The notes under the pieces are model-generated. The model worked only from the letters and a program-made list of their open reading frames with translations. It ran no database searches and was not told the origin of the DNA. A program made the translations under genes and the position numbers. A stretch of DNA of 64,000 nucleotides from Aporrectodea caliginosa (taxonomy: Eukaryota > Annelida > Clitellata > Crassiclitellata > Lumbricidae): positions 3,527,110-3,591,109 of the forward strand of contig JACEVL010000062.1 of assembly GCA_020284085.1 (NCBI GenBank), read 5' to 3'. This document shows positions 1 to 64,000 of the stretch, in pieces. Numbering within the stretch: the stretch's first letter is position 1; each line of letters opens with the position of its first letter.

Positions 1-554
1 TTCCGAAACTGAGGAAGAGAAAGGCTGATGAGCTCAAGTTCATATAGTTCTTATATACACTTTTAAATGGGAATTTGCTGTCGATATAAAATTCGCTGCA
101 CTTTTTAAATTGCAGCTTTGGAAAGCTTTTGTTAATGTTATGTTGCTTGATATATTAGACAGTGCTATTACAAGTATTATTAATGAACTAAAAATACTAA
201 ATATATATAGATACTATACATAGCACCACAATAAAAACAAGTACGTAGTTTCCAAAGGCATAAACTTCTTAATGCATGTTGCTTGACCCCAAACATTTTA
301 GTGCATGGAATTGTTTATTGCTGCTATTATTATTATTACTACTTTTTCTAGTATTATTATTATCTGTATTTGTTAAGTGCAAAAAATCATCAATTGATGG
401 TGCTGAACAATTATAGTACCAGGCTGCTGCAAAGTACCCAATTCAGGGAGGTTTGGATCCCTCATGCTCCACGTTGCAGTAATAAAAGATCAGAACAGTC
501 CTCTGCATGCACTGTTGCACAGATGTTTAATATAATATGTTGTTTATCATGCAG
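1..554. other. AT-rich intron of the LMF-family gene
   Basis: No coding exon is convincing here. The stretch is AT-rich with short runs of ATT/TTA, and ends in the splice acceptor of the first recognised LMF exon (TTTATCATGCAG, 543-554). Earlier exons of that gene must lie to the left of the window. Confidence 0.6.
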
Positions 555-2090
555 TTCTTGAACTGATGGAAGGCAATCCATTCCCAAATAAGCCACCAAA
601 GTACGTCAGAGCCATCTTGTACAGATATCGCTTTGCTTCCAAAACCACAAAGACTGACAAGTAAGACTCTCAGTAATTTATATATAGTACAGTTGCTGTA
701 ACTTTTAGTGATAATTTTTTAAATTTTAATATTTATTTATTCAGGATTAAGTTCACGTGTTTGTTTTTCACTACTTTGTTCTTTTGTTTGTATGTTTGAT
801 ATTGCAAATAAATACGTATCTTTACCCAAAAGATGCTTCAAGTAGGCCTACATTTGTTGAATGGACGTTTCATTTGCATCCTGGTTGTGAAAGTTTTGTG
901 CCATATTTATTCTTTCATATTTTAGCATGTAATTGTGAATATACTGATGTCTCATTTCTTTTGGCAATGAAAGAACTGCAGAGTCTGTGATTAGAGGTAT
1001 GCTAAAATCAAGGCCTATGTGACGTGAAACATATCCTGGTGGGTTTATTTATCTTGAAGAAGACTTGGCATATACACCCATATACAGTTATTAATTGTCT
1101 TAGGTAAGTTATTATCTTTTTGTTGTTAGGTGTTTACTTTATAAGAAGAGTATCTGAGATTAGTAACTATTACTAATTTTCACTGGATTGACATTGCTAC
1201 TTATAGGTTCTCTGCCTCTGACTGGTGGGTGAGGGAACCTCTTCGTGAGTACATGCCACCACTGACGCTTGACGAACCAAGCTTTATCAATTATCTAATG
1301 GACGCAGGAATATATGCGGTTCGTCTTTGAAGTTCTAATGTTATAGTTATTTTAATTGACCAAATTACTCATTTACTCATTTATGACTTATTTGCTGTTT
1401 TATTTACTTCTTATAGATCTGTCTCATGATATAGTGGATACTTGTTTGCACACAATCCATTTACCTGTGAATTTGCTTAACACGCAGTTATGCCATAGCT
1501 CCCGACAATATCTAAGTAAAACACAGTACAGGAACATGCTGTGAAGTGCTACATATTGTTAGCAAATTTCTTGCAAAGAATCTGTTGGAAAGTCTGTAGC
1601 AGAAACATGCTATTGGCCTACCACAGGGCTGGAATGGAAACATGTGGTAAATCTTTTGGTCAGATGAACATGGAAAGGACACAGCAGCAAGTGAGACAGT
1701 GCGTGTGGTCGTGAATTCTTACATTACAACATTTGAAGCAGATTTCTCTGTTATCACTTTGGTACTTTATATTTAGTTCAAGTGCAGGCTTTTAGCCTTT
1801 TACCATCTGTCTTGGATTTGATTTGCAGTGTACCAGTATGCTGTATAATGCATGTGGTTGATTTATAGGAAGCAGAAAAGCTGTCAGATGCCGAAGAAGA
1901 ACGTAACCTGTTCTATGGCGCTCTTGAGGACATCAGGTCTATGCTCGGCCAAGGCAGTGGGAACATCGTCTGCATTTTTCTTCTGGTTTCCGGTTTTATT
2001 CTGACCCTAGTTGACCCATGCTTCAAACTCCCAACTGAAGAAGAACAGCTGGCGAATGGTGTCACTTCCCATAGCCTGACCAACAAATAA
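555..2090 (+). CDS. Lipase maturation factor (LMF1/LMF2 family), last three exons
   Basis: Partial gene; its 5' part is outside the window. LMF proteins are multi-pass endoplasmic-reticulum membrane proteins needed for folding of homodimeric lipases. Three exons join in phase: 555-660 (donor GTAAG), 1207-1318 and 1869-2090 (stop TAA). The first encodes the family signature FPNKPPKYVRAILYRYRF, the second a WWVREPLREYMPPL segment like the family's WWRR...YLPPL motif. The last is an acidic linker, then a hydrophobic helix (IVCIFLLVSGFILTLVD) near the C-terminus. Together they give about 146 residues. The family is clear from the paired motifs, but I cannot separate LMF1 from LMF2. The third exon is less conserved and is supported mainly by its frame, splice acceptor and membrane helix. 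Confidence 0.82.
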
Positions 2091-2800
2091 CCCCAAAGTG
2101 TCTGATTTGTAAGTCATCAGCAATTAAAGACCTTAGAGCAATAACCAAGTATGTCGACATACCTCTTTCTTGCAAAAAAGGATGCCAGCATGATTGGAAT
2201 ATAGTAATCTATATACTCTGCGAATTTGGTACAGATCTGAATATTTTTGATTGTAATTTTTTTTAAAGCATTATGTCAACATAATATGGTATTGTGCATC
2301 TGGCAGTATTCTACCATTACTCCATTGCAATATCCAGGTATGATAACAAATTGTCCTTTTTCTTGCAATCTTTGTAATGACACCGGTGCAACAATCAGGT
2401 TATTTGACATGCTCAGCTTCTTGCACGATTTTCGTTCTGTGTAATAGCGACCATTTGGTGCAAGAATGAGGTATGTCGACTAACACCAGAAGACGTGTGG
2501 TATATGGTAATGCAGTTGCTAGAGAACAAACTTTGTCCACATAACCTGTTATTGCACCCGCAATGATACCGATGGTTAAGTGTTGTTTATGCAATAACCC
2601 GGTGCGAAGCAAAATGTCGTTTAAAAAACAATAATGTTATTTCTCGCATTGCATCATGTAACAATTTTGTTAAAGACAAAAATATTTACACGGTGCTTCC
2701 AACAGCTTGTCGATATGTCGTCAAATGGCTTAGATACAGCAGTTTAAAGTATCAGATCTTTTAAGCCATTTTCCCAAAACTCATGATTTCCAACATACCT

Positions 2801-2870
2801 GGTTATTGTTCTAAGGTTATTGTTCTAAGGTTATTGTTCTAAGGTTATTGTTCTAAGGTTATTGTTCTAA
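2801..2870. repeat. 14-bp tandem repeat, five copies
   Basis: The unit GGTTATTGTTCTAA is repeated exactly five times (70 bp), followed by a partial GGT. A simple minisatellite with no visible coding role. Confidence 0.95.
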
Positions 2871-3269
2871 GGTCTTCCATTGATAGTTGTTAGATTGAAT
2901 GGAGTGAATGTCACATATCCGGTGAAGTTCAGTGATAGCAGGAACACAGACCTAGTCTAGAGAGAAGATTCTGTTTGTTTTGAGGAATCATTTGGTTACC
3001 CTCACCAGAATTATGCATTTAGACGCACACGATGAGACGATAAAAGCAAAAATCTCACTGAACAACATGAGGAACGTCGTCTTGCGTTTATATATAGTGG
3101 TCCTGAGAAACAGATTTTGTATTACATTTTATTTTAAAATAATTTTGTAAATTCATCTTGTATGACTTTCTAGGTGTAGGCCTTTTACCCACTTTTGTTG
3201 GTTGTTTCCTGCTGTATTATGCCATGAAAGTTTGAAGTTGCTGATCCAAATCCCTGTATGAAAAGGTTT

Positions 3270-3400
3270 GAGGGTTCATTCATTCATTCTGAGAATTTAT
3301 ACAGCACCTCTTCAAGATATCTACTCAGAGGGTTGGGGAAAGATCAAACAACCCATGGCCTCTGTCTTCGATGACTATTCTTGAGATACTGTACATGATA
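3270..3400 (-). repeat. LINE 3'-end fragment with (AATG)n tail
   Basis: Begins with CATTCATTCATTC, the reverse complement of an (AATG)n tail. This is followed by a stem-loop motif (CAGCACCTCTTCAAG ... CTACTCAGAGG) that recurs in this window at about 16155 (plus) and about 18365, 21395, 33950, 53900, 57945 and 59955. In the plus copy it lies at the 3' end of reverse-transcriptase fragments, so this is read as a truncated minus-strand LINE or a SINE sharing that 3' end. Confidence 0.55.
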
Positions 3401-4239
3401 AATTAGTGTCTATCTTTCCTTACCGTATCTTTACAGTTTATATTGATGGGAAATTGTAATGTGATCTGTGTGACGAGGTCACAGTATCAACATACAAATC
3501 GTGTTAGAGTGTCACAGTAATGTTATCAGACTGTAATACAATACCATCATAATGTGATGCAGTCGGATGTAATTAGTACATGATAAATACCACTGAGATC
3601 AATAATGAAATGAGATCATCATTCTTTGATCACAACAATGTAATATGACCAGGAAAGATCACAAGGATGTCACAACATGAAGCTAACGAACTTATAATGT
3701 GGTTATAATAATGTAGGCCCATACTTGTTTCTTGTTGATTTCAGTGCTTCGGCAGTTATATGCACACTTTGCCAGCTTTGGTTACCCTTAAGCCTTATGT
3801 AGTTTGTTGTGCTCTGGCACAGTAGGCCTTTTTTGTGCTTAATGCAAATTCAGCACAGCCTTTGCAGTTACAATGTTTCCTTTGCGAAGTTGAGTAGTTT
3901 ACACGTTATGCTTGGTATATGCATGACAGTTAAGCAGTTAAGAGCCAGTTACATACTTGATTTGTTGATCATATTTGCTTTAATACAATTGTTTGATTTA
4001 AGTTTTATTGCCTTTAGTTTTTAAGCACTGAGTTTTGTTGTTTATCTTTTCTTGTTCAGAGGCGTTGGACTTTGAGTTGTTGACTTTAAACTCAGATCTT
4101 GAATAATGAATTACTGAATTTCCTTCTGTGTTTCAGGAACTAGAATTTAGGACAGAATTTTTCTTTGGCACATCAAAGCATTTTATTGTTAATAATTTAA
4201 TAATGAGATATTTATATCGCACTAATTTATGAATTCACA

Positions 4240-4310
4240 TTAACCGTTTAACGATGAGCTGCACTGGTTTCCCATACAATTTTAGTACATGCTCATCAAT
4301 AAAGGGTTAA
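4240..4310. mobile_element. 71-bp TTAA-bounded palindromic MITE, copy 1
   Basis: Runs from TTAACCGTTTAACGATGAGC to GCTCATCAATAAAGGGTTAA, so the ends are imperfect inverted repeats bounded by TTAA. Related 70-bp copies lie at 23516-23585 and 63404-63473. TTAA boundaries are typical of piggyBac-type elements; that assignment is inferred. Confidence 0.6.
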
Positions 4311-4547
4311 AAGCACTGGTAGCTGGACAAAGATGAGTCTTTAATTGAGGTTACAGAAAGAGGAGCGATCATGAAAGCTGGTGGTAGAATAGTCTTTATC
4401 TTAGCCAGAATTCTTGAGTCTTGTCTCAATATTGGAAACCGGGCTGTTTGAGCGTTTAATTTACCTTGTATGCATGATCTCTGTATGTTAGGTTTTAAAA
4501 GTGAGAATTGTGTGAAGTACGTGTAGATTCAGAGGGCATGTTTCACT

Positions 4548-5268
4548 ATGCTTAGAGAATGGTTCGATCTTTACTCTGAAACAATGCCTTATTCTGATAT
4601 GGTCTCCTTGAAATGCACACTGTTTCGTGTAACTAGAGTAATGCATCAGCTGCAAGACTGTGTTGGACTCTTGTACCGAGACCATATCACATCTGATTTT
4701 CGTTCTCTACACTGGTTTCCTGTTTGTGAGCATATCCGCTTCAAGCTGGCACTCCTCATGTACAAAGCACTTATAAATCATCTGCCATCCTGCTTATCTT
4801 TCATGGTCACACCTTGCAACTCTGTCAAAGGCTGCTCCTCTCTTCGCTCAGCATCTGCAGGAAAGTATGTTGTTCCTGGTACACGTCTTGTGTTTGACCG
4901 GCCAGAGGTGGGTAACTAATCGATTAGATTCTAATCAATTAACTAACTGATTAGACATACAGCTAATTCTAATCGATTAGGTACAAGATTTTGTTAATTC
5001 TAATTCTAATCGATTAGCAATTTGACTAATCTTGCCCATCTCTGTGGCTGGCATTCATTCCTAGTTGCTAATCCCTCCGTCGGGAACTCTACCTCCTCAT
5101 GCTAACAACTCTTTTAGCGATACTGTCTTTCGCTCTAAAATGAAAACTTACCTCTTCCAGTGTATTTATGGCTCTTAATGGTTGCTCGGCTTCAATGTGC
5201 ACTTCTGAACTTTGTAAGGAGACCGTCATCAAAAGTAAAGTTGTATTGTATTATTGTATTGTATTTAC
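4548..5268 (+). pseudogene. Non-LTR retrotransposon (LINE) RT C-terminal remnant
   Basis: Translation from about 4640 reads as the region just after a LINE reverse transcriptase: DHITSDFRSLHWFPV, then RFKLALLMYKAL, corresponding to the widespread HWLPV...RI.FK...L.YKAL pattern of CR1/L2/jockey-like elements. It continues after an inserted MITE (4903-5044) into a degenerate 'rrSF.va.PslWNsLP' segment with stops. It ends in a (TTGTA)n-type tail at about 5235-5265. A dead, 5'-truncated copy. Confidence 0.7.
4903..5044. mobile_element. 142-bp hAT-like MITE nested in LINE
   Basis: Starts CAGAGGTGGG and ends CCCATCTCTG (terminal inverted repeats, 9 of 10 matching). The 8-bp flanks TGACCGGC and TGGCTGGC match at 6 of 8 positions, a degraded hAT-type duplication. 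The interior is a run of ATTCTAATCGATTAG-like palindromic repeats. Confidence 0.7.
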
Positions 5269-5449
5269 TCGGAGCTTACTCGATGTCGATATATGAAGCA
5301 AGCAGAGCGAGCACAGTGTATACACGCTGGTCAAGCTGTTGATGCTGGAAAAAATCACCTCTGTGGCCCACAGCAATGGAAGCTTCAATTTAATACCAAG
5401 TTGAAAGTTGCTTTTTATTGGTAATTGCAACATGTCTCATATTCCTCTG

Positions 5450-5577
5450 CCTACATTTCAATGGGCATTTGATGGGATCCATATGGCTTCATATGGGCCC
5501 CATACTGGAGTATGGGGCCCATATGATGGATATGAATTATGGGTCCTGTGTGGGCTCCATGTAAGCATGCTGACAGG
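5450..5577. repeat. Short inverted-repeat element, diverged copy
   Basis: Shares GGGCATTTGATG near one end, TATGGGTCCT and GGGCTCCATG internally and AGCATGCTGACAGG at the other end with the element at 40654-40764 (opposite strand). Rich in GGGCCC/CATATGG palindromes. One terminus is too diverged to place exactly. Confidence 0.5.
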
Positions 5578-5775
5578 GTCTCCATGTTTTTCTGATTCGA
5601 CAACATCAATTCGATATGTATGCCATGTAGTTTCATGATATATGCAGCTGTTAGATCAGACTACATGTACATCTAACTGGCGGTTTTACATAGCAGAAAA
5701 CCTTGTTTGTTTCACAGCTTTACTCTGCTTACTTTGCTTGCTCATGTTTTACTTCGACATGGAGGATATGCCAAG

Positions 5776-5902
5776 TAGGAATGAGCCCCGATTGGCATTT
5801 TTTGCCGATTTCCGATTCCGATTAGTTCGCCTGCTTTTTTGTACCGATTAGTGCAAAATCCGGCACAAACTGATTACCGGACGGATAATTGGCTCATCCC
5901 TA
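5776..5902. mobile_element. 127-bp hAT-like MITE
   Basis: Begins TAGGAATGAGCC and ends GGCTCATCCCTA, a near-perfect terminal inverted repeat. Flanks ATGCCAAG and ATGCCGAG are 8-bp direct repeats with one mismatch, as expected for hAT insertion. The interior is CCGATT-rich. Confidence 0.8.
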
Positions 5903-7647
5903 ATGCCGAGTCAAGCCCAAGTAATCATGTTCCAAGCAGTAGTGGAATGCTCTCGGACAAATTAAACTTGATGTTGGACTATAAATTTGTACTACAAATT
6001 TGTACATTTGTACAGAGTGAAATTTTATCGTAAAGCATGACTTGGAAAGATTTGATGTCTAAATAAATGTTTGTGTAAAATAAAATAAGGACATTAGTGT
6101 AGCACACGAATTGTATAATGAGAGTAAAAAGCTAAATAAACAATAGGCTAATTTTGTGATGAAAATGATACCAGTGATTTTACTTCTTCTGTTCTGGCTG
6201 AGTCTTTATAATACAGTTTTTCTCAAATAATAAAATTTCATCACAAATGAATCTTAAATGTGTTGATCATTGTAAAACAAAGTTAGAGATAGGCTATACA
6301 TATCCCCAGCAGCTATGTTGTCATCATCATCATTTCCTGATGCCAGCCAATTGGAGGCGATGGGTAAGAATAAATGATATCCGCTGTCCTTGGTAATTTG
6401 TCAAGTCCATTGCAGCCCTTAGTGGTATATTTAGGATTATAATTATGAAGCCCTGGTGAAAACATTCCTAATTCGGCTTCACGTGTCTCTGCATCTGACA
6501 TTGCTCTTTGGGATTTTAGTGGTACTTTGTCATTTTGCAGCAATGAACTGGTATTTGGATCAGACCCATGATTTGAAATGGGTTAAACCAATTTAAAAAA
6601 GTTTCATATGTAATTAATGTTCACCCAATCTCCCTCTGGTGTTGCATCTTGTTATTATTTTTTAAGTGCCAGGTTGGCAGGATATTGATGGGGAAGATAG
6701 GGAGGGTCGTTCCTCCTTCAGTTTCTAGGAAGCTTGATGCGCTTTGTTAGCACTCCATAGTGGGGTTGATGGAAAACCACTGTGTTACACTTTGGATGGG
6801 AAATCCTCCAAATTTGTTCGGAAATGCCATCTGCATCTCTATATGATTTTGTGATTATGAATTATGCCACTCTTGCCATGTTCCTTCATAAATTTAATTT
6901 GAGGGCCACGAGACAGTAATTAGTTGCCCCAACAGGTTAGGGTAAGGGATGCCAACTTAAATTGTGGAGAAAAAAGGTCATGATAAAATCGTGAAACTGA
7001 TGAAGCTCATGAAAGTCAAAAACGAAAAGGAAAAACGAAAAATCTGGAAGCTAGAACTATCTTGTGTTCGACAGAGGGCGCGGCATTGCCGAAAGTTTTA
7101 AACACCTTTCTGCTCTGCTGAGATTTTAATCTCCCAATAAGTAGACAGTTGATTCTCCTCCAGGACCTCCTCAAAAACCCCACCGCGCACACCAGTTATC
7201 CAATTTGGGGCGCGTGGGTGCTGGTCGGACGTGTGGACTTGTATCGAGTGTCACCAAATTTAGCCTAACAGGCACGTTTGACTACTTTCGGTGTCAGGTA
7301 GGCTAACACCAGACAAAATTTAGGCCCACATGCCCGACCCGTTCTCTGCAAGCCACAGTCGACTGCTAGACTCTGTACAGTAAAGGTTCTAGCACCATTT
7401 GGCCCGCCATTAAACTTAAATCCTACACGCGTCAGTCCTACGTGGTTCGACTGCCACGCAGCCGCTATCAAGTAGGCCTATATTAGTTCAATAACGATAT
7501 ACGCCTATAGGCCTACTAGGCCCATTAGGCTAATTAAATTCCTACCCTACAGTTTCTACGTGGATCGGCCAAATAGGCCTAACGTAGGCCTTAAGCGCAA
7601 TATCAGACAATGCGTGGCTCCCTAGCTTTCTGCGCTGGCAAATATTG
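5903..7647. other. Intergenic, no gene seen
   Basis: Contains no recognisable exon. At 6320-6350 a minus-strand ATCAGGAAATGATGATG tail-like sequence resembles the sequence that starts the poly-aspartate run of the avidin-like gene at 37.5 kb. From about 7450 the TAGGCCTA-rich zone begins. Confidence 0.45.
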
Positions 7648-7655
7648 GTGCTGGA

Positions 7656-7794
7656 CAGTGGCTTAGCCCCCTCTAACTGTGGCTCAGCCCCCCCCCAACA
7701 AGTGGGAAATCACTGCAAATCACAGCGAGGAGGGGACAAAAGGTTTTTTTGAGCTTTAGCCCCCCCCAAACCTGAAATCCTGGCACCGCCACTG
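7656..7794. mobile_element. 139-bp hAT-like MITE with perfect 8-bp TSD
   Basis: Ends are CAGTGGC and GCCACTG. The flanking GTGCTGGA is duplicated exactly at 7648-7655 and 7795-7802. The interior has C-rich runs. Non-autonomous and apparently young, since the target duplication is intact. Confidence 0.88.
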
Positions 7795-8347
7795 GTGCTG
7801 GACTGACAAAGTATAATCGTACGTAGGCCTATTCGACCCTACTCATTTTTCAAAGCAGACGACTTTAAGCCGAAAGATTGAGGCGCTGGTCCTTTTCGTA
7901 TGCCCCTAGCTCTGAATGGAAAATTATGATAAAAATTGCATCGACAGCTATGTCGATTAGAATCTGTTTTCTGCAGCTTTAGATCTGTGATCATCTTTCT
8001 CAATTTGCTCATGTTACATAGGCCTAGGCCTACACATCATCGATCGGACGCAGTTTTGAAGAATGGCAGGTGATTCTCGTTGGGTGGATCGAGATATAGC
8101 CTAGGCCTTGTTCTTAATTGTTTTATTTTTGACACATAATTTATAACGATCGAGTACACGTCGTGACGTAGGCTATACGCATATATAGTATACCCACACC
8201 CAAGACAATCTATAGCACGTAGGCTATAGGGCCTAGGCGGTGAAGGCTAGGCCTAGGGATATAGGCGCAAGAAATTCTTGTTGGGACATCCGTAGGCCTA
8301 CATGATGCAAGAATCTTTCACCCCCTAGAGTTCAAATTAGACAATTC

Positions 8348-8604
8348 CAGTGCTTTTTTTCTAGAAAAAAAGGTTCCGGAACTCAACATATTCAGAACAA
8401 TCATAGGGGCATATTTTATGTTAATATTTCTGTTTCATATATATCAGTATCAATAAACACTGAGAGCACTTACATTAAATTAAAGTATCTAAATAATTTC
8501 ATATAATTTTTTATTAAAAATTTAAATTAAATAAATTATTTTTTAATGGCTGAAAAAGGTACCGGAGCGCCGTTCCGGACCGCTCCGGTTGAAAAAAAGC
8601 ACTG
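8348..8604. mobile_element. 257-bp hAT-like MITE
   Basis: Starts CAGTGCTTTTTTTC and ends GAAAAAAAGCACTG, both followed inward by CCGGA-rich sequence. Flanks GACAATTC and GACAATTA form an 8-bp direct repeat with one mismatch. Confidence 0.85.
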
Positions 8605-8789
8605 GACAATTAAAATCCTGATCGAGTTCACCCAATTAAGGGCCAAGTCCAGTTTTGCGCCTGGAGCCACTCACAACACTGGCCCGGTCCGCCACATTGA
8701 GTAGGCCGAGGCCCAAGCCTGTAGCCTACATTTGATACAAGTTTGTTGCACTTTATAGGACCACATTTCGTAGGCCTAATCGTAATCGT

Positions 8790-9300
8790 AAACTCGGAAC
8801 TTCTACAGCGCCCACAAAAGCGAAGTCGCGGGAACCAGTTTATTCACAGGCGCTCAATTAAAACAAAATCGATAGGCAGCAGTGTTTAATCTACTCCCCT
8901 TGCTATGGGGGAAATCGACGGTTCTCGGGGGTACCCAACATATTTGAAAAGTTCACATTTCCAAGAATTTTCTCGAGGGGGTAGTAACAAGAATTTCCCA
9001 AGAATTTTCGAGGGGGGTAGTTCGAGGGGGGGTAGTAACGACAGTTTTTCAACAAAACTTTTCTCCCTCACCACACGAAAGGCGCGATAAATCCTGCAGC
9101 AATTATCCATAAATTTCACACTTTCTGTACAAAATTTCATCTCTTTAATTTTTCTGGGGGGAAAACTCAATCCTGGGGGAAACTTTCCCCCCCCAGAGAC
9201 GTCTAGATTAAACACTGGATAGGCAGGGGGTCAAAATCCAGAGAGTCAGGCAGGCAGAGAGGCAGGCGGCTAAGGTGGATGGTGTTCAGACGGCGAGGTA
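8790..9300. repeat. Dispersed repeat, copy A (split by a MITE)
   Basis: Sequence on both sides of the 8880-9217 insertion (for example AGCGCCCACAAAAGCGAAGT, then GGTCAAAATCCAGAGAG) matches an uninterrupted copy at about 10480-10640. The two copies therefore form a filled-site/empty-site pair. Confidence 0.8.
8880..9217. mobile_element. 338-bp hAT-like MITE, empty site known
   Basis: Ends are CAGTGTTTAATCTA and TAGATTAAACACTG. GATAGGCAG is present on both sides (8871-8879 and 9218-9226). The paralogous copy at about 10566 has a single GATAGGCAG and no insert, confirming the boundaries. The interior contains GGGGGTAG-type repeats. Confidence 0.9.
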
Positions 9301-10479
9301 GGCACTAGGCACTATATTAGGCAGGGAGAACGTATCCGGCTAAAATCAGAATGCCAGCATTTCACCACGTTGATACAAATTTTTTCCCTAGCCTATAGGC
9401 TAGGGAATTTACATGTAGCCTACCATGTAAGGATTAGGCCTAGCCTATTTGTTTCTTTGTAGGGGCCGTAGGCCTATACATGGCATCCACTCTGGTCATT
9501 TTCAACGACTTCATCGGGTTAGATGTTTCAGTAGGCCTACCTCTGCCCTTTTGAATGGATGCCACGCCATTTAAGGCTACCATATGTACCGCCTGTGTTA
9601 GTCCGAGAGCCTACACGAACCGTTCAGAGGCGCCTACCTATAGATAATAGCTCTGTACGTTTTAACCAATGAAGGCCCTACGCTTTCTTCTTTGATCGTA
9701 AATGCTTCGAAGTTGAATGATCAATTTGTCTCTGATATTTTTTTTATCGAAGTTCACAATTATAAAAAAAATAATACAAACCATATTATAAATGATAGTA
9801 TAATACCAGTGGTGTAGTGGTAAGAAAAGCAGTGGGTATACTGTAAATCATAGCATATTTTAGTGAATTTGAAGTGTTCATTGAAAAAAGGGTGAAAAAA
9901 TTTTTTCGCGCTCACGCGCGATACATTTATTCAAATCAGTAGTGGGACACATCCGAGCATTGTGGGACATTTGTCTCACCACTTAAGCAGGTAAAATAAT
10001 GCCCTGCTGTAAATTATAATGACAATTTTTCGCGAGTCAATGACGCAGAGTGTTTGCGTTCTCGGGAGTACATCGCCCGAGGAAATCTGACTAAGAGGTC
10101 TGGGGGAGCGTCGTAAGCTCCACCTGTGGGGTCTGGGGCGGAGCCCCAGCTGACAACGCATTTTAGAGCATTTGCTGCTAAATGGAGCCCATTTTAGTCA
10201 CTTTATTTTACTAAATTTTGTATTTTTTATTATAAATATCACTATTTAACTCATGTCTTGCAGTTTGAAAATATGACATAATTAGTTCAACCATACCACC
10301 AAAATAATTTATATAAATAAGTCAGTGACAGGCTCAGTGACTGTGATGCAGTGGAAGAGCTGCAGCTACAACAAACAATGATAGCTTAACTTCAGAAAAA
10401 ACCTAGAGTATGCACCTGTCCCAGAGGCCTACTTTCGTAAAACCGGCTAATTGCAAGCACTTCTGTAGAACAACAACTT

Positions 10480-10640
10480 TCGTAAACGTATTCGGAAACT
10501 CGAGATTTCTAGAGCGCCCACAAAAGCGAAGTCACGGGAACAGGCGCTTAATCAAAACAGAATCGATAGGCAGAGGGTCAAGATCCAGAGAGGTAGGCAG
10601 GGCAGGCAGTCAGACGGCTAGGGTGCATGATGCTTAGAGT
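10480..10640. repeat. Dispersed repeat, copy B (empty site)
   Basis: Uninterrupted counterpart of 8790-9300, reading CGATAGGCAGAGGGTCAAGA across the point where copy A holds a MITE. Confidence 0.8.
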
Positions 10641-10972
10641 TGAAATGTCGAGGGAGGTGAGAGGAAGATAAGGAATCGGGATTGGATTCGTGAAAAGCAG
10701 TGTTTTCAGTTTTGAGTGGAAGACCTGTGGAGCAAGAGGTGAGGTTTTGGTGAGTTCGTGGGATGGATCGGATATTTGTCGTAGCACTTTTGGAATTTGT
10801 TCCAACGAGGCGGTACAGCTATGGCTATGGAGCGATTTGCAAATTTTAGTGATGAGGTGACGGAAGGGCGGAGCAGTGTGAGGGTGGAAGAGGAACGGGT
10901 TGAACAGTCCGTGAACAACTGGCGGAGGTAGGAGGGATGGAATGAATTAAATGTGTTGTAACGGGAACAGGT

Positions 10973-11739
10973 CGATAATCCGAAGGTTCGATAGTCCGAA
11001 GGCTAGATAGTCCGAAGATCCTATGGTCGTAGCAGTTGGATCGATTAAGCGAATTCTTGCTTAAATAGTAGTTGGACTGATGAAAATATTTTATAGTTTA
11101 AGTGAAAGCTGGATTGATGAAAAAATGTCCTAGTGTAAGTAGAAGTTGGATCGATGCTCAAACTATATGCTACAATAAATGAAACCAGTAAAACCGTATT
11201 TTAGATTGCTAAATTATTTTAATGTCTTCAATGCCGTAGGCTACTTGACGTTGATAAGTAAGCATGCAGTCTACCTATATGTGCATGATGACTATAATCA
11301 ATCCAGCTTCCACTTCATCGAGAAATCTTTTCATCAGTCCAACTTCCATTTAATAAAAAAAATTACTTTTATCAATCCAAATTCTACTTAACGAAAGAAA
11401 TATTTTTCATCAATGGAACTTTTATTTAAGCAAAGAAATTTCTCATGGATCCAGCTTCTACTTACGGAAACAATTATTTTCATCAATCCAACTTCTATTG
11501 AATCGAAAACTTAATTTCATCCATCCAGCTTCTATTTACGGGAAAAATTATTTCGATCAATCCAGCTTCTATTTAAACACAGGAAAGGAATATTTTCCTC
11601 GATCCCACTTCCATTTAGGGAAACAATTTTTTTCATCAATCCAGTTTCCATTTTAAAGTGACACTATAATTTAGCAACGTAAAATACGGTTTAACCATGA
11701 AAACTTCGGACTATCGAACCTTCAGACTATCGATACATG
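10973..11739. mobile_element. Foldback-like element with ~45-bp subrepeats
   Basis: Bounded by TCGATAATCCGAAGGTTCGA (left) and the inverted GGACTATCGAACCTTC...ACTATCGA (right). Inside, a left block (about 11030-11160) repeats AAGTTGGATTGATGAAAA-like units. A longer right block (about 11290-11660) repeats its reverse complement (CATCAATCCAACTTCTA) roughly every 40-50 bp. No coding sequence and no clear target duplication were found. Confidence 0.7.
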
Positions 11740-12098
11740 TATAACTCTTCATAGCTGTGGCCGCAGCTGTCTGTGCCCCAGTTCAATGAGGTCCAGCAAT
11801 ATAAAAATATAAAAACTGGCTCTTCGTTGTCAATGACTGCTTTATATGGATAACTAAAACAGCTTGTTTACCGACTGTGGTGATTCGTCAATTACCACAG
11901 AAACCTTCGATGAAGAAGTGACCAAATTTGAATCGGGACTTAAACATGGGGCTATCTGCGCCGTATACCCACATTTTTGGAAACATTTTAAGCGTATACC
12001 CGCGTTATTCACCAAATTCCAGTGGGTATACGGTGCTTGCTAATAATTGTCAGTGGGTATACGCCGTATACCCGCGTATACCCTCGACTACACCACTG

Positions 12099-13188
12099 TA
12101 TAATACTGTTATAAAGTAGCCGAATTATAAATAATAGAATGATGTACAGTGATGACGGTGCGAATCGGTTATTTGCGGTTGTTAGATATGAGCGGTCAGA
12201 GGTCACCTGTCAATCAGGCACTGATCATGGTCGCATAGCGCTGCGAACGGAGCGAGAGGGCTGCAGGTGGCCGGCGCCCGTTAAACTGCCGAACAATCGA
12301 TATCGAATAATTATAGCCAGAGATCGATCGGTGAGCTATAGGTTCTAGTGCTGATGCTGGGTCGCCGAACTGATGCACGGCTCTGGAAAGGCCAGGGAGT
12401 CCGGCCACGGACGTTTTTGTCCGCGTTTGGGTCAGCTATCGTGGCGGGGTCGGGGGTGTTCGCGTCTGTTCGCCCGATTGCAGAACGCCGTGAAGACGAA
12501 TTACGGATTTAAAAGGATATAAGTCAGGGTTTTCATTGTCGGAATATTCCGAGCGTTGCTTTGGGTGCGAATCGTAGTCGTTGCAGGCTGCCTCTGTTGA
12601 TCAACATTCATAGTCGCTTCGTACATCGGATAAAGCAGTCCGCTTTGCACTGCCGAGGGAAGTGCAAAGAAAGAAGAAGAGCAGGGGACGGGGAGGACAG
12701 GGAGGAGGGAGATAGGCAGGCAGGCGGGGACGGGGCGCCATTGTTGTGTGTACATTGTCTCTGACAAAGCTGCTTCCATTGTGACATTGTGCTGTGGCTG
12801 GCAGAGCGCATGCGCAGTGTAGTCTCCGAGTGGAGTAGGACTGTGCCCGTCTTCCCGGGCCCCAGTGGATGGGTGAGTCGGCGTTGGCCCAGATGGTTAA
12901 CTGGGCACGTACTTAATTGCATCATGCAGTGGTGTGTAGGGACTAGGGAGGATGTGTGTGTGTCAGAGAAATTCAATGCATTTTCTCAACAACTCAATCT
13001 GATATGAGCACTACAAACAGGAATTACAACAGAGATCGTGAAACTTTCTGAATGTGCAGTATAAGATCTCGGATTTGACTTGATCTTTATGGATTAATAT
13101 TGAAATTTTCACAACATTAAACAGCTCCTGTGACAACTGATTGAAATGTAGGAATTCATTTTACTGTGGAAAGTAAAGACTGGTTTCA
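12099..13188 (+). promoter_or_regulatory. Presumed onecut promoter and 5' UTR region
   Basis: GC-richer than its surroundings and free of TE ends. It lies directly upstream of the onecut ATG. An AATCGATA match to the known ONECUT-type site occurs at 12295-12302 within AATCGATATCGAAT. Transcription start and any 5' UTR intron cannot be placed. Confidence 0.4.
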
Positions 13189-16100
13189 ATGAAAATAAGC
13201 GAGATGAGTGAGAGCGGAGACTGCTTGCAGGATCTGTCATCTGGGGAGTTTGAAGGCGATGAGGAGTACAAGACAACGTACGCCACCCTGACCCCATTAA
13301 GACCCCTCTCGCCTCTCTCCGATTCAGAGAAATACCCTAACAGAGGAGGCTATGGTCAGAATGGCCTTTACAGCATATCGGATACCTCGTTTTCATTTAA
13401 GTATAACAGGGACCTTGACACCGGCCTGAAAGGCTATGAGTTCCTGGAACCACTGCTTCCAATTGCCATGCTCGATGGAAGTGGAAACATGGAATGCTGC
13501 GAAGTCCAGCCGTCGCTGTCTCTTTACCGCCAGGCGTCGCTGCTTCTACCACTGACCAAAGACCTTGACTCTTCCATGAGCAGTGAAGGCATGTACTCGA
13601 GTACCACAGTACCAGGTGTCAGTCCATTTGTGAACGGCAACCAGTCCGGTGGAACGGACAGCATCCAATCTTCCAGGTCTTCGACTCCTGACATCGCTGC
13701 ACATGACTCCTCTGCTAAAAGACCGCTGGCGTCAGTCGTTCCAGCTGTGGCTCCCGCTTCCGATGTGTTCGAGCTGAACGTGGACATGGAGGACGTCGAT
13801 ACGCGCGACATTGCCGAGAAGGTCAGCAACGAGCTGAAGAAGTACAACATTTCACAAGTGCTGTTTGCGCAGACGATTCTCGGTCGCAGCCAGGGCACGC
13901 TCAGTGACCTGCTGCGCAATCCGAAGCCGTGGGCAAAGCTGAAGTCTGGTCGGGAGACGTTCTGTCGAATGTGGAAGTGGCTGCAGGTGCCAGAAATTGA
14001 AAGGATGGCACCTTTCAAAGGGGCAGGTATCTAAGAGAATGGAAATGTCTTATGACGACAATGTTCCATCGTAGGGCCACAAAATTCATTATTGTGGTTG
14101 TTGTTTTTGGTTTCTTCTATTGCATTATTTCAGTTTATGCTTTCCTTGTTTTGTTTTTGGTTTTCTTGGTTTATGGGTGGTGGTTTTGTAGTTTATTTAG
14201 AATGAAAATGAAGTCTTTTATGTTAATTTATGAAACCATGGTTAGTTGGTTACTATGTGAACTAAAAGAAACTGTTCCTTAAAAACATGAGCTGACACGA
14301 GTGCATTATGCTAGCAGGAATGATTGATTGAGTGGTTGATTGATTGTGCTTAAGATCTTCATTTCTGTTTAGCTTAAGCAGATGAAGCAACAAGGAGCAG
14401 GGCTCTTGATTTGAGTGCTGCATTCGATACTGTTGATAATAGTGTTTTGTTGTGCACTTGCTGCACTCGCATTGCTCTGTTGCCAGTTTATCCAACTTCT
14501 CGTCAGTGCATGGGTGGTTCTGCTTCAACAGTTGCTATAAACCTAGATAAGTCTGATGCAATCATTTATGGCTCTCACCAATGACTGTGATCTTTTCCTT
14601 CTCATTCCGTCATTGACCTTTGCTGGCACTGTTGTTTTGCTATCAAAGACTGTCAAAATGCTTGGGGTCACTTTGAACAGTTAACTCACACTACAATCCC
14701 ACATAACAAACCTTTGCAAATCTTGTTTCTATAATATCAGATCATTGCATCACATAAGGTCTGCTCTTGCCAAAGACATGTCACAGACCATAACCTGCTT
14801 CTCTTGTCTGCTCTCACCTGAATTATGCCAGCTCTGTGTTTGAAGGCATATCAGATCTTGAAGTCAACAGGCTTCAGTGCATCCAAAATTCTTTGGCTTG
14901 CATGGTGCTGCATGCATCTTCTCATTCAAACTCCTTAACTCAGCTCAGTCAGCTGTTTTGGGTTTCTGTAGAATTTAGAATAAGATTTAAACTGGCCTGT
15001 CTTTAAAACACTCACAACACGCACTCATATACCTTCACCCAGTACGATCTCCTTACATTCTGCCACACAGTCTGTTAGCTTCTTGTATGGGTTTTTGTCT
15101 GAACCTTGATGTAGTCCTGTCATAGACTCGCGTGCATATGGTGTTGCTGCCGTAAGGAATGGAATTGACGAATGTTTATCTGTTGCTCAAACACCTTTTC
15201 TTCTTTCAAGAAATGCCTCAAAGCTCACTATTTCTCATTGGCCTTCAAACATCTGAACACCTAATTGCTCTTAACCTGGCGACTGACTAACTAACCATGC
15301 CTTAGTTAAAAATGTCCGTAGTAGTAGTAGTGCTAGTGGTGGTGGTTTTGGTGGTAGTAGTAGTAGTAGTAGCAACAAAGCAAATGACTAATTGACTAAA
15401 TAGATCCAATGCTTTTGCTTCTGCTAAATGTTAAGTGCCATTATTTCAAATGAAAGATCATTGATACTTCATTCAACCGAGACTGCTGTCGCTGGCACAA
15501 TTAACAACATGCTTCACTTAACGATTCTCTCTTCTTAAATCTCTGCTGTGTTCGATACCGTTGATCATGGACTCGTGGTATTTGTTGTCTCGACTTGATA
15601 TATAATTGTTCTGCTCTCCTCTGGCAATTTTCTTTTCCTATTCAACCGTGCCTCTGGGTTCAGTCATTCGACCCCTCTTGCAATCTTTATTCCTAATGTT
15701 TATTCATTACTGACTAATGACATAGCTAAACAGTTGCTTGCACAGTTGTGTGTTGTTGATTAGACAATGCAAATGCAGTGTTGTTTGGTATGGTATATCC
15801 TTCGTAATAGATCTGCACAGCCCCAGGTGGTTCAAAAGTCTCTTGTAGGAGTCATTACATGTTCTCGTATTCTCATGCATTGGATCACATTCATGTACTT
15901 CACAGGCTACTTGGTGAATGGCAAATTTAGTTTGTATATCTGACCTTAAAGGCCTAGAAGACAAGCCTACCAATGGGATACCATCATGCCTTAATACGTT
16001 GCTGACTCCGCATAGCTCTTCTGAACTGTTGCATTCTTCTAATACTGGCTTGTTCTTACATAGGTTCAAGACAATTGTAGGATCCAGTGCTTTCATCTGC

Positions 16101-19100
16101 TTTGTGCCTATTGTTTGGACAAAACCGCATCAGAAATACAGTATAAGGTTACTACTCAGTGCTCCTGAGTAGGAACCTTGAAGGGGCGATATATAAATCT
16201 TCGTAATGAATGAATGAATATAAATCTATAAGCGTAAATGAATATACAGGGTGGCCCAATATAAAATGTCCCACCGGATAAAATGCAATTTCTCCGCAAC
16301 CAATTGCGATTTTTATACCAAAATTTCAGCATTTACAGAGGAATGATTTTGCAACAATCCACGAAAATTTCACCTAACAGTGTGCATAGCTTCAAAAGTT
16401 ACAGATGTTTAAATATTCAATTCAATTTTTTCGAATTTCCGCAGATGAGCGGTCCAATAATAGTTATTTCTTTAAGATTTTTTCACAAAGAAATTGTTTT
16501 GTAACACCCAAATAACGGTGCCGTCATATGACCTCATTAAAAGTTGTAAAGAAAGTGTTTATGAAGCAAGCTGTTAATAATTGCAGATATTTTAAAGTAT
16601 ATTAAGTGCGTTTGGTCTGCCGGCAAAAAGGGCGATTTTCAGGACGGTGCGCCTGCTCACACGGCAAGGTTGGCTCAAGGCTTTATTGCCACCAACTGCA
16701 GTGAATTCATTGGCAAAGATGAATGGCCACCAAACTCTCCAGACCTTAATCCTCTTCATTATCATGTCTTGGGAGCTATGCTTGAACGCTACAAGACATT
16801 TCATCCCAAGCCGAAGAACATTGACGAGCTGAAAAAGTCGTGCAGCTAATATGGGACCAGCTGCCGCAGGACTCAATTTACAAGGCCATACTGAGCTTCA
16901 CAAAAAGACTTCGAGCTTGTTGAAAGCTAGGGGTGGACACTTCGAACATGCCTTGAGATAAATTGCTCAACAGATTTCTGATTTCGTAATGAAAGATGAT
17001 TTTATTTGACATTGAAAATTGCAAGTGATTGTCCATTTTTCTTCGGAAATTCGAAAAAATGGAATTTAATATTTAAACAGCTGTAACTTTTGAAGCTATG
17101 CAAATTGTTTAGTGAAATTTTCGTGGATTGTTGAAAAATCATTCCTCTATAGATATTGAAATTTTGGTATAAAAATCTCAATTGGTTGCGGAGAAATTGC
17201 ATTTTATCCGGTGGGACATTTTATATTGGGCCACCCTGTATATGACGCTTTTTTGTAGGACATCATAAGCTATAAATACATTTCAGCACCTTTACAGCAG
17301 ACCAGTGCATTAGGAAGGTTAATTCTTTCTCATTACCACCATTCTCTGATGCTCTGATACATGCCATTAGGCTTATTGTTATGGAGGTCACTGCGGCGTT
17401 GCAGTCTGGAACCTATAGATATTATTGCTGCAAAAGACCCAACTTTCCAATTCACTACCATCATTTGAATACCTAGTGAAGACTCGATGCTTTGCTCTGA
17501 TCGTTGCCTGACTATGACATGTACATTGTACAATCGTACATTTGTGCCTCTGATTCAGACTTATGTGTATTGTGTGTGTAATAAGTGCTTTAAAATAAAT
17601 GACTAATAAATATTGTATGTGAATGCTTTCAAATTTTGTTTTGGAAATTTGACAACCAAATTGACCAGAATGTGAATTCATATCCTCATGCATTTGGTCT
17701 TTGAATGCTTTATATGCAAATTTTTCTTTATCAGTAATGTAACATGAATAAGATGCATTCAATGCGATTCCATTGTTTTAACGATGGCAAAAAGTTTGGT
17801 TGTTTGAACCTTTTGTGGGCCACTAATGCAAAATCGAGTCACCAGAATTTTCAGGAGTGCCCGATAATCTGGTGGTTAGCATGCTCAAATGTCAACATAG
17901 AGGTCAGAGGTTCAAAGCCCTGTCAGCACAGAAAGATTGCTGTTCATTAGCACTTCTAGTGAACTGGGATATAAATGAGTACGTCTACCATACACAGCGG
18001 TTCAAAGGTCAGATTGTGAGGAAGAGGACTGGCTCCCTGCCCTTGTGTGGTAAGGCTCTGAAAAAAGATGCTGGCTCTTGGAGTTATCTTCATGTGTTAT
18101 CTTCAATTCATGTATCAACAAATATAAGAAAACTGATGGTCTCAGTTGCAGCTCTGTGTTTCGGTGCCAAGTGTAAAGGCAGTGATAAACCACAAATGAT
18201 CGTGTCATGTTCTGACTAAGTTAACAGGTTTCGTTTGTTCTTTCTAGGGTTCAAGTCAGAATCTCCGAAAGTCGAACCAATCGTTCTCTCAGTCAAACCC
18301 AAGCCAGAAGGTATTTCGGTTTGTTGGACTGGTTGGTTTTCTTATACAAATTGTAACTAGAAGCTGATATTTATATAGTGCCACTTAAAGAGTAAATTCA
18401 TTGGTGGTGATCCCAACTGGAACCAGAGAAATTGCAGTCGAGTAATACAGACTTTAGCTGCTTGCGAAATTGTGGAAGGGACCAACCTAGGAGCTTTAGC
18501 CGCAGCTCTCTAGGAAAGGCAATTCCAGCTGGTGGGTCCAATATAGGCAAAGTTTCTGGACAGAGCTGTAGCAGTATGTATATTAGGTAGTCAGGAGTCC
18601 GTGGCAGCCGCCTGAAGGGTGTCTTGTCTCAGAAGTCAGAACCGAAGAGACTGAAATGCGGAGGTCCCTAAGGTATGATGGAGCCGAGCAGACGAGACAA
18701 TTTTCCATGAGGGTCAGAATCTTAAACTGAATATGCTCCTGAATGTGGAGCCAGTGCAAAGTGTCCTGCATAAAAAGAAGCTTTTTGGTGAAACCTGGGG
18801 ACACCCCCCCAATAAGACAGGCAGTGGCATTAAGACAGACTGATGCTTCAGAATATCAGCAAGTGAAATCCATTAAAGATAATGTTGCCAAAGTCCACCC
18901 TGGAGCAGATAAGAGCGCATATTAAAGTAATGATGGTGTGAACGAAGAGGGAGCAGCCGATGGTATGGCGCTGATGGAGGTGGTAAAACCATGAGCTCGG
19001 ACACTGTTAACATGATCAGTCAAGGAGAGATTCTGGTCTAGGACAACTACAAGATCACAGACTGTTTAAGTGAAAAGAATGTTCAAAAACCTCTGCGTAG

Positions 19101-20016
19101 TTTTCTCCAAAGTCTTTCTGATCAAATTAAAATTTCAGATGGCGGTGAGTTAAACTAATTGACCTGAAATGCACTGTAAATTGTTGTTATGAAATGTACA
19201 TGGTGCAAGTTAATGCAAATAAATGCACCATAAATGCACTGTTCAAATAGTTCAGAGTGCTTTGAAATACTCTTGTGGCTAGCTAGACAGAAACTGTTCT
19301 ATAATTTATACACAGGTTTTACTTTAACTTAGTATATAAACCATAATAAAGAAAGTGGCTCAAATCAAAAGTAGGAGTCATGGTCTGATTTGGTGCCATA
19401 TGGAAAGGGAAAATTGATCTGAAAGAGGCTAAGGAAAAGAACTAGGGTAATGTGATATATAGATATTTGTATGAATATACATGACTGTTATTGCCTGCAA
19501 TGTTTTAATACTTAAGAATTATAAATGAATAACTCAAACGGAATTACGCAAATGAATGACTTATGGTGAATGACGTTAGGATCATGGAAAATACTCAAAA
19601 TAGATATGTGTGCATAGAACTGACAAAAGATTCACATAGATACGACTAACCGTAGTGTTGAACCAACTGTTTTGTGATCAGCGACTCCTAAAGCTACCCC
19701 AGATGCAAAGTCGAAGTCATGCCCCACTGGGATCGCGTCATCAAAGTCGATCCAGTTCGAAAGCGACCTGAAGAAGCGTCGGATGGTCTTCACGGACGCA
19801 CAGCGGGCGTCGCTTCGAAACATCTTCCGGAAAACGCCACGGCCGAGTCGAGAGCTTCAGTTATCCATTGCACACCAGCTTGGCTTACCCGTTGGGACTG
19901 TGTCAAATTTCTTCATGAATGCACGCCGACGCCCGCGGGTCAAGTGGCAGGATGACATTCACCGTGCTGCGCTTGACGATGACAGCACGACCAATAGCGG
20001 TTCCGACGCGCTCTGA
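13189..20016 (+). CDS. onecut: Onecut homeobox transcription factor (CUT + homeodomain)
   Basis: Sequence-specific nuclear transcription factor of the ONECUT/HNF-6 class. Exon 13189-14026 encodes an unconserved N-terminus of about 195 residues and the CUT domain, which includes GRSQGTLSDLLRNPKPW and KLKSGRETF.RMWKWLQ. Exon 19682-20016 encodes the divergent homeodomain (KKRRMVFTDAQRASL; SNFFMNARRR) with the class-typical Phe48 and Met50, then an acidic C-terminus. The donor after GCA G at 14026 and the acceptor at 19681 are phase-compatible, giving 390 residues. A 63-nt exon at 18248-18310 fits the same phase and would lengthen the CUT-homeodomain linker by 21 residues. The second in-frame methionine (MSESGD) is an alternative start. 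The intron holds LINE copies, a SINE and a mariner, none touching exons. Single CUT domain plus F48/M50 make the class call firm. Confidence 0.93.
14390..15290 (+). pseudogene. LINE reverse transcriptase remnant, copy 1 in onecut intron
   Basis: Broken frames read LDLSAAFDTVDNSVLL (RT motif A with its Asp), LNLDKSDAIIYGS and SKTVKMLGVTLNS. These are followed by the post-RT region LNYASSVFEGISDLEVNRLQ and a SxSNSLTQLSQLFWVSVEFR segment. Stops and frameshifts throughout. The same family is present reversed at 35600-36290. Confidence 0.8.
15313..15372. repeat. (GTA)n/(GTG)n microsatellite
   Basis: Interrupted runs of GTAGTAGTAGTAG and GGTGGTGG at the junction between two LINE fragments. Confidence 0.85.
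15480..16222 (+). pseudogene. LINE remnant, copy 2, with 3' stem-loop and (AATG)n tail
   Basis: A second start of RT motif A (SAVFDTVDHGLVV) and motif B-like PLGSVIRPLL appear just after copy 1, so this is a separate insertion. Its 3' end is the recurring stem-loop (GTGCTCCTGAGTAGGAACC ... GAAGGGGCGATATA) followed by AATGAATGAATGAATA. Heavily decayed. Confidence 0.7.
16247..17238 (+). mobile_element. Tc1/mariner-type transposon, internally deleted
   Basis: TA duplicated at both edges (16245-16246, 17239-17240). Inverted repeats begin CAGGGTGGCCCAATATAAAA and stay alignable for about 215 bp. Between them lies a frame-broken C-terminal half of an IS630/Tc1/mariner transposase: FQDGAPAHTARLAQ, WPPNSPDLNPLHYHVLGAML and a GGHFEHA ending. 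The NSPDLNP context carries the second catalytic Asp. The N-terminal DNA-binding half is missing. Confidence 0.85.
17855..17930 (+). repeat. tRNA-derived SINE head
   Basis: Internal-promoter-like boxes: TGGTGGTTAGCATGC (box A-like) and GAGGTTCAAAGCC (box B-like), about 50 bp apart. It does not fold into a clean tRNA, so it is read as a SINE promoter rather than a tRNA gene. Confidence 0.5.
18248..18310 (+). CDS. onecut: Candidate onecut linker (cassette) exon
   Basis: Acceptor TTTGTTCTTTCTAG is followed by 63 nt with no stop, then donor GTATTT. Read in the phase left by onecut exon 1 it encodes FKSESPKVEPIVLSVKPKPE, and its exit phase matches the homeodomain exon, so it can be included or skipped without a frameshift. 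Vertebrate HNF-6 has isoforms differing by a 26-residue spacer at the same position. Constitutive inclusion is equally possible. Confidence 0.6.
18360..19090 (-). pseudogene. LINE RT C-terminal remnant in onecut intron
   Basis: On the minus strand: VCDLVVVLDQNLSLTDHVNS (RT thumb region), then LHWLHIQEHIQFKILTLM and SAPSYLRDL (post-RT pattern), then a degenerate PAGIAFPRELR...FRKQLKS segment. It ends near the recurring stem-loop at about 18370. Many frameshifts. Confidence 0.75.
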
Positions 20017-23000
20017 ATAGTGTCGTTACGTCTTGCTTCGTTGATTTCTTAAATCATTCCCTTGATTTGCTTACATCGTTTTTGAATCCTCTGGAAATTC
20101 TGCATGCTGCTGTTTATATATATCAGTCGTTCGGGACGATTGTTTTGTGTTGGTAGGTCGAGTGAATGGTCATTATGCTGACTGATGAGTTGACTTATTG
20201 ATACTTTTTGTCAGGTTAACTCTAGCTTTTGCTCTTTTCTGTTATGGTGTGGTGTATTGCGGGTAAAATGATTGGTTTTTGTTGTTGAAGGATTGACCGA
20301 TTGCATCTTCAAAATTCCTGGTTTTGCCAAGCGATTGCTTTATGTATAGAAGCCATTTTGCAGTTTACATTACACTGTTCGATGCCATTTACTGCTGAAG
20401 TGTAACAGCCATATTTGACACTTCTGATTTCGTTTTCTGGCTAGTTTTGATTCTTTCCGATAGAATCAATATGTATTATATCATCTAGTCGCACAAGTTT
20501 CTTCTGACTGCGAAGTTTATGGCCGCTTCTCACTTTTGCTTTGGAGCTGCTTGCTTTCTACAATGTTCATCAAGGCAATATGTGTAGCATTCTCAATACA
20601 TTTGTAATTATTATTCAGGTAATTATTTAATTATATGATTATGTGATTAATTTCCCTTCAGCTTGCCTTTCAGACGTAAAGAGCAATGAGTGAATTTATT
20701 TTCCAATGCTAGGCACGTTTGTGAATGCCGATTATTCTGATGTTATGACAGTTTGGTTTCTGAAAACGGAGGTAGTTTGGCTGTTGCAGTGTCAGAATGG
20801 CCACTGTTAAATGGTAGAAGGTGTTATGCCATTTTGTTTTAACATTTGTCCAACGTTATAATTTGAGTATTTCAAAAGTTATGCTATTTATTGCGAAGAC
20901 CGTTGTTGGAGCCTTTGGATGACAGAATTAAACAGCAATTGCAAAACGACAATGCTGCTAGGGAGTTGCTGTAGGTGCCTGGTTTTACATTTGCTTGTGC
21001 AGTTAGTATGTTACTTACCACTATAAGTTTCCTCTTTGTCTCTGAACTGACTTTCTGGTATTGACCTGACTTTGGTTTGGTTTTGGCATGCTTTCATTTG
21101 ATGCTTTGCACATTAGGCACCAGGGCTATCGTAGTTGATAATTGACACTAATAATAAAATGCATATAATTATAATAATAATAATAATAATAATTTAATAA
21201 TAATAATAATTTAATAATAATAATAATGCATATAAAAATAATAATAATGCACATATAACAATAGTAATGCATATAATAATAATAATGCATATAATAATAA
21301 TTTAATGATAACAGTTAGCTAGATATTTCTGTATTGCCTTCCAGGATCCTCTTGAGCATACTCGAGAATTTCATAAAAATAAAATCAGTCCAAATTTATA
21401 TAGCGGCCCTTCCAAGTCTCTACTCGGAGGTGTTTAGTATTAGTTTTGCTTACGGTACTCATGCTACGGACCTGCTGTGTCTGAAAAACAGTGAGTACAA
21501 TAAATTCAGCTTTGTTGTTGCTAATAATCTGATTCTTAAGCAAAATACTGCTTATGTGAAAGGACATGTGAAGTCCGAAAATCATCATACAGTGTTTAAG
21601 TCAAAATTTCATGGTTTAAAATAGTTGTGCCATTTCTTTGTGTTTCATTGTTTAAAGTGGCTGTTACATTCTGTGAGTTTTTATTGCTTTCTATTTCTCT
21701 AGTAATATTTATTCTGATCATGCATGAAACTTTTAAGAAGGATAAGGCTGACATCTTATTGCAAAATTATTATTGACATTTTGGCAAAAAGGATTAAGCT
21801 GATTGCATGTAGCTTAGATGCAGCTTAATAAGATGTAGCTTAAAACTCATCTTTTTCAGCATGCATAGCCACCATAGCCTGGCTTCTGGTTCTCCAATAG
21901 ATTATGATTTTTCATTGTGACTTAGCTCTAAGAGACCATTGACTGATGTCTTGGACATTATGATAATGGTGCTATAGAAGTCATTGGATTAGATTAGATT
22001 AGATTATGTTGCTTTGCTGCACTTAAGGTACAAATGTTAGTGTTGCAATGTGGAGCTAGCAGAAGCTGTTTCTGTTAGAATTATCTATTTTTCAGACTGC
22101 TGCTGTGTGATTAAGTTGGTGTTTAAAGCACAGGCTGTACTAAAATAACTATCTGTACTAAATTTAGATGCAGAAAGCCTCATTCAGCATAATTCCCTCC
22201 TCGTGTTCACAGTTCGATGGTGATTAAGCTGGTCTTCCTGACACGGCTTTTGTGTGGCGCTGAGAAATTTTGAAGATTTACATTACATTCTGTTGCCCCT
22301 CTGTGGAGATACTTCATGGACAATCTCTGACAGAACTTTTCTACTGTCATCTGTACAGGTGACAATTTGGCCACCTAGGGAAAGAGAACCTATATGTTTT
22401 GATTCTGTTTATTAATTGGTATGCTACTTTTGCTTTCAAACTACCGTACATGTAGGATTGTACTGATATGTGTAAATTGTTTGACACTAGCATCTTAGAA
22501 GTTACCTGAATAGGTAACATAAGTTTTCTGCTGACAAGCTCTTATATACAAGTACATGTGCATCTTACACTATGTTTCACCTTCGCTTTCAAATCCTGGT
22601 TTCATGAAAGCACAAAAGGCTGACAAAATTAGCATACAGTAACTTTCTTGCTTGAAAATTTTGGGATTCTTCTCAGCTTTGTAGAAACGCATTGAGCTTC
22701 GTTCGTCGTCTTCTTGGTTTTCATCTGGCTGTTGTCATGTTAGTGTTATATTTACTAGGGTGGCACATTGTGTCATGGCCAACAAATGTTTTTTTAAATA
22801 ACTCTAGCTGTTTTTGTCTTTGCACATTTTTGCAATGAGGGTCATGGTAAAATGTGAATTTGTTGTTCATTTAGGGTTATATGTTAACATTTAGGATTTT
22901 AAGTCAATTACTAGACGCCTTTATGTCAATTACCGTACTGGACTGTCTGGACATAAAGGTGAACTACATCCACAATGGCCTCTCATTGCACAATTGCTAA

Positions 23001-23515
23001 ATTCTTTTCATGTATGGGGTTACAGAGAAATCTACTCAAAATACAAACATAATTATATTTCTTGAAATGGCTTGTGAACAGATTCTGCTTTTTGTGCTCA
23101 ACTGATAGAACAAGCAAATGGTAGATTTGACTTATGTAAACTATGACTGGTTCACAAGTCTAGTCTTCTCTGGTCTTCGGTGTTTGTTTTAACAAGTATA
23201 GAAGATTTACTGCGAGCAGTTTTGTTTGCTCTTGCTTGAAGCAGTCTTCAGATTTCATTGAATTTTCTCAAACGTCAGCTTTACTTTGCATTTGTAGTTA
23301 CAACATAATTTATGACATATGACTGTTTAGGATATTACTAGACATTCTGTATTTTCTAATTAATCTGATTTGGTTTTAATTATTCATTTACCTTTGAATA
23401 TAATTAATAATTTGTCATCACTTACGTAGTTTTATAGTAATAGTATGCCTACAATGAAAATATGAATCATTATTTTACTGACCAATCAATGAGGCCATAT
23501 TAAACTGTAATGAAG
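20017..23515. other. Onecut 3' flank; no gene seen
   Basis: AT-rich, probably starting with the onecut 3' UTR. It includes a (AAT)n-rich microsatellite (21165-21305) and a LINE-type stem-loop fragment at about 21395-21430. No exon or transposon terminus was recognised in the rest. Confidence 0.5.
21165..21305. repeat. (AAT)n-rich interrupted microsatellite
   Basis: ATAATAATAATAATAAT runs alternating with AATGCATATAA segments, giving a compound repeat of roughly 140 bp. Confidence 0.9.
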
Positions 23516-23585
23516 TTAACACTTTAATGACGAGCATGTCATTAAGTGTCTGGGAAATCAATGCGCTCACCGTTAAAGTGCTGAA
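23516..23585. mobile_element. 70-bp TTAA-type palindromic MITE, copy 2
   Basis: TTAACACTTTAATGACGAGC at the left, GCTCACCGTTAAAGTGCTGA at the right; the right TTAA has mutated to TGAA. Same layout as 4240-4310 and 63404-63473. Confidence 0.55.
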
Positions 23586-26181
23586 CTAGTTCTTTTGAAT
23601 TGCTTTGAAGGTAAACAGGTTACTTTTTTGATGGTGAGAGATTTTAAACCGGTTAAGAATATTTAAATCTATAATCTATAAATTGTTACCCATTTCCACT
23701 TGCTGTGATTTGACTCACTTTTGATTTCTTGTAACACAGCATGCTTTTCTTACTCAGCTAGAAATTTCTTATGTTAGGTTCGCTTCAGATTGTTTGTGCT
23801 TTTTTGCTTAACATGAACTTCAATCAAATGTAGTTCGTTTTAAAAGCATCTATGAACTTTATATCAAGCCTCATTATTTGCTATACATTCAACACTGATA
23901 ATTATTGGACCTTGCTGTTTTGGGGTTTAACTACTCTGAATGGTACTACCTGGGGCAAGCTGTGAACCTTTGTAATATCCAATGTCTAGCTTGGCTACTG
24001 TTATAATAAAAAAAGTGCCAATCTCTGACTGCTACACAATGTGAAACTCTTCTTCGAGTTCTCAAGACCATAATAATAGACCAGTTGGGTTTATAATAAC
24101 CCTTTCAACCCAGGACGTCTGGGAGCGCTGGGTTGAAAGGGTTAAAGTCTAAGGAAACTGAAGACCTCTACAATGAACAAGTCCTTCAAACACAGTTGTG
24201 GAGCTAATGATTGCTTTAGGTAGCCAGCATCTTGTCCAAAAGAACATTTCCAAGGATCACCTTGATGGGAACCAATCATCACCTTGATAGCTAGTATACT
24301 GCCATTCAGGAGACAGCAAACTCCAGCTGTCCACTGTAATATAAGTTTAATCAGTAGATGTACAAGAACCCCAGATAGCTAAAACACCATGAAAAGCTGT
24401 TGTGCAAGTGCTGAACAGTTAACGCTACATATGTAATGTAAAGTAGTAGGGTAATTTTGTCTTCCTGTATTCCATTTTTGTAGCTGTGTTATTTCTGTGT
24501 TTTTGTGCAAATTATCACAAGTGGGACTTCACTGCCAGTTAGTTTTGATGAGAATGAATCCCACAGTTGGACAAAACAGTGTAATTTTTGGTGACACAGG
24601 CACTTGTCACTAAAATCCACTGACAATTATATGCAATTCATTTTGAGGAGCCTGTGTATCATAGGTACTCGCTACTCTCTGGACTTCCTATGAAACCTTG
24701 CCTGTATAAAGTACCTAAAGCTGTTTATTATCACTGAATATTTATTGATAGTTAGGATATAAATGTGACAGCTTGTGTATAGTTTGTCTGTTGTGTAGAT
24801 TGACAGTTAACTTTTGTCTTTATAGATTATGAGTAGATTGCATTTTTTTCTAGCTTGAGGATAATAAACTTCCAGATTCTGTTGTTCAGGTGGTGTTCTT
24901 GTTTTCCATTTCTCTCGAGACCAAAATTTTAGTATTCCAGTGGTAAGGAAATGTGGTTACATATTGAATTTTTCTTTATTGATACTTATTACTTAGTTAG
25001 CATCAGTGGCGTCGCCACGATTTAAAAAAAGTAGTACAGCAAAATGGGAAGTGATGCTTTTTGCATAATTATGTTGACAGTGTTTTGTGCCATTTTTTTA
25101 ATCTAAAATACACGTTTAAATGGACAAGGTATTTTCTAGCTTTTAGCAGACAAAAAGTGGTATGGCAAAATTATGTTGTTGCTGTACCAACTAGTTGTTT
25201 ATTCCACAGGCAATGTAAGGTGTTTGCATCTTGATTTTTTTTATTCCATATGTAATGTGGTTACATAATGCATCTTTTATTCCACAAGTAAAGTAAAGGT
25301 ACAAGTAGTTCATTGTAGTTGCATCTTAGATTAAAGCTACTGTATGTAGGTAAGTTAAGGTGGGTAAAAGATTTTATTTCAGCTTCCATGACTTGACATG
25401 AATTGATGGAATGAAAAGCATAAACACACAACTGTTCAGAAAGCTAAACGATGTCATTTTAAATGCCTAGTGGGTTTGACAGAGATGTGATCTGATTTAG
25501 CAGAAGTCCAATTAGATCTTTTATACATATTTATTATGGCAATTATAGCATCAAGTGGCAAGATTTCAACTGGGATATGAAGAACTTTTTTTCAGATAAA
25601 AATTCAGTTTTACATTTTCTTAATGCAGCCAGGCTCGTGGTTTCAAGATAATAATCAGTGCCAATCAGACAATGCAAAACAAGTAAACTTTTCATTCAAA
25701 ACATTGTTAATTTGCATATATTCAGAAATACATTTCCTCTTAAATTTACCGAATGAATATATTATACTAGATTGGGAATCAACAGTAAACTCGTGTTCAA
25801 CTAAAACTCATAAATATTTGACTTAACTATTACTATTAGCTGGCATGAATTTTTCTGTCATAGCCTTTAAGTTATAATAATTATAGTATTAAGTAATAAA
25901 CGGTGTTTCAAACGATGTATACATATGCAATCTTCAATTTCCACATATTGCTTAAATTAATAAAGTCATCAATATTTAATTGGTGCAACTATTCAACGGA
26001 CTTTCATGTCATAGTAAAAACTTCATAGTGATAACAATAAATAACACAACACCAATATAGAGTAATTTTAAAACCTAATTCTGTTGCACCTCAAATTGTA
26101 GTGTCGGCCAATTTCACACGAGTCTCGACAGTCAAATTTAAAATAAATTTAAACATCTGTAAGGCAAACAAACAGTGCAGA
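23586..26181. other. Intergenic, no gene seen
   Basis: AT-rich. Contains a 46-bp perfect-arm palindrome (24098-24143) and a CAGTGGCGTCGCCACG sequence at 25006 that resembles one hAT terminus but has no partner found. The last few hundred bases should hold the 3' UTR of the minus-strand kelch gene. Confidence 0.45.
24098..24143. repeat. 46-bp palindrome with 16-bp arms
   Basis: AACCCTTTCAACCCAG and CTGGGTTGAAAGGGTT are exact inverted repeats around a 14-nt loop; the right side continues into GTTAA. It could be a minimal TTAA-type MITE or a structural hairpin. Confidence 0.75.
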
Positions 26182-27984
26182 TCAAATGTAACGAGGTAGT
26201 TGAAGGATACAGCAGGCCCGTCCATGAATTCTAGTGCTCAGCTTATCCATTGTAATGATCTCATCCGTGTCCGTCTTGTACTGGAGTACTTTATCCGAAT
26301 AGTAGTGCTGCCCATTAATTCCACCAACAATGTAGATTCGGTTTTCTAAAACGGCTGCGCCTGCCTCGCGAATGTTAAGCGTTGCCTCGCAGGAAACCCA
26401 CATTCCGGTAACCGGAACGAACATCTCGATGCTTGTCACTGGTACTGGAAATCCATACGAGTCCTCAACATTGCCCCCAACAACGTACAGTCTACCGCTG
26501 ACCTCTGCCATGTTGTGGTTGCTTCGTGGCGTCAGCATCGGCGGTTCATCCCGCCACACATCCGTAACCGGGTCGTACGACATGAAACCCTTGCTGTGTC
26601 CGTCAAACTTCTGCCCGCCCGATACGTAGATGCGCTTATAGCAAAGTGATCCTGAGTGGCCGTAGATGGCGCTAGCAATGTTCGAACACATGACCCACTC
26701 ATTGTTGCTTATGTTGAACTGCTCAACGGTGTACATCACCATGTTCTCATCCTGCCCGGCAATTGCGTATAAAGAGCTGTTAAATGGGACGATGACAAAG
26801 TCCTGTCGCGCTTCATTCATCGCACTCAACTCGAACCACGTGTCAAAGCGCGGATCGTAGCGAAAGCATCGTGCCGTTGCGATGTCGTTGTTCTCGTTGC
26901 TGTCGTATTTTCCGCCACATGCGTACATGAAGTTGTCGACGACACAGACGCAGGGATTATACAACGGAATGGGATTGTCCTTCAGGTAAGTGTGGTGTCC
27001 ACTCTCAAAGTCCAGACATTCGAGGTTCTCATCGTGGCAGATGACGAGACGGTGCTTTTCCGAGCGGACGTGCGTTCGACTCGACTGCAGCAACGGCTGC
27101 TTATTGACAATGATGTGGTAGTCCTTTGCCTCAACAAGCAATTTGAAGCACTCGTCATTTGAAGTCATCATCTCAACTCGGCTGACCTTCTCTACGAGTT
27201 CCTCGCCACTAAGAAGCGGTAGCCGGATATTGCGCATCAGGGCAGCGATGTTTAGTCGTCGTTCAGCCTCATCGAACTCGATCCATTTGAGAACAAGTTC
27301 AAACAGAATGTACTCTGACTGCACACAAAGGGAATTCTCAGAAAGAAGACTTGCAAGCTGAGCACAGCTCAGCTTGAAGAATTCATCGCAATCCGCAATC
27401 ATTTCAAAGTTCTTCAGGATAAACGCACGCACCTTTGCCTGGCTCTTCGTGAGCGAGTAGAGCTCGGTGATGTTCAAAATATCAACACAGTTTTCAACAG
27501 TGACAGCGTGGTCGAGAAACCGGGCACACAACTCGACCGCTTCACTTACCTGAAGATGGGACGCTGCTGCAAGTATCTCTTCCACTGTTTCCAGGTTGAC
27601 CTTGAGCCAGCCCTTATATGCAAAATCGATAACAGCCTGCAGTCCAGTGCCAGTTATCCCCTGAAGCTGTACACTGCTCTCTTTACTCTCCCGCATGTCG
27701 CCCATCAGCATCGCACGGAAATAGTCACTGCATGCCACCATGACAACACGGTGTACATGCAGTTCAAGACCACCAGCAATGAGCGTGTAGTCACATAGGA
27801 GTCCAGACTCTCGTAGATGATCAAGCCCAGATAAGATTTTGCTTGCATATTCGTGTGTTGTGAGAAGTGCAAATGTTGATGCCGAATCCTGAGGAGCGGA
27901 ACAGTGACGCTTGCGCTGGAAAGACAAGTCATCCGTAGTTGTCAGAGTGATTCCCTTCTTTTGCAAAATGGAAGCTTCAGCCAT
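26182..27984 (-). CDS. Kelch-like (KLHL) BTB-BACK-Kelch protein
   Basis: A 600-residue protein whose coding sequence lies in one exon. KLHL proteins typically serve as substrate adaptors of Cullin-3 ubiquitin ligases: the BTB domain dimerises and binds CUL3, the kelch propeller binds substrate. Visible parts: BTB at about residues 52-160 (SGLLCDYTLIAGG, HRVVMVACSDYFRAML), BACK at about 165-265, and five clear kelch repeats from about residue 345 (FMYACGGK, SLYAIAGQ, RIYVSGGQ, RLYVVGG, RIYIVGG), each with a Tyr-Asp/Trp strand. A sixth, degenerate blade may precede them. Length is normal for the family. The ATG is 9 nt after a splice-acceptor-like ATTAATTTAG, so a 5' UTR intron is likely. Similar in style to KLHL9/13/26, but I cannot name the orthologue. 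Confidence 0.93.
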   Translation of the reverse strand: MAEASILQKKGITLTTTDDLSFQRKRHCSAPQDSASTFALLTTHEYASKILSGLDHLRESGLLCDYTLIAGGLELHVHRVVMVACSDYFRAMLMGDMRESKESSVQLQGITGTGLQAVIDFAYKGWLKVNLETVEEILAAASHLQVSEAVELCARFLDHAVTVENCVDILNITELYSLTKSQAKVRAFILKNFEMIADCDEFFKLSCAQLASLLSENSLCVQSEYILFELVLKWIEFDEAERRLNIAALMRNIRLPLLSGEELVEKVSRVEMMTSNDECFKLLVEAKDYHIIVNKQPLLQSSRTHVRSEKHRLVICHDENLECLDFESGHHTYLKDNPIPLYNPCVCVVDNFMYACGGKYDSNENNDIATARCFRYDPRFDTWFELSAMNEARQDFVIVPFNSSLYAIAGQDENMVMYTVEQFNISNNEWVMCSNIASAIYGHSGSLCYKRIYVSGGQKFDGHSKGFMSYDPVTDVWRDEPPMLTPRSNHNMAEVSGRLYVVGGNVEDSYGFPVPVTSIEMFVPVTGMWVSCEATLNIREAGAAVLENRIYIVGGINGQHYYSDKVLQYKTDTDEIITMDKLSTRIHGRACCILQLPRYI

Positions 27985-27992
27985 TACAGCAT
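27984..27992 (-). promoter_or_regulatory. Two-codon uORF overlapping the kelch start codon
   Basis: Directly after the acceptor-like AG, the minus strand reads ATG CTG TAA TG: an upstream ATG with one sense codon after it, whose stop shares its last A with the main ATG. It is relevant only if the exon starts where the acceptor suggests or further upstream. Confidence 0.4.
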
Positions 27993-28369
27993 CTAAATTA
28001 ATACAGAATCAAACAAATACAGCGATTTACATTAGTGGCGAAGAATTGTATTGCACGAACAATCAATGTGCGCCAATTATTTTAGGTTTTCACAACTGCT
28101 TGTTGGTTTATCAGATCCATATTCTTCACATACTTCCAGCTCCAACATTAACTTTGAAATATTAAATTTAAAAATCAAATAAGGTGAAAACTGACTGTTA
28201 GGATCAGCTATTGAACTTTACTTGTCAGTGACTCGAACTTTAACCCTAAATCAGACACTGCAAAGAAAACAAGCCTAACTTTTAACCAAGTCAGTAGTAT
28301 TTGTTAAGCCTAAATATTTTAGCATAGCTTTCTGGTTCAGTACTGTAGGACCCACACGGGGTCAATCCG

Positions 28370-28615
28370 AATCCCTGAAAACACTGAATATACACAAAAG
28401 CCTGATTTCCCAAAAACAGTTTTCTAGAAAGCGGCCGAACCCCCGAAAGCTATTCGGAGTTAAATTTTAAACATGATGTGGTCTTGATATATATCGATAT
28501 ACTGCCTATTCACTTGTTTATTTGTTAATTATATTGATTCGGGTCGGACTTAGAAAATCATTTTCGGGGATCCGGCCGAGGTTTCGGGTCGCACTCGACC
28601 CACACGGATGGTTTC
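28370..28615. repeat. Dispersed repeat, copy A (empty site)
   Basis: Matches 28800-29490 through CAGTTTTCTAGAAAGCGGCC, CTATTC.GAGTTAAAT, GATATACTGCCTATTCA and CGGGTCGGACTTAGAAA. Its ends carry GACCC/GGGTC inverted motifs. Uninterrupted here. Confidence 0.8.
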
Positions 28616-28799
28616 AAAGAGCAATAAACTACCAAAAACACCTGCAAATCATGCAGAATGAAACCCAATAATTTATTTTAAAGAAATATTAAAAACGTAA
28701 TACCAACTTTTAGGTTTAATATCTTAGTAGTTGCTATGGAATAGCATTGCTAGCCTATCCAAAGTAGCACCAACATTAATTCAAGCACTCAAATTGTTT

Positions 28800-29490
28800 T
28801 TACATGAACCCGAATCAGCCCGAAAACAGACAAAAGCCCGATTTCCCGAAAACAGTTTTCTAGAAGGCACTGGCTACGGTACCGTCCGGACGGTACCGTT
28901 ATTTATTTTCTACGGTACCGTCCGCAAATAATCTATGGCCGATTGCACATATCTATGGCGTGAAAGCCTAACCATCAATAGCGCAGTAGTTAAGAGATGA
29001 ACGAAACTAACCCTAACCCTGACCCTAACCGACCCTCACGACGCCTAATTTGACACTAAACGACCACACGAATACTAACCTGGCCCTAACCGACCCTCAA
29101 GTTGTCGGTCATATAAAAATTCGACGCGAAGACAACAACTTAACGTGACAGGCTTTTGCCAATATTTATTTCAACCGGATGTACACGCCATAGATATGTG
29201 CAATCGCCCATAGATTATTTGCGGACGGTACCGTAGAAAAGAAATAACGCTACCGTCCGGACGGTACCGTAGCCAGTTCGTTTCTAGAAAGCGGCCGAGC
29301 TATTCAAAGTTAAATTGTAAACATGACAAAGACCTAGCGTGGCCTTGATGTATACGATATACTGCCTATTCAAATATGTATTTGTTGATGATATTCATTC
29401 GGGTCGGACTTAGAAATTCAATTTCGGGGATCCGGCCGAAATTCCTTTCGGGGATTCGGGTTTCGGGGATTCGACCCGCACCACCTTATA
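28800..29490. repeat. Dispersed repeat, copy B (split by 28867-29280)
   Basis: Same family as 28370-28615. Interrupted after TTTCTAGAAG by a 414-bp inverted-repeat element and resuming at TTTCTAGAAAGCGGCC. Confidence 0.8.
28867..29280. mobile_element. 414-bp inverted-repeat element with 10-bp TSD (MULE-like)
   Basis: Terminal inverted repeats of about 95 bp (ACTGGCTACGGTACCGTCCG inward) containing repeated CGGTACCGT palindromes. Flanks TTTCTAGAAG and TTTCTAGAAA form a 10-bp direct repeat with one mismatch; copy A shows a single TTTCTAGAAA. A 9-10 bp duplication points to the MULE superfamily. The interior carries CCCTAACCCTGACCCTAACC, close to telomere repeats. No coding sequence. Confidence 0.85.
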
Positions 29491-32154
29491 AGTACTTTCT
29501 GCTAATTCTGGACGAGCGTGGGTTTTCTTAAAAACACACTTGGTAATACATGCTGTATAGCATCAAGTATAACAGGACACAGTTAACTAAATGCTGTCAA
29601 AAATGGACTCTAGTAGTTTCCCAAAAAAGGCTTCACACGTAATCTTACGCTTTGTCAAAGTGCGATTACTTAACTTCAACACACATCCAGGCACCAAAAA
29701 GGTTGTTTTAAATGTTCACAGATGATACAGCACATAGCAAAAACTGTAAAAGTCAAATAAAAAACAAACGCTTCTAGACGAAAGGATTAAGGAGTAATAC
29801 CAGGGCTCACTTTACAAACAAAGTGTTTTTAAATCTTGACCGTCGCGCAACTCTCAAAAAACGACGATCCTCCACAGACGACCATTGGCAGCCATGACAG
29901 TTTTAATCATGCTACTGCTAGATGGCGCACCACGTTATTAAATTCATGCATGTTTAAACCGTAAACTGTTTAATTTATTTATCACCTTTTTAAAAACAGC
30001 AAATGGTGCTTAGCGACTCAAATTAGCCTCAAAATAGGCTACGAAAACATGAATCGTTTAGTCTCAACCTTCCTACGGTGCGTTTGCAGGCGGCTCAATA
30101 GAGCACGTACTTACTTACTTACTTACATCTAGCGGACGGAGGACAAACCACTGTAGCTTTTGAATTACATTCATGGCGGTAAGTAAAATTGTCAATCTAT
30201 TTATAGATACATTTATAGCACCTTTTTTACTTTCTCAAGAAATCTATATAATATATTATAGCCGCTGTTTCCATTACCTTTTTGTTGATTCCTTGCGTTT
30301 TTGTCAAGGTATAATGGGTCCTTGCCTTCTTGTAAGTGAAAATATTGCCAGAGGCATGAACCAGGAGAAAGAAGTTCTCAATATAAAAGCTCAAGTCAAC
30401 CACGTTGGGACTCTCACTCTTGATTTAATAAACATTATCTGTTGAACACATAATAAGAATATGATTGTACTTAAGTATTAAGATTGTTTATGTTACTACT
30501 GTGGACATTATAATCTATTTTGTTTTGACTTTTGTTTGTTTTAAATTTTGTACTGCAATGTTTTGTTATCATTTAGTTGTTTGGCTATGGTCTAGCCTTA
30601 ACAGTGTTATTTGTTTAATTTTCTCTTAACAATGTTATTTAAGTTTAATTTTCTATAATCATATTGATCATAAAATCGTCTAGCCATCTGTAATATTGTA
30701 ACGTGGAAAAGGAGCAGCCCTGAAATAGTGGATTATCTTATCCTTTAGGGCTGTCCTGTTGACAGCACCAACAGATTAATACATTATATACATACATGAA
30801 ACAACTACACTTTCAGTGAATTAGAAGATTATACGCCTATAGGGTTACAATGCAATACAACTGTATTTTGATATTGCCCTCCTTCCAAAGTTCAGAAGTG
30901 CACCAGACTATACGACAGAACATCGATGGCACAGAGATAAGTGAAAGACTTGCTCAAGGTCTCTAAGCAGTAATTAATCGCCTGAGAGGTGTGAACCCTA
31001 GTATTCACACAAGTTAACTGAACCCAGGGACCTTAAAACCTGAATGGTGAGCAAAATGACAGGTAACATTATGGGAGGAAATAGGCAGACAAGGGATATG
31101 TATAGTTAAACTGAAGACTTAATGCACCAATCTGACATGTTCATTTTTTATGGTTTTGGAATATTAGCTGAAAATTATGTGACGTGTAACACATTCTTTT
31201 GATACATGTGCTGGTATTGAGCAAAATATCACAAACACTTTAAAACGTTTAATATTGTATATATCTCAAATTAAGCACATTTATTCTTACAGACACAATT
31301 AATAAAACAGAATTAACCAGTTTGTCACATGTTTTAAGACATACTTGATCATTACAGAGGTCCCTATACTTAATGGTAAATCCCATATAGCCTTGTTCCC
31401 AGGGCCCGTTTTGGGCCTGGCCTGCCCTCGGCCACTGTTGACAGTTTAAGGTTGCTATGGGCCCAGTGCGAGTCAATGAACGTGGCTGTCTAGATAAGCA
31501 TCAGCACTGGCATACACTGATAGTGAGAGTTTATTTAATGATCAACATCAAATAGTAATCACCACGTGCAGGTTAAAGTTGATCGAGGATATGAAATAAC
31601 GATGTGAAACAACTGTGGGGTGTCTAGCTTAAACAGCAATTATGAATAACGTCAGTCTCGTAAGTTTGGGATGTATGTCCATAAGGCCACCATTGAATTC
31701 ATATATGCAAGTACTGTAGCAATAAATTCCAAAAGTCAAAAGAATCTAGCCCTGCGGCAACCTCAGGCAACCATGGTTATCAAGTGTTAGATCTTTCTTA
31801 GATGGGAGGCTCAGGCTTACCATCTCCCTCACCACTTGACCTTCCCACAGACAGAGTATATGGTCACTGGTCAGTGTATTCGTTATAGCTGAGTTGACTA
31901 GGGGTGCAACGTTCAAGTGGAGCAGAAATCATGTAACAGATTTCTACCCCATGAAGTAGCAATAGATTCCAAAAGTTACATATGCTGCAAAATCATAATA
32001 AAAATTCACTGACATTATATTATGCAAAATTAAAGTCCTAAAAATTATATATATGATTCATGAATCATGTGCATGATATGCAATTAATAATGGACAAAAG
32101 ACTGAGAATTTAGCATAATACAAACATGGAATTGCCGGTAACAATCACTACCAG
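29491..32154. other. Intergenic, no firm gene
   Basis: A (CTTA)n stretch at 30110-30126 resembles the LINE tail at 48.5 kb. An open frame at 30173-30445 begins ATGGCG followed at once by the donor-like GTAAGT, so it may mark a small first exon, but nothing in it is recognisable. A SINE-like repeat lies at about 30840-31060. Confidence 0.4.
30840..31060. repeat. SINE-like repeat, copy 1
   Basis: Contains GATATTGCCCTCCTTCCAAA and GTTCAGAAGTGC, which recur at about 32600-32640 with the same order of following segments. Confidence 0.5.
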
Positions 32155-35100
32155 TCAACCAGCATAAAAAGCTGCATAATTCAGAATTATTGACAGCACA
32201 GCAGCACACATGATCAGCAGTATATGAGGTTTGTAGTTTGGTTTTCCATAATGACTTTTGCTTCCATTCAAAACTTCTCCCAGTTCGCCAGGAGTGTGAA
32301 TTCCAAGACGTCTTCTGGGACCTAAATATGACACACAAGAAATTAGAAAGCTAAGATTACAATCTTTGGCACCAATGGCATAGACATAACAGTTGCTTAT
32401 ACCAAATGACTGGTTCAAAATGACAATCATTGCATGCACGTTGCAGTTTAACTGTTACATTTGCTTCCATACAAAAAGACCTCAGCTCCCTCAGCCAGTG
32501 TGACAGAAGTATTACCATATTATTTTCAGTCTCATACTTTATTAAGCTTAGTGTTTTGTAACAAGAAAGCATACAATACATTATATTTCAAGTACAACTG
32601 CATTTGATATTGCTCTCCTTCCAAAGTTCAGAAGTGCGCACACAAACATATGACAAAGCATCAATGGTGCCGAGCAATTGGGAGGAGGCTTAACCTGTTA
32701 CAGTACTCTACACGTTTACAAGCTGAACGCTCTGACCAATTGGCTAATGTGTCTCAGTAAGTCTTGACAAAGTAGGCCTGTCTCATAACATAGTTACGAC
32801 TGTGTAGAAATAGTGCCTTTTCATACCCATCTTTCGTTCATGTCTTGTGAATGTGCTCTCTCCATAGAGAGTTGCCTTCCAGTTCTCATCGCACGAGTTA
32901 ACCTTTGACCTCAGCAACCACGTCATCATCAGAGTCTCAGTCTGATTCTGCCCGCATACGTGGCATTGGCCTAAACCACAAGTCATAAAATGTTCAACTA
33001 ATGACTTCTACTTTATTCTGTTACCAGTTATTGCAAAAATAAAACATAGACATAGTTTGTATGAAAGTTACTACTGTGAGAGGCTTTGACAGCTGCCTCA
33101 ATCTCAACAAATTTCTCATTAAGAAAAATTATTAATCAGCTGTGTTGAATGAATAAATATGTACAATAACACTTTGATTAAATTTATAAAATAAAATAAC
33201 TGTAAAAACTGCAAAAGAAGAAGAAATCTGTGACAGAAGAAAAGAGCAGTCCAATCTATTCGTAACACCTACTACATGTATCTAAAATAATCAGAGCACA
33301 CAGTAGCAAAGCACACGTCACAAAGCAAGAACGTTATCGCCGGCAGTGGCGTAGCTAGGATTTTACCATAGGGGGTGCGTGATGCAAATTAGTAATCTTC
33401 AGAGAACCTGTGCATAAGGTGGACTTTTAGGGCATATCCTGACTCCTGAGGCATAGAATTTTAGACAATCACGGAATCAACTTTCTCGATCCTACTTTCT
33501 TATTTTAACAAATTCCCAGCGATCCGTTTATGGTTTATGCTGAAAAGCATTACCAATGTTTCACGAAGTGTAGCAGATTAATTAGTATACTGCTTAAAAG
33601 CAACAACAACTGCTATTCTAAATTTAGAATTCCATCAATTGAGTCTTATATTTTCTCTGGTACAAGAAAACTTTGGCCGTCGAATTTTGTTCCGTGGCGT
33701 CATCAACACGGTTTGTCCTATGTTTGTGAATTTAAGCCATAGCGAAGCCTTACATGTTGTCATCGGTCAATGGTGGTCGTAAATAAATTTTAAGAATTTC
33801 ATGGCTTAAAAGGTAGGCCTAAGCTCTGGAGTTGCAGTTGTTTCAGGTAATGTGTTTGATCCTCCCTAGTAAAGTTTCCTTAATGGGTCGACATGTAAGC
33901 TATCGGGACCCTATATATATATATAATTATACCATTCATTCATTCCGGAAATTTGCATAGCGCACCGTTAAAAGTCTAATCAGAGGTGCTCAAAATCAGG
34001 CCACGGCTAAGCAGAGAGGACTTCAGGACTTAGGAAAACAAATCATGGGAAGGGTAGGGCATTCAAAGCATTTATTAATAGTCCAGGGCATGCATAACAA
34101 GTTAAGTCAATCCAATCATTAGGCCTACATTAAAAATTAGTTAACTAGTGTAAATTCCAGTTCAATTAGACGTTACATAATAGGCCCTACCGCGGACCCC
34201 TGGGCGGCGGAGTGGTGTGCGGTGGGAGGGCGACAAGACAGAGACCGGTAGACGAGAGTGGCGCAGCATCTGCAGCACATCAATGACAGTCTGTTCGAAG
34301 ATTCTCTCCGAGAAAGGAGTACCGGCGGCGTTTGAAGACTTGAACAGGATTCAGCTAACCTCAGCGACGTTCTGGCGTCGCTTCACGACTCCTGAGCGCG
34401 TCTATTCGGGTACTGATATATTTTGTCATCGGAACGTCCGGACTCTGTAAATCGCAGTCCGACCGGTTGCGAGCTGGACTCCATGTCCCCGGTCCGCTTT
34501 CCGACATGTCCGATCATTGACTCTCCAGTTCTTAAGAAACTTTAATCATGCGCTCTGACCGCCGTCGGTAAGACGGTAACCCAAACTTATCAACCCCCCC
34601 CAACTGTCGCAGTCCGCCCCTTGTATCCCCAATTCCACATCCTTCTCCTTCTCTCCCTTCACGCTCATCCTGTGCTGCCTCATTCACCCTAGAGGTCGCT
34701 GGTGTTGAGGGGACGAAAGGCGATACCACTCCGCTCCGTGTCAGACGGTGGTAGTGGTGGTGGGGGGTACTTTGCCGTAAAGAGTTCACAGGTTAAGGAA
34801 TAATATTATAGGCATATATATACAATTATACATATACATATATATATATATAGTTATTTTAAAATACTGACTTCCACATAATATAATTATATATATTTAT
34901 ATATTTATATATTTGGGTAAGGAGATCTTCACATGCAACTGAGTGGTCATTTATAGTGTGGCACTGTGTAGGTCTAATGATCCGACACATCCGGTGGCTT
35001 GGGCAGACACTGAGACACCGCAGGTATACGTCAGTATATCATGTATCATGCAGCATCCATCACACACAGAATATGGTTCTGACTGCTACAGAGAGGCTGA

Positions 35101-37126
35101 GATGGACACAGACAGGCCTTGTTGTGGCCTTTTGAACACCGTAGGGTGTAGGCAAAACAATCTGTTGGAACAGTTGGCCAGGTTTTTGTAAGATCAACAA
35201 TAATTATATCAATAGAAAGAGTAGACCCTAAAGCAGAATTTGACATGGGGTGCGTACGCACCTTACGCACCTTGTATGGCTACGCCACTGGTTATCGGTC
35301 ATCATTCTTAACCCTGGAGTTGATCATAGAGACTTACCAACCCAGCCTGTTATGGAGGCACCATTATTCCAGACAACATACAGAGCTATGGTGCTGTTGG
35401 GGGCAAAGGCATTTGCGACACCGTAGACCTTTGAATGGCTTCTTCCAGCTGAGCCTTTCTGAAGTTCAACAGCAGTCCGATATTCTCCTAAACGAAACAG
35501 TTGACCTTTGCTTTTAAAGACAATATTGATGATGTAGATGTCTGATGTAAAAACAGAACAATTATTATTATTATAACCACATTTTCAATGCAGAAAATTA
35601 ATATGAATCTGAGGCCCAATTAGTCAGTCGTTGGGTGAAGAGCTTATCCAGATGTTTGAAAGCCAATGAGAAATAGTGAGTTTAGAGGCATTTCTTAAAG
35701 GAAGAAAAAGAAATAGAGCATCAGACATATATTGGTGGTCGGTTTCATTCATTACGGGAAGCAATCTGGAATGCACATGAGTCATGAGCCCATGACAGTG
35801 CTACATCGAGGTTCAAACAAAACATCCATACAAGAAGATCACAAACTGTGTGGCAGAATGTAAGGAGACAGCAGTGGGTGAAGGTAGGTAGGAACCCTAG
35901 TTGTGAGTGTTTTAAAAACAGACCAGTTTGAATTTTATTCTGAATTCTACAGTAACCCAATGCAGCTGTCTGAGCCAAGTTAAGGAGTTTGAATGAAAAG
36001 ATGCATGCAGCACCATGCAAATCAAAGAACTTTGGATGCATTGAAGCCTGTTGACTTCAAGATCTGATATGCCTTCAAACACAGAGCTGGCATTATCGAG
36101 GTGAAAGCAGACAAGAGACCAAGCTATGGTCTGTGTTAAACATGTCTTTGGTAAAAGCATATCTTATGTGACGTAATGATCTGATATGATAGAAACAAGA
36201 TTTGCAAAGGTTTATGTGGGATTGGAATGTCAGATTACTGTCCAGAGTGATCCAAATTGTTTTGACAGTGTTTGATACAAGATTAAGGAAGTAAGTACGT
36301 TTAGTTTACTAGGTATGTTTATGGTGAATTTCACTTATTATCGGTAGTCATGAACACCAACAATATTGTATCACTGTTTTCATATATATGTATCGCTGTT
36401 TACTTGCCACAATGTATAGCTAAAGTCATAGCAATGCCCAACTTTCATAAGTATCCCACCTAGCGGATTCATGTGCAATGTCATTATACCCATAATGAAA
36501 GATAGGCAGCAGACTCTGGCTGTACCCAAGACTCAAATAATTACAACCTACAAAGCAATACAACATTATAATGCTTTTATGAGATCAAGAACTGACCAAT
36601 CACAGTTGTGTCCTGATGCCCAGTTATGAACATTTCTGATCCACGGTCGTTGTACCAGTAACCACTCAGAGAACAGACATTACGAGCAGCCACTTAATCA
36701 AACAGCAATCACAAAGAGAAAGCATAAATAATTGATGATAATTCTATGCTGGTTAAACATGTTTTCTACTAGAATCAAAGATTGAATAAAAATATTTCAC
36801 ATAAAGAAAAAACAAAACTTTCAAAGACTAAGAGCAGCCAAGCAATCCATCAATTAAGTCAATCTGTCAAGATAAAAGAAAATCTAAAAATTAATACATG
36901 AAACCTTTTGTAACTTAAAAGTATGGTACATTTTCACGAATCTTCTGTTACTCAGCTGTATGACCGGCACAGTTTGTCACAGTGGAAAATACATTGCAGA
37001 TTTGAAGTTGAGAGACAGAATACAGGAAAGAATAGATTACACAAATTATTATAATCACAAACTCTAATAAATTTTGGTACAGTAAACCTCACCATTAGAA
37101 ACGACATCTCTTTTCCTTCGCCTCAT
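32155..37126 (-). CDS. Avidin-like gene 1, predicted membrane- or GPI-anchored
   Basis: Biotin-binding avidin fold (eight-stranded barrel). Exons on the minus strand: 37093-37126 (tentative), 36597-36692, 35338-35487, 32827-32970 and 32155-32321. All junctions are phase 1 and the total is about 196 residues. Family features: CSLSGYWYNDRGSEM (strand 1), IGEYRTAV (strand 3), VVWNNGASITGWVGQC, TWLLRSKV and ENWKATLYGESTFTR. Predicted biotin contacts kept: Asn and Ser of strand 1, Tyr and Thr of EYRT, Trp70, Ser75, Thr77, Trp97 and Trp110 (chicken avidin numbering). The Asn118 position is Ser. Two extra cysteines (CHVCG; NSCDE) may form a second disulfide. The last exon adds a basic linker, an NGS site and a C-terminal hydrophobic stretch (ILLIMCAAVLSIILNYAA). 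The first exon, MRRRKRDVVSN, holds a furin-like RRKR; a signal-peptide exon upstream was not found. Confidence 0.8.
32590..32760 (-). repeat. SINE-like repeat, copy 2
   Basis: Read on the minus strand it starts with GCCAATTGGTCAGAGCG (box A-like) and has CAGGTTAAGCC (box B-like). It then runs into the segment shared with the copy at 30.9 kb. It lies in the last intron of avidin-like gene 1. Confidence 0.5.
33344..35290. mobile_element. 1.95-kb hAT-like element in an avidin intron
   Basis: Begins CAGTGGCGTAGC and ends GCTACGCCACTG. Both flanks contain GTTATCG, but with four extra bases on the left, so the target duplication is imperfect. GGTGCGT repeats lie just inside both ends. A GC-rich block at 34190-34760 has open frames I cannot identify. 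It contains a stem-loop LINE fragment (about 33940-34020) and AT microsatellites (34800-34920). It ends 47 bp from avidin exon 3. Confidence 0.65.
34795..34920. repeat. TATA-rich microsatellite
   Basis: Interrupted (TA)n and ATATTT runs inside the hAT-like element. Confidence 0.85.
35600..36290 (-). pseudogene. LINE remnant in avidin-like gene 1 intron
   Basis: Minus-strand frames read ASSVFEGISDLEVNRLQCIQ and SNSLTWLRQLHWVTVEFRIK, nearly the same as the plus-strand copy at 14.7-15.0 kb. Lies between avidin exons 2 and 3. Frameshifted and 5'-truncated. Confidence 0.8.
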
Positions 37127-37451
37127 CTTCAAGAAAAATTACACTGTTATAAGTATTCAATCAAACAAAATTTATTCGACTTAATTTGAATATAAATAAT
37201 ATTGATTATTAGTTAATATAAAGAAGAACCAGAATTTGAACCTACTAATGCAAAATTGAATCATCTGTTCAAATTTAAATTCACACTATTCGTTGATAAA
37301 TATATCAAGGTAGGCCTAATTATAAGAACTATTAACTAAACTAAGTTCAACTTTATATGAATAGATACTGATCTATATATCTAAAGACAGCACAGTCAGT
37401 AGTAATCTGCAGAATTAGAAAACTAATTGGCCATCATGACGATCTAGTCTG

Positions 37452-37495
37452 TTAGGAATATGTGAACCTGAGGAAGCTCACCTCAGAACTGTCGC

Positions 37496-37564
<69 letters not shown>

Positions 37565-40228
37565 TTCCTGATCCATGTCTCTGGCGAGTAAACAATGTTT
37601 GGCCAATGTTTGTAGACTGCCATTTGTCAGAGCAGCCATCCACCCTCTGTCGCAACAACCAAGAGGTCTCGAGAACTTCATTATCACCACATATCAGACA
37701 CTGCCCTGCCAACAACAACCACAAAATTGTGTAACAACTAAAAATTTACTATTGAGAGAAAAGTTATTACTATCGTTTGAATGTGGACCTATCCTACTTT
37801 AACATTATATCATTTGTCCTTCATTGATACAACAGCACTTGGCTGTTAGATGGAAACATACTTCAACATAAGGCAAATTAACGGCACTTGCTGCCATTAC
37901 TTCATTACTTCATGCTGCCCAAAAGCAATATTTAGAAAAAAGAAGCCATGACAAGTCATTGACAACATCAATCCTCTAACTGAACAATTACTTGTTATTA
38001 AGCCTGACAACAATTTGCCAATCTTACACTAGAATGGAGTGCTCCAACCTCTGATGGAAAACAAGAAAAATCAACAATCTTTCCACAAAGCCAGAAACCA
38101 AGTTAAAAACATACTGAACACTAGTAAATAAATCGGCGCCAACCAGTAGCACCGGCACTGACAAGCAGTTAGAGGCATAACTTACCTGTCCAAGACTTTA
38201 TAGAAGCACCATTGTTCCACATAACACTGAAGCCAAATACAGCACCTGGGCTGTTGTATGGAGCTGCACCTGTAATAGTAAGTAAGCATAACATGACAAC
38301 TGACCAATTTCTACTTACATCAGTGCATATTGCCACTGAGTCAAACATTTCTGATAACTCAAGGCAACATTCATTATAATTTTCCTTCACTGAACTTTTT
38401 CCAATCTCTGTAATCTTTATTGGATATCAAATTAAAGGTTGTACATAATAATGCAATGCCAGCACAATGTTGAAGCTAAAAGGTAGGCTAAACCTAAAAA
38501 GAACCCAAGTTTTACTACCATGGCCACAGAATTATTAGTTGTTGCCGGTTGCCCAATGGAATGCCCTCCTCTCCTCTTTACGTCTTTCCATGCTTTCTGG
38601 ATATGTTCATATATCTCCTCAAAACCTATTTCTTCTCTTGGGGTACTTGCACTTGGAGCGCTACTGAATGGCCACTGTTGTGAGCTGCACTGTTTACGTT
38701 ACTAATTACATACATTATTTATACTGTAGATGATTTCAACTTCTACAAACAACACAATAACAGAACTTCATTGGTAATTGCATTAAGTGAAATTGAACTA
38801 TTGGTGCAGTCATCGAATTAATCTACTGCAAATAGACAATGGTTTGAATAACAAGTCTTTCAATTGTGCCCCACACTAAATTAAGACAATTGTTTTCAGT
38901 TTGGTCCATAAGGTGTACTGTTACAAAGTGGATGTTAATTGGATGCTGGCTGCTTACAATTCCAACCAGTGTTACATACACTTACCTGCATGCCTGCTAA
39001 TCACTGTACAACACCAGGTATTATCAGCTTCACTAAATACTTGGACTTCATCCTGATTAAATTACATGTATTTTTAAGACCATGAACTGACGATAAAGTT
39101 TAACTGTAACACTAAAGACAATTGGGTCAGGCTATGGGTACAAATAAAATTATGAGTACTGATTACAAAGAAACACATGTATTCATCAATTTCTGTGAAC
39201 TGTGATAGCTGCACTGCCATTTTACAATAGTAATTTTTTATATGATTATTATTAAATGCAACAGGCAAATGATTGAAATCAGGATTGTTACCTATAATGT
39301 CCAATTGTTCACCAACTGTACTCTGTGAGCCAAGTTCTCTTTCCAGTGCAGTTGTGTAGCGTCCAAGAATAAGCCCATCTTCGGAGTGGTTAAGTCTTAA
39401 CTGTGAACCAAGATCACTGTACCAGTTGCCATCTAGTGACTGACATCTTTCATCTGGAAAACAAATCGTTTCCAAAAAAATTATTACCTAAGTCCATTAC
39501 CCTAAATTAAGACATGCTCATCAATCACTCCAAATCTCTTATATCTGCACCAAAATGAATCAAAATCTCTTGTTCATCAATTTGTTATGAACTTATGATG
39601 TTAAACAAAATTAACGGGTCAATGTTACAGCCACGTTCATTTGGCCCACATTTGGCTCAAAGTTTCCACCAGCAGCATAATGCAGGTCCATGAATGTAAC
39701 TGTTGGGGTCAGATTTGATATCCAATAACAAAACTAAATCCTCTGACTTAAATAGCCATCATATGTCCCAAAATTCACTAGCAACCTGGGCTTTTATCCC
39801 AGGCAACAATGGGAGAGTTACAGAAATACCTCAACAACAGCTACCATGCATGCAGTAAATAGGCATCCTGTCCTGAACCTTACTGATTAAATATCAATAC
39901 CAAACCAAACTGTTTCACAGGTCCATTTTATCCCCTGCTGTATGCTCGTTCGAGAATCTAAAATTTAGCCCCTCAACTTCAAATCTGTAGCCTCTAAAGA
40001 AATTCCGTACTGCTGCCAATGCATATAAATGTTGCCAAAACAATTATCTAATTAGATAAGGTTATATTTGAGTCACTAAAACTGGAGCACAGGGTTGGGC
40101 TTAAACGTTAGTATACAACAGATTGGAATAAAAAAAATTAATATTATACCTGCAATGCTGACAAAAACATACAAATTGAGGAATGTAAAGAAAATGATAA
40201 CTATTTTCCATGTCCGCACCAGTGACAT
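37452..40228 (-). CDS. Avidin-like gene 2, secreted, with poly-aspartate C-terminus
   Basis: Four minus-strand exons, all phase-1 junctions: 40150-40228, 39292-39453, 38186-38269 and 37452-37705 (192 residues). Exon 1 is a signal peptide (MSLVRTWKIVIIFFTFLNLY...). The avidin core follows: CQSLDGNWYSDLGSQL, LGRYTTAL, FGFSVMWNNGASIKSWTG, QCLICGDNEVLETSWLLR and DKWQSTNIGQTLFTR. Retained biotin-site positions include Ser16, Tyr33, Thr35, Trp70, Ser75, an aromatic at 79, Trp97 and Trp110. Asn12 is Ser, Thr77 is Lys and Asn118 is Thr, so affinity may be reduced. The extra CLICG and DGCSD cysteines are shared with gene 1. After LFTRQRHGSGN the frame runs into about 22 aspartates from a (GAT)n microsatellite, then about 14 residues. 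A possible AATAAA lies at 37171-37176 (minus). It sits tail-to-head upstream of gene 1, suggesting tandem duplication. Confidence 0.87.
37496..37564. repeat. (CAT)23 microsatellite inside avidin-like gene 2
   Basis: Twenty-three uninterrupted CAT units (69 bp). On the coding (minus) strand they are read as GAT and give poly-aspartate. Confidence 0.97.
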
Positions 40229-41752
40229 CTTCACACAGCTTGAAAACATTTCCCAACAATGTTCTGAAACATTCATAACATAAATAATGTTCAGAAATCT
40301 AGGATCTAGGAGAGCTATAACATATGATATGATCCGGGGTTATAAGGATCTGATCTATGAAGAAAGGTTGAACATGCAGGTGCTCATGTAGCCAAGAGTA
40401 GGTTATTGGAAAGGACTCAAAGGAGCAACAGTGGCAATTCAGACCAAACACTGATACTGATCCAACAAATTAGATCTTGTGGACATGATTTGATAAGGTG
40501 ACACTACACCCTGTCAATATAAGCCTGTCTGCATAATGCAGCTTCTTCATTGTGGTACTGAGAAATTGCATAGAGATATATGTATTGACATAAAATTCCA
40601 TTCACATGAATGTGCCTTAATAACTCTTAATAGTTAATACCACCCTCACTATAACCTGCCAGCATGCCCACATGGAGCCCATATAGGACCCATATTATTC
40701 CCACATGGGACCCTTACATAGCTGATTTGGAGCTCATCAAATGCCCATGGGAATGCTGACAGGTTGCAAGCAAAACTCCATTGAGTAATAATTCTGTTTT
40801 GGAGGCCTGAACTGCGGAGGTAGGCTACACCTCCACTAGGTCTACTCTAACGTCTCTACGCGTGGAATGTTTGTTGGGTTTTAAAACTTTGTTCAAACTT
40901 ATCTAAATTCTGAGCTCACCCTTATACAGAACTGCCCCACTTTTCGCAACCAGCCCAACACAGCATTAGCTCATGCTCATACACATTTGTTACTAATTAA
41001 CTCACCTTGGCTACTTTAATTAGCAATCACAGCAATTTTAAAATACACTTATATGCTCAGAATTTCTGCAAAAAGAAACAAACAACGTAGTTTTCACAAT
41101 CTCATAATATATTATAGCAAAGAATCCGATGAATCCAGCAGACTAAACACGCTTTTTTTCTTCTGGGATCCACTTATACGTAGCAATGCCTAACCATTTG
41201 ATGAGACACTCCATTAAATAAGTAAGCAAACAAACGTTTTGAAAATGTAAGTCCTTTTATTTACATGTACAATTAGATTCCTTTATTACAGGAATTATAG
41301 TAAAAAATTAATAAACTAGATTAGATTAAACATTGCTGAAAGAATAACATAATTTTCCCATTGAGTTGCGTGGGTTCTTGGAGATCAACAGAAATGAAAT
41401 ATGATCAGAGTGTTATTTGGACAGATGATGCAGCGAATTAATTAGTAACGTCTAAAGCGCCGGTTTATCATAAACCGAATTTTTATGATTCCTGATGAAT
41501 CTGAGATGCCTTGATTGATTGATTGAATTAGTTATTAATAGTTTTCAAGATTCCAATTTTGTTTAGGCGCGCTATAAATAACAGTCTAATAATAATAGTT
41601 ACTAATTGTAGTATTAAAACGTATCCGTGTTCATGGCTGCTTACTTGCTGAAGAACGGGAACAACGACATCCGGCGCAGAAAGTCTTGTGCAAGGATCGT
41701 GTTGACAGTTTCACGTTTGTTTTGTAAAGTTTTGTGTTTAAAATTAATAAAA
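40229..41752. promoter_or_regulatory. Shared upstream region between avidin-like gene 2 and DRG1
   Basis: The two genes are divergent here, 1.5 kb apart. The segment holds a 111-bp inverted-repeat element (40654-40764) and otherwise AT-rich unique-looking DNA. The DRG1 promoter must be near its right end; no TATA box or initiator can be assigned. Confidence 0.4.
40654..40764. mobile_element. 111-bp inverted-repeat element (MITE-like)
   Basis: Starts ACCTGCCAGCATGCCC and ends GGGAATGCTGACAGGT; 14 of 16 terminal bases are complementary. A diverged relative is at 5450-5577. No target duplication is clear, so the superfamily is unknown. Confidence 0.65.
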
Positions 41753-44700
41753 ATGGGTATCTTGGAAAGAATTTCGGAGATCGAAAGTGAGGTTGGCATT
41801 TTGTATTATAATTCATAAGATTCAATAATGTTTTCTCGTATAATTTAAAAAGGCTCGGCTACCTTCCACATGTTTCAGTGTAAGAATGCCGACATGCCAA
41901 GTATACACCGTCATAAAGCTCATAGAAAATAAGAAAAATAACGAAAATTAAACAGCGGCGATTCGTGCAGCTGGTGGCGAACGACAAATCAATAATAATG
42001 GCGATTTTTATTATCGGCGAGTCGTATGTTAGAGCTAGAGTTCGTACTGACTGGAGCTGGTTTTAATTTTTCTGACCATATAATTGTGATGTCTGTCAAG
42101 TTGGAGTACACGTTCCTTTTCACTTTCAAGTTCACATTCAAATTGCGGGTGTACACCCCCAGTTAAGGACACGTTTCACGTACAAGAACAACTTGCGAGG
42201 AAAATAGAAAACGCAATAGCGTCTCGTACTACATACACCACTAACGCCACTCCCTCAAACACCCAACACATTTTATTACATTACCTCACCCATCAAACAT
42301 AGAACTTCAATGCATTGTATTGCAATGTAATCCTAATTAACCAAAACAAGTTACCGTCTCCAACGCGTTACAGACAAAAGCCCTTCACACCCCGTACACA
42401 TCACTAACACCCCTCCCCAAAATAACAAACACATTTCCACTACAATGACTAACCTTCTCACTGAAACACATCAAACATCACATGTCAGTGCATTTGTATT
42501 GGGACTTTATTGCAATATATGGCAACTTTGACAACAGAATTGACAGTGTCCGACGCGTTACAGACAAAAGAACTTCACACCACGTACACATCACTAACAC
42601 CCCTCCCCAAAACAACAAACACATTTCCACTACAATGACTAACCGTCTCGCTGCAACACATCAAACATCACATGTCAGTGCATTTGTATTGGTACTCTAT
42701 TGCAATATATGGCAACTTTGACAACAGAATTGACAGTGTCCGACGCGTTACAGACAAAAGCCCTTCACACCACGTACACATCACTAACACCCCTCCCCAA
42801 AACAACAAACACATTTCCACTACAATGACTAACCGTCTCGCAGCAACTCACCAAACATCACACGTCAGTGCATTGGTACTGGCATTCTATTGCAATATAT
42901 GGCAACTTTGACAACAGAATTGACAGTGTCCGACGCGTTACAGACAAAAGCCCTTCACACCACGTACACATCACTAACACCCCTCCCCAAAACAACAAAC
43001 ACATTTCCACTACAATGACTAACCTTCTCGCTGCAACACATCAAACATCACATGTCAGTGCATTTGTACTGGCATTCTATTGCAATATGTGGCAACTTTG
43101 ACAACAGAATTGACAGTGTCCGACGCGTTACAGACAAAAGCCCTTCACACCACGTACACATCACTAACACCCCTCCCCAAAACAACAAACACATTTCCAC
43201 TACAATGACTAACCTTCTCACTGCAACACATCAAACATCACATGTCAGTGCATTTGTACTGGCATTCTATTGCAATATGTTGCAACTTTGACAACAGAAT
43301 TGACAGTGTCCGACGCGTTACAGACAAAAGCCCTTCACACCACGTACACATCACTAACACCCCTCCCCAAAACAACAAACACATTTCCACTACAATGACT
43401 AACCGTCTCGCTGCAACACATCAAACATCACATGTCAGTGCATTTGTACTGGCATTCTATTGCAATATGTTGCAACTTTGACAACAGAATTGACAGTGTC
43501 CGACGCGTTACAGACAAAAGCCCTTCACACCACGTACACATCACTAACACCCCTCCCCAAAACAACAAACACATTTCCACTACAATGACTAACCGTCTCG
43601 CTGCAACACATCAAACATCACATGTCAGTGCATTTGTACTGGCATTCTATTGCAATATGTTGCAACTTTGACAACAGAATTGACAGTGTCCGACGCGTTA
43701 CAGACAAAAGCCCTTCACACCACGTACACATCACTAACACCCCTCCCCAAAACAACAAACACATTTCCACTACAATGACTAACCGTCTCGCTGCAACACA
43801 TCAAACATCACATGTCAGTGCATTTGTACTGGCATTCTATTGCAATATATGGCAACTTTGACAACAGAATTGACAGTGTCCGACGCGTTACAGACAAAAG
43901 CCCTTCACACCACGTACACATCACTAACACCCCTCCCCAAAACAACAAACACATTTCCACTACAATGACTAACCGTCTCGCTGCAACACATCAAACATCA
44001 CATGTCAGTGCATTTGTACTGGCATTCTATTGCAATATATGGCAACTTTGACAACAGAATTGACAGTGTCCGACGCGTTACAGACAAAAGCCCTTCACAC
44101 CACGTACACATCACTAACACCCCTCCCCAAAACAACAAACACATTTCCACTACAATGACTAACCTTCTCGCTGCAACACATCAAACATCACATGTCAGTG
44201 CATTTGTACTGGCATTCTATTGCAATATATGGCAACTTTGACAACAGAATTGACAGTGTCCGACGCGTTACAGACAAAAGAACTTCACACCACGTACACA
44301 TCACTAACACCCCTCCCCAAAACAACAAACACATTTCCACTACAATGACTAACCTTCTCGCTGCAACACATCAAACATCACATGTCAGTGCATTTGTATT
44401 GGGACTTTATTGCAATATATGGCAACTTTGACAACAGAATTGACAGTGTCCGACGCGTTACAGACAAAAGAACTTCACACCACGTACACATCACTAACAC
44501 CCCTCCCCAAAACAACAAACACATTTCCACTACAATGACTAACCTTCTCACTGCAACACACCAAACATCACATGTCAGTGCATTTGTATTGGGACTTTAT
44601 TGCAATATATGGCAACTTTGACAACAGAATTGACAGTGTCCGACGCGTTACAGACAAAAGCCCTTCACACCACGTACACATCACTAACACCCCTCCCCAA

Positions 44701-47700
44701 AACAACAAACACATTTCCACTACAATGACTAACCTTCTCACTGCAACCCACCAAACATCACACGTCAGTGCATTTGTACTGGCATTCTATTGCAATATGT
44801 TGCAACTTTGACAACAGAATTGACAGTGTCCGACGCGTTACAGACAAAAGCCCTTCACACCACGTACACATCACTAACACCCCTCCCCAAAACAACAAAC
44901 ACATTTCCACTACAATGACTAACCGTCTCGCTGCAACACATCAAACATCACATGTCAGTGCATTTGTATTGGGACTTTATTGCAATATATGGCAACTTTG
45001 ACAACAGAATTGACAGTGTCCGACGCGTTACAGACAAAAGCCCTTCACACCACGTACACATCACTAACACCCCTCCCCAAAACAACAAACACATTTCCAC
45101 TACAATGACTAACCTTCTCGCTGCAACACATCAAACATCACATGTCAGTGCATTTGTATTGGTACTCTATTGCAATATATGGCAACTTTGACAACAGAAT
45201 TGACAGTGTCCGACGCGTTACAGACAAAAGCCCTTCACACCACGTACACATCACTAACACCCCTCCCCAAAACAACAAACACATTTCCACTACAATGACT
45301 AACCGTCTCGCTGCAACACATCAAACATCACATGTCAGTGCATTTGTACTGGCATTCTATTGCAATATGTTGCAACTTTGACAACGAAATTGGCAGTGTC
45401 CGACGCGTTACAGACAAAAGCCCTTCACACCACGTACACATCACTAACACCCCTCCCCAAAACAACAAACACATTTCCACTACAATGACTAACCGTCTCG
45501 CTGCAACACATCAAACATCACATGTCAGTGCATTTGTATTGGGACTTTATTGCAATATATGGCAACTTTGACAACAGAATTGACAGTGTCCGACGCGTTA
45601 CAGACAAAAGCCCTTCACACCACGTACACATCACTAACACCCCTCCCCAAAACAACAAACACATTTCCACTACAATGACTAACCGTCTCGCGGCAACTCA
45701 CCAAACATCACACGTCAGTGCATTTGTACTGGCATTCTATTGCAATATGTGGCAACTTTGACAACAGAATTGACAGTGTCCGACGCGTTACAGACAAAAG
45801 CCCTTCACACCACGTACACATCACTAACACCCCTCCCCAAAACAACAAACACATTTCCACTACAATGACTAACCTTCTCGCTGCAACACATCAAACATCA
45901 CATGTCAGTGCATTTGTACTGGCATTCTATTGCAATATATGGCAACTTTGACAACAGAATTGACAGTGTCCGACGCGTTACAGACAAAAGAACTTCACAC
46001 CACGTACACATCACTAACACCCCTCCCCAAAACAACAAACACATTTCCACTACAATGACTAACAACATTCTATTTGAAACAACAAGTGGAAATGTACATT
46101 CAGAGTGCCTCAATAAGAAATCATCCTCTGATTGTACATTTCGATGCCACTGGAAGTGTCATGAAGAAGATGCCGAAGAACAAACAACCATACTACTACT
46201 GTATGATAGGCAACGACAGTGATATACCGTTTCTGGAGTTTATATCTACTGCTCATACTAGTATGTGGCTCGGCACCTTAATTGGTAGCTTTCTGACGCA
46301 TTCGAAGATTTGTGCTCCGAATAAGCAGTTTCGCCCAAAGGTTGTAGTGACGGATTTCTCATATGCCCTAATGTATTCGGTCATGTCAGTCTTCAATGAA
46401 ACTACAATACTTCCGTACATTGCGGACACATTCAGGATGTTGTCGAACACAGAGAGCAAGGTTGCTGGAAAAGCGTTAACGGCTGTAGTAATTTGCGAAG
46501 CCCATATGCTGAAAACGATGTCCGTACGCTTCAATCGCTGTGAGCGGACCGCTGCGAAACGGAAAGCAGCCATGGTAATTTTCGCCCGACTGCAAAGATG
46601 TTCATCTTTACAGGTTATAAATATTGATGTTACCATTTACCTAAATGTTCACAGTAACTGTAAATGTACATACGACCTCGACCCTGCTCAATTTTCAATC
46701 CATTCGTGCATGGCGCCCGCTTCAATGTGCGCATTCCATTAAATGCACAACGGTCAATGCTGTTCTGTGCCCTCATTATAGAAACTGACCATCTGTAGGC
46801 TACTTAATTCACAAGTCATGTTCATTATGGTAATTGTTGCCTCGAAAATTGTTAAAGTAACGCTGCATACTTACGTGTTACAGGAAGCGGCGGATGTGTA
46901 TCGGAAAGCATACATTTTACTGAATTCCGTTACAGCCAGTGATGCAACAGAAACTGCAAAAGCAGCAATTCTTTCAACGGAACCAAGCGATTACGTTGAA
47001 GTGGTACGTAATGATGAATTATCCGTAAACACCTATTCGTTATCGTAATCATAATCTAATCGTAATCTTCTAACTTCTAAACCGCCACTTGAAAGCCAAG
47101 CGCAGCGCACCAGGTTATTTACCAAAGACTTCTTCGTTATACACAGCCAAATGAAGCTGTAATTAGGTGAACTGTACATTTCACAGTAGCTACATGCGGA
47201 TGTACTGAAACACTTCTCATAAGTATAATTACATAGCCTTTTAAAAAATTTGTAGAAAGACAACGATGGTTACGGACGCTACGACGATAGCAGGAAAACA
47301 TCTGCTTTTCTCACAAAGAAGTCTTTGGTGAAAGAATCAATGTTTACTCCCTTCTTTGCAAAGGCGCTGACGGAAGTTCCCGACACCGATTTGGGCAATG
47401 ATGATTCTAAAGGTATACCGAACGAGTTCTACTCTCCACCGTGCTTCAGATGCTTGAAGGAATCAATACACTTATTTCCACTTTGGTCGCGAGCAGTGTA
47501 TTATCTTGCCATTCGGAACACAACACTCGAAGAATCTCCGCCTTCAATGACAAATGCGAAAGTGGAATCATACTTTCGGACGCTAAAAAAAGGCACGCTT
47601 GGAGGAAAGACGAAATTAAGACCAAGAGAATTATTGTGTGAGCAGCTGAAACGAATTAGAGGCGCTCTGAAGGCAAAGATGCTGCCGCAGCCATTCCATA

Positions 47701-50700
47701 TGGGATTCAAGAGACAAAGGAAGACTCTCTTTCTGCGCGATGTAGAAGAGAAATGGAGAGACAAGAAAAGACGGAAGAAGTACTCCGACAAGGAATTCTG
47801 CAAAGAAGTATTAAATAGTCAAAACTCAAAAAGTGACAAAGTCCACGAAAGCACTGAAGCAGTTGTCTCTGAAAACATTGCAAAGGAATCGGCAGAAGGT
47901 TTGTTATATTCAAGTTACTTGAAGTTAGTGAAGTAAGGTTTAGTAGGGGCAGCAGAAGATAATGAATCCCTTATCGATGTCATGAACACAGTTATTTAAT
48001 AATCAATCCTCGGCTAGTCATCGGTTTAATATGCAATTCATCAAGTTTTCTCCAACTTAATCTCATTATAAATAAGCTTTGCTGACCGTTCTGCACTTGT
48101 CTATTGAGTAAACAAGTTATATCAAATGCTATTAATTATTCAATCACAACTGCATACATATATATAGATGAGAATGTTTGTGTTATGGCCATGGACATCG
48201 TTACAGGGTTAAGTATGATAGAAACTTCATTATGAGAAAAAGATATAGTTTCAAATACATTTCATCAGATGTAACTCGATGACATGTCAAAGTCATTAGT
48301 AGTGCCAATTTTTATTTTGAAATTTCAGGAACCATTGAAGAAACAGGTGCTGCAAAATTGAAGAGAAAGAAATGCAGAAACTGAAGAAAGTTCTATGGAT
48401 AGGACCGTGTTGTCAGAAAGGACCTGTACTGGACACCATAGTTATAGCATGAAAATCTGTATATGACACTGAGAGCATGAGTACAACATCGTCTTCAACG
48501 TCATACCTAATGAGAATGTTCAACTATGTAAGTAAGTAAGTAAGTATATCCTTTATTGAAAAACCAACTGCTAACCGCATTTTGGTGTACAAAGATCATC
48601 AAATATAAAAAAAAATTAAGTATAAAGCATCCGTGTGACAAATGTTTTACGAGATAGAGAGTTTGCCTTAGGTATTGTTCGATTGTGGGTTCTGGGGCGT
48701 AGCGAGTATGAAACAGTTTTCACGGGAGGCAGTAGTTGATGTAATACATGTGCAGGGTTGCTGATGATGGTAGAAAAGAAGTTAGAGTCTGCTTTTCTGC
48801 AAAGTTGCTCGAAACTTTGGTAGGATTCCGGTAGATAACGAGACCGGACCAGTCGCCGTATAGTTGCCTGAAGACGAGAGCGTCCCTCTACCCCCACAAA
48901 GCCCCACGCACGCCGGGGCCGCATAGAGCATCCTTGACACTGTGGTAGCATTTGTTACATCACACAGAGATTGGCCCTTTAACCCATGTGCTGTTAGAAC
49001 GCGGAGGGCATACATTGACTGCCTTGCCTTAATGACAATGTTGTTAACATGCGTGTCGAAGTTGAATTGTTCTGACAAAGTGACACCTAGGATCTTCATG
49101 TGCTTTACCCTGGCGAGGCCCGGTGTAACTTTTGGAAGATCAACACCCAACCCTCTCATTGGTCGACGAACTATCATCTCTTGGATCTTAGAATGATTCA
49201 GTTTTAAATTGCAAGAATCAGCCCATTTGGTGACATGATCGATTTCGGACGTTATCAATTCGCTATTTGTTGATGGAATAAGGAGGTAGCTGTCATCCGC
49301 GTACTTTATAATTTTGTTTGTAGAGTGTCGTGTTTTTAGTTTGGATATTGCCACTATAAAGTCAACAGGACCCAGCCCAGATCCTTGTACAATACTGGCG
49401 TTGATTTCGATAGCGCTCGAGGTGACGCCAATAAATTTAGTTCTGTGCTGTCGCTTGTAGAGAAAGGCGATGATCCAGTTATATACGTTATCTGGAATTG
49501 GCAGTTCAGCTAGCTGCTCAGCCAAGTAAGAAAGATGTGTTGGTTGATATGAAGGGCTTTTGTCTGTAACTCGTCGGACACTGCCCATTTTGTTGTCAAA
49601 GTTGCCAAATACTGCAATACAGAATTTTAAAATGTTATCCTGAGGTCCCTCAAAGTCCCCGAACATACCCCATTGATGCTAGAATTCGTGATTTGCATAT
49701 TTATAATGTGTTTTAGAATGTTTGCTTGATCAATATTGCTAATTTGTTTCTCATGAGGTTTGATGCTATCTGAGTGTCCTAACAGCACGTTGATTAACTG
49801 TCACTACAGTTATCTTTGATTAACTGTCACTACAGTTATCTCATTGAGTAATTTCCTTGATATCCTAACGGGGATGACTAGATAAGCTGTTGCAGCTTCT
49901 TCGCCTCGTATTTCGTTTGATTTTTCAGTGTGTTAGTGATGTGTACGTGATGTGAAGGGCTTTTGTCTGTAACGCGTCGGACACTGCCAATTTCGTTGTC
50001 AAAGTTGCAACATATTGCAATAGAATGCCAGTACAAATGCACTGACATGTGATGTTTGATGTGTTGCAGCGAGACGGTTAGTCATTGTAGTGGAAATGTG
50101 TTTGTTGTTTTGGGGAGGGGTGTTAGTGATGTGTACGTGGTGTGAAGGGCTTTTGTCTGTAACGCGTCGGACACTGTCAATTCTGTTGTCAAAGTTGCCA
50201 TATATTGCAATAAAGTCCCAATACAAATGCACTGACATGTGATGTTTGATGTGTTGCAGCGAGAAGGTTAGTCATTGTAGTGGAAATGTGTTTGTTGTTT
50301 TGGGGAGGGGTGTTAGTGATGTGTACGTGGTGTGAAGGGCTTTTGTCTGTAACGCGTCGGACACTGTCAATTCTGTTGTCAAAGTTGCAACATATTGCAA
50401 TAGAATGCCAGTACAAATGCACTGACATGTGATGTTTGATGTGTTGCAGCGAGACGGTTAGTCATTGTAGTGGAAATGTGTTTGTTGTTTTGGGGAGGGG
50501 TGTTAGTGATGTGTACGTGGTGTGAAGGGCTTTTGTCTGTAACGCGTCGGACACTGCCAATTTCGTTGTCAAAGTTGCAACATATTGCAATAGAATGCCA
50601 GTACAAATGCACTGACATGTGATGTTTGATGTGTTGCAGCGAGACGGTTAGTCATTGTAGTGGAAATGTGTTTGTTGTTTTGGGGAGGGGTGTTAGTGAT

Positions 50701-53700
50701 GTGTACGTGGTGTGAAGGGCTTTTGTCTGTAACGCGTCGGACACTGTCAATTCTGTTGTCAAAGTTGCCACATATTGCAATAGAATGCCAGTACAAATGC
50801 ACTGACATGTGATGTTTGATGTGTTGCAGCGAGACGGTTAGTCATTGTAGTGGAAATGTGTTTGTTGTTTTGGGGAGGGGTGTTAGTGATGTGTACGTGG
50901 TGTGAAGGGCTTTTGTCTGTAACGCGTCGGACACTGTCAATTCTGTTGTCAAAGTTGCCACATATTGCAATAGAATGCCAGTACAAATGCACTGACATGT
51001 GATGTTTGATGTGTTGCAGCGAGACGGTTAGTCATTGTAGTGGAAATGTGTTTGTTGTTTTGGGGAGGGGTGTTAGTGATGTGTACGTGGTGTGAAGGGC
51101 TTTTGTCTGTAACGCGTCGGACACTGTCAATTCTGTTGTCAAAGTTGCCACATATTGCAATAGAATGCCAGTACAAATGCACTGACATGTGATGTTTGAT
51201 GTGTTGCAGCGAGACGGTTAGTCATTGTAGTGGAAATGTGTTTGTTGTTTTGGGGAGGGGTGTTAGTGATGTGTACGTGGTGTGAAGGGCTTTTGTCTGT
51301 AACGCGTCGGACACTGTCAATTCTGTTGTCAAAGTTGCAACATATTGCAATAGAATGCCAGTACAAATGCACTGACATGTGATGTTTGATGTGTTGCAGC
51401 GAGACGGTTAGTCATTGTTGGAAATGTGTTTGTTGTTTTGGGGAGGGGTGTTAGTGATGTGTACGTGGTGTGAAGGGCTTTTGTCTGTAACGCGTCGGAC
51501 ACTGTCAATTCTGTTGTCAAAGTTGCAACATATTGCAATAGAATGCCAGTACAAATGCACTGACATGTGATGTTTGATGTGTTGCAGCGAGAAGGTTAGT
51601 CATTGTAGTGGAAATGTGTTTGTTGTTTTGGGGAGGGGTGTTAGTGATGTGTACGTGGTGTGAAGGGCTTTTGTCTGTAACGCGTCGGACACTGTCAATT
51701 CTGTTGTCAAAGTTGCCACATATTGCAATAGAATGCCAGTACAAATGCACTGACATGTGATGTTTGATGTGTTGCAGCGAGAAGGTTAGTCATTGTAGTG
51801 GAAATGTGTTTGTTGTTTTGGGGAGGGGTGTTAGTGATGTGTACGTGGTGTGAAGGGCTTTTGTCTGTAACGCGTCGGACACTGTCAATTCTGTTGTCAA
51901 AGTTGCCATTGTAGTGGAAATGTGTTTGTTGTTTTGGGGAGGGGTGTTAGTGATGTGTACGTGGTGTGAATATATTGCCAATAGAATGCCAGTACCAATG
52001 CACTGACGTGTGATGTTTGGTGAGTTGCAGCGAGACGGTTAGTCATTGTAGTGGAAATGTGTTTGTTGTTTTGGGGAGGGGTGTTAGTGATGTGTACGTG
52101 GTGTGAAGGGCTTTTGTCTGTAACGCGTCGGACACTGTCAATTCTGTTGTCAAAGTTGCCATATATTGCAATAGAGTACCAATACAAATGCACTGACATG
52201 TGATGTTTGATGTGTTGCAGCGAGACGGTTAGTCATTGTAGTGGAAATGTGTTTGTTGTTTTGGGGAGGGGTGTTAGTGATGTGTACGTGGTGTGAAGTT
52301 CTTTTGTCTGTAACGCGTCGGACACTGTCAATTCTGTTGTCAAAGTTGCCATATATTGCAATAAAGTCCCAATACAAATGCACTGACATGTGATGTTTGA
52401 TGTGTTTCAGTGAGAAGGTTAGTCATTGTAGTGGAAATGTGTTTGTTATTTTGGGGAGGGGTGTTAGTGATGTGTACGGGGTGTGAAGGGCTTTTGTCTG
52501 TAACGCGTTGGAGACGGTAACTTGTTTTGGTTAATTAGGATTACATTGCAATACAATGCATTGAAGTTCTATGTTTGATGGGTGAGGTAATGTAATAAAA
52601 TGTGTTGGGTGTTTGAGGGAGTGGCGTTAGTGGTGTATGTAGTACGAGACGCTATTGCGTTTTCTATTTTCCTCGCAAGTTGTTCTTGTACGTGAAACGT
52701 GTCCTTAACTGGGGGTGTACACCCGCAATTTGAATGTGAACTTGAAAGTGAAAAGGAACGTGTACTCCAACTTGACAGACATATAATTGTGACGAGCTGT
52801 AAGTGTAGAAAAGTAACTTTGGATTCTTTTGAATTAAGAAGGTGCCAAAATACGAAGTCTTGTGGTTCTGAGAAATATTGTGGGATACAGAATTGTCCAG
52901 ACGAAAGAGCGCTGTCTTTTTCAACGCAGTCAAAACTTAAGATTTGTGGGAGAGATGGAGCAGTAGCTTCAGCATCCAACAATAGATATCATACTGGAAC
53001 CACCTTATAACATGTATTTTTATAATTTGTATTTTGATTTAAAACAGTTGTAGACTTGGATCGCAAATTTGGTAAAAGTTTACGGTGGCTCGGTGTCAAC
53101 AACCACTTAGATAAACAATACGGCAACCCCCAAAATTATATAAATTAGAGTGCTGACCTACAGCAGTCTACTACTTCCATGAAAGTAAGTAAGTAAGACA
53201 ACGCCACATTGTACACACAAAACGTTGAGACGTGCGCTAAACGAAAGCTGAAGACACAATTCTGAACAAGCTGCGAGTTGTTCAACACATACCTGCAGGA
53301 ATTTATGTTACAATCTGTCTTCCAACACGAGAACCTGTTATAACATGGATCTTAACGATTCCCAGAGGCAACGTTTTAAGGAGCTTCCAGTGTATGTTCT
53401 GACTGTTTTGCATCCGTTGCAAAAATAATGTGGCAACATCAAAAGAAGGACCAGATTTAGAATATCCATAACAGTAATGAAAGGTTGATTATATATAACA
53501 ATGCAGGCGGTCACCACAATATGCTATGAAATATAAACCCAAAAGTTGTGAAGTGCTGGATAAATGACTTAGGCATAGAATTAAATTAGAAAATTACGGT
53601 TCTGAACTTTAGATGGCAAGAACGCAAAAGAACAAAGCGACGATGGGTCACTTGGGTTTGCTAAAGGCCCGGCTTGCTAAGCTACGACGTGAACTGATCG

Positions 53701-56700
53701 AGCCAAAAGGAGGTTCGGGGGCCACAGGAGAAGGATTCGATGTAGCAAAAACTGGCGATGCTCGAATTGGATTTGTTGGTAAGACTTTGTGATCTATATA
53801 ATCCACGACCTGTTTTTAAAATGACATCTAAGTGATACTCTTGCTGTGGCCTAGAGGTTGGAATATGATTTAGTCTAGAGGTAGTGCATGTATCGTATCT
53901 AATAATTTATAATGCGCCTCTTGCAGAATAACTATTCAGAGGCACTCTCAGCACGAAGCCCTGGGGTAAAAGAAACGCCTTTAAAGAGCGAGAGACCAAT
54001 GAGGGAAAACCAGTCATTAGTTTAGCCCTTAGTGAGGGGGAAGCTCATTCCAAATGGAGGGACCAATCACAACAAACATGTGGTTATGAAAGAACATTTT
54101 TGTGCTTGACACACTTTAATGAAGTGATATATTGCAGGAGGAGAGTCCTTAATCAGGATTGAATTGTAAATTTTAGGACTCTAGATTAGAGCAAGTTCAG
54201 TGACTGCTGTATTAACCCATTTACTGGAATGCCTATGGTGGTAACAACCAGACCCTGAGAAATAATTTTTGTCTGAAAAGATCTTTCTCGTCTCCCTTTT
54301 GACTTGCTGATAACTAAAAATCCTTCATTGAGACAAGTGTTGTGTGGTTTGCATTAGTATGTCAAGAGTTAAAGCAAAAATCGTCTATAGATTATAATTG
54401 TCAGTATTCAGTAATACCGGTAAATGACTATGATAAAGTTTTCTTAGTCCAACATCACATGTGGGGCAAAAATATTTTAATTCCCAATTTCTTCTCTGTA
54501 TCACTGATTATTGCAGCTCAGTTTACAGCAATGTATAGAAGTGTTATGTCCAGACAGACTAGTCAGCAGTACCAAGTACATAAGCAGTTTCTTTAGTTTA
54601 ATTTCTTTAGTGTACCCTCTTTTTGTTGTTACCGCTGTCCAACCTATCAGGTTCAATTTCGAGTCATTGATTCAGGAACCTGGAGACAGAGGTGAATTAT
54701 TCTCTGCAAATGTTTTCGTAAAACATATGCTGCTGTTACAACCTGCCGATGCCATTGCTTTATCTTCTCAGTGAATGCTTATGTCATCACAATGTTGTCT
54801 GCAAGAGAGCTTTGACTAACAGATAATCCTTACTCTAACAGCAGTCATACTCTTTTGTATGCATTCCATGGGTTTTTAATGGCTAATTGCTTTAGAGACC
54901 TCTAAAAAGTAATAATGTTCAGTTACATTAAAAGGCTAAGATACGATTGTATGTTTGAAGGGTTTCCATCTGTTGGTAAATCGACGCTGTTGACCAATCT
55001 GGCAGGAGTCTATTCAGAGGTGGCTGCTTATGAGTTTACAACCCTAACAACTGTTCCTGGCTGCATTAAGTACAAAGGAGCTAAGATACAGGTATGTCAG
55101 TTTCTAGCATTAGGAGTGCATGCCATAAGTGCAAAGCTGCAACATCGGAAAACTCCGCGTGCACCACACAGGCGCAAAATTGTGACATTACTACAGCAAT
55201 TGTTTGAGAACCAGAGTTTATCCTATGTAAATGAGTTAACCATTAATTAGGGTGATGAGCTACAATATTCGCTTTAGTTTTTTATACACACATGGGATGG
55301 TTGCCAAGTGATTACATGTGAAAATCGGCTTTCTGTTTCATTTACGACCACTATTGTGAATTACAAAGTATGACGCATGGTTTGAGTAACTTCGAGTTGC
55401 ATAAACAATCAGTTTTGAAGGATTGCTTGCTTTGTTTGGAAGCGGGATCAACAGTACTACTTAAGTAGTGTTCATACTAAGGACTGCAGAAGTTTGAGAC
55501 AAATCACCTTTGGTTGATGCAGGAAAGTGTGTGGCTCACATGGATGCAAACTTGTAAATACTGGTCTGAATTATATGTTCTGGTACAAGTTTTCAATGTT
55601 TAGGCTTGATTAAGTTTGAAAAATTGTTTGAAGTATGCTCTATTGATAGAGTTTTCTTCAGTAATATGGGATAACTGTAAAAAATGGAGTACTTATTTTA
55701 TGTCAGGGCTTATGTGTTCAGTTTGCTATTAACTAAATTTAAGTGTTTTCTGTTTAGTTGCTCGATCTTCCTGGAATCATTGAAGGAGCAAAGGATGGCA
55801 AGGGAAGAGGAAAACAAGTAATTGCAGGTAACTTTTTACTGGTTTTTCTTATGTTTACAGCAAGTGGGACTTGTTCAATGAAAGTCAATCATCAGCATAT
55901 ACTGTATTTACTGCTTTAGATGACCTTAAGAAGTTCTAATGCCAGTGTAATGAGACATGTATTGATTATTTTTAAAACGTGCCATGTTGCTTTGTGGAAG
56001 CAACAGTCTGCCTAGTCTGGAACTTGAATCATATTTCGTGCAGGTACTATAATCAACCCCAGATCACACCCGGAGGGAGGAATGCCTGCTGGCCTACAGC
56101 ATTCCATACCTCCGCTCCTGCCCACTCATCAAGAGAGTCCGTTCAAGGCTGGAAATCACTGTACCGAAAGCCAGAAATTGCTTGAAAGTCGTCTTTATCT
56201 TTCCTCTTCAGAGGCCGATCTTTCCTGTGCAGAATTTATTGACCTGTATGAAACTACACTCAGCTCTATCATCTGTTGCCTTCTTCTCACTTCGTGTTTC
56301 CATTTATGTGTCAGCCCTGGTGCTTGATATAGCGCATTTTAAGTACCTCATAAATGTGCTGTGTGCATTAGATGTAACTATCTCACTCCACAGTTTGCCG
56401 ACTGATGCAGTTTGCACAGGACGATCAGGCGAGCTGAGCCAAAATTTCAAAATCTCTTTTCCCCATTTCCTTTTTTAAGTGAATATGAGAATTTATTTAT
56501 ATATTTCAGTAGCTAAATTAGAATATAAATAATTTCCATTGTTTTTATCTATATATACTTCAGTAGCTAAATAGGAATATAAATAATTTTCCTTTGTGTT
56601 TAAAAACTTCAGTGGCACGTACGTGCAGCCTTATCTTCATCGTTCTGGATGTGTTAAAACCATTGCAACACAAGAAGATCCTAGAGCAGGAGCTGGAAGG

Positions 56701-59639
56701 ATTTGGACTGCGACTTAACAAGGCTCCACCGAACATCACCTTCAAGAGAAAGGACAAAGGCGGCATCAACCTTACAGCCACGGTAAAATTCAGATGAACG
56801 ATTTTCTTCAGATTTTCCTTCATGGGAGTTTTCATCGGAGTGGCAAGCAAATTGTGTTAATACGTTTTAGTATTTAGAGCAACCGAGTTCATGTTCAATG
56901 CAATTGGCTGCTTGTGTCTGTTCACTTGACCAATCCCAAACTCACAGTTTGACTTTTCCAGTGTACTAATTCACTGTCTTCTGGTATTACTGACACCTTT
57001 TAGATTTCAACCAAACTTATCTACTATCTAGTGGACTACGATTTCAGACTGTACACTTATTGATTAGATTCCCATAGTTAATTATTATAATGGTGATGCA
57101 GAATTGTTCAGACGATTCTATACATTGTACCAGTTCACGGCTGTTGGTCTATTCTGTTTAGCATTGATGCATAATCATTAGCTCTGGATAGTGCTTGCAT
57201 GAAATTTGCAATAAAACTTAATTTTTAAGTATAGTGCAAAGGAGCAAGAAGTGCTTTTCTCCTGAACATATAAGCACTGAATGTATTGTGGCATATGATG
57301 GCTTAAGCACTTGCAGGTCTGCAGCACTGATGGTGTCCACTTAATTTATTCAGGGATAGTAACACATTTACAGAACCAAATATTCATGTAAAAAAATTTT
57401 TAATACTTCACAATATTTGCAGATTGAGAAAATAAACTACAGAATAAACTTATCGTTGCTAACTGCTTAATTAATATAACATAGAATTAAAGTGCAAGGT
57501 AAGCTTTAAATTCTTGTTATTCTATTTATTCAGATCATTAAGTGGTGTTTGAGATGCTGAAAAAATGATGATAAGTGATGATGACCTTTGTCTAGGTCGC
57601 CCAATCGGAATTGGACATCGACACAGTAAAGGTCATTCTGGGCGAGTATCGAATCAACAATGCCGATGTTACGTTACGACACGATGCTACAACTGAGGAG
57701 CTGATTGACGTAATCGAGGGCAACAGAGTCTACGTGCCGTGCATTTACGTACTCAACAAAATTGACCAGATCTCCATCGAGGTCTGTGACTTCTTTTTCT
57801 CTTGAAGAATTACCTTGAGGTTGAATGAGTGCTGCACTTGCAACGTAGGTGTTTAGGCAGCTTTTGTATATGGAGTATAAGCTGTTCTTTGATTTTTAGA
57901 TGTAGAGAATCAGTTCTGGAGAGCACTTAAACTGTAGTCATATTTGTACAGCATCTCTTCAGGGGAAATGTAGATGCTTCCAATTTGATAATATAGAGTC
58001 ATATCTAATTAAATGGCTTTCAGCTGCTGGTTAAATGTAGTTCAGAAAGGTGGCAACCTGTTTCAGAATAAGAGAAAGATCACTTGCATGTACTGCAAGT
58101 CCATTGTGCGTAATAATTGTGACCTGCTGCTTTGCGATTAATAATTAATATACCACGTAATTGGACTTTTTCACAGTGCTGTAGAAAAGATTTTGCAGTG
58201 GTTCCCAGTTAGCACCAGGCTCTTATGATACAGGATGCTGATTCTGATTTGTTAGACTTGCAGTGTTCTTCAAAACTGTTAGAGTTTGCCAGTTCTGATC
58301 AGAAAGCTTTCTGTTGGGTTGATTGAATATTTCATTTGGTGCTTTATGTGGAATTGTCAGGAGCTGGACATCATCTACAAGATTCCGCACTGTGTTCCAA
58401 TCTCTGCCCATCACAGATGGAATTTTGATGATCTTCTGGAGAAGATGTGGTATTACCTTCATCTCGTCCGTCTGTGAGTAATTTTTGAGCAAGGCAGAAG
58501 CTTAATGATTATGAGTGCTTCAGCTTCCATCAATGTTGCCCCACCAATCATCCCACATCTACCTGTATGAATTCATGTAGCTCCTATGCTGTGATTAGTA
58601 CAACATTATTTTGATCTTTCACTTCAAGTCCTGGTTCCATAGAAGAAGCACAAATGTTTGTAATTATCTTAAAACTTATTGTTTTCTTCAAATGGTAGAC
58701 ACAAATGAATTGCTTCAAAGCATTAATAAGTATACAGCAAACCTTCATTATATCGAACCTCAAGGGACCATTGTCAACAGTTCAATATATATTCAACGTT
58801 TGAAATAAGCAAGATATGCACATCAAGCTCTATCCAACACTATGCATGTAATGTAACGTAAATCTGAAATTTCTGAGAGCCGCACAAAAGCCATGTCATA
58901 AACTGTTAATACTTATTGATCTGACCTTTGCTGGTGGTACACCAACATTTTCAGGGATAGTAACACGGTACAATAAAAATAAAGCTTGAAAACTGCTGCT
59001 GTAACCTGTAGACAACCATACGGACTCTGATGGCTTAGTTGAAAGAGCACATGCAATTTAAGTTCCCAACTAAAATAATTAGATCTATAATCGTAGATTG
59101 AATTTCTCAGTCAGTATTGTTGGTTATCGTGAGAAGACGGTTTTAACTAGTAGTCATTAACTTGCAGCTACACTAAACCGAAGGGCCAACTTCCTGACTA
59201 CACGTCACCTGTCGTCCTGAAGGAGGACCATCGACTCGTGGAGGACTTCTGTAACAAGATTCACAGGAGCATCATGAAGGAGTTCAAATAGTAAGTAAAC
59301 AGCCTTGCCATCTGCTGTGTGTGTCTTAATAATACAAGATGTCAACAGCAACTATTTTCCACATGTACCAAAAGTTCTGAAACCAGGTTAAAACTTTATA
59401 CATGTTTATATTACTACTGTTTTTAGAATATTTTACTGATATTCTAAACAATGACTAAACACTGGTTTATGGTTGTTGTACTTGGCAGGAAAGTACAGCT
59501 GATACTCAGATATGAAATTGATGTATTGTTGAATTTCAGTGCTATTGTCTGGGGTTCGTCTGTGAAACATCAGCCTCAAAAAGTTGGCAAGGACCACCAG
59601 CTCAACGATGAAGACGTCATTCAGATCGTAAAAAAGTGA
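41753..59639 (+). CDS. DRG1: Developmentally regulated GTP-binding protein 1 (DRG1)
   Basis: Cytosolic GTPase of the Obg-HflX/TRAFAC class, linked to translating ribosomes and partnered by DFRP1. Nine exons, all phases agreeing: 41753-41791, 53613-53778, 54961-55091, 55758-55827, 56613-56782, 57596-57781, 58361-58473, 59168-59290 and 59540-59639. They give 365 residues (human DRG1 has 367). Motifs: N-terminal helical region with [11 protein letters not shown]-loop GFPSVGKS at 69-76; G3 DLPG at 115-118; G4 NKID at 246-249; G5 SAH at 269-271; C-terminal TGS domain ending [17 protein letters not shown]. No catalytic change is seen. Exon 1 encodes only [13 protein letters not shown] and has a weak donor (GAG|GTTGGC). 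Intron 1 is 11.8 kb because of a 10.7-kb transposon. Confidence 0.97.
42340..46063 (+). repeat. Left arm: about 19.6 copies of a 190-bp tandem repeat
   Basis: The 190-bp period is exact over most of the array (for example ACGCGTTACAGACAAAAG recurs every 190 bp). Units differ at a few fixed positions: CCGTCTC or CCTTCTC; GGGACTTTAT, GGTACTCTAT or GGCATTCTAT; ATATGG, ATGTGG or ATGTTG. A diverged relic of one more unit precedes the array (about 42200-42330). Open frames of 79 codons occur in each unit but cannot run through, because 190 is not a multiple of 3. Confidence 0.97.
46092..48384 (+). CDS. MULE-like DDE transposase of the foldback element
   Basis: Four exons in phase: 46092-46613, 46884-47003, 47256-47898 and 48329-48384 (about 446 residues). 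If the last splice is not used, the frame stops at 47936 (about 440). RNase H-fold landmarks: [11 protein letters not shown] (Asp18), [14 protein letters not shown] (Asp88), CEAH (Cys135/His138, the C..H pair typical of MULE insertions) and [13 protein letters not shown] (Glu318). The C-terminus is very basic. The first catalytic Asp is only 18 residues from the first ATG, so the usual N-terminal DNA-binding region is absent or in an unrecognised exon. The left array abuts the start. No internal stop was seen, so the core may still be functional. Confidence 0.78.
48530..49552 (-). pseudogene. LINE inserted in the foldback element, RT with YADD box
   Basis: Minus-strand frame: [18 protein letters not shown] (RT motif B region), [12 protein letters not shown] (catalytic YADD), [27 protein letters not shown], then after one frameshift near 48900 the C-terminus [20 protein letters not shown] and FVTRMLYT. 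It ends in an A-rich segment and a (CTTA)n tail at 48530-48545. 5'-truncated where repeat-unit sequence resumes at about 49550. The best-preserved LINE in the window. Confidence 0.85.
49553..49924. other. Broken 190-bp unit and unique spacer of the foldback element
   Basis: GAAGGGCTTTTGTCTGTAAC and the following 70 bp are a diverged right-arm unit. About 285 bp of unrelated sequence follows, with a 25-bp direct duplication (TGATTAACTGTCACTACAGT at about 49791 and 49816), before the array proper begins. Confidence 0.7.
49925..52520 (-). repeat. Right arm: about 13.6 inverted copies of the 190-bp repeat
   Basis: Reverse complement of the left-arm unit. Counted inward from each end, the first units of the two arms carry the same private variants (for example TCACTGAAACACATC in unit 1 and CAACTCACCAAACATCACAC in unit 3). 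A local rearrangement at about 51900-51975 duplicates part of a unit. Confidence 0.97.
53895..54250 (-). repeat. LINE 3'-end remnant in DRG1 intron 2
   Basis: Read on the minus strand it has a degenerate ELPPSLR-like segment, a LKAFLLPQG segment and then the recurring stem-loop (GTGCCTCTGAATAG ... CAAGAGGCGCATTATAAAT). Confidence 0.55.
56040..56330 (+). repeat. Possible LINE fragment in DRG1 intron 4
   Basis: A frame reading [15 protein letters not shown] resembles the linker between LINE endonuclease and RT ('..LYN.TLSSLLD'). It is GC-richer than the surrounding intron. Weak assignment. Confidence 0.3.
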
Positions 59640-60310
59640 GGATCACTGCTTCATTTGAGTCTAATGGATAGCATTTTACTGATGTCCTGCTCTTTGATAG
59701 CCTGAAAGAGCAGGACATGTTATACCTTGAGCTGTACAGGTCTAATTAGATTAGTGTCCTCTGTCTGTAGTCACTTTTTGGCTATCAAGTTTCTTCTGTG
59801 TCTTGATAAGCATCCCATGGATGTCCTCATGTAATGGTAGCATAGAGATGCTCACTTTAATCAGATTTGCTTACTTTTACAATTGTTGTGGGAATAGGAT
59901 TATGCTGTGTTTACATTGCATGTACAAAATACAAGTATGTATGTATGTATGAGCACTTGTTATAGCGCCCCTTCAAGATTTCTACTCAGAGGCGCTCCCG
60001 ACTACATCGCAGACACTGAATCGGAGTTTCACGCCGAAGCGCATGAGCAATTGCGAGTGAAGGACTTGCCCAGGGTCCCCCAGGCGGCTTGAGGTGGACA
60101 GCAGCTCCCCATGAAGCTCAAGCGTCCTGAAATAATTCAAGCCCTACGGTCCCATCATAGGCTAACACACATGCCATGCTCAAGGCTTAAGCCCCCCAAA
60201 CGAAAAGTCGTGTTTACATTACTGGTAATCGTACTTGGTACCATGATATAATAATAATACATGTGGTATCTGAAACAGCACTTATACTGAAATTTTGCAT
60301 TCCTTTGTAG
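59640..60310. other. DRG1 3' flank with LINE-type stem-loop repeat
   Basis: Contains (TATG)n at about 59935-59950 and one of the best copies of the stem-loop TATAGCGCCCCTTCAAGATT ... CTCAGAGGCGCT, followed by GC-richer repeat sequence to about 60200. No exon recognised. Confidence 0.5.
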
Positions 60311-60635
60311 GACATAACATCGAGTGTCTATCTGTTTCCTAACTGCAAACTACAGGTTTGTATTACCTAAACACTTGCACATAGTTTATGAGTCGTCCAT
60401 TAAGAATGCTCTGTAGGTGGGAGGAACAAGCCTCAAGGGAGACAACTGGTCACCTGACCTCGTATACCGAGGCTACGAGAAATATATGCTCGTTACAGCC
60501 ACGTTCACCACAGGAAACAAGTGGAACCAAGACCTTAAACAAATTTCTGCCCTGGTGGATTTGCAACCCAATCTTAAAACTGCCAACTACTATTGCAATG
60601 TCTATGCTAGGTTAAACAACATTGAATTTCGATAG
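60311..60635 (+). CDS. Two 3'-terminal exons of an unrecognised gene
   Basis: Exon 60311-60355 (acceptor CCTTTGTAG, donor GTTTGT) reads DITSSVYLFPNCKLQ. Exon 60417-60635 follows in the same phase (VGGTSLKGDNWSPDLVYRGY ... NYYCNVYARLNNIEFR, stop TAG). The residue pattern (TATFTTGNKWNQDLKQISAL, then VDLQPNLKTANYY) looks like a real conserved domain, but I do not recognise the family. It begins 670 bp after the DRG1 stop on the same strand, leaving little room for earlier exons. It may be a duplicated fragment, the tail of a compact gene or an alternative 3' end. Confidence 0.4.
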
Positions 60636-60940
60636 TTAACATTGCTTATTTCTAAAATGCAAGCCCTTGCTCAAAATGGCAGCATCAAAGACCCCAGATC
60701 AAATGCAGATGTCCCCAGAGGTGAAGGGTAATGCCCAGTGCAGACAAGGGGAGAAATAGGTCTATGATAGGTCGTTTGACGACATCTATTACAGATTTGC
60801 TTTTAGTACACTCTTGGTGTTAAAATGTTAAACAGTCTTGATACTATACCTAGGGACCAAGCTTGATAAACAAGTTATTTAGCACATTTATAAATTTAGA
60901 CAATATCCAGTGTAACATTTATGTAGATGGCTACAGCCTA

Positions 60941-61912
60941 GGGGTCATTGCATAATTACGTAACGCTCCAGGGTGGGTGGGTGGGGTCCTTGAAAACGTT
61001 ACGAGGGTGGTTGGGTGGGTGGAGCTGAACGTTATGTAACGCTTTTACCAACAGTTTAGTTATAAATGAATTTTAAATTAACATCGAATGACACCTTAGA
61101 CACGATGTGATCGAAGTTCAAACTTCGTGCCATTGATTTAAAACTTAACTAAAACACGCAGTAGTATAAATCAACACTGTTAGTGCTTAATACACTGCCG
61201 CCGAAGGATCCAATACCGACAGGCCTGGTGCCGAAGTTGCCCAAGAAGATTCGGTAGCAGGCACCAGCGGAAGTTCAGATCAACATAATTATCTGTTCTC
61301 CCGTTTGTGTAAACTGGTAACGCTGTTCGAATTGTTTGGATCTTTCATAGTTTTACCGTCGGAACAACGTGGTAATTCTCCTTGGATTCTTGACCTCGAA
61401 CAACCACTTTAAAGCATATTTTACTTCATGGACACGAATTTCAAACATTTAAAATCGATGCCCGACAAAAACGGGGTGATGTTTGTATTAATAATTATCG
61501 AAGTGCTAAGACTAAGCAAATAATTAGTTCATCTTACTTTTGATTAATTATTAATAAGCACTTTAGTCCATGACATTTTTTTCAGCAGTGTGTAAAACTT
61601 TTAACTCTTAACGCAAAACTTAAAAAACAAAGTTGCATTTCAAACATGACTGTCATGTATATAAATGAAACATTAGGCTCTATGTATATTTTAGGCCTAC
61701 TACTAAATTCACATACCATATAAAATTCGCTATAAAATATGAATTATTTTCGCTTTCACATAGTAAATCTAAGATGATTTTTCGTACCAGTAGTTACGTA
61801 ACGCTGGGATGGTTAGGTGGGTGGGTCTAGGGAAACGTTACGAAGCGTTACAGGGTGGGTGGGTGGGTCCAAAACGGTCATTTTCGGCGTTACGTAATTA
61901 TGCAATGACCCC
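60941..61912. mobile_element. 972-bp DNA transposon with 26-bp terminal inverted repeats
   Basis: GGGGTCATTGCATAATTACG at the left is exactly inverted at the right, and the match extends to 26 bp (through GTAACGC). Subterminal GGGTGGGTGGGT runs and GAAACGTTACGA/GAAAACGTTACGA motifs occur near both ends. No coding sequence. No target duplication beyond possible TA-containing flanks, so the superfamily is undetermined. Confidence 0.85.
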
Positions 61913-62415
61913 GTACCAGATGGAGTTTTGTTACACCATTATGTACACTTGTACAGGTTCAAGCATACACCTTTAAAGCTGTTGAACCACCTAACTAAAT
62001 ATTGCAATTGCTTCTTTTAGCTAATTATGTTAACTATGTAGAGGGACAGCATACTCTATGTTCAACCTGTCAATTTCATTTCTCATGTTAATTTATTATG
62101 CTGTGCTGTAAACATCTTTGGATGAGTTCGAGCTATGTAAATCCGTAATAACAATAATAACATGAGCTGTGATAGCTTTTTCTTCAGAGAACGGTGTCTG
62201 CTTGACACAGATCCAACAGATTGGATGTAATTTCTGTTTTGTATTTGTTTCAGAAATCAGTGTGTTGATCCTAAAGGAACTGTGTGAAACTGCCCCAATA
62301 AACCGCAAACCCACTGTCCAACATTTCACACCTTGGGTTTAGAGTCAGACAAGCTAGAAGTTGATGTCAGGACTTTAATCTTGTTGAAATAAATTGCAAA
62401 CTTTTGAACTGTGCA
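61913..62415. other. 3' flank of the minus-strand membrane protein gene
   Basis: No exon seen. An AATAAA on the minus strand at 62092-62097, about 320 bp after the stop, is a plausible poly(A) signal for that gene. Confidence 0.4.
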
Positions 62416-63021
62416 TTATTTCTTGACTTGCATTGTCTCTGGCTTAACAATACCAACCATAATGTTGTAATAAAGTGGACTTTTAAAGTCTTTTAGTGGC
62501 AGATAGTATAGGTTCTGTTTTATTCTGAAGTTTCCTTTCATTTCTCGAAAGAGTGAATTCTGCTCCACAAGTTCGACATTCTCTGGGCCAAACGACACCC
62601 TGTTCTTCGTCATGAGCCACGTGTACTCTATGCCTGTAAACCTGTTTGCTGTTGGAAGGTAGTAGATGCGGAAGAGTGTCCTCTTGACTAGCTGTCTTGT
62701 AGGGTAGAGAAGAGCCAGCCCAAAGGCCAAGCCCAGCGTTGCAAAGATCACAGGGTGTTCGGGGCTGATTTCGGCAGGGAGTTCCCCGTTGTAAAACTGG
62801 TGGTAGGCGTATGCTGTAGTCAAGGTCATGTAAGCAGCACACAGGCAGAGGCCGACATATGTTCCCTGAAGGTACCACTTATTGTTATTTGTAAAGATGA
62901 GCTGTGCATCAGGTCCTAAACCATCCGTCTTTGGATTGGGCTCTTGTTTCTTCCAGAGCCTCAAAGCCAGCCCTCTTGAGTTAGGTGGACTCGATTTGCA
63001 GACTGCGCTTGTGGGAAATTT
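62416..63021 (-). CDS. Two-pass membrane protein resembling TMEM223, last exon
   Basis: The exon starts after acceptor TTAATCATTTCAG and encodes 201 residues to the stop. An in-frame TAA just upstream means an earlier exon must supply the ATG; it was not found in 63022-64000. Layout: polar N-terminal part (LIFTNNNKWYLQG), helix 1 (YVGLCLCAAYMTLTTAYAY), helix 2 (VIFATLGLAFGLALLY), then a soluble beta-rich C-terminal domain (NRFTGIEYTW; MKGNFRIKQNLYYLPLKDFK; SPLYYNIMVG). The order of a short domain, two helices and a beta-rich tail with a 'LPLK...Y.L' segment is that of mitochondrial inner-membrane TMEM223. TMEM186 is the alternative. The name is tentative; that it is a real gene is much surer. 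Confidence 0.7.
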   Translation of the reverse strand, partial: KFPTSAVCKSSPPNSRGLALRLWKKQEPNPKTDGLGPDAQLIFTNNNKWYLQGTYVGLCLCAAYMTLTTAYAYHQFYNGELPAEISPEHPVIFATLGLAFGLALLYPTRQLVKRTLFRIYYLPTANRFTGIEYTWLMTKNRVSFGPENVELVEQNSLFREMKGNFRIKQNLYYLPLKDFKSPLYYNIMVGIVKPETMQVKK

Positions 63022-64000
63022 CTGAAATGATTAAAATCAGATAATAAATTTAGTACTGGGGGTCACCAAAATCAATAGGCATTTTTCTTTTATTGAAATG
63101 CAAACTTTACTATCTTTCTGGTTTGTCACCTGGCCGTCTCACGGTTGAAGATGGAGTGATCATAGGTTAGGCACAAATCAGTGTGTAAAATACATGCCAT
63201 TTTATGTTAAACAAGTATTCTTCCAAGGTCATGCAGGAGGTTGAAAGAGGCACTGTACCAGGCTGCTGCAAGAGCTGAAAGTACAAATGGATGGAACAGA
63301 TAAAACTCGCACGTTACAAGTACTAACGGTCGACCAAAACTGTCTTTCATATCTTAATCCACAGTCAAGACATATTAGGATAGCCATTTTATGTTAAACA
63401 AGCTTAACCCTTTCATTGGGAGCATGTACTAAAATGTATGTGAAGCCCATGCAGCTTGTTGTTAAATGCTTAAACAATTGTGACATAAAAATTGTACCAA
63501 AGCAAAGTATATGAAACTTATAAAACAGAATGTATTCAGATGTTTCTAGATTACCGTGAACGAGTGCACAGAAATGGCAAGTGCACAAGACTTCCTGGCA
63601 GCAATTAGACAAAACATGGCGAGTCTGTTGTTTACAGCCACTAGGACCAAGAAATCGTTGACAGAACAGTTGCAGATGAACTAAACTTTGCTGGTACTGA
63701 GGATTTGATTGCAAATTGCTCTTTATTGAACCTAAACAAGTAATTTCATACAAAACAAAGTCAACACATAAACATGCTACTGCTAAATAATATATGTGTC
63801 CCCTGTGTGACTCCATTTTCTCATTGATTGTGTACTACTGTTGTTTGTTTGTTCACCAAATAAATGATTTGAATTTGATTTGATATACTTTGGCTGCTTT
63901 TCTGTATTTTTGTCAATCATCTACTTTGTGGTCTTGTGTCTCGTCCTAACTAACTTTGCTACATTACTGCGGCTCATAACCGTCGATCATGGGTCCCATA
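63022..64000. other. Upstream of the membrane protein gene; no exon placed
   Basis: Should contain an intron and perhaps the first exon of the minus-strand gene. Seen here: the third 70-bp TTAA palindrome (63404-63473) and an ATTTGAATTTGATTTGA run (63868-63882) like a plus-strand LINE tail. A 140-codon minus-strand frame at 63394-63816 shows no recognisable domain. Confidence 0.4.
63404..63473. mobile_element. 70-bp TTAA-type palindromic MITE, copy 3
   Basis: TTAACCCTTTCATTGGGAGC at the left, GCAGCTTGTTGTTAAATGC then TTAA at the right. Aligns over its length with the reverse complement of 4240-4310, including GAGCATGTACTAAAAT. Confidence 0.6.

Follow-up and report, generated by a model that had tools for sequence, protein, structure and literature searches.

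The window, i.e. the whole 64-kb stretch of DNA analysed here, carries a foldback element of 10,694 bp at positions 42089-52782. Outside this element, the ORF at 13177-14034 (+) encodes a CUT domain (E 3.2e-32), which is an animal domain, and we take this ORF to be probably a Onecut-type gene. A single open frame on the minus strand (26182-28008) encodes a 608-aa BTB-BACK-Kelch protein. Judged from these two neighbours, the DNA probably comes from an animal. The ORF at 62416-63030 (-) has a weak match to TMEM70/186/223 (E 0.0017, under the Pfam cut-off). Another palindromic stretch lies at 10988-11733; its ends resemble TCGATAGTCCGAAG, it contains 37-bp repeats further in, and it may be a small foldback element or a MITE. 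Two copies of an interspersed repeat, at 14641-15255 and 35649-36277, stand in inverse orientation and have pieces that are 80-91% complementary. Inverted arms of 204 nt, 93% complementary and 594 nt apart, are found at 16242-16445 and 17040-17243.

The ends of the foldback element are sharply defined. When the sequences starting at 42089 and at 52782 are compared directly, their first 753 nucleotides are identical as inverted repeats, the first mismatch falling at position 754; the inverted match of 804 nt at 100% reported by repeat finding is, given this mismatch, a rounded figure. The element is flanked by a perfect 9-bp duplication, ATAATTGTG, at 42080-42088 on the left and at 52783-52791 on the right. 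If the ends are drawn one base shorter, the duplication becomes 11 bp long, TATAATTGTGA. When position pairs were drawn at random from the 64-kb window, 9 of 200,000 shared a 9-mer in the same arrangement. Hence both the perfect 9-bp duplication and the exact inverted termini described in the first-pass annotation stand. Each arm starts with a non-tandem end of 270 bp, at 42089-42358 (+) and 52513-52782 (-), these two parts being perfect inverted matches of each other, and then passes into an array of a 190-bp unit. Long inverted arms of tandem repeats together with a flanking target duplication are the marks of the foldback class, and we confirm that 42089-52782 is a real foldback DNA transposon that inserted as a whole and produced a short duplication. 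No second copy was found by blastn within the 64-kb window.

The two arrays run in opposite orientations. Tandem Repeats Finder places the left one at 42359-46063 (+), with 19.5 copies, 97% matches and 20 unit starts. The right one, at 49930-52512 (-), has 14 unit starts and is split by a rearranged stretch (~51909-51969) into a block of 10.4 copies (49930-51908) and a block of 2.9 copies (51970-52512). The arms are thus ~3.98 kb long on the left and ~2.85 kb on the right. The earlier description of inverted arms of 3-4 kb made of this repeat was right about the opposite arrays and slightly too generous about the size of the right arm. Inverted arrays that are long and nearly identical pose difficulties for assembly, and one might suspect a tandem array wrongly joined to its own inverse. 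We find such an artefact highly improbable in the face of unique flanks that carry the perfect 9-bp duplication at both ends, of arms that differ in their number of unit starts (20 vs 14) and in the order of their inner variants, and of a window containing zero Ns.

The order of the units is informative on how the arms evolved. Numbered from the outside, the outermost units follow each other in the same order on both sides: L01, L02 and L04 recur unchanged as R01, R02 and R04, and R03, whose end is rearranged, is nearest to L03, with 18 differences. Deeper in the arms, the variant of L16 reappears as R10 and R13, and that of L06/L07 as R11. In the comparison between arms the within-arm means were taken over R01-R13 on the right and L01-L19 on the left, and the count of unit variability excluded four of the 34 units (L20, R03, R06 and R14) as partial or indel-bearing. 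Because outer units match in order and inner variants are rearranged, it seems that the arms were copied from each other, or from a single source, and then rearranged internally. The ordered match of the outer units fits copying from arm to arm, presumably by conversion.

The unit itself may have come from the end of the element. A segment inside the outer left end, 42214-42335, which we call unit zero, resembles the array unit, with a local alignment score of 39 where 300 shuffles gave at most 28. Under another scoring scheme the segment reached 45, while none of 500 shuffles exceeded 31 and the reverse complement scored 18. Since this segment aligns with the 190-bp unit, these results suggest that the unit grew out of a subterminal stretch. 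A test for special conservation of the unit-zero segment among the array units gave no support, as 30 of 190 windows were equally low.

Between the gene and the right arm lies a 5'-truncated LINE, at 48528-49537 (-). It was recognised by an RVT_1 match (E 4.4e-11) on the ORF at 48782-49678, and consists of a tail of GTAA repeats delimited by eye at 48528-48546 and of a reverse-transcriptase part at ~49085-49537. No clear target duplication was seen by eye around it. Beside the LINE, at 49534-49625 (-), a stretch in the orientation of the right arm aligns to the array unit with a local alignment score of 116 (a score taken without a shuffle control). This apparent decayed unit suggests that there is older array sequence on the right side.

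The arms enclose a gene on the plus strand, for which four exons with gt-ag introns are predicted. Exon 1 (46059-46613), truncated on its 5' side at the junction with the array, carries the motifs DATG, DFSY and CEAH, and shares 78.8% identity with residues 279-462 (184 aa) of P0001, the closest of the relatives discussed below. Exon 2 (46884-47003) has gt-ag borders, and residues 349-380 of P0011 match 46878-46973 (E 0.003). Exon 3 (47256-47898) holds NAKVESYF with the candidate catalytic E, and is matched by P0021 in tblastn at 70% identity over 213 aa; alignment A3 also covers it. Exon 4 (48329-48384), a short basic tail leading to the stop, is a weak prediction drawn from its gt-ag border and open frame, and no relative was found that covers it. 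Joined, the exons give 457 residues with zero internal stops, whereas the same frame in 2,000 mononucleotide shuffles had a minimum of 12 stops and a mean of 28.3. The central spliced frame proposed earlier, with DATG, TDFS, C..H and VESYF motifs, is therefore upheld. In the predicted protein the motifs fall at D29, D99, C146/H149 and E329, and by motif reading the order D, D, C..H, E is common to the window protein, P0011, P0012 and P0015.

Protein searches retrieved 25 relatives (P0001-P0025): six with the whole predicted protein, 19 with alignment A1, five of which were shared, and five with exon 3. P0001, with ~78% identity to exon 1, begins 278 residues earlier. Its similarity to the window starts at 46065 and the left array ends at 46063, so that the coding sequence directly abuts the array. 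When the 25 relatives were compared by tblastn with the 64-kb window and with the element, nothing better than E 0.8 was found for the missing N-terminal part. P0007 and P0012 gave weak matches to array units (E 0.8-4.9), which we took as chance. The part concerned contains, in P0001, P0002, P0011 and P0012, a C-x4-C motif followed later by an H.

These observations bear on whether the element can move by itself. An autonomous transposon is recognised by a complete transposase gene, and compared with its closest relative this gene is truncated at the N-terminus by ~278 residues. Because these residues have no counterpart in the window, the copy at 42089-52782 is best read as non-autonomous, and its movement probably depends on another copy. 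The suggestion of the first-pass annotation that the element is autonomous or was so recently is thus not borne out for the present copy. One might still argue for an autonomous or just-active FB-NOF-like element, in which the N-terminus is encoded on an unrecognised exon or the truncated protein is sufficient, since the remaining 457 codons are open, the splice sites are plausible and D, D, C..H and E are kept. Yet, a left array that runs straight into the coding sequence and a tblastn search in which none of the 25 relatives located an N-terminal part better than E 0.8 in the 64-kb window make this reading improbable to us.

To which superfamily does the truncated gene belong? An HMM search against MULE/Pfam DDE profiles had been proposed for the predicted transposase. 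The Pfam MULE model did not match the window protein (E up to 1), and with the limit raised to E 10 it matched none of 25 sequences, made up of 23 of the 25 relatives and two exons from the window. By motif only, the protein has the DDE triad with CxxH between the second D and E by which MULEs are recognised. No solved structure was found by sequence with alignment A1 at E up to 1. Another mark of the superfamily is an RNase H fold with a helical insertion, of the kind seen in the IS256-family ISCth4; in the structural comparison of the P0012 model (pLDDT 70.5), ISCth4 comes first by Z, with modest scores. The motif order supports a predicted DDE/CxxH transposase of Mutator-like layout, and this highest Z would agree with it. 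The N-terminal region of the P0012 model matches WRKY domains and AFT2, and among solved structures Foldseek gave WRKY domains as its best matches (E 0.08-0.10), the rest being mixed folds.

Several other candidates came up in these searches. The best match in the viral structure library, a bracovirus protein of unknown function (E 1.9e-3), had a TM of 0.19 and was not used, and the model of P0015 was dropped (pLDDT 51). Matches to zf-RING_12 lay over the N-terminal zinc region, where positions were given, in five of 25 sequences (best E 3.3e-4); they were under the cut-off and left unassigned. A Pfam row for GFO/IDH/MocA in two of 25 members was weak and not taken as an assignment. A PHD match at the end of P0015 (E 0.0015, under the Pfam cut-off) concerns one of the 23 relatives scanned, most relatives being partial. 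Pfam found no PHD finger in the window protein, and the C-terminal part of P0015 had no significant match in the element. After their catalytic part, P0011 and P0015 have a stretch that by eye looks like a protease, presumably of C48/Ulp1 type, which Pfam did not confirm. Contig scans for relatives, viral for P0002, P0011 and P0015 and genomic for P0003, gave no confirmed relative.

Truncation of the gene also raises the possibility that a passive foldback element picked up part of an unrelated transposase gene, in the manner of a Pack-MULE, in which case the gene would tell nothing about what moves the arms. The gene is indeed incomplete, and nothing in the window corresponds to its start. 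But the 9-bp duplication and the DDE/CxxH motifs fit the descriptions of Rehavkus and Mutator elements (PMC6446971, PMC3169594), and under capture this agreement would be accidental. We regard capture as unlikely.

We find it quite probable that the locus holds a cut-and-paste Rehavkus/Mutator-like foldback transposon with a 5'-truncated gene, which would be moved in trans. In this model, a full-length transposase from other copies would bind subterminal sites via its N-terminal WRKY-like zinc domain, and the 190-bp unit would be a multiplied subterminal binding stretch, for which Galileo offers a precedent. The copy would have inserted at a staggered cut of 9 bp (or 11 bp). Tandem duplication would have expanded the arms, sequence would have been copied between them, possibly by conversion, and the left array would have grown into the gene, so that it now replaces the first ~278 codons. 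The resulting non-autonomous copy could be mobilised in trans by a full-length relative. A broader reading is tentative and, in our view, more apt to fail than to hold. Under it the element would belong to a so far undescribed clade of Rehavkus/Mutator-like foldback elements in animals, invisible to the Pfam MULE model, in which inward array growth and arm copying eat the transposase gene; autonomous copies would thereby become dependents rich in arm sequence, and seeds of satellites.

A single intact insertion lets one see how foldback arms can stay mirror images while they grow, the outer units being identical in order and the inner ones differently arranged, and suggests that the growth of the arms may disable the gene enclosed between them. 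The 25 relatives, 23 of them scanned, point to a group of transposases that the Pfam MULE model does not recognise, and such elements may therefore be missed in animal genomes.

Foldback arms around a large gene are also found in FB-NOF of Drosophila, whose FB repeat units are much shorter than 190 bp. The title of Badal et al. 2013 calls FB-NOF non-autonomous. No published description of the present element was recognised among the matches listed in a literature search that left supplements and most subscription journals outside. Galileo, the precedent for arrays as binding sites, differs in that it belongs to the P superfamily, with a THAP-domain P-type transposase in place of a DDE/CxxH Mutator-like one (PMC3688188). 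In Tetris/DAIBAM of Drosophila, the arms contain tandem units of ~220 bp that have 37 bp in common with the outer arm, recalling unit zero, and the duplications are of 8-10 bp; growth of the unit from a subterminal stretch was proposed for Tetris, and, unlike here, no transposase gene was found (PMC4079207).

The combination of foldback arms and a Mutator-type transposase had been thought possibly new outside insects. Such novelty is not supported, in view of Tm1 of root-knot nematodes (PMC3169594) and of the record of Rehavkus in Arthropoda and Annelida (PMC6446971). Tm1 resembles the present element in its foldback arms, which are composite and hold variable numbers of tandem repeats, its 9-bp duplications, its Mutator-type transposase with an N-terminal zinc domain and its many copies without the gene. 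In contrast, its unit is of 13-15 bp, its gene-bearing copy is 2.5 kb long and its transposase matches Pfam MULE and FLYWCH, which the window protein does not (PMC3169594).

The closest published description, compared by description only, is that of Rehavkus. It is described with 9-bp duplications, and its inverted repeats measure 26-400 bp, the 3' one being preceded by a minisatellite (PMC6446971); such inverted repeats are far shorter than the arms found here. The arms described for Rehavkus mostly have five and eight monomers, unlike the 20 and 14 unit starts counted here, and the gene is truncated in the present copy. The finger listed for Rehavkus is a PHD finger, which has a weak counterpart in P0015 and was not found in the present copy. 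Rehavkus-1_TC of Tribolium is 9.5 kb long with a 164-bp repeat in its inverted termini (PMC10218199), close to the ~10 kb and 190 bp of the present element, and the two share a 9-bp duplication (or 11 bp here), a single ORF and satellite repeats at their termini.
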